From Herbiconiux moechotypicola (GTDB taxonomy: Bacteria; Actinomycetota; Actinomycetes; Actinomycetales; Microbacteriaceae), in assembly GCF_024979255.1 (NCBI RefSeq), contig NZ_JANLCN010000002.1:1-64000 (forward strand): a DNA stretch of 64,000 bases. Direction: 5' to 3'. The notes beneath the pieces were generated by a model that did not search any database, was not told the DNA's origin, and worked only from the letters and a program-made list of their open reading frames with translations. The position numbers and the translations under genes are program-made. Below, in pieces: positions 1 through 64,000 of the stretch (position 1 is the stretch's first letter; each line of letters opens with the position of its first letter).

Positions 1-70
1 CTCCAATCGTCGAGTGTTCACTTTTCACCGCCACAACTGTCCAGTTTTCAACCGCCGCCGACAATCAAGA
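1..70. other. possible insertion-sequence end remnant
   Basis: Two similar short blocks follow each other here, each reading roughly cacttttcaccgcc / cagttttcaaccgcc, the second followed by gccgaca. Repeated blocks of this kind are typical of the ends of some actinobacterial insertion sequences (IS21-like ends are my best recollection). No transposase reading frame is present inside the window, so the element, if real, lies to the left. Confidence 0.25.
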
Positions 71-97
71 ACTGGCAGCAAACTCTAGGATCGGGCC

Positions 98-616
98 GTG
101 GACTTCGCTGAATTGACCAGGGGCGTGCTCGCGACGCTCGCGTCAGCAGGAATCATCGCACTCGTTGCGCTCATGATGCCCGCTGTACGGTGGTCGCGTC
201 AGTTGGCTCGCGAGGTGAGCATCGTCAATGGTTTACCCAAAGGGGAAGAACGGACGGCTTGGGAGGAGCGGGTCAACGCTCACGCACGACGGCTGCGACT
301 CTTCAACGAGGTAATGCCTCTGCGGCACAAGATCACTCCCTGGGTGCCGGTTCTCCTCTTCGTCGGGTCCGTCGTCTGGCTCATTCTGGATCCGAGGCAG
401 ATCGACGGTGTTATTGCCGAAGGGCCGATAATGATCCCCTTCGCACTCATGGCGCTGCTCAGTACTGGCGTGTTCGTAATGACGGGAGTCCTCGGACTCA
501 CGCCCAATGCGCGCTCTGCGGAGGATCTCGCGCGGCAACGCGGTCTGGTAGTCGATGAAGCGATTCCGCAGCAGCCCCCAAGTCCCGATGTCGAGCCGCC
601 GCCACCGGGCCAGTGA
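98..616 (+). CDS. hypothetical small membrane protein
   Basis: I do not recognise this 172-residue protein. It has three hydrophobic segments (about residues 9-30, 81-98 and 109-134). A charged stretch at 45-78 lies between the first two, and the C-terminal tail is proline-rich. A TAGGAT -10 box at 86-91 ends 6 nt before the GTG start, which supports this start and a leaderless transcript. The gene stands alone between a possible insertion-sequence end and a broken dehydrogenase, so it may be accessory. No function can be assigned. Confidence 0.6.
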   Translation: MDFAELTRGVLATLASAGIIALVALMMPAVRWSRQLAREVSIVNGLPKGEERTAWEERVNAHARRLRLFNEVMPLRHKITPWVPVLLFVGSVVWLILDPRQIDGVIAEGPIMIPFALMALLSTGVFVMTGVLGLTPNARSAEDLARQRGLVVDEAIPQQPPSPDVEPPPPGQ

Positions 617-782
617 CGGCTAGAAACCAGGACGTCAACCCACCTGATCTTCGACCATTTTGAGTGTCGCCGACGTGGAGCAGATCGCGACAAAAATGTA
701 GTCACGTCCCCGAACTGGGAGAGCTAGCGCCTCGGCACGACTGGCGGAATGCGAGTCACCTGACGCAAGCACAGGAGGCCTG

Positions 783-968
783 ATGGCCAGCAATGTGGAT
801 CGCGGAGCGGTTGAGCGCTCAAGTCGTCAGAGGGCGCCTCCCAGTGGAGCAGGCATGAGCGACACGCTCAAATCGCGGACCGCATTGGTGACGGTTCGAC
901 GAGCAACATCGGCAAGGCGATCGCGCTGCAGTTCGGTGCGGAGGGCGCCCTGGTGATCACGGCTGCGC
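783..968 (+). pseudogene. short-chain dehydrogenase, 5' fragment with frameshift
   Basis: An AGGAGG box at 773-778 precedes ATG 783. From the internal ATG at 855 the frame reads as the N-terminus of a Rossmann short-chain dehydrogenase (SRTALVT). One missing base near 892 throws it out of frame. After restoring it the next residues are GSTSNIGKAIALQFGAEGA, the cofactor-binding TGxxxxxG loop and following helix. Similarity stops at about 968, exactly where the opposing protease gene ends at 969. I read this as a gene truncated by arrival of the neighbouring defence pair and then decayed. Confidence 0.65.
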
Positions 969-3527
969 TCAGACGGTGTCGATTTCGATCGGCAGCTGCA
1001 GGTCAGTCGCGATCGGCGTGTAAAGATCGACGTCCTGTTCTTGAGACTTCAGAGAAACGATCAACGAGTAGCGCACAGGTAGGTCGAGTCGATCCTTTCG
1101 CTGATTGCGCTTCCACCATCCACCGACGGGATACACGCCGAGCACGCCGCTGGCTGCAAGTTCTTGACCTGAGCCCTCCCAGATATCTTGGTGGAGCGAT
1201 CCCAGGTTGCGCTGATTGGGACCGATGAACCAATGGTCAGACCCCGACGCGGGCGAACCGGCGGCAGCATCCTCGTCGTTTTCCGCCTCCCGATTGATTC
1301 GAGAGATGAACTCGGCCTCGGTCTCCGTCGGCGATTTGAGTTCGAAGCGAAGCAGATGGGACGCATAGGAGTACCGCTGTCTCCAACCGCGTCGGGAGGC
1401 CGACGGCTCCACAAAGTAAGACAGCGTGACCTTAAGTGAAACGTCGCCGGGCCCGATTTCCTCTAGAACTTCCGTAGGCCATGGCATGGCGTGAAGTCTG
1501 AATCTGCGCATCTTGTACTCAGTTCCCTCGAACGGGACGAATGTGTCCTGCGTCACGAGAGTCACTGATTGCCGGGACGAACGCAGAACTGCATCCTCGG
1601 TGGGCACACCCCACCCGTACCGCCTGAGGAGTTCAAGCTTCGGTTCCTTCTTGGTGCCAGTCGCGTCGAACTCGGCACGCATGGCAGGAGTCCACTCGGC
1701 AGCATGTACCAGAAGACCTCGAACAGTTTCCGGCCAGTATTCGGGGTATTGCGCCATCGTGAGCGCGGCAAGGCGTGATGCTTGTGCTGTTGCCGCACTC
1801 GTAGCGTTGGCAGAGGTGAGGGAGAGGTCGTTGTGGAATCCCGTCGATCGCAGGGAGAGCAGTGGGTGACGATCCTCGAACCCCATCCCCCCGTCGGTTA
1901 GCACGTTGCCGCCCTCGAAGCAGATGTCGGGCTTGATCGGCCACGTTCTCTTGCCGAAGAGAAGTGAGGTCCGGCTGTGCGGTGATAGCTCTCCTTCTGC
2001 AGCCATCGCGGTCCATCCGGCATATTCGGGGTCACCAGGGACCGCGACGAGTTCTGTGTGCGCGCCGACGGTCAGGGCATTCCAGGACTGAGCAGGGTCT
2101 TCTACGGGAGACGTGTCGGACTCGAGTCGGTGATCCGAGTGGTACCCATCCACGTTCCCTGTGGCAATGACCAGCAATCGGCTGGCAGCGTGATCGGGCG
2201 CCGAGAGCAACCGGAGTTGATTACCGTCCCGGACGATTTCTGTTCCTGCTGCCAGGGCATCGACGCTCGCAGACCAGAGGGTGGGAACTCCTGGTCGGTC
2301 CGGATCTGTAGAGATCGGCATGCAGAACACGCGCCTACGCTGGGCTGTAACCTCGACGAGCGCTACTGCCTCGACAGTGACTGTCCCATAGTCGAGAGGA
2401 TCGGTATCCGGCTCCCCAGGCTCAGGGAGGATGCGCACAGATTCGAGTCGGTGATGAAGGTGGACCGTCCCTGCGCCCGTGAGCAAATCTTCGAGGCCGC
2501 CGAACAACGCCAATCCGGCCATCGATGTACCGTGACCTTGCCTGTCGAACCCTGACGTTCCGACGACGGTGTGCATGTCCCCCGTGTTGAGAGAGTCGGC
2601 GAGTAGTCGGTGTGTGCGGGCGACACCCGTGTCGAGGTGACACACTGCTGGGGCATCGGTGGGCGCTGCCACCACCCGCATCACAAGATCTTCGACGTAT
2701 TCATCTTGCTCATCCGGAAGAAGATCTTCGATGGTGTCGACGAACTCCGGGCGTCGGATTTCGGCAACTGGGATGCTCGTGAATGGCAGCACTTCCAACT
2801 GTTGCCATGTCGCTCTGATCCAGGCAACAACTCTGTCGTTCAGCGCGAGCGAACGGTCGAGGAGCCCGAGGTCGTAGGCGGTCGCGAACTTTTGGAGGAG
2901 GGTGATGTTCTCCTGCGAGGGATCAAGCCACAGTTCCCACCACCGGACTCCGCTCTTGGGCGGTTCACCTTCGGATTGCCAGAGATCGTCGAGTATCGCT
3001 CGTCGGATGCGGGAGATGTTGGCAACTAGCGCACGGTTCGCAGGATTGCCGTCGGGCGTCTCCCATGCATTTTCAGCTGCTCGGGTGCTCTTCTTCGCGA
3101 GATAATCTTCAAAGATCTTGAGGAACCGCGAACGGTAGGTGTCGGCAATCCAGACGACGGCCAGCTCCGGACTGGTCTCTGTCGCGGGTTGAACCGACAG
3201 CAGCAACCACTGCGGCACCTTCGGTGTTTTTCGGTGTCTCGAGAAAGCCTGAAGCGACTCGATCTTCAGTGGATACGCTGCATCGTCTCCTTCGAGAGTC
3301 ACGATGGTTCCGAGCGCCTTAAGTTCGTCCGCGCTCAGGCTCGTGCGGCCACGCTCGTCGTCGACGTCGGAGAACGCTTGTTGAAGTTGTCCTTTGATCG
3401 CAAGACCATGGGCGCGGAACTCCACCGGTCGGATCTTGGGGTTGCCTTGCCCACCTCGGGAGAAGTTCTCATTGCGTGCTCGATCGAGGACGTAGAGATG
3501 GGTGAGGTGCCGTAGCCCGTCAGCCAA
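969..3527 (-). CDS. ietS: subtilisin-like serine protease (S8), IetS-type partner of an AAA ATPase
   Basis: This 852-residue protein carries the S8 triad. Asp299 lies in CHLDTGV and His332 in GHGTSMAG. Ser577 lies in NATSAATAQ, where a GTSMA motif is usual. An oxyanion Asn458 lies in ATGNVDG. The first 290 residues and the last 230 are not recognisable domains. There is no signal peptide, so it should act in the cytoplasm. The TTG start overlaps the end of the ATPase gene by 8 nt, so the two are translationally coupled. AAA ATPase/subtilase pairs of this layout are known as ietAS, first described as a plasmid-stability pair in Agrobacterium and later reported as an antiphage system. Assignment rests on gene order and motifs. 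Confidence 0.75.
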   Translation of the reverse strand: MADGLRHLTHLYVLDRARNENFSRGGQGNPKIRPVEFRAHGLAIKGQLQQAFSDVDDERGRTSLSADELKALGTIVTLEGDDAAYPLKIESLQAFSRHRKTPKVPQWLLLSVQPATETSPELAVVWIADTYRSRFLKIFEDYLAKKSTRAAENAWETPDGNPANRALVANISRIRRAILDDLWQSEGEPPKSGVRWWELWLDPSQENITLLQKFATAYDLGLLDRSLALNDRVVAWIRATWQQLEVLPFTSIPVAEIRRPEFVDTIEDLLPDEQDEYVEDLVMRVVAAPTDAPAVCHLDTGVARTHRLLADSLNTGDMHTVVGTSGFDRQGHGTSMAGLALFGGLEDLLTGAGTVHLHHRLESVRILPEPGEPDTDPLDYGTVTVEAVALVEVTAQRRRVFCMPISTDPDRPGVPTLWSASVDALAAGTEIVRDGNQLRLLSAPDHAASRLLVIATGNVDGYHSDHRLESDTSPVEDPAQSWNALTVGAHTELVAVPGDPEYAGWTAMAAEGELSPHSRTSLLFGKRTWPIKPDICFEGGNVLTDGGMGFEDRHPLLSLRSTGFHNDLSLTSANATSAATAQASRLAALTMAQYPEYWPETVRGLLVHAAEWTPAMRAEFDATGTKKEPKLELLRRYGWGVPTEDAVLRSSRQSVTLVTQDTFVPFEGTEYKMRRFRLHAMPWPTEVLEEIGPGDVSLKVTLSYFVEPSASRRGWRQRYSYASHLLRFELKSPTETEAEFISRINREAENDEDAAAGSPASGSDHWFIGPNQRNLGSLHQDIWEGSGQELAASGVLGVYPVGGWWKRNQRKDRLDLPVRYSLIVSLKSQEQDVDLYTPIATDLQLPIEIDTV

Positions 3528-4488
3528 TGCTCGCCGTTCGCCGGGTCTTCAGCGCAGCGATGAGATCGTCCGCCGTGACCTGCGTGTGCCCACGCATGAG
3601 CACAGACTTCGCCGAGGCTTCGGCGGCTTTGACCAAGTCGGCGTGGCTGAGTCCGTCGGTGTGAGAATCGACGATGTCCCAGCGCAGTCTTTTCATCAGT
3701 GAGCCCAGCCTGCCCTTGATGACTGACCTCGCCTCCATCCTGTCCGGGAGGTGGTAGGTGAGCACCATGTCGAAGCGCCGGAAGAGCGCCTTGTCCAGAA
3801 TCGAACGGTGATTTGTCGCAGCGATGACGATGCTCTCCGGACTCGACTGCTCCAGGAAGACCAGAAAGGAATTCAGGATCCGTCGAGCTTCGCCGACATC
3901 GTTGCCAGACCGATCGGCTCCGAGAGCGTCGAACTCATCGAAGAGATATACGCCTCGACGTTCTGCTACCTCGTCGAACACCAACCGCAGCTTTCCCGCG
4001 GTCTCACCCATGTATTTGCTCAACAGGCTATCCAGCCGAACAGTGAACATCGGAAGTGCGAGCTCCCGCGCGAGAACCGCCGCAGTCATAGTCTTGCCGG
4101 TGCCCGGTGGGCCTTCGAGAAGAAGCCGGTGGGTGGGCTCAAACCCATGCTCGAGCAGGGTCATCCGTTGGCGTTGCTCTGCGATGACTTGCTTGAGGCG
4201 TTCGACGAGCTCGCTCGGACCCACCAGATTCTTCAGCGTGACTTCGGGGTGAGAAGTCTCGATGAGATCCGCGACCTCACCGCGAGGCTTCGCCAGTTTT
4301 GTGACATTGCTGCGCGGAGTTACTTGCCGAGAAGTGTCAACGGCCTTCTTGATGTCGTCCGCGAGCACGTGGTGACCCTGCCGGGCCTCACGTGCAGCGA
4401 TCTGCAACGCCACCGAGTAGAACGCCGAATCGTCGCCTGACGCGTGGCTACGTACCATGGCCGTGATGTGTTCCCCCAAGCCAGCCAT
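3520..4488 (-). CDS. ietA: AAA-family ATPase, IetA-type
   Basis: This 322-residue AAA ATPase has Walker A GPPGTGKT near residues 126-133. Walker B/DExx is VYLFDEFDALG near 180-190. A sensor-1-like AATNH and an RRFD arginine-finger motif follow. The closest look is to the FtsH/SpoVK-like AAA group that remodels proteins. A short helical N-terminal part (1-85) precedes the motor. ATG 4488 is chosen because GAGGAGG lies just upstream; a TTG five codons earlier has no such box. It is the first gene of a two-gene operon with the subtilase and probably regulates or feeds that protease. The pair lies on the 3' side of tRNA-Ser(GCT), a usual site for mobile defence modules. Confidence 0.8.
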   Translation of the reverse strand: MAGLGEHITAMVRSHASGDDSAFYSVALQIAAREARQGHHVLADDIKKAVDTSRQVTPRSNVTKLAKPRGEVADLIETSHPEVTLKNLVGPSELVERLKQVIAEQRQRMTLLEHGFEPTHRLLLEGPPGTGKTMTAAVLARELALPMFTVRLDSLLSKYMGETAGKLRLVFDEVAERRGVYLFDEFDALGADRSGNDVGEARRILNSFLVFLEQSSPESIVIAATNHRSILDKALFRRFDMVLTYHLPDRMEARSVIKGRLGSLMKRLRWDIVDSHTDGLSHADLVKAAEASAKSVLMRGHTQVTADDLIAALKTRRTASIG

Positions 4489-5118
4489 CACGCCTCCTCG
4501 CAAGTTCTGCTGATTCTGTCACTATCCCCGAGCCGAGTGTACGTGATGGGGATCCCTGAATCTTGATGACTCGATGGGGGAATCAGTATCGCAGTCGGCA
4601 CCGACAGTGGGGGACCCGTAATCCCTTCCCCATCTAGGTGGCCCTCAATCTTCGGAGGACGGCAGCAGACGACTGATCTCGGGCACCACGATCTCGGGGT
4701 CGTTTGCGTGATCTCGCATATCCGAAGACGCGTCTTCTGCGAAGCGAGCATTGTGCCTACGAACGCGTGGGGGCCGGTGATCTTGTCGTTGACACCCACG
4801 ACGAGGGAGCCACCTGCAGCGTTCGCAAGACAGGCGACCGCTTCTCCAAAGTTTTGCACAACCCTACACAGTGAAGGGTTCGGCAAAACTATTGCAAAAC
4901 TCGAACACACGGTAGCGAACCGTAAACGGCATCGCCCGCGCATCCGGCGGACGGCGGATCGAAGGCCACCGGGCAACCCTAGACGAGGTCGACCCAATCT
5001 TCGAAGGCATTCACACAATCAGCTAAGACACGGAATGGCGGGAGTGCTCCGGCATGAAGTGTGGGCGAATTGTGGGCAAGAGCATACGAAAATCACCGCC
5101 TGACCAGGGATTCTACTG
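4489..5118. other. degenerate intergenic region between ietA and tRNA-Ser(GCT)
   Basis: No intact gene is visible in this 630-bp stretch. Apart from the AlbA_2 fragment annotated separately, the minus strand has a short open end in another frame (about 4667-4780, ending VVPEISRLLPSSED). On the plus strand a short frame ends at 5103 with EVWANCGQEHTKITA. That could be the tail of a lost tyrosine integrase, but it is too short to prove. The look is of layered insertions and decay next to a tRNA 3' end. Confidence 0.5.
4752..4868 (-). pseudogene. AlbA_2 (Schlafen-type) domain fragment
   Basis: About 38 residues match the core of the AlbA_2 domain found in many ATP-binding or nucleic-acid-binding actinobacterial proteins: an amphipathic helix (FGEAVACLANAAGG), then a hydrophobic strand (SLVVGVND) and a short loop ending AFVGT. 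The flanking sequence in the same frame is not protein-like, and the full domain and its partner domain are missing. I infer the remains of a larger gene. AlbA_2 proteins are often found in defence islands, in keeping with the adjacent ietAS pair. Confidence 0.55.
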
Positions 5119-5209
5119 CGGAGACGGTGGGATTTGAACCCACGGTGCCCAATAAAGGGCACTCCACCTTAGCAGGGTGGTGCACTAGGCCGAACTATGC
5201 GACGTCTCC
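5119..5209 (-). tRNA. tRNA-Ser(GCT)
   Basis: Read on the minus strand from 5209, this is a 91-nt tRNA. The 7-bp acceptor stem is GGAGACG/CGTCTCC, the anticodon arm is CCACC-CTGCTAA-GGTGG (anticodon GCT), the variable arm is long as in type II tRNAs, and the T-arm contains GTTCAAATC. The discriminator base is G and CCA is not encoded. The end of the upstream hydrolase gene overlaps its first 15 nt. Its 3' end points at the accessory region 1-5118. Confidence 0.95.
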
Positions 5210-5893
5210 TTGGCTTGCGCCTTGGCCATCATAGCCGATGGTGTGCGTGAACTCGGCCACCGCATCCGCCGCCGCAGCGAGGTGTTCGGCGTGGGTGTGC
5301 CCCGAGATCTTCACGCGCGGCTTGAACTCGTGCTCGCCGTCGTCGAGCCAGAACACGCGGATGCTCGGCGGCAGCCCGTACCCCGGCACCTCGTCGATCG
5401 TGCCGAAAGGGTCGCGGGTGCCCTGGCAGATGAGGGCGGGGGTCTGCAGGTCGAACAGGTGGGCCGTGCGCGGCTTCGCGGACGACCCGGGCGGATGGAA
5501 CGGATAGCCGAGGCAGACCAGACCCGCGACCGGGCCCGTCCCGCCGCCGTGCAGCTCGTCGGCGACGAGGCTGGCGACGCGACCGCCCATCGACTTGCCG
5601 CCGATCAGCAGGCGTGGTCGCGCATCCGGAGTCTCGGCTGTGAGCTGGGCGACGACCGCGTCGACGGCGTCGCGGTACTCCCCCGCGAGCGTCTCGGCCC
5701 GCGGGGGCGGCTTGCGCGCACCGGTGCGGCGGGCCGCCATGTAGGCGAACTCGAAGCGGGCTGTGCGCACCCGGCGCTCGGCGAGGAGCTCGGCGAAGGT
5801 GGTCATCCAGGCCGAGTCCATCGCGGCGCCCGCGCCGTGCGCGAGCACGAGCACGGGGGCGTCGACGGGGCCGGTCCAGAGGAGGTCGGTCAT
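5195..5893 (-). CDS. alpha/beta hydrolase, dienelactone-hydrolase/KANL3-Tex30 type
   Basis: This 232-residue single-domain hydrolase has a nucleophile elbow GKSMGG (Ser101) and an early oxyanion-loop AHGAGA (residues 18-23). A late His falls in a DDGEHEFKPR context (about residue 183). Together these are typical of the small cytoplasmic alpha/beta hydrolases related to KANL3/Tex30. The substrate is unknown. The gene starts 7 nt after the LCP gene and is probably co-transcribed with it. Its last five codons and its TAG stop lie inside the 5' part of tRNA-Ser(GCT), so the transcript may also carry the tRNA. Confidence 0.8.
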   Translation of the reverse strand: MTDLLWTGPVDAPVLVLAHGAGAAMDSAWMTTFAELLAERRVRTARFEFAYMAARRTGARKPPPRAETLAGEYRDAVDAVVAQLTAETPDARPRLLIGGKSMGGRVASLVADELHGGGTGPVAGLVCLGYPFHPPGSSAKPRTAHLFDLQTPALICQGTRDPFGTIDEVPGYGLPPSIRVFWLDDGEHEFKPRVKISGHTHAEHLAAAADAVAEFTHTIGYDGQGASQGDVA

Positions 5894-5900
5894 CGCACGT

Positions 5901-7178
5901 CTAATCGTTGCCGACCGAGCAGGTGTAGTCGGCGGCGCTCTGGCCCTTGACCGAGTCGGGGAGGACGGTGACTCCGGATGCGGCCGGGTCGACGGGCGCG
6001 GGGGTCGCGGCCGGGTCGACGGGTGCCGCAGGGTCGACGGGCACGGCAGGATCGACGGGCGCAGCCGGATCCGCCGTCACCACCGGCGCGTTCGGGTCGG
6101 GTACCGATGCGATCCCGCCCGCCGCGGCCACGGCCACCGGCTGGTCGGCCTGGATCGCCGCGAACAGGATGGCCGCCGCCTCCTCGTCGGGCGCCACCTT
6201 GCCCGCGGGCACCCAGTCGGCGTAGTAGTTCGGGTAGGCCACGAAGGTGAGCCGCGAGAGGTCCATGTCTTTCAGGCTCAGCGCGATCGACACCATCGTG
6301 TCGGGCGAGGCGAGCCGCTGCGAGAGGATCATGTTGCTCGCCGCCGCCTTCGCCAGCCCGTAGAGCTTGCCGAAGTCGGTGAGGGTGGAGTCGCTTGTGA
6401 CGGTGCGCACGAGTGACGACAGGAACACCTGCTGCGACGAGATGCGCCCCAGGTCGCTGCCGTCGCCCACGCCGTGCCGGGTGCGCAGGAATCCCAGCGC
6501 ATCCGCCCCCTGCAGCGGGTGCGTGCCGGGCTCGAGGTACACCCCGGTGTACGGGTCGTCGATCACCTCGGCCACGCACACCGGCACGCCGCCGAGCGCG
6601 TTCGACATCTCGATCACGCCGTTGAACTGGATCTCGGCGGCGAAAGGGATGCTGAGCCCCGACAGCGCCTCGACCGTCAGCACCGTGCAGGCGAGCCCGC
6701 CCTGCGAGAGCGACTCGTTGATCGGAGCGGTGTAGCCGCCGCCCTCGGGGCAGTCGGGGATGTCGACGACGAGGTCGCGCGGAAAGCTCACCACGGTCGC
6801 GTTCGAGTGGTCTTCGGAGATGTGGAGCAGCATCGTGACGTCGTTGAGCTCGCCGCCCTCGTCCTCACCGTAGGCGTCGCCCTGGCCGGTGCGGCTGTCG
6901 CTGCCCACGAGCAGCAGGTTGACCCCGCCGTCGATGGCCGAGATGGCCGGCGGGGGCTCGGCGCCGGCGGCTTGCGCGACGGCGGCCTCGTCGTCGGAGA
7001 CGAGCGAGACCGTGGTGATGGAGCTCGTGACGTCCCACATGGCGTAGGCGGCGATCGACACCCCGCTCACGAGCACCACGGCGAGCGCGGCGGCGAGCAT
7101 GGTCACGATGGCGCGGGCCGGATGCGGGGTGTGCTGGCGCCCGTGGCGCGCGACCGGCGCCGAACCGTCTCCGTGCAT
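5901..7178 (-). CDS. LytR-CpsA-Psr (LCP) family protein
   Basis: LCP proteins transfer lipid-linked anionic glycopolymers (teichoic acid, arabinogalactan or capsule-like chains) to peptidoglycan on the outer face of the membrane. This 425-residue protein has one transmembrane helix (about 23-47). The LCP domain follows, with VGSDSR near 91-96 and the SFPRD polyphosphate-binding motif near 131-135. A long tail of about 70 residues is built from PVDPAA-type repeats. ATG 7178 is chosen over an upstream start because a GGGGGTGGGG box precedes it and the N-terminus then leads quickly into the membrane helix. The tail may reach through the wall. Confidence 0.88.
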   Translation of the reverse strand: MHGDGSAPVARHGRQHTPHPARAIVTMLAAALAVVLVSGVSIAAYAMWDVTSSITTVSLVSDDEAAVAQAAGAEPPPAISAIDGGVNLLLVGSDSRTGQGDAYGEDEGGELNDVTMLLHISEDHSNATVVSFPRDLVVDIPDCPEGGGYTAPINESLSQGGLACTVLTVEALSGLSIPFAAEIQFNGVIEMSNALGGVPVCVAEVIDDPYTGVYLEPGTHPLQGADALGFLRTRHGVGDGSDLGRISSQQVFLSSLVRTVTSDSTLTDFGKLYGLAKAAASNMILSQRLASPDTMVSIALSLKDMDLSRLTFVAYPNYYADWVPAGKVAPDEEAAAILFAAIQADQPVAVAAAGGIASVPDPNAPVVTADPAAPVDPAVPVDPAAPVDPAATPAPVDPAASGVTVLPDSVKGQSAADYTCSVGND

Positions 7179-7264
7179 CCCCACCCCCGATGTCGTTCCG
7201 ATTCTGGCAGAACACGACCCGCAACCCGGCATTGACGGGATGCGGGAGACGGCATACGCTTTAT

Positions 7265-7280
7265 TCAATTAGTTAGTTGA
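7265..7280. promoter_or_regulatory. candidate ArsR operator
   Basis: The imperfect 16-bp palindrome tcaattagttagttga (arms TCAATTA / TAGTTGA) ends 6 nt before the ATG of the ArsR-family gene, overlapping its ribosome-binding region. Autorepression by the ArsR protein is the simple reading. Confidence 0.45.
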
Positions 7281-7286
7281 TAAAGG

Positions 7287-7676
7287 ATGAACGCGATGGT
7301 CACCGACGACGAGCACCTCGACCGGGCCTTCCTGGCCCTGGCCGACCCCGTGCGCCGGGCGATCGTGGCCCGGCTCAGCAGAGGGCCCGCCACCGTGAAC
7401 GAGCTCGCCGAACCGTTCGCCATCTCGTTGCAGGCGGTGTCAAAGCACATCCAGGTGCTCGAGCAGGCAGGCCTCGTGACCCGCACGCGTGACGCCCAGC
7501 GCCGGCCCGTGCACCTCGCGCCCGCCGCCCTGGAACGGCTGACCGCTTGGATCGACGGCTACCGACTCGCCCACGAGCAGAGCTTCCGCCGTCTCGACGC
7601 CGCACTGCGCTCATCCGCCACCCCACCGGCGACGCCGTCGTCGCCCCCGTCGAATCACAAGGAGAAGGAATCATGA
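7287..7676 (+). CDS. ArsR-family transcriptional regulator
   Basis: This 129-residue winged-helix repressor has the pattern LADPVRRAIVARL, then TVNELAEPFAISLQAVSKHIQVLEQAGLV (recognition helix about residues 43-58). It lacks the metal-binding cysteines of metal-sensing ArsR proteins. It belongs to the group that is habitually paired with an SRPBCC/AHSA1 protein, and that partner follows with an ATGA overlap. A palindrome just upstream suggests autoregulation. The ligand sensed is unknown. Confidence 0.88.
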   Translation: MNAMVTDDEHLDRAFLALADPVRRAIVARLSRGPATVNELAEPFAISLQAVSKHIQVLEQAGLVTRTRDAQRRPVHLAPAALERLTAWIDGYRLAHEQSFRRLDAALRSSATPPATPSSPPSNHKEKES

Positions 7677-8143
7677 GCAACCCCGTCACCATCACCGCCC
7701 CCGAGGGCCTGCCGTTCATCGAGATCGTGCGCGACTTCGACGCACCGGTCGACGCCGTCTACCGCGCCTACGCCGACCCCGAGCTGGTGCGGCAGTGGGT
7801 GGGCCCGAACGGTTACGAGACCACCGTCGACACCTACCGCCTCGAGACCGGCGGGCGCTGGCGCTACATTCAGCGCAATCCGGCGGGCGACGAGTTCGCG
7901 TTCAACGGCGTGTTCCACCGGGCGGTGCCGAATCAGGAGATCGTGCAGACGTTCGAGTGGGAGGGCCTGCCCGAGTTCGTCTCGATCGAGACGATGCGCT
8001 TCACCTCTCTCGGCGACGGGCGCTCGCGCGTGACCGGCTGGAGCGTCTTCCCCAGCGTCGAGTCGCGCGACGGCATGATCGACAACGGCATGGAGCACGG
8101 CGTCGTCGAGGGCTACGAACGCCTCGACGCCCTCCTCCGCTGA
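7673..8143 (+). CDS. SRPBCC (AHSA1-like) domain protein
   Basis: This 156-residue START/Bet-v-1-like fold protein has the usual opening IVRDFDAPVDAVYRAYADPE. YADPELVRQWVGP and a C-terminal DNGMEHGVVEGYERLD helix follow. The fold forms a hydrophobic cavity that binds small ligands. The start overlaps the ArsR stop (ATGA) and has AAGGAGAAGGA upstream, so the pair forms one operon. Such pairs are widespread in actinobacteria, but the ligand and output are seldom known. Confidence 0.88.
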   Translation: MSNPVTITAPEGLPFIEIVRDFDAPVDAVYRAYADPELVRQWVGPNGYETTVDTYRLETGGRWRYIQRNPAGDEFAFNGVFHRAVPNQEIVQTFEWEGLPEFVSIETMRFTSLGDGRSRVTGWSVFPSVESRDGMIDNGMEHGVVEGYERLDALLR

Positions 8144-8182
8144 CGCCTTCGCACCATGTCACCAAACGGCACATCTCGACCA

Positions 8183-8217
8183 ACAATGTCCGTGATCGGC
8201 CCGTAGACTGACATTGT
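8183..8217. promoter_or_regulatory. inverted repeat and -10 box at the fic promoter
   Basis: Perfect 8-bp arms ACAATGTC (8183-8190) and GACATTGT (8210-8217) flank a TAGACT -10 box (8204-8209) located 6 nt before the GTG start. A protein bound to both arms would cover the promoter. The Fic protein itself ends in a winged helix and is a plausible ligand. Confidence 0.5.
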
Positions 8218-9412
8218 GGATGTGACTATGTTCGTCAAGGGCGCCCCGGGGGCACTTGTGCCCATCAGCGGCACCGACCCGACGCTGGGCGCCTGGACAC
8301 ACCGCGCATTCGTTCCCGACCCGCTCGCGCTGTCGATGCCTGCATTGACTCCCGAGACCTTCTTGGCGGTATCCGAAGCGCGAGCCGCTCTGGCCGCGCT
8401 CGACAGCACGGCACGGCAGCTGCCGAATCCGACGCTCCTCCGCATGCCGACCCTCCGCAGGGAAGCCCAGAGCACCTCCGCGCTCGAGGGAACCTATGCG
8501 CCTCTCGCCGATGTGCTGACCGCAGACGAGGATTCACCCGCGAGCGCAGAGCTGACGGAGGTCTTGAACTACGTGCGGATGGCGACCACGGGCTACGACC
8601 GCGTCGCCGAAGGACGCCGCCTCACACCGTCGCTCATCAGCGACCTCCAAGGCATCCTCATGAGAGGCACACCACTCGAATCCGTGTCGGGCCGCATCAG
8701 GGACGGTCAGGTCGTAGTCGGGAGGCGGCCGTCCGCCGACCCGTTCGGATTCCCCGTGCACGCCGCGAGATTCGTCCCCTCCCCGGCGGGACTTCCTTTG
8801 GAGGCAGGCGTTCGGGATCTCACCGACTGGATGCTCACCGATCACACCGGCCGAATCGATCCCGTCGTCGTGGCGGCGATGTCGCACTACCAGTTCGAGA
8901 CCCTCCACCCGTTCCGCGACGGCAACGGCAGGTTGGGGCGCTTCCTCGTCGTGATCCAGCTGCTGCTCACAGGCGTCCTGAGCGAGCCGACTCTGACTGT
9001 GTCGCCTTGGTTCGAGGCACGGCGAACCGAGTACTACGACCACCTCCTCGGCGTGAGCGCCCGAGGGGATTGGGACTCGTTCGTGCGGTTCTTCGCCTCT
9101 GGCCTGCAGGCCGCCGCGCACCAGACGCGCGAGCAGATGATCGCTCTCGTGAAAACGCAGGGCGAACTGAAAGAGATCGTTTGCTCTTCGCGCCTGCGCG
9201 CAGACACCGCCCACGCCCTGGTCGACCTGGCTATCGCGAACCCGTCGTTCACAGTCCGCCGAGTGCAGGCAGAACTGGCCATCTCGTACGGCAGGGCGAA
9301 CGCACTCGTGGCGCAGTTGACAGAGCTGGGTGTACTTGCAGTCGTCGACGCCCAGGCCTATGTTCGTCGCTTCTACTCACCCCAGGTTCTGGGCGTACTC
9401 ACCTCGAACTGA
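8216..9412 (+). CDS. Fic-domain AMP-transferase-like protein with C-terminal winged helix
   Basis: This 398-residue Fic protein has the complete catalytic motif HPFRDGNGRLGR (His231 to Arg242). Fic enzymes usually transfer AMP from ATP to a protein hydroxyl. An N-terminal inhibitory helix carries TSALEG (residues 87-92), fitting the (S/T)xxxE(G/N) motif whose Glu blocks ATP binding, so this is a self-inhibited class II type. The last 70 residues look like a winged helix (VRRVQAELAISYGRANALVAQL). The GTG start follows a -10 box by 6 nt, giving a leaderless mRNA. The target is unknown. Confidence 0.88.
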   Translation: MDVTMFVKGAPGALVPISGTDPTLGAWTHRAFVPDPLALSMPALTPETFLAVSEARAALAALDSTARQLPNPTLLRMPTLRREAQSTSALEGTYAPLADVLTADEDSPASAELTEVLNYVRMATTGYDRVAEGRRLTPSLISDLQGILMRGTPLESVSGRIRDGQVVVGRRPSADPFGFPVHAARFVPSPAGLPLEAGVRDLTDWMLTDHTGRIDPVVVAAMSHYQFETLHPFRDGNGRLGRFLVVIQLLLTGVLSEPTLTVSPWFEARRTEYYDHLLGVSARGDWDSFVRFFASGLQAAAHQTREQMIALVKTQGELKEIVCSSRLRADTAHALVDLAIANPSFTVRRVQAELAISYGRANALVAQLTELGVLAVVDAQAYVRRFYSPQVLGVLTSN

Positions 9413-9425
9413 TCCGTCGGCAGCC

Positions 9426-9458
9426 GCGCGCGGTGTTTCGCGCGCATTTCGCGTTTTT
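9426..9458 (+). terminator. candidate terminator after fic
   Basis: GCGCGC at 9426-9431 and 9440-9445 can pair around an 8-nt loop, and a run of five T follows at 9454-9458, shortly after the fic stop codon. The stem is short, so the call is moderate. Confidence 0.4.
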
Positions 9459-9579
9459 CGGCCGTCGGGGGCGTGCTGGGCGTCTCTGCGGTGGAGCGGC
9501 GGATCCGTAGCGTCTCAGCTACCACAGCGGGTGGCCGCATCGAGAGCGGGCCACCCCTCACGAGGGAGCGAGATACGAC

Positions 9580-10311
9580 ATGACGGAATTCGTCCTGATC
9601 CACGGATCGTGGCACGACGGCGCACTCTGGGAGCCGGTGGCGACGCACCTGCGCGACGCCGGCCACACGGTGCACACCCCCACGGTCGCCGGGCACGGCG
9701 TCGGGGTGGACAAGGCGGTCGACCACGCCGACTGTGTGGCCTCGATCGTCGACTGGATGCTCGAGGCCGACCTGAGCGACGTGGTGCTGCTCGGCCACAG
9801 CTACGGCGGCACCATCATCGCGCGGGTGTTCGAGGAGATCCCCGAGCGCATCCGCCGACTCGTCTTCTGGAACGCGTTCGTGCCGGCGCCGGGCAACAGC
9901 CTGCTCGACGAGGTGCCGCCGCACTACCGCGAGCTGTTCTCGCAGCTGGCCGCCGCCTCCGACGACAACACCGTCTCGATGCCGTTCCCCATCTGGCGCG
10001 AAGCCTTCATCCAGGACGCCCCGCTCGAGCTCGCCCAGTCCACCTTCGAGCAGCTCTCCTCCGAGCCGTTCCAGCCCTTCGTCGACAAGCTGCCGCTCAC
10101 CCGCTTCTACGAGCTGCTGCCCACCGTCGGCCGCAGCTACATCAACGCGACGGAGGACACCGCGCTGCCTCCGGGCGAGTGGGGCTGGCACCCGCGCATG
10201 TCGGGCCGCCTGCTCGGCGCCCGCCTGGTGCAGCTGCCGGGCAGCCACGAGGTGATGTTCACCGCGCCCGCGCTGCTCGCGCAGAAGATCATCGAGGCCG
10301 GACGGGACTGA
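9580..10311 (+). CDS. alpha/beta hydrolase (esterase-like, MenH/EstA group)
   Basis: This 243-residue hydrolase opens with the oxyanion loop VLIHGSWHDGALW. It has the nucleophile elbow GHSYGG (Ser74), Asp in the DKLPL region and a C-terminal His in LPGSHEVMF. The family contains plant-type methylesterases and many bacterial esterases of unknown substrate; it is cytoplasmic and has no signal peptide. GAGGGAG at 9562-9568 supports the start. Its 3' end overlaps the end of the convergent AraC-type gene by 23 bp. Confidence 0.82.
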   Translation: MTEFVLIHGSWHDGALWEPVATHLRDAGHTVHTPTVAGHGVGVDKAVDHADCVASIVDWMLEADLSDVVLLGHSYGGTIIARVFEEIPERIRRLVFWNAFVPAPGNSLLDEVPPHYRELFSQLAAASDDNTVSMPFPIWREAFIQDAPLELAQSTFEQLSSEPFQPFVDKLPLTRFYELLPTVGRSYINATEDTALPPGEWGWHPRMSGRLLGARLVQLPGSHEVMFTAPALLAQKIIEAGRD

Positions 10312-11308
10312 CGCGGGCACCCCGCCCGTGCAGCGCCTCATTCGGCGACATCCCGAAGGCCTCGCGATGCAGCTGCGCGAACCGGCCGAGGTTGCCGAAC
10401 CCCCACGTCGCGGCCACCGACGACACGGTGACGGCGGAGCGGCCGTACGGATCGGCGTCCAGGAGATCCTGGTGCGCCCTCCGCAGCCGCTCCGCCCTCA
10501 GCACCGTGAGCGGTGTGGTGCCGAGGTGGCGTCGGAACCCCTCCTGCAGCGACCGCGGACTCGTGTGCACGGCCGCGGCGATGTCGGCGAGCGTCACGTC
10601 GTCGGCCGCCGAGGCCTCGATGAACTGCACCGCGCGGTCGATCACGGCCGACGGGGCGGCCGGCGCCACCTCTGCGGTGAGCACGGGGTAGGCCTGCAGC
10701 ACGGCGGCGATGAGCAGCCGCTTCAGCTCGGTGCGGATGAGCGGGGCCTGGTCGAGCAGGCCCGTCTCGACGAAGTCACGCACCAGCACCGTGCTCACCT
10801 GGTTCCAGGCGGCCATCAGCTCGGGCGGGGGCGGCGCGACGGGGAAGGCGAGTGCGGCCCTCGAGCCCGAACGGCCACGACGGGGTCCGATCGCCGCCTC
10901 GACGTCGGCACGGTCGAGACGGACGGTGAGCAGCTCGCAGCCGTCGAGCCACCGCATGCGATAGGCCGACGACGGATCGAGTGCGACGGCCTGGCCGGGC
11001 CCGAGCACGGCCGACTCCCGGCCGCTGCTCACGGCGAACCTTCCCCGCAGCGGCCTGGACAGCAGCACGAAGTCACGGAACGGCTCCGCCTGCACCTGGG
11101 CGACGCCCTCGCCGTACGACAGACGGTAGAGATCGAGCTTCGCGGTGCCGCCGTGGAACTGGGTGGCCCGGAACCGTCCGGAGCGGGGCGAGACCGCGAG
11201 GGAGTGGGGGCAGTAGCTCGTGCTGAGCCGGCCTCGCGCCTCGTCGACGTCGGCGGTGTCGACCTGGAGGCTCATGCCTCGCGGAGCCGTCTGCGAGCGG
11301 TCGTGCAT
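10289..11308 (-). CDS. AraC-family transcriptional regulator
   Basis: This 339-residue regulator has an N-terminal cupin-like sensor resembling the AraC-binding-like domain (about 15-190). A C-terminal double helix-turn-helix follows (ADIAAAVHTSPRSLQEGFRRHLGTTPLTVL, then VAATWGFGNLGRFAQLHREAFGMSP). ATG 11308 is chosen because GAGGGAGG lies just upstream; in-frame starts further out lack a box. It faces the aryl-CoA operon across 156 bp and overlaps the hydrolase at its 3' end. It could regulate either, but a PaaX-type regulator closes the operon. Confidence 0.85.
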   Translation of the reverse strand: MHDRSQTAPRGMSLQVDTADVDEARGRLSTSYCPHSLAVSPRSGRFRATQFHGGTAKLDLYRLSYGEGVAQVQAEPFRDFVLLSRPLRGRFAVSSGRESAVLGPGQAVALDPSSAYRMRWLDGCELLTVRLDRADVEAAIGPRRGRSGSRAALAFPVAPPPPELMAAWNQVSTVLVRDFVETGLLDQAPLIRTELKRLLIAAVLQAYPVLTAEVAPAAPSAVIDRAVQFIEASAADDVTLADIAAAVHTSPRSLQEGFRRHLGTTPLTVLRAERLRRAHQDLLDADPYGRSAVTVSSVAATWGFGNLGRFAQLHREAFGMSPNEALHGRGARVSPVRPR

Positions 11309-11340
11309 CAGGACCTCCCTCATCGGGCTCGAGGCCCGTA

Positions 11341-11359
11341 ACGAGAATCTGACTCTCGT
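11341..11359. promoter_or_regulatory. inverted repeat between araC-type gene and aryl-CoA operon
   Basis: ACGAGA (11341-11346) and TCTCGT (11354-11359) form a 6-bp inverted repeat in the divergent promoter region. It is a candidate site for the AraC- or PaaX-type regulator. A TTGACG hexamer occurs at 11403-11408, but I cannot match it with a well-spaced -10 box. Confidence 0.3.
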
Positions 11360-11464
11360 CAAAACCGTAACATGCTCCTATCATGGCGAAACATAACTGA
11401 AATTTGACGATCGTAGTGTCGGAGATGCGATCAATGAGCCCCACCGATGACAGTGAGGAAGTGG

Positions 11465-12793
11465 ATGATGAACTCGGCGTTCTGGAACCCCAAGACGGAG
11501 ACCCTCGAGCGCGACGAGCTGCGCGCCCTGCAGCTGGCGAAGCTGCGCCGGGTGGCGACCTGGGCCCAGGAGCGCAGTCCCTTCTACAAGAAGCACTTCG
11601 CGGCCGCGGGCTTCGACCCCGAGCAGCTGCGCACCTTCGCCGACATCGACCGCATCCCGTTCCTCACCCGTGAGGCCTGGATGGCGAGCCAGCTCGCGTT
11701 CCCGCCGTTCGGTGAGCTGCCGGTCGCCGGTGCCGACTCCGCCATCCGCCTGCACACCACCAGCGGCACCAGCGGCAAGCAGCCCCTGCGCGCGCTCGAC
11801 AGTCGCAAGGACTGGTCGTGGTCGGCCGAGATGTGGTGCTACGCCCTCTGGGCCGCGGGCGTGCGGTCGACCGACATCGCCTACGTGGCGTTCGGCTACG
11901 GCTCGTTCATCGGTTTCTGGGGCCTGCACAACGGCCTGGAGAAGATCGGCGCGCTCACCATCCCGGGCGGCGCCCAGACCACCCCCGCCCGCGTGAAGCA
12001 GATCATCGACTTCGGCGCCACCGTAGTGGCCTCCACCCCCACCTATGCCCTCCGCCTCGCGCAGGAGGCCGAGGCCCTCGGCTACGACCTCGCGGCCTCA
12101 CCGGTGCGTGTCGTGATGCTCTCGGGCGAGCCCGTGCCCGAGTCGACGCGCCAGCTGATCGAGCAGCAGTGGGGCGCCATCGCCCTCGACACCGCCGGCA
12201 TGACCGAGATCTCGACCATCTTCATGTTCGAGCCCGCCGACAAGCCGGGCGGCTGCCACATCATCGAGGACAGCTTCATCGAGCAGGTCATCGATCCCGA
12301 GACCGGCCTCGAACTGCCCTACGGCGAGGCCGGCGAGCGGGTCACCACCTCCTTCGGGCGCGGCATGATTCCCCTGCTGCGCTATCGCACCGCCGACCTC
12401 GTGGTGAAGCTGCCGCACACCGCGGCGGCCAACGGGCGCACCTGGGACTTCTACGAGGGCGGCATCATCGGCCGGGTCGACGACATGAAGCTCGTGCGCG
12501 GCACCAACGTGTACCCGCGGGCGATCGAGGGCATCGTGCGCACCTACGCCGAGGTCGACGAGTTCCAGATCGAGATCCTGCGCGAGGGCATCCGCGACGA
12601 GATCGTGCTGCGGCTCGAGACCGTCGAGGCCTTCGACGACGAGCGCTGGGACTCGCTGCACGAGTCGCTGCGCGTCGACCTCGCCGACGCCCACGAGGGC
12701 CTGCGGTTCAAGATCGACCGCGCCGCGGCCGGCAGCCTGCCCCGCTACGAGCTCAAGGCGCGCCGCCTCACCGACTCGCGCCCGACGAACTGA
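11465..12793 (+). CDS. PaaK-type aryl-CoA ligase (AMP-forming)
   Basis: This 442-residue adenylate-forming ligase is close in layout to phenylacetate-CoA ligase. It has an N-terminal AQERSPFYKKHF and P-loop HTTSGTSGKQP. GMTEI lies in the adenine pocket region, YRTADLV holds the ribose-binding Asp, and the C-terminal domain begins at GRVDDMKLVRGTNVYP. It should activate an aromatic acid with ATP and CoA. GAGGAA lies 6 nt before ATG 11465. It is the first gene of an operon that continues with monooxygenase, thioesterase and ring-processing enzymes. The exact acid cannot be read from the sequence; phenylacetate is unlikely because no paaABCDE oxygenase is present. Confidence 0.85.
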   Translation: MMNSAFWNPKTETLERDELRALQLAKLRRVATWAQERSPFYKKHFAAAGFDPEQLRTFADIDRIPFLTREAWMASQLAFPPFGELPVAGADSAIRLHTTSGTSGKQPLRALDSRKDWSWSAEMWCYALWAAGVRSTDIAYVAFGYGSFIGFWGLHNGLEKIGALTIPGGAQTTPARVKQIIDFGATVVASTPTYALRLAQEAEALGYDLAASPVRVVMLSGEPVPESTRQLIEQQWGAIALDTAGMTEISTIFMFEPADKPGGCHIIEDSFIEQVIDPETGLELPYGEAGERVTTSFGRGMIPLLRYRTADLVVKLPHTAAANGRTWDFYEGGIIGRVDDMKLVRGTNVYPRAIEGIVRTYAEVDEFQIEILREGIRDEIVLRLETVEAFDDERWDSLHESLRVDLADAHEGLRFKIDRAAAGSLPRYELKARRLTDSRPTN

Positions 12794-12846
12794 CCACCCG
12801 GACGAACCGACCACACCGGCGAACTGACCCCAGGGAGAAGAAGCAG

Positions 12847-13053
12847 ATGACCGCCACCGACCTGATCGGCAACCCCCTCACCGCGCAGGAGCAAAGCCTC
12901 CTCGCGATCTACCGCGAGCTCGAGAGCTTCGCCGCCGACGACACCCTCGCCCCCACCACCCACGCGAACGTGCTCGCCGCCCTCGCCCCGCTCGGCGTGG
13001 CCGTGACGGGCCTCGGCATCACGCTTGAGCACCTGGTCGACATCGGGGCCTGA
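12847..13053 (+). CDS. small hypothetical protein of the aryl-CoA operon
   Basis: This 68-residue acidic, Ala/Leu-rich, probably helical protein lies between the ligase and the cupin and is preceded by an AGGGAGAAGAAG-type ribosome-binding region. I do not recognise a family. Codon use looks like that of its neighbours, and its position in the middle of the operon argues that it is real and functionally tied to the pathway, perhaps as a small subunit or stabiliser. Confidence 0.65.
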   Translation: MTATDLIGNPLTAQEQSLLAIYRELESFAADDTLAPTTHANVLAALAPLGVAVTGLGITLEHLVDIGA

Positions 13054-13110
13054 GAAACCCGGATGCGCGGCGCACCCGCCGCCGCATCCCACCCAGAGAG
13101 GAAGAACACC

Positions 13111-13548
13111 ATGACCGATCAGCGAGGGCTCGACGTCGAGCCCGTCGTCACCCGAGCCGGGCACGAGTACGGCGACACCGGACAGTCCGGCGGAGCACAC
13201 CGCGTCTCCGGCGTGAGCGTGCAGCACACGCCCGCCACCCGCATCTGGTTCGGGCGAGTGAGCAACGAACCCGGGTTCCGCTCGCTGCCGCACCACCACG
13301 GCGAGGCCGAGACCGGCGGCTACGTGCTCACCGGCCACGGCCGCATCTACTTCGGCGAGGGGTTCACGCGGTTCGTCGACCTCACGGCGGGCGACTTCGT
13401 GTTCGTGCCGCCGTTCATGCCGCACGTCGAAGCGAACATGTCGACCACCGACGAGCTCGTGTGGCTCACGGCGCGCACGCCCGACAACATCGTGGTCAAC
13501 CTCGACGACGTGCCCGACGAGAGCCTCGAGGGGTACCGGCGCGCCTGA
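13111..13548 (+). CDS. single-domain cupin protein
   Basis: This 145-residue protein has both cupin motifs with all usual metal ligands: the HHHGEAE stretch in motif 1 (two His and Glu) and GDFVFVPPFMPHVEAN in motif 2 (His). ATG 13111 follows GAGAGGAAGAA. Single cupins range from isomerases to small ring-cleaving dioxygenases. In an operon that builds a hydroxylated aryl-CoA but has no large dioxygenase gene, a ring-cleavage or isomerase role is possible. Gentisate dioxygenase itself is normally a two-cupin protein of about 350 residues, so this is not that enzyme in its usual form. Confidence 0.78.
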   Translation: MTDQRGLDVEPVVTRAGHEYGDTGQSGGAHRVSGVSVQHTPATRIWFGRVSNEPGFRSLPHHHGEAETGGYVLTGHGRIYFGEGFTRFVDLTAGDFVFVPPFMPHVEANMSTTDELVWLTARTPDNIVVNLDDVPDESLEGYRRA

Positions 13549-14513
13549 TGAACACTCTCCCCTTTCTCTCGGCCATCGAGCTGACCGAGCTCCCCGGCAC
13601 GGCTGAGACCAGCAGCACCGCCGTGTTCAGCGCGCGCACCCAGCACGTGCCGTGGCCGAAGTCGTACGGCGGCGACGTGCTGGCGCAGGCTGCGGCCGCG
13701 GGCATCCGCACCGTCGGCGACGACCGGAGCCTGCACGCGATGCACTCGCTGTTCGTGGCGCCGGCCTCGGTGGGCGAGGAGATCGAGTACCGGGTCACCT
13801 CGCTGCGCGACGGCCGCTCGTACTCCTCGCGCGAGGTGAAGGGATACCAGCACGGAGCCGTGGTGGTGTCGAGCGTGCTCTCCTTCCACGTGGGCGAGGA
13901 GTCCGCCACCGTCGCCGTGCCACTGCCCGAGGTGGCACAGTCGGAGGATCTGCCGTCGGCGGCCGAGGCGGTCGAGGCGCTCGACCGTGCGAACCCCGGG
14001 CGCATCCCGGCCGCCGCGGCCGCGTACTGGTCGGCGACGGGCGAGGGTGGGCGCAGCTTCGACCTGCGGCACGTCGAGGGGGCGCTCTACGCCTCGCCCG
14101 CGCATCCTGCCCACGCCTCGGTGGAGACGCCGACAGGCACCCCCACGGGCGCCCCCACCGTCGACCACGTCTGGGTGCGGCCGTTCGCGCCACTCCCCGC
14201 CGACCAGATCGTGCACGACCTCGCCCTCGTGCACGTGTGCGACTACTCCATCCTCGAACCCGTGCTGCGCGGCCAGGGTCGCGCCTGGACCGACCCGGGT
14301 CTCACCACCGCCAGCCTCGACCACTCGTTCTGGCTGCACGAGCGGGTGCCGTTCGACGACTGGGTGCTCTACACGCAGACGGTCGAGTCGTACGGCCACG
14401 GGCGCGCGCTCGTGCGCGGCACCATGCACAGCCGAGACGGGAGGCTGCTCGCCTCCGTCGCCCAGCAGGGAATGATCCGCGACCGCGGGCCGGAAAGGAA
14501 CGAACGCTCATGA
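13548..14513 (+). CDS. acyl-CoA thioesterase, TesB-like double hotdog
   Basis: This 321-residue protein has the two-hotdog layout of acyl-CoA thioesterase II. The first repeat contains VPWPKSYGGDVLAQA and ends with the GVVVSS-like strand. The second contains LDHSFWLHERVPFDDWVLY and a terminal RDGRLLASVAQQGMIR. The family hydrolyses acyl-CoA to free acid and CoA. Start and preceding stop share one base (TGATG), and the end overlaps the monooxygenase start (ATGA), so all are tightly coupled. Here it most likely releases the ring product from CoA after hydroxylation. Confidence 0.87.
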   Translation: MNTLPFLSAIELTELPGTAETSSTAVFSARTQHVPWPKSYGGDVLAQAAAAGIRTVGDDRSLHAMHSLFVAPASVGEEIEYRVTSLRDGRSYSSREVKGYQHGAVVVSSVLSFHVGEESATVAVPLPEVAQSEDLPSAAEAVEALDRANPGRIPAAAAAYWSATGEGGRSFDLRHVEGALYASPAHPAHASVETPTGTPTGAPTVDHVWVRPFAPLPADQIVHDLALVHVCDYSILEPVLRGQGRAWTDPGLTTASLDHSFWLHERVPFDDWVLYTQTVESYGHGRALVRGTMHSRDGRLLASVAQQGMIRDRGPERNERS

Positions 14514-16909
14514 AGGTGGCCGTGATCGGCGGAGGCCCCGGAGGCCTCTACTTCGCCTGTCTGATGAAGCAGCTCGATCCCGAGCACCGCATCACCGTCT
14601 GGGAGCGCAACGCCGCCGACGACACCTTCGGCTTCGGCGTGGTGTTCAGCGACGAGACGCTGCAGGGCATCCGGGGCTCCGACCCCGTGTTCCTCGGCGA
14701 GATGGAGCGCTCGATGGCGCAGTGGAACGACATCGACATCGACTACCGCGGCGAGACCCACACGGTGGGCGGCCAGGGCTTCGCGGCCATGAGCCGGCGC
14801 GACCTGCTCGGCCTGCTGCAGGCCAGGGCGGTCGAGCTCGGCGTCGACGTGCGCTTCTCCACCGTGGCCCCCGACGTGGAGGAGCTCAGCCGCGACTTCG
14901 ACCTCGCCATCGCCGCCGACGGGCTCAACTCGGCGGTGCGCACCCGCTTCGCCGACACCTTCCGCCCGGACCTCGACGTGCGCAAGTCGAAGTACATCTG
15001 GCTCGCGGTCGACGAGCCCTACGAGGCGTTCCGTTTCATCGTGAAGCAGACCCCCTACGGTGTGATGCAGGTGCACGCCTACCCGTACTCCGACACGGAG
15101 AGCACCTTCATCGTCGAGATGCACCCCGACGTGTGGGAGCGGGCCGGATTCGCGGCGTCGGCCGCGCAGACCCCCGCGGTGCCCGGGGTGAGCGACGAGG
15201 GCTCCATCGCCCTCATCCACGAGCTGTTCGCCGAGGAGCTGGGCGGAGCCCGCCTGCTCAGCAACAACTCGAAGTGGATCACCTTCACCACGGTGCGGAA
15301 CGCGAGCTGGCGGCACGGCAACATCGTGCTGCTCGGCGACGCCGCGCACACCGCCCACTTTTCGATCGGCTCGGGCACCAAGCTGGCGCTGGAGGACGCG
15401 CTCGCCCTCGCCGCGAGCATCCACGAGAACGACACCCTCGACGCCGCGCTCGACTCCTACGACGCCGAACGGCGACCGGTCGTGGCGTCGATCCAGCGCG
15501 CGGCCCAGGCGAGCCTGGAGTGGTTCGAGAACATCGGCGTCTACGCCGACCAGGAGCCGGAGCAGTTCTGCTTCAACCTGCTGACCCGCAGCCGCCGCAT
15601 CACGCTCGAGAACCTCAAGCTGCGCGACCCCGAGTTCGCCGCGCGGGTCACCTCCCACTTCGGGCGGGGCCAGGCCGATCCGAGCGCCCCGCCGATGTTC
15701 CAGCCGGTGTCGATCGGCGGCCTCGAGCTGCCGAACCGCGTGGTGCTTGCCCCCATGGACCAGTACTCGGCGGTCGAGGGCCTCGCCAACGACTTCCACC
15801 TCGTGCACCTGGGCTCGAAGGCGCTGGGCGGCGCCGGTCTCGTCATGACCGAGATGGTGTGCGTGAGTGCCGAGGGCCGCATCACGCTCGGATGCACGGG
15901 GCTGTACACGGATGCGCAGCGCGACGCCTACACGCGCGTGGTCGACTTCGTGCACGAGCGGTCCTCGGCCCGCATCGGGGTGCAGCTCGGCCACTCGGGC
16001 CGCAAGGGCTCCACCCGGCTCATGTGGGAGGGCATCGACGAGCCGCTCGACGAGGGCGGCTGGGAGCCCGTGGGCCCGTCTGCGGTGCCCTACGCATCCG
16101 GCGGCCGCCCGCCGCGCGAGATCTCGCGCGCCGAGATGGACGAGGTGCGCGAGCAGTTCGTGGCCGCCGCCCGCCGCGCGGGTGAGGCCGGCTTCGACCT
16201 GCTCGAGCTGCACGCCGCGCACGGCTACCTGCTCTCGTCGTTCCTCTCGCCGGTGTCGAACCACCGCACCGACGAGTACGGCGGCACGCTCGAGAACCGG
16301 CTGCGCTTTCCGCTCGAGGTGTTCGACGCCGTGCGCGCCGCGTTCCCCGCCGACCGCCCCGTCACCGTGCGGCTCTCCGCCGTCGACTGGGTGGAGGGCG
16401 GCAACGAGATCGACGACGCGGTGGCCATCGCGCGCGCCTTCGTCGAGCACGGGGCCGACGCCATCCACGTCTCCTCGGGCCAGGTGGCCAAGGAGGAGCG
16501 GCCCGCGTACGGGCGCAGCTACCAGGCGCCGTTCGCCGACCGCATCCGCAACGAGGTGGCGGCCGCCGCGGGTGTGCCCGTCATCACCGTGGGCGCGATC
16601 TCGTCGTTCGACGACGTGAACTCGCTCATCCTGGCGGGGCGCGCCGACCTCTGCGCGCTCGGCCGGCCGCACCTCTACGACCCGCAGTGGACGCTGCACG
16701 CCGCCGCCGACCAGGAGTACCGCGGGCCGGGAGCCGAGTGGCCGCTGCCGTTCCGGGCCGGGCGCCGCAAGCCGCCGACCGGGCGCACGGAGGCGGTGCG
16801 GCCGAGGCTCGAGCTCGTGCGCGCCTCCGCAGGCGACTCCTCCTCCGACGCCGCCGGCGCGGAGCACACCCGCTGGCGCCCGGCCACGCGCGTCGAGCCC
16901 GCCCGCTGA
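14510..16909 (+). CDS. bifunctional FAD monooxygenase / Old-Yellow-Enzyme reductase (salicylyl-CoA 5-hydroxylase or 2-aminobenzoyl-CoA monooxygenase/reductase type)
   Basis: This is a 799-residue fusion. Residues 1-375 are a class A flavin monooxygenase, with GGGPGG dinucleotide fold at 7-12 and GDAAHTAHFSIGSGTKLALEDA near 275-296. Residues 395-755 are an Old-Yellow-Enzyme FMN barrel, with PNRVVLAPMDQYSA, QLGHSGRKG, HAAHGYLLSSFLSP and TVGAISS. This architecture is known for 2-aminobenzoyl-CoA monooxygenase/reductase of Azoarcus, and many database entries with it are named salicylyl-CoA 5-hydroxylase. The enzyme should hydroxylate C5 of an ortho-substituted benzoyl-CoA and may reduce the ring. 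The start overlaps the thioesterase stop. Confidence 0.87.
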   Translation: MKVAVIGGGPGGLYFACLMKQLDPEHRITVWERNAADDTFGFGVVFSDETLQGIRGSDPVFLGEMERSMAQWNDIDIDYRGETHTVGGQGFAAMSRRDLLGLLQARAVELGVDVRFSTVAPDVEELSRDFDLAIAADGLNSAVRTRFADTFRPDLDVRKSKYIWLAVDEPYEAFRFIVKQTPYGVMQVHAYPYSDTESTFIVEMHPDVWERAGFAASAAQTPAVPGVSDEGSIALIHELFAEELGGARLLSNNSKWITFTTVRNASWRHGNIVLLGDAAHTAHFSIGSGTKLALEDALALAASIHENDTLDAALDSYDAERRPVVASIQRAAQASLEWFENIGVYADQEPEQFCFNLLTRSRRITLENLKLRDPEFAARVTSHFGRGQADPSAPPMFQPVSIGGLELPNRVVLAPMDQYSAVEGLANDFHLVHLGSKALGGAGLVMTEMVCVSAEGRITLGCTGLYTDAQRDAYTRVVDFVHERSSARIGVQLGHSGRKGSTRLMWEGIDEPLDEGGWEPVGPSAVPYASGGRPPREISRAEMDEVREQFVAAARRAGEAGFDLLELHAAHGYLLSSFLSPVSNHRTDEYGGTLENRLRFPLEVFDAVRAAFPADRPVTVRLSAVDWVEGGNEIDDAVAIARAFVEHGADAIHVSSGQVAKEERPAYGRSYQAPFADRIRNEVAAAAGVPVITVGAISSFDDVNSLILAGRADLCALGRPHLYDPQWTLHAAADQEYRGPGAEWPLPFRAGRRKPPTGRTEAVRPRLELVRASAGDSSSDAAGAEHTRWRPATRVEPAR

Positions 16910-16950
16910 CGCGGCATCCGCCTTTCACTCGCAACCGAACGGAGTCCTCT

Positions 16951-17409
16951 ATGACCCACCGACTCGTCAACCCCGCCGAACTCGTCAAGCCCTCGGGGTT
17001 CGCCCACGCCGTGGTGGCCGGCCGGCACGTGCACCTCGCCGGGCAGACCGCCATGGACGCCTCGGGCTCGATCGTGCCGGGCGGCATCGTCGAGCAGTTC
17101 GCCCAGGCGTTCGGCAACCTGCTCACCGCGCTCCGCGCCGCCGGCGGGGCGCCGGACGACCTCGTGGAGGTGACGATCTACCTCACCGACGTCGACGACT
17201 ACCAGGCCAACGGCCGCCGCATCGGGCAGGTGTGGCGCGAGCTCGCCGGTGCGCACTTCCCCGCCATGGCGGGCATCGGCATCACCCGGCTGTGGCAGCC
17301 GGAGGCGATGATCGAGATCGCGGGGGTCGCCATCCTGCCCGAGGATGCGCGCCAGGTCGTCGAGGGCGTCGAGGGCTCGGGCGACGGGGCCGACGAGGCG
17401 GCCGCGTGA
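16951..17409 (+). CDS. RidA/YjgF-family enamine/imine deaminase
   Basis: This 152-residue RidA-type protein has VNPAELVKPSGFAHAVVAG at the start and HLAGQTAMDASG in the first strand pair. EVTIYLTDVDDY and the C-terminal EAMIEIAGVAILP carry the remaining core. Family members hydrolyse reactive enamines and imines and include 2-aminomuconate deaminases. Its presence in the operon hints at a nitrogen-bearing ring substrate such as an aminobenzoate. The typical Arg of RidA near residue 105 falls within a replaced GITRLWQPEA segment, so activity should not be assumed. The end overlaps the next gene (GTGA). Confidence 0.83.
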   Translation: MTHRLVNPAELVKPSGFAHAVVAGRHVHLAGQTAMDASGSIVPGGIVEQFAQAFGNLLTALRAAGGAPDDLVEVTIYLTDVDDYQANGRRIGQVWRELAGAHFPAMAGIGITRLWQPEAMIEIAGVAILPEDARQVVEGVEGSGDGADEAAA

Positions 17410-18260
17410 GGCTCGCGACCCTGAGGATCGACGGCGGCACCCTGGCGGTGCGCGTCGACCCGGAGCACAGCTCGGCCGTCGCGATCGAGGGCGTCGCCGA
17501 CGTCGGCGCCCTGCTCGCGGCCGGCCCCGACTGGCGCGAGCGCGCCCTCGCGGCCGACGGCCCGCGCATCCCGCTCGACTCGCTCGGCACCACGGCGTGG
17601 GCCCCGGTCGTGCCGCGGCCCTCCAAGATCGTGTGCGTGGGGCTCAACTACCGCGACCACATCCTCGAGATGGGGCGGGAGCTGCCCGCCTACCCCACCC
17701 TGTTCGCCAAGTTCGCCGAGGCCCTGATCGGGGCGGGGGACGACATCCGCGTGCCGGCGCACTCCGCAGAGGCGCTGGACTGGGAGGGTGAACTCGCGGT
17801 GGTCGTGGGCCGGGCCGTCCGCGACGTCGACCCGGCCACTGCGGCCTCCGCCATCGCCGGGTACAGCGTGCTCAACGACGTGACCATGCGCGACCGCCAG
17901 TACCGCACCACGCAGTGGCTGCAGGGCAAGACTCTCGAGGGCAGCTGCCCGTTCGGCCCGGTGCTCGTCACCGCCGACGAGTTCACGCCCGGCGCCGCGC
18001 TCACCACGAGCATCGACGGCGAGACGGTGCAGCACGCCGCCACCGACGACCTCGTGTTCGGGCCGGCCGAGCTGGTCTCCTACATCTCGTCGATCGTCAC
18101 CCTCCAGCCGGGCGACGTGATCGCCACCGGCACCCCGGGCGGGGTCGGTCACGCCATGCCGACGCCCCGCCACCTCGCCCACGGCGAGACCGTGCGGGTG
18201 GAGATCGCGGGGATCGGGGCGGTCGGGAACCGCGTGGTCGTGCTCGACGGCGGGCACTGA
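17406..18260 (+). CDS. fumarylacetoacetate hydrolase family protein
   Basis: This 284-residue FAH-fold protein has the expected core: VGLNYRDHILEMG, the acidic metal ligands in DWEGELAVVVGRAVRDV, GYSVLNDVTMRDRQ, and QWLQGKTLEGSCPFGP, ending GDVIATGTPGGVG. The family includes fumarylpyruvate and acylpyruvate hydrolases, decarboxylases and isomerases of ring-cleavage pathways. The GTG start overlaps the RidA stop. As the last enzyme gene of the operon it probably handles an open-chain ketoacid after ring opening, which would fit a gentisate-like branch. Confidence 0.86.
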   Translation: MRLATLRIDGGTLAVRVDPEHSSAVAIEGVADVGALLAAGPDWRERALAADGPRIPLDSLGTTAWAPVVPRPSKIVCVGLNYRDHILEMGRELPAYPTLFAKFAEALIGAGDDIRVPAHSAEALDWEGELAVVVGRAVRDVDPATAASAIAGYSVLNDVTMRDRQYRTTQWLQGKTLEGSCPFGPVLVTADEFTPGAALTTSIDGETVQHAATDDLVFGPAELVSYISSIVTLQPGDVIATGTPGGVGHAMPTPRHLAHGETVRVEIAGIGAVGNRVVVLDGGH

Positions 18261-18293
18261 GCCGGGTCTGCGGACTCGGTAGTGTGGAGCGCG

Positions 18294-19145
18294 ATGAACC
18301 AGGAAGCACCGGCCAGGGGTATCGGCGCCCGCGACCTCCTCGTGGAGTTCCTCGGGGCGTTCGTGCGCGAGGAGGGCGACTGGTTCGCCGTCGCCCCGGT
18401 GGTGGCGCTGCTCGGCGAGGTGGGCATCGACGACTCGTCGGTGCGCATGGCGGTGTCGCGCCTCAAGACCCGCGGCTGGCTCGAGCAGAGCCGCCGCGAG
18501 GGCGCCTCGGGCTACTCGCTCACCCCGACCGCGCTCGAGCTGCTCGAGCAGGGTGACGCGTTCATCTACCACTCCCGCACCCTCACCGACCTCAGCGCCG
18601 GCTGGGTGATCGTGGCGTTCTCGGTGCCGGAGCACTCGCGCTCCAAACGCCACGCCCTCAAGTCGCGGCTGGTGTCGGCGGGGTTCGGGCACGCCGGGCC
18701 CGGTCTGCTGATCGCACCGGCCGGGATGCTCGGGGAAGCCCGCCGCATCGTGCACGAGCTCGAGGTCGACGAGTTCGTCGACCTGTTCACCGGCCGCTAC
18801 GAGAGCGACGACCTCGCCCGCCTGGTGGCCAGGGGATGGGATCTCGCCGACCTCGGTGACCGGTATCGCGGTTTCCTCGCGGCGACCGATCCGCTCGTGC
18901 CGCTGTGGGCGGAGCCCGAGGAGAGGTCGGAGCGGTCCGGGCGGGAGGCGCTGCGCGACCTGCTGTCGGTACTGCACGAGTGGCGCACGGTCGCTTACTC
19001 CGACCCGGGTCTGCCCCGCGACCTGCTCGGCGAGGACTGGCCGGGCGACACGGCGCAGCAGCGCTTCACCGACCTCGTCTCGCGGGTGCAGCCGATCGCC
19101 ACCCGCTACGTGCACGCCCGGCTGCGGCCTGCGCCGGAGGCCTGA
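18294..19145 (+). CDS. PaaX-family transcriptional regulator
   Basis: This 283-residue protein has the PaaX layout. An N-terminal winged helix (DLLVEFLGAFVREEGDWFAV, then DDSSVRMAVSRLKTRGWL) is followed by the family's ligand-binding region (SAGWVIVAFSVPEHSRSKRH) and C-terminal helices. PaaX proteins repress aromatic-acid operons and release DNA on binding an aryl-CoA such as phenylacetyl-CoA. Here the inducer is probably the CoA ester made by the ligase at the operon head. A TAGTGT box 8 nt upstream of the ATG suggests it also has its own promoter. Confidence 0.88.
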   Translation: MNQEAPARGIGARDLLVEFLGAFVREEGDWFAVAPVVALLGEVGIDDSSVRMAVSRLKTRGWLEQSRREGASGYSLTPTALELLEQGDAFIYHSRTLTDLSAGWVIVAFSVPEHSRSKRHALKSRLVSAGFGHAGPGLLIAPAGMLGEARRIVHELEVDEFVDLFTGRYESDDLARLVARGWDLADLGDRYRGFLAATDPLVPLWAEPEERSERSGREALRDLLSVLHEWRTVAYSDPGLPRDLLGEDWPGDTAQQRFTDLVSRVQPIATRYVHARLRPAPEA

Positions 19146-19177
19146 AGCCGCCACGCACGCGCGATCGCGCTCCCGCC

Positions 19178-20410
19178 TCAGGCGGGCAGCGACCCCGCCA
19201 CCACGCGCCCGCGCGAGACCACGGCGACGATGTTCGCCGTGTCGAGGTCGTCGAGGCGCTCCCACGGCCGGCCCCGCAGCACCACGAAGTCGGCGAGGTG
19301 CCCGGTGTCGAGACGGCCGATGCTCGACTCCCGCCCGATCGCGCTCGCGGCCCGAGTGGTGGCCGCCTGGAGGGCGCGTTCGGCGGTCCAGCCGAACACG
19401 GCGGCCATGTGCCGCACCTCCTCCATCTGGTCGCCGAAGCGCACGTGGTGGCCGTTGGCGTCGGTGCCCAGCACGAAGTCGACTCCCGCGGCCGCCGCCG
19501 CGGCGAAGAGCGCGTCGCGCGCCGCGATCAGCTCGGCGGCCTGCCCGGCCTGCTCCGGCGTCACCCCCGCCTCGCCGGCCGCGATGCGGTCGTTGATGAG
19601 CAGGGTGGGCGCCACGGTGATGCCCGCCGCGGCGATGCGCTCGGCCTGCTCGAGCGTGAGCTGCGTGGCGTGCTCGATGGAGTCGACGCCGTGCGCGATC
19701 GCCACCTCGATGCCGGCGGTCGTGTGCGCGTGGGCCGCCACGCGCATCCCCAGTGCGTGCGCCTCGTCGACGATCGTCTCGATCTCAGCGGCGGTGTAGT
19801 TGCGCCAAGCGCTCTTGTCGCCCACCGAGAGCACGCCGCCGCTCGTGGCGATCTTCACGCCGTCGGCCCCCGCTCTGGCCCAGTGCCGCACCAGCTTGCG
19901 GCATTCGTCGGGGCCGTCGGCGAGGAGCTTGCGCAGCGGGAAGGCCGGCGGGGTGAACAGGTCGCCGTGGCCGGCGGTCATGCTCACCATGCCGTGCGCC
20001 AGGGTGCGCGGGCCCTCCACCACGCCGTCGTCGATGGCGCGGCGCAGCGAGAACTGGGTGTCGTCGGCGGCGAGGTCGCGCACCGTGGTGACGCCGTTCA
20101 CGAGCGCCGTGCGCGCGTTCGCGAGGCCGTGCAGGGTCTGCTCCTCGGGCCGGGTGACCAGCGGCCAGCTGAGGAAGTCGACGCGCCCGCGGCCGGCGTA
20201 GCCCATGAGGTGCACGTGGGTGTCGATGAGGCCCGGGATGACGCTGAACGGCGAGGCGGCGGCGCTCGCGCCCGCGGTGTCCGCAGCGCTCGTCCCGTCC
20301 GCGGGTGCGATCCCGGTGATGACCCCGTCGGTCTCGTCGGTCGCCCACGTCAGCGTCGAGGGGCCGAGGTCGCGCTCGCCGTTCCAGAGGTGTGCGGTGA
20401 TGCGGTGCAT
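19178..20410 (-). CDS. amidohydrolase (imidazolonepropionase-like / Xaa-Pro-type subgroup)
   Basis: This 410-residue metal-dependent hydrolase has HxH in IDTHVHLMG and VKIATSGGV, with the lysine that is often carboxylated to bridge two metals. AHAHT and SIEHA supply the two later His residues, and GTDANGHH the catalytic Asp. There is no signal peptide. It is the last gene of a minus-strand operon behind a nucleoside-type ABC importer, so it likely hydrolyses something brought in by that importer. The substrate cannot be read from motifs; members of this subgroup have been shown to cut cyclic amides or acyl-amino acids. Confidence 0.82.
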   Translation of the reverse strand: MHRITAHLWNGERDLGPSTLTWATDETDGVITGIAPADGTSAADTAGASAAASPFSVIPGLIDTHVHLMGYAGRGRVDFLSWPLVTRPEEQTLHGLANARTALVNGVTTVRDLAADDTQFSLRRAIDDGVVEGPRTLAHGMVSMTAGHGDLFTPPAFPLRKLLADGPDECRKLVRHWARAGADGVKIATSGGVLSVGDKSAWRNYTAAEIETIVDEAHALGMRVAAHAHTTAGIEVAIAHGVDSIEHATQLTLEQAERIAAAGITVAPTLLINDRIAAGEAGVTPEQAGQAAELIAARDALFAAAAAAGVDFVLGTDANGHHVRFGDQMEEVRHMAAVFGWTAERALQAATTRAASAIGRESSIGRLDTGHLADFVVLRGRPWERLDDLDTANIVAVVSRGRVVAGSLPA

Positions 20411-20466
20411 GATGGTGCTCTTTCGGTGGATCGGGGGATCGGCGGGTCGGAGGGTCGGACCCGGGC

Positions 20467-21756
20467 TCAGCCGCGCGAGTTCTTGCGGGGGAACAGCTGC
20501 CCGAGCGCCGCCGGTGGGCGCATGGTGGTGCCCGCCACCACGAGCACCGCGAGGGTGACGAGGTAGGGGGCGGCCGTGGCCAGGGCGCTCGGCAGCGGCA
20601 CGAACAGGAACACCACGAGCAGCACGACCCCGAGGGCGAGCGGCGCGATGCCGGCCTTGCGGGCGCCGCGGTAGACGCGCAGCAGACCCAGCACGATGAA
20701 GATCACCGCGAGGATGAACAGCAGCGCCCGGAAGGTCTCGGGCCGGCCGAGCCCGACGGCGTCGCTGAAGCCGAACAGCGACGAGCCGAGGAACACGCCC
20801 GAGGGCATCCAGTTGCCGAAGATGAGCGTCGCGAGGCCGATGAAGCCACGACCCGCCGTCTGGTTCTCGACGTAGGCCTGCGAGATGAGCGCGAGGTAGC
20901 CGCCCGCGAAGCCGGCGAGCCCGCTGCCCACGAGCAGGGCGATGTAGCGGGTGCGGTGAACCTTGCCGCCGAGCGCCTGCAGGGCGGCCGGCTGCTCGCC
21001 CGCCGCCCGCCAGCGCAGACCGAAGCGGGTGCGCCAGAGCACGTAGGCGGTGGCCGGGATGAGGAGCAGGCCGATGATCGCCGCCAGCGACACGTCGTGG
21101 GTGAGTCCGCCCACGATGCCGCCGATCTGGCTGACCACCGGGATGCCCGACGCCTCCATGGTGCGGGTGAGATCGGGGGTGCCGAGGCCGCCCGAGAGGA
21201 AGGGCACGCTGAGGTTCGGCAACGAGCCGTCGATGCGCGGCGAACGCGCGATCGTGCCCCCGTCGACGCCGTTGAACACGATGTCGGCCATGAACCGCGC
21301 GAGCGCGGCCGCGATCACATTGATGGCCACACCCACCACGAGCTGGTTGAGCCCCATCTCGATGCAGAGCACCGCCATCAGCAGCCCGAAGATCAGCCCG
21401 CCCACGATGCCGCCGCCGAGGGCCGCCCAGGGCCCCCACCACCAGCCGAACAGGCCGGCCACCCAGGTGCCGCCGATCATCATGCCCTCGAGCCCCACGT
21501 TGATGATGCCCGCGCGCTCCGAGTAGAGGCCGCCGATGGCGACGACCGCGATGGGGACGGTGAGCCGCAGCGCCGAACCCCAGGTCGACGAGGCGGCGAT
21601 GCCGGGGGCGTCTGCCACGTACTGCGCCACGATGATGAGCCCGAGGCCGAGCAGTCCCCAGCGCAGCGCGGCGCGCATCCGCTGACGGCTCGGCGTGAGC
21701 GAGCGGGGCGCCGCAGCAGGGGCGGAGGGGCTCGCCGTGTCGAGGGTGCCGGTCAT
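20467..21756 (-). CDS. ABC transporter permease, BMP/nucleoside type (second permease)
   Basis: This 429-residue polytopic membrane protein has about ten helices. The family core GGLYSERAGIINVGLEGMMIGG is followed by GLNQLVVGVAINVIA and the cytoplasmic EAA-like FGLRWRAAGEQPAAL. This is the NupQ/RnsD-like partner of the nucleoside and BMP-lipoprotein importers. The extra C-terminal helices (from about 365) are longer than usual. The gene starts by ATGA overlap with the first permease gene. Confidence 0.87.
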   Translation of the reverse strand: MTGTLDTASPSAPAAAPRSLTPSRQRMRAALRWGLLGLGLIIVAQYVADAPGIAASSTWGSALRLTVPIAVVAIGGLYSERAGIINVGLEGMMIGGTWVAGLFGWWWGPWAALGGGIVGGLIFGLLMAVLCIEMGLNQLVVGVAINVIAAALARFMADIVFNGVDGGTIARSPRIDGSLPNLSVPFLSGGLGTPDLTRTMEASGIPVVSQIGGIVGGLTHDVSLAAIIGLLLIPATAYVLWRTRFGLRWRAAGEQPAALQALGGKVHRTRYIALLVGSGLAGFAGGYLALISQAYVENQTAGRGFIGLATLIFGNWMPSGVFLGSSLFGFSDAVGLGRPETFRALLFILAVIFIVLGLLRVYRGARKAGIAPLALGVVLLVVFLFVPLPSALATAAPYLVTLAVLVVAGTTMRPPAALGQLFPRKNSRG

Positions 21757-22856
21757 CGTGCCGTCTCCAATCCGGTCGTGGCCGCATCCGTTCGCCGGCG
21801 CCGCCGGAGGGCGTTCCAGAGGGCGATGCGCTGGTCGGCCCGCTCGGTGAGCCAGTAGCCGATGGCCGAGCTCAGCAGGATGACCGCCATGAACACCGAG
21901 CCCACCTCGGTGGGGAGCTTCACCAGCCCGAGCACCTGCGAGCTGCGCTCGACGAAGGCGAGGATGAACGCGCCCACGGCGATGCCGATCGGATGCGAGC
22001 GGCCGAGCAGCGCCGCGGCGAGACCGGTGAACATGAGGTCGGTGGGGAGGGTGCCGTCGAAGCGGAACGCCGTGCCGAGCACGTGCGGCAGCCCCACCAG
22101 GCCCGCGATCGCGCCCGAGCCGAGCATCGCCCAGATGATGCGGCGGTTCACGCCGATGCCGGCCGACTCCGCCGCCTCGGGCGAGCGGGCCGCCACCTGC
22201 AGGGTGAAACCGAACACCGTGCGGTACTGGAGGAGATAGAACAGTACGCCCACGACGATCGCGAGCACCAGGAAGCCCGAGATGGAGGTGCGGTTGCCGA
22301 TGCCCAGGTCGATCAGCACCGGCATCGCGCCGTCGGCGCCGATGATCGCGGTGCCGGTGTTCTGGCCGCCCCCGTCGCGAAAGACGTCGGCGAGCAGGAT
22401 GGCCACCACGGTGGTGGCGATGGCGTTCATGAGGATGGAGGTGATGACCTCGCTCACACCCCGGTACACCTTGAGCAGCGCGGGCACGAGCGCCCAGAGC
22501 GCACCCACCAGGCAGCACACGAGCAGTGTGATCGGCAGGCGCAGGTAGAGCGGAAGTGGCAGGTTCGCCGCCACGACGGCGCCCGCGAGCGCGGCGACGC
22601 GGTACTGCCCGTCGACGCCGATGTTGAACAGCCCCATGCGGAGGGCGAAGGCGGCGGCGACGCCGGCGAGGTAGAGCGGCACCGCGTTGTTGAGCGCCGA
22701 GACGAGGGAGGCCGGCTCGATGCCGTAGTTCCACATCACCTCGTAGGCCGAGGCCGCGGAGTAGCCGCTGAAGGTGAGGAAGAGGGTGGTCACCAGGAGA
22801 GCCAGCAGGACCGAGACCACGGGCCCGGCGAGGGTGACGGCGATGCGCCGGATCAT
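21753..22856 (-). CDS. ABC transporter permease, BMP/nucleoside type (first permease)
   Basis: This 367-residue NupP/RnsC-like permease has the signature FALRMGLFNIGVDGQYRVAALAG in the middle. KVYRGVSEVITSILMNAIA holds the coupling helix, and FTLQVAARSPEAAESAGI and LPTDLMFTGLAAALLGRSHP follow. It has about nine transmembrane helices. It overlaps both neighbours by 4 nt (ATGA), placing it in a single translation-coupled unit of ATPase, permease 1 and permease 2. Confidence 0.88.
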   Translation of the reverse strand: MIRRIAVTLAGPVVSVLLALLVTTLFLTFSGYSAASAYEVMWNYGIEPASLVSALNNAVPLYLAGVAAAFALRMGLFNIGVDGQYRVAALAGAVVAANLPLPLYLRLPITLLVCCLVGALWALVPALLKVYRGVSEVITSILMNAIATTVVAILLADVFRDGGGQNTGTAIIGADGAMPVLIDLGIGNRTSISGFLVLAIVVGVLFYLLQYRTVFGFTLQVAARSPEAAESAGIGVNRRIIWAMLGSGAIAGLVGLPHVLGTAFRFDGTLPTDLMFTGLAAALLGRSHPIGIAVGAFILAFVERSSQVLGLVKLPTEVGSVFMAVILLSSAIGYWLTERADQRIALWNALRRRRRTDAATTGLETAR

Positions 22857-24382
22857 GCGACTCCTCCCGTGCGGGTGCGCACACCCGTCATGTACTCCCC
22901 GAGCTCCTGGGCGTCGACCGCGCGCGGGTCGAGCTCGGCCACGATGCGCCCGCGGTAGAACACCAGCAGGCGGTCGGAGAGGGCGAGCAGCTCGTCGAGG
23001 TCGGCCGAAACGAGCAGGGTGCCGAGGCCCTTGTCGCGCGCGGCGGTGAGCTCGCTCCAGACGGCCGACTGGGCGCCGATGTCGACGCCTCGGGTGGGAT
23101 GCGCGGCGATGAGCACGCGCGGGTCGGAACCGAGCTCGCGGCCCACGATGAACTTCTGCTGGTTGCCGCCCGAGAGCGCGGAGGCCGGAGTCGACACGTC
23201 GCCGCCGCGCACGTCGAAGCGGGAGATGATGGAGCGCGCCACACCCGCGGCGCCGCTGCGGCTGAACCACGGGCCCCGCTTCACGGGCGGTCTCGCGTGG
23301 TAGCCGAGCGCCGCGTTCTCGCGGAGCGCCATCGAGAGCACCACGCCGTCGCGGTGCCGGTCTTCGGGGATGTAGGCCATCCCCCGGGCCCGCCGGGTCT
23401 CGGTGGGCAGCGCGCTGATGTCGCGACCGCCCATGGCGATGGTGCCGGTGTGCCTGGCCCGGCCGAGCAGGGCCATCAGCAGCTCCGATTGGCCGTTGCC
23501 CTCGACACCGGCGATCCCGACGATCTCGCCGCTGTGCACGGCGAGGCTCACGTCGTCGAGCGCCGGCACCTCGCCGGCCTCGCCGACGGTGACGCCCTTC
23601 GCCTCGAGCACCACGTCGTCGCCTACAGGCACCTCGCGCGGGGCCACCGTGGGCATCGCCACCTTCACCATGAGGGCTGCGAGGTCGGAGGCCGACGAGT
23701 CGGCGGGGGTGGTGCGGCCCACGACCGCACCGGCCCTGATGACCGTGATCTCGTCGGCGAAGTCGAGCACCTCGTCGAGCTTGTGCGAGATGAAGATGAC
23801 CGCGGCGCCCGCCTCGGTGAAGCGGCGCATGGCGGCGAACAGCGACTGCGCCTCGCTCGGCACGAGCACGGCGGTCGGCTCGTCGAGGATGATGATGCGC
23901 GCGTCGCGGTAGAGCACCTTGAGGATCTCGACCCGCTGACGGCCGCCCACCCCCAGGTCGCGCACCACCGCGTTCACGTCGACCAGGAAGTCGTTCTGCT
24001 CGGCCAGCGAGGCGACCCGCGACCGGGCCGCCTTGCTGTCGAGCCTGAACGCGGAGCCCGGCTCGTCGGCGAGGACGACGTTCTCCCACACCCGGAGGGC
24101 GTCGGCGAGCAGGAAGTGCTGGTGCACGATGCCGATCCCGGCCTGCTGGGCATCCCGCGGCGAGCGGAACGAGCGCGGGGTGCCCGCGATCTCGATCGTG
24201 CCCTCGTCGGGATGCTCCTCGCCCGCCAGGATCTTCATGAGAGTCGACTTGCCCGCGCCGTTCTCGCCGACGATCGCGTGCACCGTCCCCGCCTTCACGG
24301 TGAGGTCGATGCGGTCGTTGGCGACGAAGGCGCCGAACCTCTTCACGATGCCTGTGAGGCGCACCAGCACGTCCTGCTCCAT
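22853..24382 (-). CDS. ABC transporter ATP-binding protein with two NBDs, nucleoside importer type
   Basis: This 509-residue double-NBD ATPase has a first domain with Walker A GENGAGKST and Walker B IIILDEPTAV. The second domain has a degenerate Walker A (GVEGNGQSE) but an intact signature LSGGNQQK followed by HPTRGVD. That asymmetry is normal for RbsA/NupO-type proteins. It powers the importer with the two downstream permeases and the BMP lipoprotein coded just upstream (23-nt gap). Confidence 0.92.
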   Translation of the reverse strand: MEQDVLVRLTGIVKRFGAFVANDRIDLTVKAGTVHAIVGENGAGKSTLMKILAGEEHPDEGTIEIAGTPRSFRSPRDAQQAGIGIVHQHFLLADALRVWENVVLADEPGSAFRLDSKAARSRVASLAEQNDFLVDVNAVVRDLGVGGRQRVEILKVLYRDARIIILDEPTAVLVPSEAQSLFAAMRRFTEAGAAVIFISHKLDEVLDFADEITVIRAGAVVGRTTPADSSASDLAALMVKVAMPTVAPREVPVGDDVVLEAKGVTVGEAGEVPALDDVSLAVHSGEIVGIAGVEGNGQSELLMALLGRARHTGTIAMGGRDISALPTETRRARGMAYIPEDRHRDGVVLSMALRENAALGYHARPPVKRGPWFSRSGAAGVARSIISRFDVRGGDVSTPASALSGGNQQKFIVGRELGSDPRVLIAAHPTRGVDIGAQSAVWSELTAARDKGLGTLLVSADLDELLALSDRLLVFYRGRIVAELDPRAVDAQELGEYMTGVRTRTGGVA

Positions 24383-24405
24383 CCGGATGCTCCCGGTGCT
24401 GTCCG

Positions 24406-25446
24406 CTAGACGGCCGACGGCACGGTGACGGTGCCGTCGATGATGTCCTGCTTGGCCTGCTCGAGCTGGTCGGCGTAGGCGTCGAGGAACCCGCCGCTGG
24501 TGGCGTAGCCGACACCGTCGTTGGAGAGGTCGAAGGCCTGCTCGCCGGGCTCGAGAGTGCCGTCGAGGTAGGCCGCGATGGAGTCCTCGACCGCCACGTT
24601 CACGTTCTTGATGGCCGAGGTGAGGATGAACGGCTTGATCGAGTCGTCGACCTGGCTGTAGACGTCGCCGTCGACCCCGATGGCCCAGTTCTTCTGCGCA
24701 TCCGTCGAGCTGGCCGCGGCCTGCTCGTACACGCCCTGGCCCGAACCGCCGGCGGCGGCGTAGATGACGTCGGCGCCGCCGGCGTACATCGAGGCGGCGG
24801 CCTCCTTGCCCTTGGTGGGGTCGGAGAAGCCGGTGAAGTCGCCGAGCGGGGCGAGGTAGGTGGAGTCGACCACGATGTCGGGGTCGACCGACTTCGCGCC
24901 GGCCTCGTAGCCCACGAAGAAGTTCTGGATGCTCGGCTGGTCGACACCGCCGATGAAGCCGACGTGGCCGGTGGTGGAGGCCAGCGCCGCCGCGACGCCC
25001 ACGAGGTACGACGACTGCTCGGCCGCGAACGAGATGGTGGTCACGTCGGGGATGACGGTGCCCTTGTCGATGTCGACGGCCACGAAGGCGGTGTCGGGGT
25101 GGTCGGTGGTCTGCTCCATCGGGGTCGCCCACTGGAAGCCGATGCCGATCGCGAGGCCGGCGTTCTGCGAGAGCGCGAGGTCGAGGCGGTCCTGGTAGTC
25201 GTCGGTGTTGGGGCTGGAGAGGTCGAGCGGGGTGAAGTCGAACTCGGCCTGAGCGGCGGTGAAGCCCTCGTAGGCGCTGTCCATGAACGAGAAGTCACCC
25301 GTGGTGCCGTAGAGCATGGCGATGGTGGGGCCGTCCGACGAGGCGGTCGACGAGGTGCTGGCCGTGGTGCCTGAACAACCGGTGAGCACGAGGGATGCGG
25401 CGAGGACGGTGCCGCCGAGGGCTGCCATCTTTCGGGTGAATGACAT
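24406..25446 (-). CDS. BMP-family substrate-binding lipoprotein
   Basis: This 346-residue lipoprotein has signal peptide MSFTRKM, a hydrophobic core, and lipobox LTGC with the lipidated Cys at residue 24. The BMP (PnrA/TmpC-like) domain follows, with GFIGGVDQPSIQNFFVGYEAGAKSV shortened around residues 160-185. Members bind purine or other nucleosides. AAGGAG lies just before the ATG, and a LacI-type operator lies next to it at 25457-25470. It heads the uptake operon and is expected to be its best-expressed gene. Confidence 0.9.
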   Translation of the reverse strand: MSFTRKMAALGGTVLAASLVLTGCSGTTASTSSTASSDGPTIAMLYGTTGDFSFMDSAYEGFTAAQAEFDFTPLDLSSPNTDDYQDRLDLALSQNAGLAIGIGFQWATPMEQTTDHPDTAFVAVDIDKGTVIPDVTTISFAAEQSSYLVGVAAALASTTGHVGFIGGVDQPSIQNFFVGYEAGAKSVDPDIVVDSTYLAPLGDFTGFSDPTKGKEAAASMYAGGADVIYAAAGGSGQGVYEQAAASSTDAQKNWAIGVDGDVYSQVDDSIKPFILTSAIKNVNVAVEDSIAAYLDGTLEPGEQAFDLSNDGVGYATSGGFLDAYADQLEQAKQDIIDGTVTVPSAV

Positions 25447-25456
25447 GGGTCTCCTT

Positions 25457-25470
25457 GGTAATCGTTTGCA
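25457..25470. promoter_or_regulatory. LacI-family operator (proximal to BMP operon)
   Basis: Read on the minus strand this is TGCAAACGATTACC, which fits the LacI-family consensus TGNAANCGNTTNCA with the central CG. It abuts the AAGGAG box of the BMP gene. A near-identical site lies at 25578-25591, in front of the divergent LacI-type gene. Confidence 0.75.
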
Positions 25471-25577
25471 AGACGAAACGTAGCTTAGTGCGCTGATGGA
25501 ACCCACTCAGTGTTCGTGCTGGCCGTTGCAGCCTGATTTCTCGGATGTTTCCGGCGTGTTTAAGCTCGGCAAAAGCA

Positions 25578-25591
25578 GGCAAACGATTACC
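25578..25591. promoter_or_regulatory. LacI-family operator (proximal to lacI-type gene)
   Basis: GGCAAACGATTACC differs from the other site at only one position when both are read in the same sense. The two sites are 121 bp apart, about 11-12 helical turns, so one tetramer or two dimers could loop the promoter region and shut both directions. Confidence 0.72.
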
Positions 25592-25624
25592 AGTCACTTG
25601 CCCCGGGTGCCCTAGTGTGTGGGT

Positions 25625-26665
25625 GTGGATCCGCACGAGCAACCGACCCTGGCCGACGTCGCCGAGCGCGCCGGAGTGAGCGTGGCCACGGCGTCGCGGG
25701 TGCTCACGGGTGCCCGTCCGGTGAGCGACGACCTCCAGCGTAAGGTGCGCGATGCGAGCCGCTCGCTCGGCTACCGGCGCAACACCGTGGCGAGCTCGCT
25801 GCGGCTGCAGCGCACCGAGACCGTCGGTCTCGTGCTGCCCCGCTACGCCACCAGCTTCCTCTCCGCGCTCATCGAGTCGGTCAGCACCGAGCTCGAACGC
25901 CACGAACTCTCGCTCGTGCTCCGCTACTCCGAACCCGACGCCCTGCACGACGCCGACAACATCGTCTCGCTGCTCGACCGGAGGGTCGACGGCATCATCG
26001 TGTGCCCGCCCTCGCTCGAGGTCAGCCGCGAGTCGATTCAGGCGGCGGCCTCGGTGCCGGTCGTGCAGGTGGGCCGCTTCGTCGACACCGACCGGTCGGA
26101 CTCGGTGGGGCTCGACGAAGACCGCGCGACGGCCCTGCTCGTCACGCACCTCGCCGATCGCGGTGCCACGAGCATCCGGGCCGTCGGCTTCGACGAGTCG
26201 GTGCCCGCTGACGCACGCCGACTGCAGGCGCTCGGGTCGGCGGGGGCACCCCTGGGGGTCTCGCTGGCGGCGGCGCCGTTCACCCCCGCGGTGCTCGAGG
26301 GCGGCATCCGCGCGGCCGAGCGGCTGCTCGACGAGGGCGCCCTCCCCCGAGCGATCGTCTGCGCCAACGACGACGTGGCGTCGGGTGTGCTCGCGGTGCT
26401 CCGGATGCGCGGGGTCGCGGTGCCGGGATCGGTGCAGGTCGCGAGCATGCTCGACCTCTCCCCCGGTCGTGAAGACCACTCCATCACCACGCTTCGGCAT
26501 CCGTGGCCCGAGATGGGCCGGGAGGCGGTGCGGCTGCTCGTCGACGCCGCCGCTCGCGGGAGCGACGACAGGATCGCGCGGCGGGTGAGCCTGGCGCCAC
26601 AGCTCGTGCCGGGTGGGTCGACCCTCCCCTCACCCGTCATCACCCCGCAGGAGCAGAGCGCATGA
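25625..26665 (+). CDS. LacI-family transcriptional repressor
   Basis: This 346-residue LacI/GalR-type regulator has a helix-turn-helix TLADVAERAGVSVATASRVL at the N-terminus. A hinge and a periplasmic-binding-like ligand domain follow. A TAGTGT -10 box at 25613-25618 lies 6 nt before GTG 25625, so that start (leaderless) is preferred to the GTG at 25619. It is divergent from the BMP uptake operon, with two LacI-type operators between them, and overlaps the creatininase-family gene downstream. It should repress both directions and be released by a nucleoside-like ligand. Confidence 0.87.
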   Translation: MDPHEQPTLADVAERAGVSVATASRVLTGARPVSDDLQRKVRDASRSLGYRRNTVASSLRLQRTETVGLVLPRYATSFLSALIESVSTELERHELSLVLRYSEPDALHDADNIVSLLDRRVDGIIVCPPSLEVSRESIQAAASVPVVQVGRFVDTDRSDSVGLDEDRATALLVTHLADRGATSIRAVGFDESVPADARRLQALGSAGAPLGVSLAAAPFTPAVLEGGIRAAERLLDEGALPRAIVCANDDVASGVLAVLRMRGVAVPGSVQVASMLDLSPGREDHSITTLRHPWPEMGREAVRLLVDAAARGSDDRIARRVSLAPQLVPGGSTLPSPVITPQEQSA

Positions 26666-27402
26666 TCGAGGCGTACCGCGCGGCGTGGACCGACCTGGAA
26701 GCGCACTTCGCCGGCGCGACCGCGGCAGCCGGTCTCGCCTTCCTCCCCTTCGGCGCCCTCGAGCAGCACGGCCCGCACCTCCCGCTCGGCACCGACACCG
26801 CCACGGCCTCCGCTGTCGCGCGGCGGCTGGCGGAGCGGCTCGACGGCGTGCTGCTGCCGCCTGTGCACTACGGCGACACCTGGAACAACGCCGGCTACCC
26901 CGGCACCGTGGGTCTCTCGCCCGCCACCGTCACCGCCATCGCGGTCGACCTGGGCCGGGCTCTGGTGGGTTCGGGCGCCCGCGGTCTCGTCATCGTGAAC
27001 GGCGACTGGGGCAACCGGCTGCCTCTCGCGTCGGCCGTGCGCATCCTGAACGACGAGGGCGTGCTGCCGGCGATCGCGCTCGACTACCCAGGCATGGCCG
27101 AGGCGATCGAGCTGGTGAGAGAGAGCGTTCCGGCGGCCCCCGGGCTCAACCACGCCGAAGAGGTGGAGACCTCGATCATGCTGGCACTCGAGCCGGAGCT
27201 GGTGCGCCGGGAGCGGTTCGTGGCGGAGTATCCCGAGTTCCCGAGCGACTTCGGGGTGCGGCCGATGCAGCTGCACGGGTTCTCGGCGTCGGGGGTGTTC
27301 GGCGACCCGGCGACGGCGTCGGCCGAGAAGGGCCAGGCCATCCTGGGCGCGACCGTCGAGGGGTCGCTCGCGGTGCTCGCCGACTTCATCCGGGGTCTCT
27401 GA
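26662..27402 (+). CDS. creatininase-family amidohydrolase with altered metal motif
   Basis: This 246-residue creatininase-fold protein has Glu34, His36 and Asp45 (LEQHGPHLPLGTD), which match the first metal-ligand positions of the family, and HAEEVETSIML replaces the usual HAGExETS. The second metal motif, usually NGHGGN or NGHYEN, reads NGDWGN here (Asp115), so one His ligand is replaced by Asp. The family hydrolyses cyclic amides or formamides. ATG overlaps the LacI stop (ATGA), tying it to the regulator and so to the uptake cluster. The chemistry is uncertain. Confidence 0.8.
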   Translation: MIEAYRAAWTDLEAHFAGATAAAGLAFLPFGALEQHGPHLPLGTDTATASAVARRLAERLDGVLLPPVHYGDTWNNAGYPGTVGLSPATVTAIAVDLGRALVGSGARGLVIVNGDWGNRLPLASAVRILNDEGVLPAIALDYPGMAEAIELVRESVPAAPGLNHAEEVETSIMLALEPELVRRERFVAEYPEFPSDFGVRPMQLHGFSASGVFGDPATASAEKGQAILGATVEGSLAVLADFIRGL

Positions 27403-27426
27403 CCGGCTCGTTGCGGGCTCGCCCGC

Positions 27427-28836
27427 TCAGGCGTCGTAGTTCTGGATCGACCCGCCGTGGCTGCGGTCGGTCAGTCGCGCCAGGCGCGGCTGCAGCTCTG
27501 CCACGACCGCGGGCACGTCGACCGTGAGCAGCTGCTTGCCGCGCATGAGCACGCGGCCGTCGACGATGGTGGTGTCGATGTCGTTCGAGCGGGCGCTGTA
27601 GACAAGGGTGTTCGCGAGGTCGTGCACCGGTCGCGTGCGCGGCTCGGAGAGGTCGACGAGCACGAGGTCGGCGCGGTAGCCCGGGGCGATGCGCCCCACC
27701 GAGGAGCCGAGCTGCACCGCTTGGGCGCTCTGGGTCGTGGCGTGCTGCAGCAGCTCGCGCGAGGTCAGCCAGGAGTTGTCGTTCTCGGTGGCCTTCTGCA
27801 CGAAGGCCATGTAGGTCATCGACTCCCACACGTCGAGGGTGTTGTTCGAGGCGGCGCCGTCGGTGGCGAGCCCCACCGGCACCCCGCCCGAGCGCAGCAG
27901 GCGCACCGGCGTGGTCTCAAGTCCGTTCTTGAGGTAGCCCTTCGGCCCACTGCCGATGCCGACCCGGCCCTCGGCGGCCGCCGGTGCGAGTAGCGGGATG
28001 TCCTCCGGCACGATGCCGATGCCGTGGGCGATGAGGGTCTTGCCGTCGAGCAGGCCGGTGCGGTGCAGCACGCCGATGGGGGTGGCGCCATGGCGCTCGC
28101 GGCTGTGGACGGTCTGCGAGCGGCCCTCGGAGGCGTGGATGTGCACGAGCAGGTCGTGCTCCTGGGCCGCGCGGGCGGTGCGCTCGAGGTCGTCGTCGGT
28201 GACGGTGTAGGGAGCGTGCGGGGCGAGCGCGGTCGTGATGCGGCCGCCGGCGGCGCCGTTCCAGCTCGTGGCGAACTCGAGCGAGCGCTCCAGCCCGGCC
28301 TGGCCGTCGGAGGAGAAGTAGGTCGAGCCGAGCACGCCGCGGAGGCCGGTCTCGTCGGTGACCCGGGCGATGCGGTCCATGCTGAAGTAGTGGTCGGCGA
28401 AGGTCGTGACACCGCTGCGGATCATCTCGGCCGCGGCGAGGCGGGCCGCGAGTTCCACGTCGTCGGCGGTGAGGTTCACCTCCATCGGCCAGATGAACTC
28501 GTTGAACCAGCGCTCGGGCTCGATGTCTTCGGCGGCGCCCCGGAACATCACCATGGGCGTGTGCGTGTGGCAGTTGATGAAGCCGGGCATCGCCACGAGG
28601 CCGGTGGCGTCGATCGTCTCCCGCGCCGGGGGAGTGACCGGTGCACCCGCGGCGTCGCGCGTCTCGCGCGCGTCCAGCACCGCGTCGATCGCGCCGTCGC
28701 GGACGACGATCACCCGGTCGGTCTCGAACGACACCGCCCCCGCGTCGTCATGCACGAGCACTGTCGCCCCCGTGATGACGAGATCGGCGGGCGGAAGCGA
28801 CGCGACCTGCGCCGCCGAGTCAGAACGAGAAGCCAT
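27427..28836 (-). CDS. amidohydrolase, MTA/SAH-deaminase-like (MtaD/SsnA group)
   Basis: This 469-residue ATZ/TRZ-type amidohydrolase has HxH in NCHTHTPMVMFRG, HIHASEG with His and catalytic Glu, and a later His in LIAHGIGI. The metal and active-site Asp is in LATDGAASNN. The HASE and TDGAASNN pair is typical of S-adenosylhomocysteine/methylthioadenosine/adenosine deaminases, which release ammonia from the purine ring. It ends convergent to the creatininase-family gene 24 bp away and probably deaminates imported or salvaged nucleosides. AGGA lies just before the ATG. An 8-bp tandem repeat lies 40-86 bp upstream. Confidence 0.85.
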   Translation of the reverse strand: MASRSDSAAQVASLPPADLVITGATVLVHDDAGAVSFETDRVIVVRDGAIDAVLDARETRDAAGAPVTPPARETIDATGLVAMPGFINCHTHTPMVMFRGAAEDIEPERWFNEFIWPMEVNLTADDVELAARLAAAEMIRSGVTTFADHYFSMDRIARVTDETGLRGVLGSTYFSSDGQAGLERSLEFATSWNGAAGGRITTALAPHAPYTVTDDDLERTARAAQEHDLLVHIHASEGRSQTVHSRERHGATPIGVLHRTGLLDGKTLIAHGIGIVPEDIPLLAPAAAEGRVGIGSGPKGYLKNGLETTPVRLLRSGGVPVGLATDGAASNNTLDVWESMTYMAFVQKATENDNSWLTSRELLQHATTQSAQAVQLGSSVGRIAPGYRADLVLVDLSEPRTRPVHDLANTLVYSARSNDIDTTIVDGRVLMRGKQLLTVDVPAVVAELQPRLARLTDRSHGGSIQNYDA

Positions 28837-28875
28837 ACGTCCTATTCTCCGCGACCCGGAGCCGCACCCGAGCGC

Positions 28876-28922
28876 ACCGGCCTACCGGCCTACCGGCCTA
28901 CCGGCCTACCGGCCTACCGGCC
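28876..28922. repeat. 8-bp tandem repeat (ACCGGCCT)n
   Basis: Five full copies of ACCGGCCT followed by a partial copy. It lies between the start of the MtaD-like gene and the end of the Abi-like pseudogene, so copy number could change the distance to promoter elements of the former. Perfect short repeats of this kind expand and contract by slippage. Confidence 0.95.
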
Positions 28923-28931
28923 AGGCGTCGC

Positions 28932-29603
28932 TCAGGGTTGAGGTCGAAGCGCGAGAACCCTCCGCACACGATCGAGGTCCTTCAAGGCGAGAGCAGCCCC
29001 GGGGTTGATGCTGCGCAACAGCAGGGTGGTGTCTTTGAGCCGCCTGGCGTGTTGGACCCGGAAGGTCTGCTCGTGGTGGCCGACCCGATTGCGGAGTCGT
29101 CGCAGCCGCTCGAGCGCAAGCCCGACCGCATATCCGTCTTCGACACCGGCGGGGAGGCCCGCCGGGAGATGAGACTGCCAGCTCTTGGTCAAGTCGGGGG
29201 TCAGCCCGGGAAAGGCGGCACTCAGTCCGTGGGTCCAGAGATTCTCTCGTCCACTCCGACCAGACCCGCGCCGGCTGCGTTGGGTGGGCGGATCGACAGG
29301 AACAGATAGACGAGGCTTCCGAATTCGAGCTGCGCGACACGATCGTCCAGCACCACGGGAGCCTTGTGTCGGGGATGTGTCGGGCCAGTCGCGCAGCGTG
29401 CGATCCACCGCATGACGGACGATCGCTTCCGTGTAAGCCAAGACCTCGTACCAAGCGGAGCTGAGCGACACCTGCCACGCGTAGAGCGCCGCTAGCGCAG
29501 GTCTGCTGACATCAGCTGGCGTGGTGTTCGCGGCCCGGGCCCATTCCCCAGCGTAAGTCGCCAGGCGGGCGTCGTTCATCGCAGCAATCAGTCTCTGCGG
29601 CAC
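28932..29603 (-). pseudogene. Abi-like protein (Abi_2 family), double frameshift
   Basis: The start (GTG 29603, with AAAGGGG upstream) and the N-terminus ARLATYAGEWARAANTT...SAWYEVLAYTEAIVRHAVDR are in one frame. The middle (PVVLDDRVAQLEFGSLVYLFL) is in another. From ENLWTHGLSAAFPG to RLRRLRNRVGHHEQ the frame returns. Together these are the conserved blocks of Abi-like proteins, in particular the C-terminal RNR-H HEP-type RNase motif (RLRNRVGHHE). Two compensating indels therefore garble about 70 middle residues. Members of the family are linked to abortive phage infection. It lies 3' of tRNA-Ser(TGA). Confidence 0.72.
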
Positions 29604-29625
29604 TCTGCTTCCCCTTTGAAACAGC

Positions 29626-29652
29626 GAAAGCCCCACCTGATGTGGGGCTTTC
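29626..29652. terminator. strong hairpin terminator
   Basis: Perfect 11-bp stem: GAAAGCCCCAC at 29626-29636 pairs with GTGGGGCTTTC at 29642-29652 around a 5-nt loop, with a TTT run on each strand so it can work in both directions. It stands just upstream of the Abi-like gene and downstream of tRNA-Ser(TGA). Confidence 0.75.
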
Positions 29653-29687
29653 ACACTAATAACGAACAGATCCTGCCTGCCGTTGTT

Positions 29688-29724
29688 CACGACAAGAATA
29701 GCACGCGGTGTGTATCTTGTCGTG
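29688..29724. repeat. inverted repeat followed by T-run
   Basis: CACGACAAG (29688-29696) and CTTGTCGTG (29716-29724) are perfect 9-bp arms around 19 nt; five T follow on the plus strand. It may be a second terminator or the remains of an integration event at the tRNA 3' flank. Confidence 0.5.
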
Positions 29725-29789
29725 TTTTTCTCAGGAATTAAGGCGAGCTCGGTCGGGACGGACGAGAACCGTGGTGGTGCGCAGTATGG

Positions 29790-29874
29790 CGGAGGGCGTG
29801 GGATTCGAACCCACGAGACATTTCTGCCCACCAGTTTTCAAGACTGGCTCCATCGGCCGCTCGGACAGCCCTCC
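29790..29874 (-). tRNA. tRNA-Ser(TGA)
   Basis: Read from 29874 on the minus strand, this 85-nt tRNA has acceptor stem GGAGGGC/GCCCTCC and anticodon arm CCAGT-CTTGAAA-ACTGG (anticodon TGA). It also has a long variable arm and T-loop GTTCGAATC. The discriminator base is G and CCA is not encoded. serS lies 2 kb away. Confidence 0.96.
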
Positions 29875-30018
29875 TTGCGCCTAACTTTAGGGCACATTGC
29901 TGATCCCTCTCGCGACTCGGCATGGCCGAGCAGCGTCGAGGTGCGAGACGGTCCGCCGCCGGGCGGTTACGATTCACCTGATCGGCCACCGTGGGCCGTA
30001 GGGGTGTCAGGGGCAATC

Positions 30019-30282
30019 ATGGCGTCGGCCACATCGCGGGAGATGAAGTACGCAGCACCCGGGGAGAAGTATCCGGGCAAGACGCTGAGCACCATGGGAG
30101 TGATCTTCGTCTTCTTGGTCAGCCCTGTCGGCATCGTGTTGTGCATCATCGCCCTGGTCAAGTCACGCGAGGCCGGCTACAAGAACAGTCGCGCCTTGAG
30201 CGGGCTGATCCTGGGCAGCCTCCTGTTCCTCCTGGGCGTCGCGCTCGCCTTCGCCAGCGTTGCGGGCTACGGGAGCGCGTAG
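30019..30282 (+). CDS. small two-helix membrane protein
   Basis: This 87-residue protein has two hydrophobic segments (about 26-45 and 60-80) separated by a basic loop (KSREAGYKNSR). This is the look of small DUF4190-like actinobacterial membrane proteins. The ATG at 30019 follows CAGGGGCAA. A frame extending further upstream through the tRNA is not protein-like and was not used. Function unknown. Confidence 0.65.
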   Translation: MASATSREMKYAAPGEKYPGKTLSTMGVIFVFLVSPVGIVLCIIALVKSREAGYKNSRALSGLILGSLLFLLGVALAFASVAGYGSA

Positions 30283-30361
30283 ATACGTTCGCCGGGGTTC
30301 CGCTGCGCGCGGGGGTGGCCTACTCTGAGCGGCACGAGTATCCGTGGGGACGGAGAGGCGC

Positions 30362-30847
30362 ATGACCGAAGACGACGGGCGACAGGGCGGAGTGAGCCGC
30401 CGCACGGTGGTGACGGCGGGAGCGTGGGCGCTGCCGGTGATCGCGGTGGCGGTCGGAGCGCCGGCCGCGGCGGCGAGCACGACCGGCGGTGTGTTGTATG
30501 TGACCGGGAACGCGTTCGGCGGTGCCGGCATCTTCTTGAGCGGGTCGAACTACAACGGGTTCGGTGCCAGCGGTGACTATGCGCCGGGTGAGGTGACCAT
30601 CACGTTCGTGCTTCCTGAGGGGGTGGAGTTCACCGTGGACTCCCCCGACCTGTGGCTGGTGACGGTCACCGACAACGTCGTCACCATCTCCAACGGCGCC
30701 GCGCTCACCCCGAGCGAGACCGGCGATCTCGGAGACTTCTCGATCACCGGCGACTTCGCCCAGGGCAGCACCTACGACGTGAGCTCGGCGCCGCCGGGGC
30801 TCGACGTGCAGTACGTGGGCAACGTGGGCGGTGGAGTGTTCGCCTGA
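30362..30847 (+). CDS. Tat-exported secreted protein of unknown function
   Basis: This 161-residue protein has a twin-arginine signal (VSRRTVVTAGAWALPVIAVA) and an AxA cleavage site about residue 38. A mature part of alternating beta strands, rich in Gly, Val and Thr, follows without cysteines (FLSGSNYNGFGASGDYAPG). It looks like a small all-beta surface or secreted protein. GGAGAGG lies before the ATG. I do not recognise a family. It stands alone between a small membrane protein and the convergent HAD gene. Confidence 0.75.
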   Translation: MTEDDGRQGGVSRRTVVTAGAWALPVIAVAVGAPAAAASTTGGVLYVTGNAFGGAGIFLSGSNYNGFGASGDYAPGEVTITFVLPEGVEFTVDSPDLWLVTVTDNVVTISNGAALTPSETGDLGDFSITGDFAQGSTYDVSSAPPGLDVQYVGNVGGGVFA

Positions 30848-30885
30848 GCGAAGGATGCGCGTCGCGACCGGATGCGCGCAGCCGC

Positions 30886-31695
30886 TCAGAGGGTGGCGAG
30901 CACCTGGGCCACGCCGTCGTCGTCGATGGAGGCGGTGACCTCGGTGGCGACCGCGAGCACGTCGTCGGGCGACTGCGCCATCGCGACGGCGCGGCCCTGG
31001 GCGCCCGCCCAGCGGAACATGTCGATGTCGTTGCGGCCGTCGCCCACCGCCATCACCCTGGAGCGCGGAACGCCGAGGATATCGCGCACCCGCTCGAGCC
31101 CGGTGGCCTTGTTCACGCCGTCGGGGGCGATGTCGAGCCAGGCGGTCCAGCCGATGGAGTAGCTCACGCGGTGCAGGCCCATGCGCTCCACCACGGCGAG
31201 GAAGTCCTCCATGTCGTGGCCGGGCGAGATGACCACCACGCGGGTCGCCTCCACCTGCTGCAGCTCGTCGAAGCTCACCAGGGTGTTGCCCTCGCCGAGC
31301 ACCGTCTCGGGAAAGGCCTCGGTGTGCAGGAACTGCCCGTTCGAGTCCTCCACAGCGAACAGCGCCTCGGTGAGGTGTGAACGGATGCGCGTGAGCACGG
31401 GGCCCGGATCGAACGTCTCGATGTGGAACGAGCGGTAACCGAGCGGCGCCTCGGGGTCGCGGATGAGCGTGACCGCACCGTTCGCGCACACGACATAGCG
31501 CGGTGTGATGCCGAGACGGTCGAGCACGGGCAGGGTGGAGCCCACCGAGCGCCCGGTGGCGAGCATGACCTCGTTGCCGTCGGCGACGACGCGGCGCACC
31601 TCGGCGCCGACGATGTCGCTCAGCGTGCCGTCTTCGTGCAGCACCGTGCCGTCGATGTCGAGCGCCACCAGCCAGCCGGGCGCCTCGACGCTCAC
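30886..31695 (-). CDS. HAD-superfamily hydrolase, Cof-like (IIB)
   Basis: This 269-residue Cof-type phosphatase has motif [10 protein letters not shown], motif II ATGRS, and motif [13 protein letters not shown] with the family C2 cap between them. Such enzymes dephosphorylate sugar phosphates and cofactors with loose specificity. The ATG overlaps the serS stop (ATGA), so it is the second gene of a serS operon, a pairing commonly conserved in this group of bacteria. Confidence 0.87.
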
Positions 31696-32954
31696 GGGGC
31701 CTCGATCAGCTCGAGCCCGCCGAGGTAGGGCCTCAGCACCTCGGGCACCACCACGGTGCCGTCGGCCTGCTGGTGGGTCTCGAGCAGGGCGACGATCCAG
31801 CGCGTGGTGGCCAGCGTGCCGTTGAGCGTGGCGACGGGAGCCGTCTTGCCCGACTCGGTGCGGTAGCGGGTGTCGAGCCGGCGCGCCTGGTAGGTGGTGC
31901 AGTTCGAGGTGGAGGTGAGCTCGCGGTAGGTCTCCTGCGTGGGAACCCAGGCCTCGGTGTCGAACTTGCGCGCGGCACTCGACCCGAGGTCGCCGGCCGC
32001 CACGTCGATGACCCGGTAGCGCAGGCCCAGGTCGCTGAGCATGCCCTCCTGGTAGCCGAGCAGCGCCTCGTGCTCGGCCTCGGCGTTCTCGGGCAGCACG
32101 TAGCTGAACATCTCGAGCTTGTTGAACTGGTGCACGCGCAGGATGCCGCGGGTGTCTTTGCCGTGCGACCCGGCCTCGCGGCGGTAGCAGGTCGACCAGC
32201 CGGCGTAGCGCTTGGGCCCGGTGGACAGGTCGAGGATCTCGCCCATGTGGAACCCGGCGAGCGCCACCTCGCTCGTGCCGGTGAGGAACAGCTCGTCGGC
32301 CTCGAGGTAGTACACCTCGTCGGCGTGCTCGCCGAGGAAGCCCGTGCCGTCCATGGTCTCGGGGCGCACCAGCGTGGGCGTGATGAGCGGGGTGAAGCCG
32401 GCGGCCAGGGCGCGGTCGAGCGCGAGGTTCATGAGGGCGAGCTCGAGGCGCGCACCGACCCCGGTGAGGAAGTAGAAGCGGGCACCCGACACCTTCGCGC
32501 CGCGCGCCAGGTCGAACAGCTTGAGCGACTCGCCGAGCTCGACGTGGTCGCGCGGCTCGAAATCGAAGGTGGGCATCTCGCCCACCTCGCGGAGCGTGAC
32601 GAAGTTCTCTTCTCCGCCCTCGGGCACGCCCTCGATGACGATGTTCTGAATCTGGCGGGCGGTCTCGGTGAACGCGCCCTCCGCATCCGTCACCCTCTGG
32701 TTGGCGGTCTTCACCTGGGCGGCCAGCTGTTGGGCCTGGGCGACGAGGGCCTTCTTCTCGTCTTTGGGGGCCGACGCCACCTGCTTGCCGAAGGCGTTCT
32801 GCTCGGCTCGCAGCCGCTCGAACTCGCCGATGGCGGCGCGTCGCTCGGTGTCGGCGGCGATGGCCGCATCGACCAGGGCGAGAGAGGAGCCACGCGCCCT
32901 CTGCGAGTCGCGGACGACGTCGGGGTTCTCGCGCAGGAGCAGGGGATCGATCAC
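31692..32954 (-). CDS. serS: seryl-tRNA synthetase
   Basis: This 420-residue class II synthetase charges tRNA-Ser. The N-terminal coiled-coil arm (about 30-100), which grips the long variable arm of tRNA-Ser, is present. The core motifs are [14 protein letters not shown] (motif 2), the FTETAR loop region and [16 protein letters not shown] (motif 3). The GTG start is 7 nt behind a TAGACT -10 box (32962-32967 on the opposite strand), giving a leaderless mRNA. Both tRNA-Ser genes in the window lie on the same strand. Confidence 0.97.
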
Positions 32955-33054
32955 GCCCGACAGTCTACTTCGTGGCTCTCGCCGCACTCGCGGCCGACCA
33001 CAAGCTGTGGAGAGGTACGTTATGCCTGGGACTTGTGCAGGAGGGGTGGATCCG

Positions 33055-34104
33055 ATGGCTGACGAGACGGCCGGCCCGGCGGGCGACAGGCACGCCGCGA
33101 TCGTGGTCAACCCCGTGAAGGTCGACGCCGAGAAACTGCGGCGCCTCGTGGAGGCCGCCGAGGAGCAGTCGGGCTGGGCACCCACCCGCTGGTACGAGAC
33201 CACCGTCGAAGACGCGGGTGACGAGGTGACCCGCCGCGCGATCGCGGAGGGCGCCACCGTGGTGATGGCCGCGGGCGGAGACGGCACCGTGCGCGCGGTG
33301 GCGGAGGGCCTGCGCGGCTCGGGCGTGCCCCTCGGCCTGCTGCCCGTGGGCACCGGCAACCTGCTCGCCCGCAACCTCGGCCTCACGCTCACCAACGTTG
33401 AGCAGGCCATCGGCACGGTGTTCACCGGCACCGAACGCGCCATCGACGTGGGCGTCGCGCACTACACGCGCGAAGACGGGTCGGCCGGCGAGAACGTCTT
33501 CCTCGTCATGGCGGGCCTCGGGCTCGACGCGAAGATGATCGCGAAGACCAACACCAGGCTCAAGAAGGCCGTCGGCTGGCTCGCCTACGTCGATGGCATC
33601 GGGCGCGCGCTGCCCGAGCTCAAGCCGGTGAAGCTGCGGTTCAGCCGCGACGGCGGGCCGTGGAAGTCGACGACGGCGCACACGGTCATCGTGGGCAACT
33701 GCGGGGTGCTGCCCGGCGGCATCCTGCTGATTCCGGATGCGCGGCCCGACGACGGACTGCTCGACGTGGTGGCGCTGCGGCCGCAGGGCTGGTTCGGCTG
33801 GGTCAAGGTGTGGAACAAGATCGCCTTCGAGAACGGCGTGCTGCGCAAGTCGGCGGCGGGCCGGCGCATCATCGACCTCAACCACGACGTGCGCTCGGTG
33901 CGCTACAGCACCGCCCGGGAGTTCGAGCTCACGCTCGACGGCACCGAGGACATCCAGCTCGACGGTGACGCCTGGGGCCGCGCGACGGCCGTGCACACCT
34001 GGGTCGACCCGGGTGCGCTCCACGTGCGCGTGCCGCACGGCAGCACCGGCGAGCTCACCGGCGCGGCGAGCAGCGAGCTCGACGCCGCCGCCCCCGCGGC
34101 CTAG
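33055..34104 (+). CDS. diacylglycerol kinase / lipid kinase family protein
   Basis: This 349-residue protein has the YegS/DgkB catalytic fold: IVVNPVKV, the nucleotide loop [15 protein letters not shown] and [15 protein letters not shown], then the C-terminal beta domain. It should phosphorylate diacylglycerol or a related lipid at the inner membrane face. GGAGGGG precedes the ATG. It is divergent from serS and convergent with the LysR-like gene. Confidence 0.88.
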
Positions 34105-34125
34105 TCGGCGGACGCCGCCACCCGC

Positions 34126-34944
34126 TCAGCGCCCGCGGCCCCTCCCGCGCCCTCGGGCCGCGGGAGGGCGAGGACGCTTCTTCGATGACGGGGAGCCGCC
34201 ACCGGACGCCTTCTGCTTCTTCGACCCCCCACCGCCGGCGGCCGCGGCGGCCCGCGCCTCCGCCGCCCGCGCCTTGGCGGCGGCGGTCGGCTTCTGCGCC
34301 GACGCCGCCGCGATCGCCGCCGTCGTCTCCGCCCCGCGCGTGCTGTTCGTGGTGCGCCCGCGCACCACCCCCACGAAGTCGTCCACCATCGCCGCCCGGT
34401 CCTCGCCCAGACCCCGCCGCCACACCAGCGCCACGCGCCGTCGCCACGGCTCCGCGTCGGCCTCGTCGAGCGCCCGCGCCACCACGTCGCGCCGCGAGAA
34501 GGCGCGCGCCACGGCCTTCGGCAGCACGAGGTACCCGACCCCGGCCGCCACCAGCTCCACCGCCGCCGCGACGTCGTCACCCGGCTCCAGCATCCCGAGC
34601 CCGGGCGCCCCGTTCTCGCGGTCGACCCGCGCCAGCTCCTCGAACGCCCCGAACGACACCGTCTCGAGCAGGGTCGCCTCGTGCTCCTTCGGCAGCACCA
34701 CCACGGGCTCCTCGGTGTAGAGCGGGATGGCGTGCAGCTGCGACGCTGCGCCGGCCGAGAGCGGCAGCCTCACCAGGGCGACGTCGAGCTCGTCGGCGGC
34801 GAGCATCCGTTCGGCCTCGGCGGTGGCGTCGAGGTAGGAGGCCAGCGGATGCGCGTGGGCCGGGTCGTCGGGAAACCGCTCGTCCCAGATGCGCAGCCAC
34901 TTCGCCGGCATCACACCGGGCGCGAACGCGAGTCGGAGTCGCAT
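34126..34944 (-). CDS. LysR-type substrate-binding domain without a DNA-binding domain, basic tail
   Basis: This 272-residue protein begins directly in a periplasmic-binding-like LysR sensor domain (MRLRLAFAPGVMPAKWL to about residue 190) and lacks the N-terminal helix-turn-helix. From about residue 205 it ends in a low-complexity Ala/Gly/Lys/Arg/Pro tail that could bind nucleic acid. GGAGGAA lies before the ATG, so the missing HTH is not a start-site error. It is divergent from a DUF5997 gene, an arrangement I recall as conserved in actinobacteria. The function is unknown; a cofactor-sensing DNA- or RNA-binding protein is possible. Confidence 0.72.
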   Translation of the reverse strand: MRLRLAFAPGVMPAKWLRIWDERFPDDPAHAHPLASYLDATAEAERMLAADELDVALVRLPLSAGAASQLHAIPLYTEEPVVVLPKEHEATLLETVSFGAFEELARVDRENGAPGLGMLEPGDDVAAAVELVAAGVGYLVLPKAVARAFSRRDVVARALDEADAEPWRRRVALVWRRGLGEDRAAMVDDFVGVVRGRTTNSTRGAETTAAIAAASAQKPTAAAKARAAEARAAAAAGGGGSKKQKASGGGSPSSKKRPRPPAARGRGRGRGR

Positions 34945-35000
34945 CGGCCGTTCCTCCCGTCGCTCAGCCACCACCCTACTCACCCGGCTACGCTGTGCAG

Positions 35001-35408
35001 ATGAGCGCCGCGAAGACCCCGCAGACGATGAAGCCCGCCACGGCGGCCAAGAAGCTCGGCATCTACCTGCCCGCCGCCCCCGCCGAGTTCGCAGCGGCCC
35101 CCGTCTCCCGCGCCGCGCTCGACGAGCTGCTGCAGTCGCCGCCAGAGTGGCTCGTGCAGCTGCGGCTCGAGGGCCCGCACCCGCGCGACGTGGTGGCACG
35201 CAAGCTCGGCGTCTCCAACTCGGGCCTGGCCAGGGCGGGCGTGACGGATGCACTCACCACCGCCGAGATCTCGGCCCTCCTTCAGGCCCCGCCGGAGTGG
35301 CTCGTGACCGAGCGGGCGATCCAGGCGCAGGTGCGCGCCGAGAACCGGCGCATCAAAGAGGAGCGCCTCGGCAAGGCCGCCGCGGCGGTGTTCGACGACG
35401 AGGACTGA
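35001..35408 (+). CDS. DUF5997 family protein
   Basis: This 135-residue actinobacterial protein of unknown function opens with KTPQTMKPATAAKKLGIYLPAAP. It has two copies of an SPPEWL / APPEWLV element about 47 residues apart, each followed by or close to a helical DNA-binding-like segment (VVARKLGVSNSGLARAGVTD). A TACGCT box 6 nt before the ATG indicates a leaderless mRNA. It is divergent from the LysR-sensor protein, probably its functional partner. Confidence 0.85.
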   Translation: MSAAKTPQTMKPATAAKKLGIYLPAAPAEFAAAPVSRAALDELLQSPPEWLVQLRLEGPHPRDVVARKLGVSNSGLARAGVTDALTTAEISALLQAPPEWLVTERAIQAQVRAENRRIKEERLGKAAAAVFDDED

Positions 35409-35541
35409 CCGCCGCACACCGCGCCACTCGCCCCTGGCCCCTCGCACCGCGCGATGCACCGCGCATCCCGCCCGGCATTCTGAGGGGATGCCCAGGCCCG
35501 GGCCCCTGGCCGAACCGCCGGGCTCGGCGTAATGTCCGAGC

Positions 35542-36954
35542 ATGAGCGTCTCTACGGTGAGCCTTCCTCCCGCCCGGAACGTGCGACCCGCGCTCGCCGA
35601 CTGGATGCGAGCGCAGCGCTGGTTCACCTCGCCGCCCGACGCGGAGCTCATCCGCGTGGGGGTGTGGACGCTGCACGACCACCGGCATCAGGTGGCCATC
35701 GAGGTGCACCTCGTGCGCGACGACTCCGAGCCCGCGCCGACCGTCTACCAGGTGCCCCTCACGCTGCGCACGGCACCTCTCCTCGGCGGCGAGCGGGCCG
35801 CCATCGAGACCGCCACCATCGGCACCCGTCAGGTGTACGTCTACGACGGGCCGCATGACCCCGCCTTCACACGCGCGCTGCTCGCCCTCATGCTCGACGA
35901 CGAGAGCGAGCAGGCCGGCGGCATCGACGACGTGGAGGTCGCCGGCCACCACTCGCTCACGACTTCCGACGTGCGGGTCGCCGACTCGCACGTGCTGCGC
36001 GGCGAGCAGTCCAACACCTCGATCGTCTACGACCTCGTGCACCCCAACGGCAAGCCGGCCGGCCCCGTCATCTGCAAGGTGTTCCGCACCCTCGCCGACG
36101 GGCAGAACCCCGACGTGGTGATGCAGTCGGCACTCTCCGACGCGGGGTCACGACTCGTGCCCCGGGCCGTCGGGCACGTCACCGGCGACTGGCTCGACGA
36201 GCGTCGTGAAGGAGGACGCGCCTCGGGGCACCTGGCGTTCGCGCAGGAGTTCATCCCCGAGGTGGAGGATGCGTGGCGCGTGGCGTTGCGGGCCGCCGAC
36301 GCCGGGGAGTCGTTCCAGGCGCTCGCCGCGGCGCTGGGCGAGGCGACCGCGCAGGTGCACGCCGAGCTGGCGCAGCTGTTCCCCGTGCGGGCGGCCTCCG
36401 CGGCCGACGTGTCGACGATCGTGGCGAGCATGCGGCAGCGGGCCGCGCTGGCGGTGGCCGAGGTGCCCTCGCTCGCGGCGGAGTCGGAGGCGGTGGAGCG
36501 CGTGTTCGGCCTCGCGGAGGCCGCGGCGTGGCCCGCGTTCCAGCGCATCCACGGCGACTACCACCTCGGCCAGGTGCTGGCCGTGCCGGGCCGCGGGTGG
36601 GTGCTGCTCGACTTCGAGGGCGAACCGCTGCGGCCTCTGGCCGAGCGCCTGGCTCCGGATGTGACACTCCGCGACGTGGCCGGCATGCTGCGCTCGTTCG
36701 ACTACGTGGCGGGGTCGCTCGCCGCCGGCGCCCACGCCGAGCGGGCGCGGGCGTGGGCGCACGAGGCGCGCGACGCTTTCCTCGACGGGTACATCGCACG
36801 GTCGGGCGTCGACCTGCGCGCGCAACGGGCGCTGCTCGACGCCTTCGAACTCGACAAGGCCCTCTACGAGGTCGTCTACGAGGCGCGCAACCGCCCCGAC
36901 TGGGTCTCCATCCCCGCGAGCGCCATCCACTACCTAGCCCACCGGCCGCGCTGA
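35542..36954 (+). CDS. maltokinase (aminoglycoside-phosphotransferase fold)
   Basis: This 470-residue protein resembles Mak/Pep2, which phosphorylates maltose with ATP to feed GlgE-type alpha-glucan synthesis. The C-terminal half carries the kinase loop RIHGDYHLGQVL and the metal DFEGEPLRP motif; the N-terminal cap is typical of actinobacterial Mak. It is not fused to trehalose synthase and no other trehalose/GlgE genes are in the window. TAATGT at 35530-35535 lies 6 nt before the ATG (leaderless). The pgm gene 2 kb away fits glucan metabolism. Confidence 0.82.
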   Translation: MSVSTVSLPPARNVRPALADWMRAQRWFTSPPDAELIRVGVWTLHDHRHQVAIEVHLVRDDSEPAPTVYQVPLTLRTAPLLGGERAAIETATIGTRQVYVYDGPHDPAFTRALLALMLDDESEQAGGIDDVEVAGHHSLTTSDVRVADSHVLRGEQSNTSIVYDLVHPNGKPAGPVICKVFRTLADGQNPDVVMQSALSDAGSRLVPRAVGHVTGDWLDERREGGRASGHLAFAQEFIPEVEDAWRVALRAADAGESFQALAAALGEATAQVHAELAQLFPVRAASAADVSTIVASMRQRAALAVAEVPSLAAESEAVERVFGLAEAAAWPAFQRIHGDYHLGQVLAVPGRGWVLLDFEGEPLRPLAERLAPDVTLRDVAGMLRSFDYVAGSLAAGAHAERARAWAHEARDAFLDGYIARSGVDLRAQRALLDAFELDKALYEVVYEARNRPDWVSIPASAIHYLAHRPR

Positions 36955-36961
36955 GGCCCGG

Positions 36962-37783
36962 TCAGCGGTCGCGCAGGGCACCCTCGAGGTACTGGGCGAC
37001 ACCGTGGGCGTGGTTCATGGCGGTGACGACGCTGGCGGCAGCGAGCACGGGCGGCTGAGCGTTGGCCACGGCGACGGCGGTGCCCACGACGGCGAAGGCG
37101 GGGAGGTCGTTGTGGTTGTCGCCGAAGAACACGCACTCCGACGCGGGCACGCCCAGCGACTCCGCCACGGCCAGCACGCCAGACCCCTTCGAGCACGCGG
37201 CGTTCGCGATCTCGAGGTAGGTGGGCTTCGAGCGGTACCCCACGACCCCCGGCAGCCCGTCGACCACGGCGGCCATCGCGTCGATCGCGGCCGGCTCCCC
37301 CATCGCCATGATCTTGTGCGGCGGCCGCTGGTCGACGAGCCCCGACGAGACGTATTCCATCGCCGGCATACGCTCGGGATGCACGCCCGTGTTCGCGACC
37401 TCGCGCTCGGTGAAGCGATCATCGGCCCACGCGAACCACGAGTCGCCCGCGTAGAAGCTGCCGTGCACCCCGAGCCGGGCGCACGCCTCGTGCACCACCC
37501 GCGCGTCCGGGGCCGCGATCGGCACGTCGAGCACCACCGCGCCCGAGCCGTCGAGCACGAGCCCGCCGTTGTAGGCGATGAGCGGCCCAGCGGCTGCGGC
37601 CGACTCCCCCGGGGCACCCCACGCGCTCTCCACCAGCCGCATCGACTCCGGCATGCGAGACGACGCGAGAACGAAGGGATGACCCGCCGCCACCACCGCG
37701 GCGACCGCCCGCGCCGTGCGTTCGTTCACCCGCCGGGTGGAGTCGAGCAGCGTGCCGTCGATGTCGGAGAAGAACAGCGTCAC
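36962..37783 (-). CDS. HAD-superfamily hydrolase, Cof-like (IIB)
   Basis: This 273-residue phosphatase has motif I FSDIDGTLLD, a C2 cap, and motif IV FFGDNHNDLPAF. The GTG start overlaps the pheA stop (GTGA), so the two are co-translated. It is a paralogue in type of the serS-linked HAD gene. The substrate is unknown; the link with pheA is probably historical rather than mechanistic. Confidence 0.87.
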   Translation of the reverse strand: MTLFFSDIDGTLLDSTRRVNERTARAVAAVVAAGHPFVLASSRMPESMRLVESAWGAPGESAAAAGPLIAYNGGLVLDGSGAVVLDVPIAAPDARVVHEACARLGVHGSFYAGDSWFAWADDRFTEREVANTGVHPERMPAMEYVSSGLVDQRPPHKIMAMGEPAAIDAMAAVVDGLPGVVGYRSKPTYLEIANAACSKGSGVLAVAESLGVPASECVFFGDNHNDLPAFAVVGTAVAVANAQPPVLAAASVVTAMNHAHGVAQYLEGALRDR

Positions 37784-38712
37784 AGCTCGGGCTCGCCCGA
37801 CACGATCCCGCGCAGCCAGTCGCGCGCCTCGATGAACACCTCGTTGTCGTACCGGGCCACGTACTCCACCGGCACCCGGTCGGCGCGCGGATACGACCCC
37901 AAGAAGATGACGCCCGGGCTGAACCTCCGCACGCCGAGCAGGGCGTCGGCCACGCGCTCGTCGGTGACGTGCCCATCGGCGTCGATGACGAAGCGGTACC
38001 GCCCGAGCGCGTCGCCGATGGGCCGCGACTGCAGCAGCGACAGGTTCACCCCTCGGGTGGAGAACTGCTCGAGCAGCTCGAGCAGCGCACCCGCGCGATC
38101 GGCGGGCAGCTCGGCGATGATGCTCGTCTTGTCGGCACCGGTGGCGGCAGGGAGCGCGGTCGACGTCGACACGAGCACGAAGCGGGTGACGGCGTTCGCG
38201 TTGTCGGAGATGCCCTCGGCCAGCACCTCGAACTCCCCCTGCGACACGATCTGCGGCGGGGCCACGGCCGCGTCGGCGAGCTCGCTGTCGAACAGCGACA
38301 GCGCCGCGGCCACGTTCGAGGTCGACGGGATGTGCCCATGGGTCGGCAGGTGCGCATCCAGCCACCGCCTCGTCTGCGCGTAGGCGACCGGATGCGCGTT
38401 GACGACCCGCACATCCTGCAGCCGGGTGCCGGGCCTGGCCACCAGCACGAACTGCACCTTCACGAGGTACTCGCCCACGATGCGGAGGCCGGGGATGTTG
38501 GCGAGCGCGTCGAGCGTGGCGGTCACCCCGCCCTCGATGGAGTTCTCGATGGCGATCATGGCGGCGGTGGAGCGGCCGGACACGACGTCGTCGAGCGCCT
38601 CGCCCACGTTGTTCACCGAGCGCCAGGGCTTGCCGGCGGCCTCGGGCACCTGGGCGAGAGCGGCCTCGGTGAACGTGCCCGAGGGCCCCAGGTAGCTGTA
38701 GCTGTCGGACAT
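37780..38712 (-). CDS. pheA: prephenate dehydratase
   Basis: This 310-residue enzyme converts prephenate to phenylpyruvate in phenylalanine synthesis. The catalytic domain (1-185) has the opening [22 protein letters not shown] and the conserved TRF motif in [12 protein letters not shown]-terminal ACT domain follows, where Phe feedback is expected. The ACT ESRP motif reads QSRP here, a mild change. It is divergent from pgm. Confidence 0.95.
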
Positions 38713-38746
38713 GTACCGAGCCTATCGACCGTGCCAGACTTGGGGC

Positions 38747-40375
38747 ATGCATGAGCGCGCCGGCACAGTCGCCCTTCCCGAAGACCTGATCGATCTCAAC
38801 GCCCTGGTGAGCGCGTACTACGACCTGCATCCGGATGTCGACGACCCGGAGCAGAAGGTGATCTTCGGCACCAGCGGCCACCGCGGCTCGAGCCTGAAAA
38901 CCGCGTTCAACGAAGACCACATCGCGGCGATCACCCAGGCGATCGTGGAGTACCGGGCCTCGCAGGGCATCACCGGCCCGCTCTTCATCGGCCGCGACAC
39001 GCACGGCCTCTCCGCCCCGGCCGAGCACACCGCGCTCGAGGTGCTGAACGCGAACGGCGTGACGGTGTGGAACGACTCGCGCGACAGCTGGACCCCGACA
39101 CCCGCCGTGTCGCACGCCATCCTGGCCTACAACAGAGCAGGGCACGACGACCAGGCCGACGGCATCGTCGTGACGCCGAGTCACAACCCGCCCGCCGACG
39201 GCGGCTTCAAGTACAACCCGCCGCACGGCGGCCCGGCCGACTCGGATGCGACGGGCTGGATCGCCGCGCGCGCCAACGAGCTCATCGCGGGCGGCCTGGC
39301 CGACGTGAAGCGCGTGGGGCGGGGCGAGGGCGTCGCGACCGCGGGCTACGACTTCCGCGAGCACTACGTGGCCGACCTGGTGAACGTGATCGACCTCGAC
39401 GCGATCGCGAAGTCGAAGATCCACATCGGCGCCGACCCGCTAGGCGGGGCGAGCGTGGAGTACTGGGAGCTCATCCGCGACCGCTACGGCCTCAACATGG
39501 AGGTGGTGAACGAGACGGTCGACCCGCGCTGGGCGTTCATGACGCTCGACTGGGACGGCAAGATCCGGATGGACTGCAGCTCGCCCTACGCCATGGCCTC
39601 GCTGGTGTCGCGTCGGCACTCCTACGACATCGCCACGGGCAACGACGCCGATGCCGACCGGCACGGAGTGGTCACGCCCGACGCCGGCATCATGAACCCG
39701 AACCACTACCTCGCGGTCGCCATCCAGTACCTCTACTCACGGCGCGAGGGCTGGCAGCCGGATGCCGCGATCGGCAAGACCCTCGTGTCGTCGTCGATGA
39801 TCGACCGCGTGGCGGAGTCGCTCGGGCGCACCCTGTGGGAGGTGCCGGTGGGCTTCAAGTGGTTCGTGCCCGGGCTCATCGACGGCTCGGTCGGCTTCGG
39901 CGGCGAGGAGTCGGCGGGGGCGTCGTTCCTGCGCTTCGACGGCTCGGTGTGGACGACCGATAAGGACGGCATCCTGCTGGCGCTGCTGGCGTCGGAGATC
40001 CTGGCCGTGACCGGAAAGACCCCCTCGCAGCTCTACGCCGAGCTCACCGAGGAGTTCGGGGCTCCCGTGTACGAGCGCGTCGACGCTCCGGCCTCGAAGG
40101 CGCAGAAGGCGGTGCTCGCGAAGCTCGACGGCGAAGCCATCACGGCGACCGAGCTGGCGGGCGACCCGATCGTGGCGAAGCTGTCGCACGCGCCGGGCAA
40201 CGGCGCGGCGGTGGGCGGCGTGAAGGTCGTCACCGAGCGCGCTTGGTTCGCAGCTCGTCCGTCGGGAACCGAGGACGTGTACAAGATCTACGCCGAGAGC
40301 TTCGTGGGGCCCGAGCATCTCGCCGAGGTGCAGGCCGAGGCCAAGCGCATCGTCGACGCCGCCCTGGGGGCCTGA
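38747..40375 (+). CDS. pgm: phosphoglucomutase (alpha-D-glucose-1,6)
   Basis: This 542-residue protein interconverts glucose 1- and 6-phosphate. The active-site Ser loop [12 protein letters not shown], metal loop [10 protein letters not shown], sugar-binding loop GGEESAGAS and phosphate-binding [11 protein letters not shown] are all intact. ATG 38747 follows a CAGACT box by 6 nt; the longer in-frame start at 38711 would overlap the pheA start. Together with maltokinase it connects to glycogen/alpha-glucan metabolism. Confidence 0.95.
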
Positions 40376-40376
40376 C

Positions 40377-41246
40377 TCAGCGCCGCCGAGCGCGCGCCGC
40401 CCACGAGATGACGGCGACCCCCACGATCACCACAGCGCCTCCGAGCAGCTCGGCGGGGACGGGCAGCTCGCCGAGCCACACCCACGCGATCAGCACCGCG
40501 ACCGGCGGCACCAGGTAGAGCAACGAGGTCGACACGACCACGGGCATGCGCGCCACCGCGTAGGCCCACAGCACGAACCCCGCCGCCGAGGGCAGCAGCC
40601 CCAGGTAGACGGCGGCCAGCCACGGGCCGGGCCCGGCGCCGAGGAGCCCCCCGAGATCGAACGGCACCAGGGGCAGCGTCATGACCGTGCCGGCGACCAT
40701 GGCGTAGCAGGCGACCTCGACGCTGCTGTACCGCGCCAGCAGCGGCCGTTGCAGCGGGTGGTAGATGCCCTGCACCACCATGGCGGCGACCACGATCCAC
40801 ACCGAGGCCGACAGCGACACCCCGGTCCGGGCGAGGCACACGAACGCCACACCCCCGAGCGCGATCGCACTGCCGGCGATCATGACCGGCGAGACGCGCT
40901 CGCGGAACAGCACCCGGGCCACCGCGACGGACACCAGCGGCGCAGCCGCCACGATGATGCTGGCGGTGCCGGCCGGCACCGCCAGCTCGCCCGTGTTGAG
41001 CAGCAGCTGGTAGGCCGCCATGCCGAAGAAGCCGCACGCGGCGATCCAGCCCAGGTCGCGCGGCCTCGGCAGCCGGGCCCGGGTGATCGCCGCGAACGCG
41101 ACCAGTGCGACCGTCGCCACCGCGAGGCGCGCGAACGACAGTCCGATCGCCCCCATCGCCGGCGCAGCCACCTGGATCGCCGGGAACGCCGAGGCCCAGA
41201 GCACCACGACCGCCAGGCCCGCCCACACCGCACCATGTCTACTCAC
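40377..41246 (-). CDS. EamA/DMT-superfamily transporter
   Basis: This 289-residue protein has ten predicted membrane helices in two EamA repeats (about 5-140 and 148-285). It has the usual small residues and a final AVIVGVAVISWAARARRR tail. Family members export amino acids or metabolites. The GTG start faces the LysR-type gene across 87 bp. Divergence from a LysR gene with a shared palindrome suggests it is the regulated target. The substrate is unknown. Confidence 0.85.
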   Translation of the reverse strand: MSRHGAVWAGLAVVVLWASAFPAIQVAAPAMGAIGLSFARLAVATVALVAFAAITRARLPRPRDLGWIAACGFFGMAAYQLLLNTGELAVPAGTASIIVAAAPLVSVAVARVLFRERVSPVMIAGSAIALGGVAFVCLARTGVSLSASVWIVVAAMVVQGIYHPLQRPLLARYSSVEVACYAMVAGTVMTLPLVPFDLGGLLGAGPGPWLAAVYLGLLPSAAGFVLWAYAVARMPVVVSTSLLYLVPPVAVLIAWVWLGELPVPAELLGGAVVIVGVAVISWAARARRR

Positions 41247-41262
41247 GCGACCGATCGTGGCA

Positions 41263-41327
41263 GCGCAAAATCATCAGCACCAGTGACTATTTGTGATTGA
41301 TGACCAAATTTGCGCTGAGCATAGACT
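41263..41327. promoter_or_regulatory. LysR-type intergenic control region
   Basis: GCGCAAA (41263-41269) and TTTGCGC (41309-41315) are distant perfect arms. The LysR gene has a TAGACT -10 box at 41322-41327, 6 nt before its GTG, so the right arm would lie just upstream of that box. This fits a LysR protein repressing itself while controlling the divergent exporter. Confidence 0.5.
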
Positions 41328-41333
41328 GACGGC

Positions 41334-42248
41334 GTGATCGACGTCAGAAAACTCCGGATGCTCGCCGCGCTCGAGCGTCTGGGTACGATCGCGGCCGTGG
41401 CCGAGGAGCTCCACCTGACGGCCCCCGGGGTGTCGATGCAACTCGCCGCCCTGGAGCGAGAGCTCGGACTCGCGCTCACCCGGCGACAGGGCCGGCGGGT
41501 CGTGCTCACCCCGGCCGGCACCGTCCTCGCCCTGCACGGCCACGACATCCTCGACCGCCTCTCGATGGCGGAGCTCGAGCTGGAGGCGCTGCGAGCAGGA
41601 TCGTCGGGGCGGTACGCACTGACGGCGTTCCCCTCGGCGGCCCGCACCATCATCGCCGAGGCCTGTCGTCATCTCCTCACCGACCCGGGCTCGGGACTCG
41701 AACTCACGCTCACCACCCTGGAACCCGAGGATGCGCTGAGCGCCCTCGCCACGGGAACGGCCGATCTCGCGGTCGTCCACTCCTACTCCAACGTCGCGCG
41801 CGAGCTGCCCGCGGGTGTGAACAGCACGATGCTCGGCTCCGAACCGGTGCGGCTCGCCGTGCGTTCGGCCGACCGCCGGAGCTCGACCGGCGGCACCATT
41901 GAACTCGGCGAGTACGACCGCACCCCCTGGATCACCCCGACCCGCGACGTCACCTGCTTCGACATGGTCGATCGCGCCTGCGGTCTGGCGGGGTTCCGCC
42001 CCCGAGTCGTCGCCGAGACGATGGACTTCGCCGTTCAGCTCGAACTCGTCGCCGCCGGTGTCGGCGTCGCCCTGGTGCCATCGCTCGCCGTCGAACGGCT
42101 CCCCGACGGCGTGGAATTGCTCGACCTGGCACACCCGGTCGAGAGGGCGCTGGCTCTGGCCGTCAGGGAGCCGAGCCGCGCCGACGCGGGAGTGCGCGCC
42201 ATCTCGGGCGCGATCACCGCCGCGGCGGCGGCGCGGCTCACTCGGTGA
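41334..42248 (+). CDS. LysR-family transcriptional regulator
   Basis: This 304-residue LysR-type regulator has helix-turn-helix RKLRMLAALERLGTIAAVAEELHLTAPGVSMQL split over residues 4-36. The substrate-binding domain runs from about 90. It is leaderless (TAGACT 6 nt before GTG). It is divergent from the EamA exporter, which it probably controls, and its end overlaps the convergent XRE-cupin gene by 11 bp. Confidence 0.88.
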   Translation: MIDVRKLRMLAALERLGTIAAVAEELHLTAPGVSMQLAALERELGLALTRRQGRRVVLTPAGTVLALHGHDILDRLSMAELELEALRAGSSGRYALTAFPSAARTIIAEACRHLLTDPGSGLELTLTTLEPEDALSALATGTADLAVVHSYSNVARELPAGVNSTMLGSEPVRLAVRSADRRSSTGGTIELGEYDRTPWITPTRDVTCFDMVDRACGLAGFRPRVVAETMDFAVQLELVAAGVGVALVPSLAVERLPDGVELLDLAHPVERALALAVREPSRADAGVRAISGAITAAAAARLTR

Positions 42249-42960
42249 AGTGGTGGGCGCCGCCGAAGTGCATGGTGGTGGAGCCGCCGCCGTGCTCGGC
42301 GAGGCGTTTGGCGATCTCGTGGGGGGCGGCGAAGCCGTGTCGGCCCACGACCGCCCACACCGAGACGCAGTCGACACCGTAGGGGTTCGCGATGCGGTGC
42401 GGCACCGCGGCGTCGAAGGTGAGGCTGTCTCCGGGCTGCACGGTGTCGTGGTCGAAGCCGACCTGCACGTCCATCTGCCCACTCACCACGTGCATGTACT
42501 CGAGGCCGGTGTGCCGCATCATGTTGTCGGCCGGGCTGGACTCGCTGCCCGGTGAGTAGGTGACCCGCACGAACTCCACGAGCGGGTCGTCTCCGGGCGT
42601 CAAGCGTTCCCAGCGCACCCCGCCGATGCGGATGTCGGGCGAGGTGCCTGCCCGGCGGAGGCCCGGGATGCCCACGGTGGTGAGACGCTCGGGTGCCGCC
42701 GCGCCGCCCGGCGCGAGGGCGGGGTCGCCGTTCGAGACGGTGCCGAGCAGGGCGTCGAACGAGAGGTCGAGCTCCGACACGATGGTCCACAGCGTGCCCA
42801 TCGAGGGCATGGCCCGGCCGAGCTCCACCTGGGAGAGGAAGCTGGCCGAGACGCCGACCCGGCTGCCGAGCTCGCGCAGGGAGATGCCGGCGGCCTGTCT
42901 GGCCTCCCGGATGCGCTCTCCCACTCCCGCCGTCGCCCCCTGCGGTGTGCTGCTCGACAT
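42238..42960 (-). CDS. XRE-cupin transcriptional regulator
   Basis: This 240-residue protein has an N-terminal XRE helix-turn-helix (IREARQAAGISLRELGSRVG, residues 18-37, and FLSQVELGRAMPS). The C-terminal cupin sensor has HTGLEYMHVVSGQMDV and GDSLTFDAAVPHRIANP. ATG 42960 has GAGGAG nearby upstream. It lies 47 nt behind the ABC fusion gene on the same strand, so it is likely the last gene of the catabolic operon and its local regulator. A shared TGTGAAGT element upstream of the amidohydrolase and dehydrogenase genes could be its site. Confidence 0.85.
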   Translation of the reverse strand: MSSSTPQGATAGVGERIREARQAAGISLRELGSRVGVSASFLSQVELGRAMPSMGTLWTIVSELDLSFDALLGTVSNGDPALAPGGAAAPERLTTVGIPGLRRAGTSPDIRIGGVRWERLTPGDDPLVEFVRVTYSPGSESSPADNMMRHTGLEYMHVVSGQMDVQVGFDHDTVQPGDSLTFDAAVPHRIANPYGVDCVSVWAVVGRHGFAAPHEIAKRLAEHGGGSTTMHFGGAHHFTE

Positions 42961-43007
42961 GGCCGCTCCTCGATGATCGTGCTCTCCAGGGTAGACCGAA
43001 GCACCCG

Positions 43008-45554
<2,547 letters not shown>

Positions 45555-45571
45555 GGCGGTTGTCTCCTTCA

Positions 45572-46753
45572 TCAGTTCGCGAACGTCGTCTCGACCTCGT
45601 CGGGCGTGAGCAGCGACGACGGCGAGCCGTCGGCCGGCGCACCCTCGGAGCACACCTCGCTCGGCGTGGAGGCCCCGGCGGTGCCGCCGGTCGAGTCCTC
45701 GGCCAGGGAGAGGTTGTAGATCGAGGGCTCGGTGTCCGACTCCCCGGCGAGCGAGGCGAGTGCCTTGCGGAGGGCGACGCGGCCCACCCAGGTGCGCGAC
45801 GAGACGGTCGCGAGCTCGTAGGTGGGGTTGTCGGCCTTGAGCGCGTCGAAGCCGCAGCTGAGGCTGTTCTGGTCGGTCGTGGCGATGGGGGGCAGCGGGA
45901 TGCCGGCGGCCTGGTAGGCGCGGATCACGCCGTCGGTCGACGCCCCGTAGTCCACGATCACCGCGTCGATCTGCGGGTACTGCGAGAGCAGACCGCTCAT
46001 GGCCTGCTGGGCCTGGGCCGGGTCCCAGTTGGTGGTGACGGGCTCGTCGGTGAGCAGGGTGATCTGCGGGTTGTCGGCGAACACCGCCTTGATGCCCTCG
46101 AGCTCCTGCGCCGCCACGGCGCTGCCGGCCGGGCCGCCGAGGAAGACGACGTTGCCGCCGGCCTCGCCCAGCTGGTCGACCACCCACTGCGCCCAGGTGC
46201 CGCCGCTGAAGGTGGGCGACCAGTCGGTGTAGTCGAGGTAGTCGGCACCGGCCGAGCCCTCGGGGTCGGAGGCGAAGGTGACGACGGTCGAGCCCGACGA
46301 CACGGCCGTGCGGAGGGCCGACAGGTGCGCCTCGCCGGGTCCCGCATCCGGGATCACCAGCACGATGTCGGTGCCCTGGGCGGCCATGCTCGTGATGGCG
46401 GCGGTGGTGGCCTGCAGATCTCCGCGGCCGGCCTCGTAGCTGATGTCGGTGATGGCCGGGCACTTCGCGGCCTCGGCCTCGATCTCGGCGCGCACGGTCT
46501 TCGACCACGAGTTGGTGCCGAAGCCGTCGACGATGCCGAGCGTGTACTCGCCCTCGGAGGGGCAGATGTCGCTGATGTCGATCATCTGGTCCATGGTGCC
46601 GACGCTGCCCACGGCGATGTCGGCGGCGGATGCGGTCGACGCGGCCCCGGAGGAATTGGTCGACGAGCACCCCCCGAGCGCGAAGGCGAGCGCGGTGACC
46701 GTGACGGCGCTGCCGACGACGAGAGGGATGCGGTGGCGGGGTGCTGTGTTCAT
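45572..46753 (-). CDS. sugar-type ABC transporter substrate-binding lipoprotein
   Basis: This 393-residue lipoprotein has signal peptide with lipobox LGGC (Cys29), then an RbsB-like periplasmic-binding domain (GIVDGFGTNSWSKTVRAEIE, then VLVIPDAG and AVIVDYGAS). It is longer than RbsB and has two extra cysteine-containing stretches (SDICPSEG, SLSCGFDA). GAGGAG precedes the ATG, which overlaps the permease stop (ATGA). Proteins of this class bind sugars, but several bind nucleosides or other ring compounds, and the neighbouring amidohydrolases favour the latter. Confidence 0.87.
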   Translation of the reverse strand: MNTAPRHRIPLVVGSAVTVTALAFALGGCSSTNSSGAASTASAADIAVGSVGTMDQMIDISDICPSEGEYTLGIVDGFGTNSWSKTVRAEIEAEAAKCPAITDISYEAGRGDLQATTAAITSMAAQGTDIVLVIPDAGPGEAHLSALRTAVSSGSTVVTFASDPEGSAGADYLDYTDWSPTFSGGTWAQWVVDQLGEAGGNVVFLGGPAGSAVAAQELEGIKAVFADNPQITLLTDEPVTTNWDPAQAQQAMSGLLSQYPQIDAVIVDYGASTDGVIRAYQAAGIPLPPIATTDQNSLSCGFDALKADNPTYELATVSSRTWVGRVALRKALASLAGESDTEPSIYNLSLAEDSTGGTAGASTPSEVCSEGAPADGSPSSLLTPDEVETTFAN

Positions 46754-47838
46754 GATGACTCCTCGTTGAGTGCTGTGGATTTCTTGGACGGGGACCGGGT
46801 GACCATCGCGCGCAGGCGCGAGGTGTTGCCGCCGAGCTTGATCTGCACGACGATGCCGACGGCGATGATGACGGCCTGGATGATGTTCTGGGCCGCGGTG
46901 GTCTGGGTGAAGGTCTGCACCAGCTGACCGAGCTGGCCGAGGAAGAGGGCGCCGAGTGCTGTGCCCACCACGCTGCCCTTGCCGCCGGTGAGGGCGGTGC
47001 CACCGAGCACGACGGCTGCGATGGAGGGCAGCAGGTAGGCGTCTCCGGCGGTGAGGGTGGGCGAGCGCAGCAGCCCGGCGAGCAGCACGCCGCAGGCGGC
47101 GGCGAGCAGGGCCGACAGCGTGTAGGCGCCGACCACGTAGGCGTTGGTGGAGAAGCCGATGGTGCGGGCGGCGCGCGGGTTGGCGCCCACGAGCTCGAAT
47201 CGTCGGCCCACCCGGATGGCCTTGAGCAGCACGTGCACGACCAGCACCACGATGGTGGCGATGATGGCGAGCACCGGGATGCCGAGCCAGCGCGAGAGCG
47301 AGAACTGCGAGAGCGAGTCGACCACCTGCCCGCCGTAGCCGCCCGACACCGCCTGCACGGTGCCCACCATGAGCGCGTTGCTCGCGATGGTGACGACCAG
47401 CGGGGGCAGGCCGAACAGGGCGATGACCAGACCGCTCAGCAGACCGAAGAGGGCGGGCACCACGAGCGCCACCACGATGGCGAGCCCCAACCCGAGCTGG
47501 TCGGGGCCGCCGAACTTGGCCACGATGAGCGCGCCGAGCGTGATGGCGCCGGCCACCGACAGGTCGAGACCGCCCTGCATGATGACGAGGGTCTGCCCCA
47601 CGGCCACCACCGCGGTGAGGGCGGCGAACGGCAGCATCGACGACATCGCGGTGGCCGACACGCTGCCGGGCGCGATGAGCGGGCTGATGGCGAAGAGCAC
47701 CGCCACGGCCACGAACGCCCGGGCCGCGGGCCACGACGCGACGCGGGCCCACGGGGTGACCGGCTTGATCGGCGGCCTCCCGCCTCCCTCCGCCACGGCC
47801 GCGGGCCCGGCCGGAGGCCGCGCCGAGTCGATGCTCAT
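46750..47838 (-). CDS. ABC transporter permease, RbsC type
   Basis: This 362-residue protein has about nine to ten membrane helices. It has the RbsC signatures GGLDLSVAGAITLGALIV, GLPPLVVTIASNALM and ELVGANPRAARTIGFS (coupling helix). It overlaps genes on both sides by 4 nt. It would pair with the permease half of the ATPase fusion to give a heterodimeric channel. Confidence 0.9.
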   Translation of the reverse strand: MSIDSARPPAGPAAVAEGGGRPPIKPVTPWARVASWPAARAFVAVAVLFAISPLIAPGSVSATAMSSMLPFAALTAVVAVGQTLVIMQGGLDLSVAGAITLGALIVAKFGGPDQLGLGLAIVVALVVPALFGLLSGLVIALFGLPPLVVTIASNALMVGTVQAVSGGYGGQVVDSLSQFSLSRWLGIPVLAIIATIVVLVVHVLLKAIRVGRRFELVGANPRAARTIGFSTNAYVVGAYTLSALLAAACGVLLAGLLRSPTLTAGDAYLLPSIAAVVLGGTALTGGKGSVVGTALGALFLGQLGQLVQTFTQTTAAQNIIQAVIIAVGIVVQIKLGGNTSRLRAMVTRSPSKKSTALNEESS

Positions 47839-49238
47839 GCGTGCGCCACTTCGGGGTGCCAGGCTCCGTCGACCGAGGCCGCCGGCATCTGCGACAGGAT
47901 GTAGTCGCGCGCCTCCGCCGCCTCGTCGCGCAGCTTCTTCACGTCGACGCCCACGAGCCGGCCGTCGCGCTTGCGCACGACGCCGTCGACGATCACGTCG
48001 GTGACGAGGCCGGGATGCGCGTTGTAGACGATGCCGCCGAAGGGGTTGTTGAGCGGCGACATGGCGAGCGAGTTGCCGCTCACCACGATCACGTCGGCCT
48101 TCTTGCCCACCTCGAGCGAGCCGGTCTGGCCGCCGAGGCCCGCCGCGTTCGCACCGTCGAGGGTGGCGAACTGGATGACGTCGGCGCAGCCGAGGCCGAT
48201 GCGCTCGATGATGACGCCCGCGTCCACCAGCTCCTTGTTGTCGGCCGCGCGCTGCAGGCCGATGGCGGTGCGCATGGTGCCGAACATGTCGCCGCCGTTC
48301 GACGAGCAGACGTCGATGGAGAAGGAGGGACGCACCCCGGCGGCGAGCAGCCGCCCGGTGGCGGGGTAGCCGTGCCCCATCTGCGCCTCCACGTCGGGCG
48401 CCACGGAGGCGGATCCTCCGGTGGCGGCGATGATGCGCAGCTCCTCGTCGGAGAGGGTGGTGCAGTGCACGTAGGTGATGGTGTCCGAGAGCAGGCCGTC
48501 CTCCTGCAGCATGATGATGGGGCGCATCTTGCCCCAGTGGCCGTCGCCCACGTGCACCGTCACGCGCAGGTCGAGGTCGCGGGCGAGGGCGAAGTCGGCT
48601 CGGTTCACCTCGCGGGTGGTGAACTGGGGGCCGCGGAGCGCCAACGCCATCGTCACCAGGCCGTCGTTCGAGGCGAAGTGCTCGGTGCGCAGTCGCGTGG
48701 CGTCGTCGCGCGGGTGCTCGACCGGGGAGGGCATCTCGCCGCCCCACTGCGCCGCGCCGCCGCCGTGGGCGAACACCGCGCGCATCCCGGTGTCTTCGAG
48801 GGCCTTCACCGCCGCATCCGCGTGCTCGGTGGTGCGCAGGTTGTGCGACCAGTCGACGAGGGTGGTGATGCCCGAGTCGAGCGCCTCGAGGGCGCCGAGG
48901 TAGTTGCTCACGTAGGTGTCTTCGGGGCGGAAATGGCGGCTGAGCCCCACGTGCAGGCCGGCCATGTACTCGTCGAGCGACCAGTCGGAGGCGATGTTGC
49001 GCACGATCGCCTGCCAGGTGTGGCGGTGGGTGTCGACGAAACCGGGCATCACCACGCTGCCGGCGGCGTCGATCACCTCGGTACCGGCCGGCACGATGCC
49101 CGTGGCCGCGAGGTCGGGGCCGATCGCGGCGATGCGGCCGTCGAGAATGAGCACGTCGGCGCCCGGCTGGGCGGGATCGGTGGCGACGCCCGTCAGCACG
49201 GTGCCTCCGGTGATGAGGATGTCTTTCGACTCGGTCAT
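47835..49238 (-). CDS. ATZ/TRZ-type amidohydrolase 1
   Basis: This 467-residue amidohydrolase has HxH in DTHRHTWQAIVRNIASDW, a His in RVTVHVGDGHWG, and a His in TYVHCTTLSDEEL. The metal Asp is in FSIDVCSSNGGDM. It resembles the chlorohydrolase/8-oxoguanine-deaminase/SsnA group that removes amino or other groups from N-heterocycles. It shares THRHTWQA and the DxCSxxxGDM element with the next gene, so the two are duplicates that have diverged. It is coupled to the permease gene by ATGA overlap and should act on the imported compound. Confidence 0.86.
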   Translation of the reverse strand: MTESKDILITGGTVLTGVATDPAQPGADVLILDGRIAAIGPDLAATGIVPAGTEVIDAAGSVVMPGFVDTHRHTWQAIVRNIASDWSLDEYMAGLHVGLSRHFRPEDTYVSNYLGALEALDSGITTLVDWSHNLRTTEHADAAVKALEDTGMRAVFAHGGGAAQWGGEMPSPVEHPRDDATRLRTEHFASNDGLVTMALALRGPQFTTREVNRADFALARDLDLRVTVHVGDGHWGKMRPIIMLQEDGLLSDTITYVHCTTLSDEELRIIAATGGSASVAPDVEAQMGHGYPATGRLLAAGVRPSFSIDVCSSNGGDMFGTMRTAIGLQRAADNKELVDAGVIIERIGLGCADVIQFATLDGANAAGLGGQTGSLEVGKKADVIVVSGNSLAMSPLNNPFGGIVYNAHPGLVTDVIVDGVVRKRDGRLVGVDVKKLRDEAAEARDYILSQMPAASVDGAWHPEVAHA

Positions 49239-49282
49239 TCCATAGCTCCTTCGGGATGGATGTGAGGCGGAGAGGTAAGCGT

Positions 49283-50785
49283 TCAGGCCCGTTCGCGGTA
49301 GAGCGGGATGTCGATGGGAGGCTGCGGGATGAACCCTCCGTGGCGGTCCATCTGCTCGTAGAGATAGTCGTGCGAGGCGCGGGTGCGCGCCAGGGCGGCG
49401 TCGACGTCGACGTGAACGAGCCGCCCGCCGCGCTTCACGACCCGGCCGTCGACGAGCACGGTGTCGACGTCGCCGGAGTTCGCCTGCGAGATGACGGCGC
49501 CGGTGGGGTCGCGGCGGTTCCATCCGGCTTTGCTGATGCCGCCCATGTCGAGCAGCACCACGTCGGCGCGCTTGCCCGGGGTGAGCGAGCCCACCTCGTC
49601 GCCGATGCCGGCGGCCACGGCGCCGTTGAGGGTGATCCATGAGAGCGCGTCGCGCGTGGTCCAGCGCATCTCCTGCGGGGCCACGAGCCGCTCGTAGCCG
49701 GCGGCGTCGTCGCGCCAGCGGGTGGCCTGCAGCACGAGACGGGCGTGCGAGAGCATATCGCCGCTGTCGCCGCTCACGCAGTCGATGCCGAGGCTCGGCC
49801 CGGGCGTGAACTCGGTGGCCTCGCGGATGGCGGGGAACCCCATCCCCATCTGCATCTCGGTCTCGGCGCACACCGACACGGTCGTGCCGGTGCCGCGCAG
49901 CAGCTCCCACTCCTCCGGGGTGTTGAAGGTGCAGTGCACGAGCAGCAGGTCGGGGCCGAGCAGGCCGTGCTCGGCGAGCACCTTGACGTCTTGGAAGAGC
50001 TGGCGCACGGCCACCTGGTTGGCGTGCATCGTGAGGCGGGCGCCGAGCTCGCGGGCGAGGGCGAACTCGGTCGCCACGTCGGCCACGGGGGCGATCGGCA
50101 GCTCCTGCGGGGCCATCCCGAAGCGCAGCGGCTGCGACTCGTCGCGGAAGTACTGCTCGCGGATCTCGCGGGCCAGCCGCGCCCGCGGCTCGAACGCGGC
50201 GGGGTCGGCGACGCCCTCGCGCCCGCCCGCGCTCTCCGACCAGGTGTTCGAGGTGACCGGCGTCATCCCGTGCCCGTAGAGGCCCCGGATGCCCGCATCC
50301 AGCAGACCCGTCACCGCGCCGTGGGCGCACTCGGGGTCGAGGATGTTGTGGCAGTAGTCGACGATCGAGGTCACGCCGCAGTTGAGGGCGTCGAGGGCGC
50401 CCGCGTAGTTGCCGGCGTACATGTCCTCGGCGCGGTAGCGGATCGCCATCTGCAGGCGCATGCCGCGGAGGTAGTCGGGGATGGTGCCGTCGGCCAGGAT
50501 GCCGCGCAGCTGCGCCTGCCAGGTGTGCCGGTGGGTGTCGACGAGTCCGGGGATGGCGATCATCTCGCCGGCGTCGATGACCTCGGCGTCTCCACCCGCA
50601 TCCTGGCCGGCGGTGTTCAGGATGCTCGTGCCGGTCTCGGCCGACCACCCCTCGACGGCGGCGATGCGGTCGCCCTCGATCAGGATGTCGGCCCGCTCCA
50701 GGTCGCCCAGGGCCGGGTCGACCGTCGCGACCGCCGCGCCCCGGATGAGGGTGCGGTGCGCGGGGACTCCGTCGTGTGCAGCCAT
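49283..50785 (-). CDS. ATZ/TRZ-type amidohydrolase 2
   Basis: This 500-residue paralogue of the downstream amidohydrolase has HxH in VDTHRHTWQAQLRG and a His in RLTMHANQV. A His is also in LLLVHCTFNTPEEWELL, and Asp is in LGIDCVSGDSGDM. The N-terminal strand domain is slightly longer. It is the first gene of the operon behind a well-formed promoter (50818-50846). Two successive hydrolytic steps on one ring, or two related substrates, would explain the tandem pair. Confidence 0.86.
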   Translation of the reverse strand: MAAHDGVPAHRTLIRGAAVATVDPALGDLERADILIEGDRIAAVEGWSAETGTSILNTAGQDAGGDAEVIDAGEMIAIPGLVDTHRHTWQAQLRGILADGTIPDYLRGMRLQMAIRYRAEDMYAGNYAGALDALNCGVTSIVDYCHNILDPECAHGAVTGLLDAGIRGLYGHGMTPVTSNTWSESAGGREGVADPAAFEPRARLAREIREQYFRDESQPLRFGMAPQELPIAPVADVATEFALARELGARLTMHANQVAVRQLFQDVKVLAEHGLLGPDLLLVHCTFNTPEEWELLRGTGTTVSVCAETEMQMGMGFPAIREATEFTPGPSLGIDCVSGDSGDMLSHARLVLQATRWRDDAAGYERLVAPQEMRWTTRDALSWITLNGAVAAGIGDEVGSLTPGKRADVVLLDMGGISKAGWNRRDPTGAVISQANSGDVDTVLVDGRVVKRGGRLVHVDVDAALARTRASHDYLYEQMDRHGGFIPQPPIDIPLYRERA

Positions 50786-50817
50786 GATTCTCCTCGTTGA
50801 GCAGCTGGTTCTGAATC

Positions 50818-50846
50818 AGTATGTGAAGTGAGACGACGTTTGTCAA
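50818..50846 (-). promoter_or_regulatory. sigma-70-type promoter of the amidohydrolase/ABC operon
   Basis: On the minus strand a perfect TTGACA (50841-50846) and CATACT (50818-50823) are 17 nt apart, the best -35/-10 pair seen in the window. The spacer holds TGTGAAGT on the plus strand (50822-50829). The same 8-mer lies in the palindrome upstream of the dehydrogenase gene, so a common repressor is likely. Confidence 0.7.
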
Positions 50847-50877
50847 TCAGCACTTTACATTGTCATACAGTCTGAAT

Positions 50878-51906
50878 TCACACTGTGGTGGCGGGCGCGA
50901 GCAGTAGCTCGATGTTCTCCGGGGCGGGGCGCAGTTCGCCCGCCTCGACTCGGGCGGCCAGCTCGACGACGAGCGCGTTGTACGGCGCTTCGGCGCCCAC
51001 CGCGGCGAGCTCCTCCACGACGCGGCCGTTGATCTCGGCCACCTCGCTGCGACGGCCCTTCAGCCAGTCCTGCAGCGACGTGGTCTTCGTGTCGGGCAGC
51101 GAGTACTGGGTGAGCACGATGTGGAACAGCTGCTCGGCGAAGGCGTCGGGGTCGCCCACGTTCTCGTCGCCCATGCCGAAGATCGGCCGCACCCTGCTGC
51201 CGCTCGCGGTCGCGGCGCGCACGGCCTCCTTGCCGCACTCGAGCATGAAGTCGTACATGCCGGGCACCTCGGCCGCCGTGTTGAGCTCGAGGTTCAGCAG
51301 GGCCGAGGGCACGAGCTCGGCGGCGTTCACCACGAGCTTCATCCACTTCGAGGAGCGGATGTCGTCGGAGACCTCGACGGTGCCCGCGTGGCCCAGCACC
51401 GCGGCCACCTCGTGCACGCGGTCGGCCGTGGCGGGGTGGATGCTGCCCACGGCGAACCAGGCCTCCTCCGGCGGGTTCTGCCGGTTCGTGATGCCCGGCT
51501 CCCACATGTTCGACGCCATCTCGATGACGGCGCCGATCGTGCGCTCCGGTCCCACCACATCCGCGATGTCGTCGACCGACATGCCGTTCTGGAGGCCCAC
51601 GACGAGGCTGTCGGGGTTCAGCAGGGGCTTGATCAGCTCGCACGCCCAGCGGGTGTCGTAAGCCTTCACACCGAGGAAGACGAGGTCGAAGCGGTCATGG
51701 AGCGTCGCGACCTCGCAGAGCTGATAGGCGGGCACCTTCGTGATCTCGGTGCGGTTCGGCATGCGCACCTCGATGCCGCGCTCCCGGATGGCGTCCACGT
51801 GCGGCGGCCACTGTTCGATGAACGTCACGTCGAGGCCGGCCCTGGCCATGTCTGCCCCCACACCCGCTCCGTTGGCGCCCGTTCCCAGCACGGCGATCTT
51901 CATCAT
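50878..51906 (-). CDS. ketopantoate-reductase-like NAD(P)-dependent oxidoreductase
   Basis: This 342-residue protein has an N-terminal Rossmann fold, VLGTGANGAGVGADMARAG at residues 5-23, and GVKAYDTRWA with the conserved Lys. NGMSVDDIADVVGPERTIGAVIE and the C-terminal SSKWMKLVVNAAELVPSALL domain follow. ApbA/PanE relatives are often recruited to catabolic operons to oxidise or reduce hydroxy-ketoacids. The start has GCGAGGA upstream and lies beside a palindrome at 51926-51954. A role in pantothenate synthesis is less likely than one in the adjacent catabolic locus. Confidence 0.83.
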   Translation of the reverse strand: MMKIAVLGTGANGAGVGADMARAGLDVTFIEQWPPHVDAIRERGIEVRMPNRTEITKVPAYQLCEVATLHDRFDLVFLGVKAYDTRWACELIKPLLNPDSLVVGLQNGMSVDDIADVVGPERTIGAVIEMASNMWEPGITNRQNPPEEAWFAVGSIHPATADRVHEVAAVLGHAGTVEVSDDIRSSKWMKLVVNAAELVPSALLNLELNTAAEVPGMYDFMLECGKEAVRAATASGSRVRPIFGMGDENVGDPDAFAEQLFHIVLTQYSLPDTKTTSLQDWLKGRRSEVAEINGRVVEELAAVGAEAPYNALVVELAARVEAGELRPAPENIELLLAPATTV

Positions 51907-51925
51907 CGAATCCTCGCTTGTCACT

Positions 51926-51954
51926 TATTAGTTCACAACCAGTGTGAAGTAATA
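51926..51954. promoter_or_regulatory. 29-bp palindromic operator
   Basis: TATTAGTTCAC (51926-51936) and GTGAAGTAATA (51944-51954) match as inverted repeats at 10 of 11 positions around 7 nt. It lies 20 nt upstream of the ketopantoate-reductase-like start and shares TGTGAAGT with the amidohydrolase operon promoter. Confidence 0.65.
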
Positions 51955-51977
51955 GTACACACGAGTGCAGGTGGAGC

Positions 51978-53195
51978 CTAGGTGCGCCCCCGAACGGCAG
52001 AGCGGATGAGGGCCGCGGCCGCGCCGCGGGCCCAGTCGTCGAAGCTGTGGGGGCGCACCTCGATGGCGCAGCGGACCGCGGCACCGAAGGCGTTGTCGGC
52101 GAAGGCTTCTCGCAGCGCCGGCTCGTAGAGGTCGAACTCGTCCGTCCCCTCGCCCGCCAGCACGATGGTGTCGGGCCCGACGAGGTTCGCCACGGCGGCG
52201 AGCGCCGTTCCGATGGCGGCCCCGGCGCGGTCGAACACCGCCCGCACGACGGGGTGTGCGCCCGACCGGGCGAGCTCCGCCGCCTCACCCAGAGCGAGCT
52301 CCGGATCGCCGGTCGCCTCCCGCGCCCCGCGAAGGATCGCCCACGTCGCCGCGACCGCCTCCACGCACCCGCTCCGGCCGCAGCGGCAGGGCGCTCCGCC
52401 TCCCCCACCGCCCGCGCCGGCAGCTCCGCCCGCGCCGGCCGCGAGCGGCAGGTGGCCGAGTTCGCCGGCCACGCCATGCGCGCCCGACACCACGTCGCCG
52501 TTGACGTACAGACCGCATCCGATGCCCGCCCCGATGGTGACCACCGCGAACGTGGTCGACCGCACGCCGAGTCCGAACCAGTGCTCGGCGATGGTGAGGG
52601 CCCGCACGTCGTTCTCGAGGCGCACCGGCAGCCCGAGCCGACGTTCGAGCAGCGCCACGAGCGGCACGTCCTCCCACCCGAGCAGCGGGGAGTGCCGCAC
52701 GACGCCCGCACCAGAGTCGATGTCGCCCGAGACCGCGACGCCCACCCCGAGGAGCGACGCAGGTGCGGAGTCGAGCAGCGTGCCCGCCACCTCGCCGACA
52801 GCCTCCACCACCGTCGGCACCGCGCTGTCGGCGAGCGACACTCGGGCGACCCGCTCCACCTCGGCCGTGAGCCCGGTGACCACCCCGATCACCTCGTCGT
52901 CGGTCACCTTGACCCCGACGGCCGACCTCGCCCCGGGCACGGCGGCGAGCGGATGCACGGGGCGACCGGGTGCGGGGACGCGGACGGGGGCACCCGAAGG
53001 CCCGGCGGCCGTGAGCGTCCCGTCGTGCCGCACGATTCCGGCCTCGAGCAACGGCGCCACCGCCTTCGTGACGGCGGCCTGCGAGAGCCCTGTGCGGCGT
53101 CCCACCTCGATCCGTCCGAGGGGACCCTGCGTGAGGATGCAGGTGAAGATCGCCACCGACGCCGGAGAGCGAAGAGGGAGGTCGCTCGCGCTCAT
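51978..53195 (-). CDS. ROK-family transcriptional repressor
   Basis: This 405-residue NagC/XylR-like ROK protein has an N-terminal winged helix (GRIEVGRRTGLSQAAVTKAV, residues 27-46). The sugar-kinase-like ROK domain has GVGVAVSGDID, ENDVRALTIAEHW and GAHGVAGELGH. The zinc motif CRCGRSGC is preceded by an unusual Gly/Ala-only stretch of about 20 residues. It is divergent from the alpha-galactosidase and should repress it, with galactosides or galactose as inducer. Confidence 0.87.
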   Translation of the reverse strand: MSASDLPLRSPASVAIFTCILTQGPLGRIEVGRRTGLSQAAVTKAVAPLLEAGIVRHDGTLTAAGPSGAPVRVPAPGRPVHPLAAVPGARSAVGVKVTDDEVIGVVTGLTAEVERVARVSLADSAVPTVVEAVGEVAGTLLDSAPASLLGVGVAVSGDIDSGAGVVRHSPLLGWEDVPLVALLERRLGLPVRLENDVRALTIAEHWFGLGVRSTTFAVVTIGAGIGCGLYVNGDVVSGAHGVAGELGHLPLAAGAGGAAGAGGGGGGAPCRCGRSGCVEAVAATWAILRGAREATGDPELALGEAAELARSGAHPVVRAVFDRAGAAIGTALAAVANLVGPDTIVLAGEGTDEFDLYEPALREAFADNAFGAAVRCAIEVRPHSFDDWARGAAAALIRSAVRGRT

Positions 53196-53236
53196 CGCCG
53201 CCTCCCTTCCCGCTTGCGCTCCAGCCTACGGGATGG

Positions 53237-53257
53237 TTAATTTACATCGTCAATTAA
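53237..53257. promoter_or_regulatory. ROK-type operator
   Basis: TTAATT (53237-53242) and AATTAA (53252-53257) are perfect AT-rich arms around 9 nt in an otherwise GC-rich region. They lie between the divergent ROK and alpha-galactosidase genes and end 18 nt before the galactosidase ATG. AT-rich palindromes of this form are typical of ROK repressors. Confidence 0.65.
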
Positions 53258-53274
53258 AGCGAGGAGACGCGCCC

Positions 53275-55545
53275 ATGGGCCTGCCCACCACGACCATCGT
53301 GCACCTGCGTGCGGCAGGGGTCTCGCTCGCGCTCGACCTCCGCGGCCCGCACCCCGAGGTGCTGCACTGGGGCTCCGACCTGGGCGACCTCGACCACGAC
53401 GCACTCGAGGCGCTGGCGTTCACCGCCGGAGCGGCCCGGCTGCACAACGCTCCCGACGTACCCCGCCGGTTCGGGCTGCTGGCCGGTGAGGACACCGACT
53501 GGGCCGGCACCCCGAGCCTCGCGGGCCACCGTGCCGGGCGCGGCACCACGCCGCGGCTGCGGGCGACGGATGCGGTGGTGACTCCGTCCGGCGCAGCTGA
53601 CGCGACCGGCGGGGGTTCCGTGGAACTGCTCTACACCGACGAGGTGCGGATGCTCGGCCTCCGCGTGCGCATCGCGCTCACCCCCGAGGGCCTGGTGGAG
53701 CTCGACCAGACGCTCACGTCGACCGCGTCGCCTGAGGCGCCGGTCTACGACCTGAGCCGTCTGACCGCCCGCCTGCCCGTGCCCTCCCGAGCGGCCGAGC
53801 TGCTCGACTTCACGGGGAAGTGGAGCCGCGAACGCCAGCCCCAGCGCATCCCGCTCGTCGACGGCTCGCACGTGCGAGAGAGCCGGCGGGGCAAGCCCGG
53901 CGCCGACTCGGCCTACCTGATGGCGCTCGGCACCCCCGGGTTCGGCTCGCGCCACGGCGAGGTGTGGGCGGTGCACGTGGCGTGGAGCGGCGACCAGCAG
54001 TGGTTCGCCGAGCGGCTGCCCGAGGGCGCGGGCGTGTTCTCGGCAGCGCTCGGCGGCGGCGAGCTCGTGCGTCCCGGCGAGGTGCGGCTGACGGGCGGCG
54101 AGAGCTACACGGCACCGCGTCTGGTGTTCTCGTACTCGGGGGAAGGTCTCGACGGCGTGGCCGACCGATTCCATGGGCGGGTGCGGTCGACCAGGCGCCG
54201 GGCCGGGGCGCAGCCGCTCGTGCTCAACACCTGGGAGGCGGTGTACTTCGACCACCAGCTCCCCCGCCTGCTCGAGCTCGTCGACCGCGCCGCCCGCGTG
54301 GGCGTGGAGCGCATCGTGCTCGACGACGGGTGGTTCCGCGGGCGTCGCGGCGACGACGCGGGGCTCGGCGACTGGCAGATCGACGAGGCTGTGTGGCCCG
54401 GCGGGCTCGATCCGTTCGTCGACCGGGTGCGGGAGCACGGCATGCAGTTCGGGCTGTGGTTCGAGCCCGAGATGGTGAACCTCGACTCGGAGCTCGCCCG
54501 CGAGCATCCGGAGTGGATCCTCGGGCCGGCAGAGGGACTTGGATCGTCGTTCCGCAACCAGTACGTGGTCGACCTCGCGCATCCGGAGGCCTTCACCTAC
54601 CTGCTCGAGTCGATCTCGGCCCTGGTGTCGCGGTACTCGATCGACTTCCTCAAGTGGGACCACAACCGCGAGCTCGCCGAGGCGGTGCGGCGTTCGGACG
54701 GCGGGAGCGTGGGGGTGCGCTCGCAGACGCTGGCGCTGTACGCGCTGCTCGACGACCTGCGGATGCGGTTCCCGCTGCTCGAGATCGAGTCGTGCGCCTC
54801 GGGCGGCGGGCGGGTCGACCTCGGGGTGCTGGAGCGCACCGACCGGGTGTGGACCTCCGACTGCAACGACCCCGTCGAGCGGCAGTCCATCCAGCGCTGG
54901 AGCGAGCTGCTGCTGCCGCCCGAGCTGCTCGGCTCGCACGTGGGCGCCCCGCGCTCGCACACCACGCACCGGGTGGCCGACCAGTCGTTCCGGCTCGCCA
55001 CCACACTCTTCGCCTCGGCCGGCGTCGAGTGGGACCTCACGGCGTGCACCGACGCGGAGCTCGACGATCTGGCGCGCTGGGCCTCCCTCTACAAGGAGAC
55101 CCGCGCGCTCGTGGCCACAGGGCGCCGCGTGCACGCCGACCTCGCCGACGCCGAGACCGCCCTGCACGGGAGCGTCGCGGCCGACGGGTCGCGGGCGCTG
55201 TTCGCGTGGGTGCGGCTCGGCACCTCGCGGGCGGGGCAGGCCGGGCGGGTGCCGTTCCCGGGGCTCGCCGAGGACGCCGTGTACGAGGTGCGCGTGCGCG
55301 ACGAGCTCGGGGCTGTGGCGCTGCACGAGGTGTCGGGCCCGGCCTGGTTCGAGGCGGCCCGCGGCGCCGGCGCGGCCGCCGCCGGTGCCGCTGCCGCGGC
55401 TGCGCCCGGTGCGGACGCCGCCGGTTCCATCGCGCCCGCCGCTCCACTCCGCGTGCCCGGCAGCATCCTCGCCCGCGTCGGCCTGCCCCTCCCCACCCTC
55501 GAGCCCGCGCAGGCCCTCCTCCTCGACTTCGTGCGCGTCGCCTGA
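53275..55545 (+). CDS. alpha-galactosidase, GH36
   Basis: This 756-residue enzyme hydrolyses terminal alpha-galactosides such as melibiose and raffinose. The N-terminal beta-supersandwich (1-310) is followed by the barrel. The barrel has IVLDDGWF, GLWFEPEMVN, DFLKWDHNRE (the nucleophile Asp in KWD), ESCASGGGRVDLG, and TSDCNDPVERQ (acid/base Asp). The C-terminal part has an unusual run of Ala/Gly (about 700-722). No signal peptide, so cytoplasmic. GAGGAG precedes the ATG. No dedicated sugar importer is adjacent. Confidence 0.93.
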   Translation: MGLPTTTIVHLRAAGVSLALDLRGPHPEVLHWGSDLGDLDHDALEALAFTAGAARLHNAPDVPRRFGLLAGEDTDWAGTPSLAGHRAGRGTTPRLRATDAVVTPSGAADATGGGSVELLYTDEVRMLGLRVRIALTPEGLVELDQTLTSTASPEAPVYDLSRLTARLPVPSRAAELLDFTGKWSRERQPQRIPLVDGSHVRESRRGKPGADSAYLMALGTPGFGSRHGEVWAVHVAWSGDQQWFAERLPEGAGVFSAALGGGELVRPGEVRLTGGESYTAPRLVFSYSGEGLDGVADRFHGRVRSTRRRAGAQPLVLNTWEAVYFDHQLPRLLELVDRAARVGVERIVLDDGWFRGRRGDDAGLGDWQIDEAVWPGGLDPFVDRVREHGMQFGLWFEPEMVNLDSELAREHPEWILGPAEGLGSSFRNQYVVDLAHPEAFTYLLESISALVSRYSIDFLKWDHNRELAEAVRRSDGGSVGVRSQTLALYALLDDLRMRFPLLEIESCASGGGRVDLGVLERTDRVWTSDCNDPVERQSIQRWSELLLPPELLGSHVGAPRSHTTHRVADQSFRLATTLFASAGVEWDLTACTDAELDDLARWASLYKETRALVATGRRVHADLADAETALHGSVAADGSRALFAWVRLGTSRAGQAGRVPFPGLAEDAVYEVRVRDELGAVALHEVSGPAWFEAARGAGAAAAGAAAAAAPGADAAGSIAPAAPLRVPGSILARVGLPLPTLEPAQALLLDFVRVA

Positions 55546-55564
55546 GCCGCGGCGGCACCCGAGT

Positions 55565-55641
55565 GCGCAGTTCTGCATAAGATTCCGGGGTGGCGAGCTC
55601 TCAGGGGGCCTGCCACCGCGGAATCTTATGCAGAACTGCGC
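55565..55641. terminator. long perfect inverted repeat between convergent genes
   Basis: A 22-bp arm at 55565-55586 is repeated perfectly in inverse at 55620-55641. Inside it a further CCGGGGTGGC / GCCACCGCGG pairing extends the stem with one mismatch, leaving a 15-20 nt loop. It lies between the alpha-galactosidase and MarR-type stops and can serve both as terminator. Its length and sequence perfection are well beyond an ordinary terminator. Confidence 0.8.
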
Positions 55642-55666
55642 GGGGGCCTCGGCCGAGGGCGCACGG

Positions 55667-56152
55667 TCAGGAGGGGCGCCAGCCGTCGTCGGGGCGGACG
55701 GCGCGGGCGATGCGCTGGGCGATGTCGCGGAGCTGGCGGCGCTGGGCGGCGGTGAGGGCGTCGAGCACGAGACTGTCGACGGACTGCACGTGCACGGGAG
55801 TGGCGCGCCGGTAGACGGCGTCGCCCTCGTCGGTGAGGGTGACGAGCATCGATCGGCCGTCGTCGGGATCGCGGGCGCGGTCGGCCCAGCCGCGCTCCTG
55901 CAGCCGCGAGACCGCCCGCGAGACGCGCGAGAGCGAGCTGTTGGCGTAGTCGGCCAGGGTGCCGATGCGCAGTCGGCGGCCCGGTGCGGCGGCGAGCGCG
56001 TAGAGCACGCCGTACTCGAAATGCGTGAGGCCGAAGTCGCGCATCAGCGGCGCGTCGAGCGCGGGCGGCAGCCACTCGAGCACCGTCGCGAGCGCCGCCC
56101 AGGTCTCGAGATCGTCGCCCTCCAGCGCCTCTCGCCCGCTGCTTTCCACCAT
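55667..56152 (-). CDS. MarR-family transcriptional regulator
   Basis: This 161-residue MarR protein has a winged helix with IGTLADYANSSLSRVSRAVSRLQERGWADR, and the wing has RDPDDGRSMLVTLTDEG. The dimer helices are at both ends (EALEGDDLETWAALATVL and the C-terminal RDIAQRIARAVRP). ATG 56152 is 7 nt behind a TAAGCT box, so leaderless. Two identical 16-bp sites (56172-56220) lie between it and the divergent SDR gene. The inducer is unknown. Confidence 0.9.
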   Translation of the reverse strand: MVESSGREALEGDDLETWAALATVLEWLPPALDAPLMRDFGLTHFEYGVLYALAAAPGRRLRIGTLADYANSSLSRVSRAVSRLQERGWADRARDPDDGRSMLVTLTDEGDAVYRRATPVHVQSVDSLVLDALTAAQRRQLRDIAQRIARAVRPDDGWRPS

Positions 56153-56171
56153 GCCGCACAGCTTAGCCGTT

Positions 56172-56220
56172 ATTTGACTGAGCAAATGAGTCCGTCTACA
56201 GTTAATTTGACTGAGCAAAT
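56172..56220. promoter_or_regulatory. twin MarR operators
   Basis: ATTTGACTGAGCAAAT occurs twice without change, at 56172-56187 and 56205-56220. The copies are 33 bp apart, three helical turns, so two dimers would sit on the same face of the DNA. Each copy is an imperfect palindrome (ATTTG/CAAAT arms). They cover the promoters of both divergent genes. Confidence 0.82.
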
Positions 56221-56241
56221 AAATGTGAAAGGTGGATCGGC

Positions 56242-57039
56242 ATGGACATGCGACTCGCGGGCGCGAAGGCGTTCATCAGTGGATCGACCCAGGGCATCGG
56301 ATTCGCGATCGCCAGAGCCCTCGTGGAGGGAGGCGCCGAGGTGACGATCTCGGGGCGGGACGCGGCGAGGGTCGACGCATCCGTCGCCGCGCTGCGCGCC
56401 AGTGCCCCGGGCGCGACCGCATCCGGAGTCGTCGTCGACTTCCGTGACGCGCACGCCACCACCGCCCTGGCCGACGAACTGGCACAGAGGCGGCTCGACA
56501 TCCTGGTGAACAATGTCGGCCTCTTCGGCGTCGCCGACTTCGCGGAGATCTCCGACGAGGAGTGGCTCGACTACCTCACGGTCAACGTCATGAGCGGCGT
56601 GCGGCTCTCCCGCGCCGTGCTGCCCGGGATGCTCGCGGCGGGCACCGGGCGCATCCTCTTCGTCAGCAGCGAGTCGGGCGTCAACGTACCCGCCGACATG
56701 GTGCACTACGGCACCACCAAGGCGGCCATGCTCGGCCTCGCCAACGGGCTGGCGAAACTCACCCGTGGCACCGGCGTGACGGTGAACACCATCCTCGGCG
56801 GCCCCACCTATTCCGACGGCGTGGCTCAGGCGGTCGAGCAGATCGCGGCGGCGCAGCAGACGTCGCCCGAGCAGCTGAAGGCGGCCATCGCCGAGGGGCA
56901 CCCCACGTCGCTGGTGCGGCGATTCCTCGAGCCCGACGAGATCGCGCGGCTCGCCGTCTACCTGGCGAGCCCGCTCTCCGGTGCCACCAACGGCGCGGCG
57001 TTGCGGGCCGACGGGGGCGCGCTCACAGGCACGCTGTAA
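56242..57039 (+). CDS. short-chain dehydrogenase/reductase (SDR)
   Basis: This 265-residue classical SDR has cofactor motif SGSTQGIGFAIARAL (residues 14-28), NNVG (NNAG position), the catalytic Ser in FVSSESG, and YGTTK for YxxxK (Y-G-T-T-K). A C-terminal ADGGALTGTL finishes it. The first glycine of TGxxxGxG is SGSTQGIG. The Arg in SGRD suggests NADP preference. AAAGGTGG precedes the ATG. It is divergent from the MarR gene and controlled by the twin operators. Substrate unknown. Confidence 0.88.
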   Translation: MDMRLAGAKAFISGSTQGIGFAIARALVEGGAEVTISGRDAARVDASVAALRASAPGATASGVVVDFRDAHATTALADELAQRRLDILVNNVGLFGVADFAEISDEEWLDYLTVNVMSGVRLSRAVLPGMLAAGTGRILFVSSESGVNVPADMVHYGTTKAAMLGLANGLAKLTRGTGVTVNTILGGPTYSDGVAQAVEQIAAAQQTSPEQLKAAIAEGHPTSLVRRFLEPDEIARLAVYLASPLSGATNGAALRADGGALTGTL

Positions 57040-57100
57040 GACCGGGAAGCCGGGGCGCCCTGCCGACCGATCGCGCGGAGCTCGTCCTCCTCTGCCCGGC

Positions 57101-57730
57101 TCAGGTCAGCAGCGGTGCCAGCAGCTCGCCCAGAGCACGCTCGGTCTCGGCCGGGTCGAGCCCGCCGTCGAACCTCAGGATGCGCCAGGTCGTCGCGTCG
57201 CAGATGGCCACCACCTGCGCCGACCGCACCCGGTGAAGCACCGGATCGTCGGTGGCGATCCGCGCATCGAACACGCGGCGGCACCAGTCGACGTGAAACC
57301 CGCGGCCCTGCACCGCCAGTTCGGGCAACCCCTCCACGAGCGGCGCCTCGGCGTAGAACTTGAGGATCAGCAGGCCGTAGTGCTCGTAATGGTCCACCAG
57401 TGCCGCCAGCGTCTGCGCGGCGGAGTCGCGCATCGTCCCCTCCCGGGCGGCCGCGATGCGGCCGAGCTCGCGGGCCACGACGGCGCGCAGCACCCCCGCC
57501 TTTCCACCGAAGCGCCGGATGACGGTCTGGACCGTCACCCCGGCCTCGTTCGCGATCTCGTCAAGGGTGATCGCGTCGAAGGGCGCCACGGCGAATCTCG
57601 CGAGCATCGCGTCGAGGATGCGCTCCCCCGTGACCTCCGCCGACCGCGCCCGCGCCGACATGCGATACGGCCGCGCCGCACCGACCCGACCCGGCGTGGG
57701 CGACTCGGGCTCGAGCTCGTACATTTTCAT
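57101..57730 (-). CDS. TetR-family transcriptional regulator
   Basis: This 209-residue TetR protein has the helix-turn-helix ITLDEIANEAGVTVQTVIRRFGGKAGVLRAV shortened around residues 54-84. The C-terminal ligand domain is not specific to a known class. ATG 57730 lies 7 nt behind a TAGCCT box, indicating a leaderless transcript. It is divergent, by only 25 nt, from the alpha/beta-hydrolase-like gene. A palindrome covers both starts, so both genes are probably repressed together. Confidence 0.88.
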   Translation of the reverse strand: MKMYELEPESPTPGRVGAARPYRMSARARSAEVTGERILDAMLARFAVAPFDAITLDEIANEAGVTVQTVIRRFGGKAGVLRAVVARELGRIAAAREGTMRDSAAQTLAALVDHYEHYGLLILKFYAEAPLVEGLPELAVQGRGFHVDWCRRVFDARIATDDPVLHRVRSAQVVAICDATTWRILRFDGGLDPAETERALGELLAPLLT

Positions 57731-57758
57731 GTGAATTAGGCTAACATCTAATTTCATG
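57728..57758. promoter_or_regulatory. TetR operator and overlapping divergent promoters
   Basis: CATGTGAATTAG (57728-57739) and CTAATTTCATG (57748-57758) form a palindrome that contains both start codons. The -10 boxes of the two directions (TAGCCT on the minus strand at 57738-57743 and TAACAT on the plus strand at 57742-57747) share bases in its centre. The two leaderless transcripts must therefore compete. Confidence 0.72.
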
Positions 57759-58595
57759 TCAATTCAGCACACTTCGAATCCGGGCCGGGATCGCGTCGAG
57801 ACGCGGCTCGGTCACCTGCACGTCCGCCACTACGGCGGCGACGGGCAGGCCACCGTGCTGTGGCCGTCGATGTTCGTGGACGGCCACAGCTGGAACCTCC
57901 TCATCCCGCTCCTGCTCGCCGCCGACCACGACCGCCACCTGATCGTGGTCGACCCTCCCGGGCTGGGCGCGAGCGATCCCCTGACGCGGGTGAGCTCGAT
58001 CGCCGAGGCCGCAGACGCCGCGGTCGACCTGCTCACGGCGTCGGGACTCGAACACACCGCGGTCGACTGGGTCGGCAACGCCTTCGGCGGCCACGTCGGG
58101 TTCGAGCTCGCCACCCGGCCCGGCGTCGTGCGCAGTCTCGCCGCCATCAGCTCTCCCGCGGAGGCGATCCCGGCCGGCCTCCGCCGCCAGATCACCCTGC
58201 TCGCGCCGCTGCTGCGGACGTTCGGCCCCATCGGCCCCGTGCGCCGAGCCGTGGTGACGGCGATGCTCACCGAGCGCTCCGCGGCTCGCCCCGAGCTCGT
58301 GCGGATCGTGCGGGAGAGCCTCGAGCGGCCCACCCGCCGCAGCCTGGCGCGGGCACTGCGGTCGTTCATCCTCGACCGCGTCGACGTGTCGGAGAGCCTT
58401 GGGCGCATCCGGGTTCCCGCCCTCTACCTCGCGTCGGACGACCGGGGAGACTGGAGCCCGTCCGACGCGGCACGATCGGCCGCCGCGACGCCGCACGCCC
58501 GTGCCGTGACGATCGCGGGGGCGCGCACCCTGATTCCGCTCGAGCAGCCCGAAGCGCTCTGCCGCGAACTTATGCGGTTCTGGAAGGGGCTCTAG
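57756..58595 (+). CDS. alpha/beta-hydrolase-fold protein lacking catalytic Ser and His
   Basis: This 279-residue protein has the complete alpha/beta hydrolase layout (VVDPPGLGASDPL, then the nucleophile elbow, helical lid and RVPALYLASDD). The elbow reads GNAFGG, with Ala109 where Ser is required. Near the end it reads AGARTLIPLEQPE, with Thr258 where the catalytic His normally stands in GAxHLIPLEQPE. Two of three triad residues are therefore gone while the fold is kept, which points to a binding or sensor role rather than hydrolysis. It is leaderless and shares an operator with the TetR gene. Confidence 0.82.
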   Translation: MSIQHTSNPGRDRVETRLGHLHVRHYGGDGQATVLWPSMFVDGHSWNLLIPLLLAADHDRHLIVVDPPGLGASDPLTRVSSIAEAADAAVDLLTASGLEHTAVDWVGNAFGGHVGFELATRPGVVRSLAAISSPAEAIPAGLRRQITLLAPLLRTFGPIGPVRRAVVTAMLTERSAARPELVRIVRESLERPTRRSLARALRSFILDRVDVSESLGRIRVPALYLASDDRGDWSPSDAARSAAATPHARAVTIAGARTLIPLEQPEALCRELMRFWKGL

Positions 58596-58632
58596 ACGCG
58601 ACCCGGACGATCGCGACCAGGTCGCCCGCGAA

Positions 58633-59571
58633 TCAGGCGATCGACCAGAAGTGCGCGGTGCCGCCCGGCTTCTCGACCGTCACCGCGTTGTCGAGGTCGC
58701 GGTAGGTGGCATCGAGCGTGTGCCCCACCATCGCGATCGAGATGGAGCCGTCGGCGTTGGTCGTGACCTTCGAGATCATCATGGTGTGGTCGACCCCGTT
58801 GTCGTTCTGCGGGTCCCAGTCGAACATCACCACGTCGCCGATCTTCAGCTGCGACCGGTCGGAGAACTCGTACCGCGTGGTGTCGGGGCGCGAGGCGTAG
58901 TAGGCGTCCATCTGGTTGCCGCGGATCCAGCTGTAGCTGTAGTCGCCCGTGGCCACGTAGTCGCTGTACCAGTCGGCGTTCTGCTCCCAGCCGCGCTGCA
59001 GCATGGTCTGGTTCACGAAGTTGCCGCAGTCGTTGTCGGGGAACTGGCCCCACTCGGCGAGGTTGTAGTCCTGCCAGTAGGTGAAGGCGTACTGCATCTG
59101 GGCGTCGACGGGGGTCTGCACCTCGTAGGCGTAGGCCGCATCCGCCACCACCTGCGTGCCGTCGGCGAGCACGACGGTCACGGGCACGGCTCCCACGGCG
59201 AAGTTGAACGAGGCGGGGGTGGTGAGCGTGATGGTCGAGTCGTCGACGACGGTGAAGGATGCGGCGGGCTCGCTGCCGAACGAGACGGAGGCGACGGCCG
59301 AGTCGCCGTCGAAGCCGGCGCCGCTGAGGGTGACCGCGGTGGAGCCTGCGAGGGCGCCGACGGCGGGGGTGACCGCGCCGAGCGAGACGCGCTCTCCGGC
59401 GGCCGCGGCGTCGGCTGCGGATGCGGCCCCCGCGCTCCCGGAGCCGCTCGCGTCGCCTGCGGAGTCGGTCGCGCATCCGGCCAGCGCGAGCGCCGTCGCG
59501 GCGGCGAATCCGGTGAACAGGGTGCGGCGGGAGATCTCGGGAGTCACTCCACCATGCGAACACATCAACAT
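58633..59571 (-). CDS. Tat-type lipoprotein with IPT/TIG domain and amidase_6-like domain
   Basis: This 312-residue protein has a twin-arginine signal (SRRTLF, residues 14-19) and a lipobox ALAGC (Cys33). An IPT/TIG immunoglobulin-like domain follows (ALAGSTAVTLSGAGF, to about residue 150). The C-terminal domain has DCGNFVNQTML, VMFDWDPQNDNGVDHTMMIS, the Cys/His pattern of the amidase_6 (NlpC/P60-like) family. It is likely anchored outside the cell and cuts an amide bond in the wall or a surface polymer. AGGGG precedes the ATG. Stands alone. Confidence 0.83.
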   Translation of the reverse strand: MLMCSHGGVTPEISRRTLFTGFAAATALALAGCATDSAGDASGSGSAGAASAADAAAAGERVSLGAVTPAVGALAGSTAVTLSGAGFDGDSAVASVSFGSEPAASFTVVDDSTITLTTPASFNFAVGAVPVTVVLADGTQVVADAAYAYEVQTPVDAQMQYAFTYWQDYNLAEWGQFPDNDCGNFVNQTMLQRGWEQNADWYSDYVATGDYSYSWIRGNQMDAYYASRPDTTRYEFSDRSQLKIGDVVMFDWDPQNDNGVDHTMMISKVTTNADGSISIAMVGHTLDATYRDLDNAVTVEKPGGTAHFWSIA

Positions 59572-59669
59572 TTGTGTCCCCTATGAGGGGGACATCACGC
59601 GCTTGGGAGTGGGAGTCCCATCGCATTCCCGCTAGCCTCACCACATCTGTTGAAGAGAGGGGGAGCGGG

Positions 59670-60254
59670 ATGCGCCTCACAGCCGTTCGACTCGCGCTCG
59701 GCCCGGCACCGAGCCGTGCACTCGTGGCGCTCGCGGCCGTCGCCTTCCTCGGAGGGTGCGTGGCGACCTCGAACGCCGACGCGGCCACCTCGGCCACCCC
59801 GCCCACCCCGGGCGGCAGCGCGCATCCGGTCGCTGGCGATGGCGATGACCTCCACTACCCCGACGGCGCCGATGCGACGACGCCCGCGTGCCAGCCGGCG
59901 AGCGCGGCCGTGGTGACGGCGGTGAACGCCGCGATGACGCCGCCCGACTACCACCCCGAGGGCACCCCGCTCTGGGTCTCGTCGCTCACGGCGGCACCCG
60001 ATCCCGAGCATGCCGTGTGGCTGCTCTCCGGCACGGTGCGGCAGGACAGCACCACCGACGGATACGTGGTCGCCTGGGCCACAACAGCCGACCCCACCCT
60101 CGACGACTTCGACGCGCCCCTCCGCTCCATCGGCTACGCCACCGCCGCGATCACCTCGGCGCCCGCGCTCCAGTTCGCCGACGGCGACGTCGCGGGCGGC
60201 CTGCCCCCTGCCGCGCTGGCGTGCGCGGCGCAGTCTGCGGCCCGGGTGGGCTGA
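59670..60254 (+). CDS. hypothetical lipoprotein
   Basis: This 194-residue protein has a basic N-terminus and a hydrophobic core. Lipobox FLGGC (Cys30) is followed by a Pro/Thr/Ala-rich linker to about 60. A compact domain then has two further cysteines (TPACQPAS and ALACAAQ), perhaps disulphide-linked. GAGAGGGGGAG precedes the ATG. I do not recognise a family; it is probably exposed on the outer face of the membrane. Its end is 10 bp from the convergent peptidase gene. Confidence 0.75.
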   Translation: MRLTAVRLALGPAPSRALVALAAVAFLGGCVATSNADAATSATPPTPGGSAHPVAGDGDDLHYPDGADATTPACQPASAAVVTAVNAAMTPPDYHPEGTPLWVSSLTAAPDPEHAVWLLSGTVRQDSTTDGYVVAWATTADPTLDDFDAPLRSIGYATAAITSAPALQFADGDVAGGLPPAALACAAQSAARVG

Positions 60255-60263
60255 CGCCCGGCC

Positions 60264-61283
60264 TCAGTAGCCCGGCGCCGGCGGCAGTCCGAAGAACTCC
60301 TCCAGCGTGGTGACACCGGTGGCGTGCATCTCGGTCGCGAGCTCGACGCCCACCCACCGGTAGTGCCACGGCTCGAACTCGTAGCCCGTGATGGGCGTGG
60401 CGCCGTCGGGGTAGCGCAGGATCCACCCGAACCGCCACGCGTTCGCCGCCAGCCACTGTCCGGAGGCCGCCGTCGAGAAGCACGGGCCGTCGTCGAGGGT
60501 GCACGAGGAGTCCTGCCCGAGGATGTCCATCGCCATGCCGGTCTGGTGCTCGCTGTAGCCGGGGCGCGCGCTGGTGAGATCGGCCCCGTCGACCCCGAGC
60601 AGGTTCACGTAGTAGTTGTACGCATACACCTGGGAGTCGTAGGAGCGGTAGCCGCTCTGCGCCACCAGCTGCACCCCGATCTCGGCCCGCGCCGCGGCGA
60701 ACATCTGCTCGAGCGAGGCCGCGGCGTCGGCGCGCAGCAGGTGCCCGTTGGGGTTCGGGATGTCCGGGGCCAGTTCCACGAGATCGGGCGGCACGTAGCC
60801 GGCGGCACCGGCGAGCGGTCTCAGCTTGTCCACCACCACCCACGGGCTCGTGGGGTCGTCGATCGACTTCGCGGCCTTGTCGAACGCGGGTGGCGGTGGG
60901 GGTGAGGCCGGTTCGGATGCGGGGGGTTCGGATGCAGGGGGCGACTGCCCGGCATCCGTCGCCGGCGCCTCGGTGAAACTCGGCGCCGGGATCGTGGTGG
61001 TCGCGACCCCCGTGGCCGACACGGGCGTGCCCGCCGGCGCCGCCCCGAACCGGATGACACCGCCCGCCGACAACGCCCCGACCGTCACGACCGCCGCCAC
61101 GAGCACCGTGGCCCCTGCCGCGAGGAGCGCCTGCCGCGTGGCCCGCTTCCTGCGCGCCGCCCGCACCTGCGCCCGAGTGCCGGCACCGGCTCCCGCCCGC
61201 ACGCCGCGCCCGGAAGGCACGTCGCTGTCGCTGCGCCAGGCGGAGCGCTCCCCTGACCCGCGCTCACCGCCCTGCCCCGACAC
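60264..61283 (-). CDS. D-alanyl-D-alanine carboxypeptidase, VanY/M15B type
   Basis: This 339-residue peptidase has a cytoplasmic Arg-rich tail, one membrane helix (about 53-75) and a Pro/Ser/Glu-rich linker (about 100-135). The M15 zinc domain follows, with SGYRSYDSQ, SEHQTGMAMD (His and Asp zinc ligands) and EPWHYRWVG (catalytic Glu and His). It trims the terminal D-Ala of peptidoglycan stem peptides outside the cell. No vanHAX-like genes are nearby, so a normal wall-remodelling role is more likely than glycopeptide resistance. Confidence 0.9.
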   Translation of the reverse strand: MSGQGGERGSGERSAWRSDSDVPSGRGVRAGAGAGTRAQVRAARRKRATRQALLAAGATVLVAAVVTVGALSAGGVIRFGAAPAGTPVSATGVATTTIPAPSFTEAPATDAGQSPPASEPPASEPASPPPPPAFDKAAKSIDDPTSPWVVVDKLRPLAGAAGYVPPDLVELAPDIPNPNGHLLRADAAASLEQMFAAARAEIGVQLVAQSGYRSYDSQVYAYNYYVNLLGVDGADLTSARPGYSEHQTGMAMDILGQDSSCTLDDGPCFSTAASGQWLAANAWRFGWILRYPDGATPITGYEFEPWHYRWVGVELATEMHATGVTTLEEFFGLPPAPGY

Positions 61284-61375
61284 CGCCCCAGCCTATCCAC
61301 CCGACCTCGCTCTCCCGACCGGGCAGCGCTGCGGGCCGTGCGACGCAGCACATCACCTGCGGGCAGGATGGGGGC

Positions 61376-62329
61376 ATGGCCGACGAATTGGATGCGCCTC
61401 ACCCGCGGGATGCGCGCGACGGGCTCGTGCTGGCCGAGCGCCGCAACCTGCTCGGGCTCGGGTACCGCATGACGGGAACGCTCGCCGACGCCGAGGACGT
61501 GGTGCAGGAGAGCTACGCGCGCTGGTACCGGCTCACCCCCGCCGAACGCGACGCCGTCCTCAATCCCGCGGCGTGGCTCACCCGCGTGGCCGGCCGGGTG
61601 GCGCTCGACCTGCTCGGCTCGGCGCGCGCCCGCCGCGAGCACTACGTGGGCCAGTGGCTGCCCGAACCGCTGCCCGCCGGCCTCTTCACCGGTACCGGTT
61701 CCGCAGCGCCGGCCTCGCTCGACCCGCTCGAACGCGTCGCCCTCGACGACACCGTCGGGTCGGCCCTGCTGCTCGTGCTCGAGACCATGACCCCGGCCGA
61801 GCGGGTGGCGTTCGTGCTGCACGACGTCTTCGCCGTGCCCTTCGACCAGATCGCCTCGATCGTCGACCGCTCCCCGGCAGCGGCGCGCCAGCTCGCGAGC
61901 GCCGCACGCAGCCGACTCCGCAGCACCCGCACCGCTACCTCCCGCAACCCCAACCCCGTTTCCCCGCGCCACCACGACGACACCGTCCGCGCCTTCCTCT
62001 CTGCAGCCCGCACGGGCGACCTCCTCACCCTCATGGCGGTCCTCTCCCCCGAGATCGAGCTCCGCTCCGACGGCGGAGGCGTCGTGAACGCCGCCCGCCA
62101 GGCCGTGCACGGCACCGACCACGTGGCCCGTTTCGTGCTCGGTGTGCTCTCCAAGAACCCGCACACCACGTTCACCGAGCAGCCCACCGCCGACGGCCTC
62201 GGCTACCGCCTCGACGTCGGCGGCCGCCTCTACGGGATCGTCACCTTCGACGTCGCCGACGGCCTCGTGACGTCCGTTCGCCTGATGCTCAATCCCGCCA
62301 AACTCACCAGCTGGCCCTCCCTCCCCTGA
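61376..62329 (+). CDS. RNA polymerase sigma factor, ECF41/SigJ type
   Basis: This 317-residue protein has sigma2 (RRNLLGLGYRMTGTLADAEDVVQE), a linker with the group-typical YVGQWLPEP, and sigma4 (VAFVLHDVFAVPFDQIASIVDRS). A C-terminal SnoaL/NTF2-like domain follows (about 200-317), containing the DGGG motif (ELRSDGGGVV) characteristic of ECF41. That domain controls the sigma part from within. These sigma factors usually act on a nearby oxidoreductase or carboxymuconolactone-decarboxylase-like gene; none is adjacent here. A CAGGAT box lies 6 nt before the ATG. Confidence 0.9.
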   Translation: MADELDAPHPRDARDGLVLAERRNLLGLGYRMTGTLADAEDVVQESYARWYRLTPAERDAVLNPAAWLTRVAGRVALDLLGSARARREHYVGQWLPEPLPAGLFTGTGSAAPASLDPLERVALDDTVGSALLLVLETMTPAERVAFVLHDVFAVPFDQIASIVDRSPAAARQLASAARSRLRSTRTATSRNPNPVSPRHHDDTVRAFLSAARTGDLLTLMAVLSPEIELRSDGGGVVNAARQAVHGTDHVARFVLGVLSKNPHTTFTEQPTADGLGYRLDVGGRLYGIVTFDVADGLVTSVRLMLNPAKLTSWPSLP

Positions 62330-62360
62330 CCCCTCAGCACATCCCGCACCGGATGTCACA

Positions 62361-62376
62361 TGGGGACTTCTCCCCA
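62361..62376 (+). terminator. short hairpin after the sigma-factor gene
   Basis: TGGGGA and TCCCCA pair perfectly around CTTC, 31 bp after the sigma-factor stop. The stem is GC-rich but no T-run follows, so it may be a weak terminator or an mRNA-protecting hairpin. Confidence 0.4.
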
Positions 62377-62524
62377 GACGGCCGTTTTGGCGACCTCTCG
62401 CCGATCATGCTTGAATGACCCCTGTACGGGGTACGCCCGACCCGAAGGGCCGTACCGAAGGTCGCTCCCGGGCGACCCCGCACAGTCTTGCCCTCGCCGT
62501 GACCACCCGACGATCGGAGACCGT

Positions 62525-64000
62525 GTGAGGCTGTTCCAGGCCATCCGCCGCCACAAGGCCACCAGTGCCTCTGTCGCCACGGTCGCCGCGGCCTCGATCG
62601 CCGTCACCACGATGGCCTTCCTCTACGAGGGCGTCGAGACCGCCGACGTCGATCTCAACGACGGCGGCGTCTGGGTCACGAAGCCCTCCGCCCTGCTACT
62701 CGGGCACCTCAACCACCCGGCCCAGGTCATCGACGGCGGTCTCCGCACCTCCTCCACCGACTTCGACGTGCTGCAGAACGGCGACACCGTGCTGCTGCTC
62801 GACTCGGCCGGCGCGACGCTCACCCCGGTCAACCCCATGACGGTGGCCCTCGAGTCGCCCGTCAACCTCCCGCCCGAGGCCTCGGTCTCCCTCGGCGGCG
62901 ACTCCGTCACCCTGCTCGACCGCCAGACCGGCGGCCTCTGGGCCGTCGACTCGGCCCAGGTCGGCTCATTCACCCCCGACCCCGAGGAGCCGATGGCCGA
63001 GCTCGGCGCCGGTGCCGCCGCGGTGGCCGACTCCGAGGGCACGGTGCACGCCCTCTCCACCTCCGACGGCCGGCTGCTCAGCTACGAGCGCGACGAGGCG
63101 ACCGGCGCCTTCCCCGAGGAGCCCACGGCCTCGACCGCCTTCCCCGAGGTCGAGCAGAGCGCCCAGCTGACCCTCACCACCGTCGGCGACCAGGCCGTCG
63201 TCTTCGACTCCGCCACGGGCACCCTCTACCTGCCGGGCGGCGGTGTCGCCGAGCTCCCGGATGCTCAGGGCGGCATCGTGCAGGCCTCCGGCCCCGCCTC
63301 CGACGACGTGCTCGTCTCCACCGCGACCACCCTCATCCGCCAGCCCCTCGCCGGCGGCGAGCCGGTCGTGCTGCAGACCACCGGCGAGCCCGGCGACCCG
63401 GCCGCGCCCGTCTTCCTCAACGGATGCGCCTACGCGGCCTGGTCGGGCTCGGGATCGTACCTGCGCGACTGCGCGGGCGACGCCGACGACGTCGAGAGCG
63501 AGGTTCCCGATCTCGCGGCGAACGCCTCGCTGCGATTCCGCGTGAACCGCGACGTGGTGGTGCTCAACGACGTGGCGACCGGCGTGGTGTACCTGGTGAA
63601 CCAGGACATGAAGAAGGTCGACAACTGGGACGACATCGCCCCGCCGCCCGAGGAGAGCGACTCCGAAGAGGAGGAGGACAGCACCGAGGAGGAGCTGCAG
63701 GTGCTGCTCCCCGACCGCTCCGAGGAGAACACCCCGCCCACCGCGGTCGACGACTCGTTCGGCGTGCGGGCAGGCCGCACCGTCATCCTCCCGGTGCTGA
63801 ACAACGACACCGACCCCGACGGCGACGTGCTGACGGCGTCGCTGAGCGGCAACGGCCCCTCGTTCGGCGAGGTGCAGCGCATCCTCAACGGCGCGGCGTT
63901 GCAGGTGGTGGTGGAGCCGGATGCGCGGGGCGCGTCGAGCTTCAGCTACACCGCCGACGACGGCCGCGGCGGCACCGACACGGCGACGGTGTCGCTCACG
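62525..64000 (+). CDS. large membrane-anchored protein with Ig-like domain (partial, 3' end outside window)
   Basis: The frame is open from GTG 62525 to the window end (492 codons). A basic start (RRHK) leads into a membrane helix (about 14-33). A beta-propeller-like repetitive domain follows (about 45-370), with repeats such as VVFDSATGTLYLPGG and VVLNDVATGVVYLVN. Next is an acidic linker (EESDSEEEEDSTEEE) and then a cadherin/Ig-like repeat (VDDSFGVRAGRTVILPVLNNDTDPDGD). Such giant surface proteins in this family of bacteria head a cluster with MoxR ATPase, DUF58 and transglutaminase genes; that part would lie to the right. Confidence 0.83.
   Translation, partial: MRLFQAIRRHKATSASVATVAAASIAVTTMAFLYEGVETADVDLNDGGVWVTKPSALLLGHLNHPAQVIDGGLRTSSTDFDVLQNGDTVLLLDSAGATLTPVNPMTVALESPVNLPPEASVSLGGDSVTLLDRQTGGLWAVDSAQVGSFTPDPEEPMAELGAGAAAVADSEGTVHALSTSDGRLLSYERDEATGAFPEEPTASTAFPEVEQSAQLTLTTVGDQAVVFDSATGTLYLPGGGVAELPDAQGGIVQASGPASDDVLVSTATTLIRQPLAGGEPVVLQTTGEPGDPAAPVFLNGCAYAAWSGSGSYLRDCAGDADDVESEVPDLAANASLRFRVNRDVVVLNDVATGVVYLVNQDMKKVDNWDDIAPPPEESDSEEEEDSTEEELQVLLPDRSEENTPPTAVDDSFGVRAGRTVILPVLNNDTDPDGDVLTASLSGNGPSFGEVQRILNGAALQVVVEPDARGASSFSYTADDGRGGTDTATVSLT

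Follow-up and report, generated by a model that had tools for sequence, protein, structure and literature searches.

The window analysed here is a stretch of 64,000 nucleotides at the start of a contig of Herbiconiux moechotypicola (NZ_JANLCN010000002.1). Two genes, one encoding an AAA ATPase (IetA) and the other an S8 subtilase (IetS), lie on the minus strand and together occupy window positions 969-4488, and both are intact. The ATPase gene comes first, and the start of IetS overlaps the stop of IetA by 8 nt. A sequence-only reading had placed an IetAS-like pair at 783-5209, on the 3′ side of tRNA-Ser(GCT); we found that these coordinates enclose all parts of the locus and that the patch indeed sits 3′ of the tRNA at 5118-5209 (minus strand), the only feature that Rfam gave. 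The G+C content is ~60% in the patch around the two genes versus 71% in the remaining window. The patch had also been described as a patch of broken genes, and this description stood in part. At 4728-4850 (minus strand), upstream of IetA, there is likely a remnant of an AlbA_2 (Schlafen-type) gene, with a Pfam score of 24.2 bits just under the cut-off of 25.3. The remnant resembling a short-chain dehydrogenase (SDR) N-terminus at 857-968 (plus strand), cut at the start of the cassette, was recognized by eye, and a Pfam search of its 38-aa frame (~857-970, plus strand) gave no match. The contig begins at window base 1, and thus the far side of the patch is out of view. Scans for promoters and terminators gave results at chance level or lower.

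The IetA open reading frame (ORF) spans 3520-4503 (minus strand), and the better start is the ATG at 4488 behind GAGGAGG, which gives a protein of 322 aa (3520-4488) matching Pfam AAA at 3e-29. The protein includes a three-helix N-terminal part, Walker A and B motifs, an aromatic pore loop (SKYMGET), and two arginine fingers. In the alignments (10 and 16 rows, 22 of them distinct), K132, D184/E185, N226, and R237/R238 were invariant, and the pore-loop aromatic was Y or F in the 22 distinct rows. Among 36 sequences, narrow text patterns missed Walker A in six (L062, L065, L066, L068, L070, and L118), the pore loop in L112 and L117, and HGT in L072; the lysine, the aromatic residue, and the histidine were present in all 22 distinct rows, with L112, L117, and L118 outside those rows.

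The IetS gene (969-3527, minus strand) has a TTG start and encodes 852 aa with a Pfam Peptidase_S8 match (3.5e-42). The protease domain covers residues 292-640 (1608-2654, minus strand) with the triad Asp299/His332/Ser577. This triad and Asn458 were invariant in the same two alignments (22 distinct rows), and thus Ser577 had been chosen correctly as the catalytic residue to mutate. Residues 1-285 (2673-3527, minus strand) belong to no Pfam family, and the beta-rich C-terminal part, residues ~650-842 (1002-1580, minus strand), aligns to KP-43 jointly with the protease domain. A sequence search of the PDB with IetS at E 0.1 gave no match. In the modelled N-terminal part, there are two beta-alpha-beta-beta-alpha-beta runs (residues 74-176 and 195-258), and the model may be compatible with a propeptide-like fold. 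A Pfam search for a propeptide in the N-terminus of eight IetS homologues found no I9 and no other convincing match; meanwhile, the VIA list hardly covers residues before 277, so a missing match there is uninformative. When three parts of IetS were compared, dN/dS was lowest in the C-terminal third. With the strongest constraint of the three parts and an alignment to the subtilase KP-43, this C-terminal region is a family-wide domain and not an obvious variable sensor. Thus, of the two long unassigned ends that had been proposed as places for a sensor, the N-terminal one is still without an assigned family, but the C-terminal one no longer fits that description.

Both proteins match the PADLOC models of IetAS, a profile search that had been suggested earlier. 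IetA matched PDLC04232 (223 bits) and PDLC02196 (222 bits) over nearly its full length, with a best value of 1.5e-66, and IetS matched PDLC02198 weakly and partially (90 bits, 2.2e-26, residues 281-845). In addition, the two genes are adjacent, and the triad and ATPase motifs are intact. On sequence grounds, we assign both proteins to the IetAS family in the PADLOC sense. The two-protein architecture is common to the window pair, PADLOC IetAS, and NCBIfam IteA-IteS. However, the window proteins reach 185.9 bits of 510 and 39.6 bits of 900 against the NCBIfam anti-phage equivalog cut-offs, and thus the anti-phage evidence stems from another branch. Ten relatives in the window branch also fell under the IteS cut-off, nine at 32.7-88.2 bits and the tenth (L069) with no match at 1e-6. 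Pairs of other branches fit the PADLOC models far better (e.g., 874 bits for IetS of L153), which suggests that no model has been built for the window branch itself. Furthermore, the window protease shares 37.4% identity over 86% with an S8 peptidase of a 214,233-bp Agrobacterium fabrum plasmid, which is presumably pTiC58. As judged from this alignment, the pair is close to the branch with Agrobacterium-plasmid IetS-type proteins, that is, the plasmid-stability branch. The IetAS family is already known, and the window pair is a further actinobacterial member.

Of the 16 genomes of the genus, 3 have a match to the protease in a single-protein search and 13 have none; for the 398 genomes of the family, the counts are 9 and 389. 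The count depends on the query: the IetA profile at E 1e-50 found 24 of the 398 family genomes. Eight of these belong to the window branch, 12 of the other 16 were examined, and 10 of the 12 have an IetS-type frame beside IetA. L127 has a broken lone IetA and L138 an IetA with no partner within 1.5 kb; IetA-like genes can occur without IetS. No intact IetS without IetA was found among those examined. Of the 25 intact genome loci examined, 24 have IetA and IetS as neighbours in one orientation (L053, with a piece of IetS next to ISL3 transposases, is excluded), and IetA lies upstream of IetS in the 12 long viral-contig loci (13 were returned; the fragment L073 was left out, as were the partial matches L090-L092 of the order search). 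The mirror-tree correlation of IetA and IetS was 0.911 over 36 pairs (L054 excluded), and none of 2000 permutations was as high. The reading of IetS as a lone protease was rejected by the adjacency of IetA across loci. Furthermore, the dN/dS of the cassette is 0.03-0.07, and the cassette is under purifying selection.

An ordinary housekeeping AAA/S8 pair, tied neither to mobile DNA nor to conflict, is very improbable. Some relatives do seem to stand alone between housekeeping or metabolic-type genes (L113, judged by eye). However, the protease has no match in most genus and family genomes, its G+C content is foreign, its location differs in H. ginsengi, and relatives are found on plasmids and viral contigs; a single locus conserved across all close relatives was looked for and is not what the genomes have. 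The distribution thus rejects the pair as core genes. As for a link to defence, Gabija, CBASS, and restriction genes adjoin IetAS in some relatives, and further defence genes were recognized by eye close to the pair at no fewer than 7 of the 25 loci of relatives, a count without a random control; one relative is the protease on the 214-kb A. fabrum plasmid. Both outcomes that could have overturned the sequence-only reading, core genes at one locus or relatives free of any defence link, were therefore not what we found. Ten candidate mobile genes were tested by Pfam, and two (L052 and L038) had no match. The cassette is accessory and horizontally acquired.

How the cassette reached this place is a separate question. 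Within window positions 1-6000, the sole DNA common to Herbiconiux ginsengi and Agreia is the bare cassette at 965-4507 (minus strand): L020 of H. ginsengi shares 965-4502 and L021 of Agreia bicolorata 968-4507. An element inserted at tRNA-Ser(GCT) had been proposed as the carrier of the pair, and our results make this no more than a possibility. The H. ginsengi protease (88% identical) lies on a different contig from its tRNA-Ser(GCT), the DNA in common is only 3.54 kb, and a search of the own assembly at ≤3 mismatches gave a single match to the tRNA 3′ end (the contig starts at base 1). In addition, no integrase gene was recognized among the scanned ORFs of window 1-5117, which reach to that first base, and the repeats inside window 1-5300 resemble chance matches. 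The tRNA-proximal DNA at 5057-5117 resembles an att-like copy in H. ginsengi (window 5057-5139 against 5833-5914 of L039, 86 columns, 79%) and may mark where an integrated element ends. The flank comparison that had been suggested was made for 14 of 15 genus relatives (the G008 contig stops before the tRNA), and its outcome is mixed: the 3′ flank is variable, but a second att copy was not seen in the own assembly. For instance, the flanking block of G014, which begins ~0.16 kb from the tRNA start, lies at a distance of ~5.5 to 14.6 kb in G007, G002, G013, G006, and G009 and within another contig of the own genome. Next to the tRNA, there is an integrase gene, or what is left of its 3′ part, in G001 and G005 (called by translation) and in G004 and G010 (called by Pfam).

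The nearest cassettes, those of H. ginsengi and Agreia bicolorata, are like that of the window (IetA 94 and 92%, IetS 88 and 86% identical), but they have a third gene, AlbA_2, directly downstream of IetS, which encodes 436 aa in H. ginsengi and is split over frames in Agreia. This three-gene unit is sharply bounded at ~5 kb, with 4976 shared columns at 87.5%. In the window, no AlbA_2 directly follows IetS, the shared DNA ending at 965-968 with the IetS stop, and the L020 AlbA_2 protein had no match in a search of the own genome. Within 10 kb of IetAS, AlbA_2 matches were found in 5 of 21 cases (24 IetAS genomes), where ~0.15 were expected; this association was counted after it had been noticed, and the low probability therefore cannot serve as an unbiased test. 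Among the 398 family genomes, 7 have a homologue of the L020 AlbA_2, with two of the matches weak. In G049, G050, and G085, the 17.5-kb stretches around the AlbA_2 gene matched neither the IetA nor the IetS profile. We therefore rejected an obligate role for AlbA_2 as third component, and it is more likely an independent cargo gene. It is doubtful that the window pair is a stripped form of an IetA-IetS-AlbA_2 system with AlbA_2 as a second effector or sensor.

The IetAS pair most likely serves to defend the host cell, or the mobile DNA within it, from phages and other invaders. We favour, with some reserve, a toxin-antitoxin-type abortive defence in which IetA restrains IetS and its release halts or kills the cell. 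IetS would be a subtilase that acts inside the cell and does harm when unrestrained, and IetA would be a ring-type AAA translocase, made just before it from the coupled genes, that binds IetS and restrains or remodels it. Once IetA is lost, titrated, or outcompeted, by loss of the mobile DNA or by phage replication proteins, the freed IetS would digest cellular proteins, and the cell would stop or die before the spread of the phage or competing plasmid. The pTiC58 IetAS, described as a toxin-antitoxin (Yamamoto 2009, via an excerpt of PMC5006074), has the same architecture of AAA antitoxin and S8 toxin; in contrast, the window pair lies on an actinobacterial chromosome, has the 8-nt overlap, and shares ~37% identity, and toxicity is known for homologues. 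SgiAT of Salmonella Genomic Island 1 (SGI1) likewise combines a subtilisin-like toxin with an AAA antitoxin in a single operon of a mobile element (excerpts of PMC5006074 and PMC10954446), with SgiA (S026) 50% and SgiT (S025) 36% identical to IetA and IetS of pTiC58 (PMC5006074, same excerpt). By analogy with these pairs, IetA probably restrains IetS in the window pair as well.

A second explanation shares the same parts but differs in purpose. The pair could be a pure stability (addiction) module with no anti-phage role in its host, and the window copy a stranded remnant. The nearer characterized relatives, pTiC58 ietAS and SGI1 sgiAT, are described for plasmid or island stability (PMC5006074, as excerpted), 444 plasmid records hold a relative (314 predicted to be conjugative), and the patch contains gene remnants. 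However, the cassette is intact and constrained amid decaying surroundings, known defence genes are its neighbours in some relatives, and the excerpted text of PMC5006074 reports no post-segregational killing by sgiAT from its own promoter. We regard this explanation as a minority possibility, with perhaps half or less of the weight of abortive defence, and stability and anti-phage roles can coexist. Less probable still is a two-part ATP-dependent protease, in which IetA would unfold (phage) proteins that it has captured and pass them on to IetS for direct proteolysis, with no toxin release. In the homologous SGI1 pair, SgiT is toxic alone and SgiA counteracts it (PMC5006074, in the text excerpted), the reverse of what a degradation machine dependent on its ATPase would show, and IetS aligns to ordinary single-chain subtilases and to no chambered protease.

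For abortive defence, phage replication proteins are said to activate ietAS (an excerpt of PMC10732053, citing another paper). The missing post-segregational killing by sgiAT, the unreached NCBIfam cut-offs, and the relatives that seem to stand alone among housekeeping-type genes weigh against it. PMC11878078 and PMC9958689 count IetAS among the defence systems whose mechanism is unknown. In the literature, we found no experiment on the window branch in actinobacteria; we infer that this branch may have a defence role too.

The locus thus offers a compact and intact pair from an actinobacterium, with good alignment to an IetS-type protease of a plasmid and only weak alignment to the anti-phage models. 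For annotation, it means that the window branch of IetAS scores weakly in current defence models. Furthermore, the two-gene, three-gene, and broken-third-gene cassettes form a natural series for testing the relevance of AlbA_2, and the same series is suited to asking whether a single function underlies both stability and phage defence.

The AAA ATPase and the S8 protease that the sequence-only reading had called an IetAS-like pair were confirmed, and both genes were located on the minus strand of the window at 969-4488. The ATPase gene (IetA, 3520-4488) begins with an ATG preceded by GAGGAGG, and the subtilase gene (IetS, 969-3527) begins with a TTG 8 nt inside the ATPase gene. The same 8-nt overlap was found in the relatives' loci L020 (Herbiconiux ginsengi), L021 (Agreia bicolorata), L022, L049, L050, L104, L106, L107, L108, L109, and L110. 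In addition, among 25 intact genome loci examined, 24 have the two genes side by side in the same orientation (the exception, L118, is divergent). Of 13 viral-contig loci returned, one was a fragment; in the other 12, all long, IetA is directly upstream of IetS. Furthermore, the distance matrices of the two proteins were correlated over 36 pairs (r = 0.911; highest value in 2000 permutations, 0.30). A broken lone IetA was seen at L127 1073-2115, with no IetS within 1.5 kb.

Both proteins are intact and under purifying selection. Two alignments, of 10 and 16 rows with 22 distinct rows between them, showed no variation at the IetS triad Asp299/His332/Ser577 and Asn458. The Walker A lysine, the Walker B acids, the sensor Asn, and both arginine fingers of IetA were likewise invariant, and the pore-loop aromatic was Tyr or Phe in every row. 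In comparisons with H. ginsengi and Agreia, dN/dS was 0.034 and 0.045, respectively, for IetA, and IetS gave 0.061 and 0.068; the values are rough because dS is about 1. The C-terminal third of IetS was the most constrained (0.033 and 0.031), and the N-terminal third was the least constrained (0.085 and 0.107).

The window pair was matched in PADLOC (IetA, 223 bits; IetS, 90 bits), but the NCBIfam anti-phage cut-offs were reached neither by IetA (185.9 bits against 510 for IteA) nor by IetS (39.6 bits against 900 for IteS). The IteS cut-off was also missed by ten other IetS of the window branch. Since other-branch pairs fit the PADLOC models far better (874 bits to PDLC02199 for the IetS of L153, and 500 bits to PDLC04233 for 496 aa of the IetS of L128), the window branch seems to lack a model of its own. 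The L153 pair lies in a defence-like cluster of genome G351 (5946-15564) with a PDC-S65 (SIR2-like) gene and an AlbA_2 gene.

IetS was found in 3 of 16 genomes of the genus, own genome counted. In the family Microbacteriaceae, a single-protein IetS search found 9 of 398 genomes, and the IetA profile at E 1e-50 found 24 of 398, mostly with other-branch pairs. In the order, 92 of 396 passed E 0.001 in the IetS alignment search, but only 17 matches (16 genomes) exceeded 480 bits; those below were mostly short subtilase matches. A relative was present in 444 plasmid records.

Within window 1-6000, the DNA in common is 965-4502 with H. ginsengi and 968-4507 with Agreia. These two genomes share a longer, sharply bounded IetA-IetS-AlbA_2 unit (L020 6945-11907 and L021 6941-11914; 4976 columns, 87.5%), which extends about 80 bp further upstream than the window's shared DNA. 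Its downstream AlbA_2 gene encodes 436 aa in H. ginsengi and is split over frames in Agreia. Judged against this unit, the window carries the bare two-gene cassette. Near the pair, 4728-4850 (minus strand) is probably the remnant of an AlbA_2 gene (PF04326, 24.2 bits, slightly below cut-off). By eye, there is also a short SDR-like remnant terminating at the protease gene end, for which Pfam gave no match. There were 21 PF04326 matches in 14 of the 24 IetAS genomes, and 5 lay within 10 kb of IetAS against about 0.15 expected (the window, H. ginsengi, Agreia, G377, and G023, all Microbacteriaceae). These five include at least two subtypes by eye, and the H. ginsengi type was also found without IetAS. 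We take AlbA_2 to be a frequent island neighbour of IetAS, and the operon-like order in H. ginsengi and Agreia is the one interesting exception.

The pair had also been read as a module on the 3' side of tRNA-Ser(GCT) (5118-5209, minus strand). Its position stands, and comparison of 14 relatives showed that this flank is variable. In 4 relatives, an integrase gene or a 3' remnant of one abuts the tRNA, and window 5057-5139 resembles an att-like tRNA-end copy in H. ginsengi (79% identity, 86 columns). On these grounds, an old integration beside the tRNA is plausible. However, arrival of the cassette with such an integration was not demonstrated, because the tRNA end is single in the own assembly, no integrase was recognised among the ORFs scanned in window 1-5117, and the contig stops 1 kb past the protease gene. 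Window 1-5117 has a G+C content of about 60%, with its parts ranging from 58 to 62%; the value for 5210-64000 is 71.4%. The contig (C12, 499,772 bp; genome size 4.28 Mb) begins at window base 1. At its start, 98-616 (+) encodes a 172-aa protein with hydrophobic stretches and no match in Pfam, PADLOC, or NCBIfam at E 0.1.

In H. ginsengi, the pair is on contig C11 and the tRNA on C2, where extra partial tRNA-end copies about 14.6 kb and 42 kb away (G005:C2 920875-963260; L039, L026) are probably stacked integrated elements. The tRNA 3'-flank block of six relatives sits inside a different contig of the own genome (G000:C29:159346-160642), and thus the gene order around the tRNA has changed. Fic/DOC genes lie directly on this flank in G002 and G011 (L034, L030), and one lies at window 8216-9412 (+), 3 kb from the tRNA.

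Defence neighbours were selected by eye, ten in all from 7 loci, and tested with PADLOC, giving at least 7 of 25 loci, a count without random control. They were GajA/GajB 0.2 kb from IetS (L050); a CBASS cyclase, E1-E2, and a phospholipase effector, which come as close as 0.7 kb to IetA (L109); a type IIG restriction enzyme separated from IetA by 0.6 kb (L114); a type I restriction subunit (L106); a cytosine methylase (L038); an Orf5/HEC-06-type protein (L022); and the candidate PDC-S32 (L020). In Salmonella, ietAS, Gabija, and a retron were reported on one contig (PMC9958689). Phage integrase genes occur near L020, L049, and L050; L021, L053, and L118 have transposase genes nearby. In L053, an IetS piece (8445-10579) adjoins an ISL3 transposase gene, and a second copy at 4773-6104 opens with the same residues.

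Among the 444 plasmid records is a 214,233-bp plasmid of Agrobacterium fabrum, which we take to be pTiC58; its S8 peptidase is 37.4% identical to the window IetS (86% of query, E 9e-117). The pTiC58 ietAS has been described as a toxin–antitoxin pair (via PMC5006074). The same source states that SgiT cuts transformation 100- to 1000-fold and is toxic in <30 min, that SgiA counteracts it, and that the sgiAT operon under its own promoter produced no post-segregational killing. According to PMC10732053, which cites another paper, phage primase, helicase, or polymerase activates a set of systems to which ietAS belongs (also a table row in PMC10286901). PMC11878078 and PMC9958689 call the ietAS mechanism unknown, and the literature searched, which covered few subscription papers, contained no study solving it. 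The best reading is that IetS would be a protease toxin held back by its AAA partner IetA and set free upon infection or element loss.

Overall, the defence-module interpretation is partly supported: what is demonstrated here for the window pair ends at homology, intactness, pairing, selection, and mobility. By sequence comparison, the pair adds a member to the already known IetAS family.
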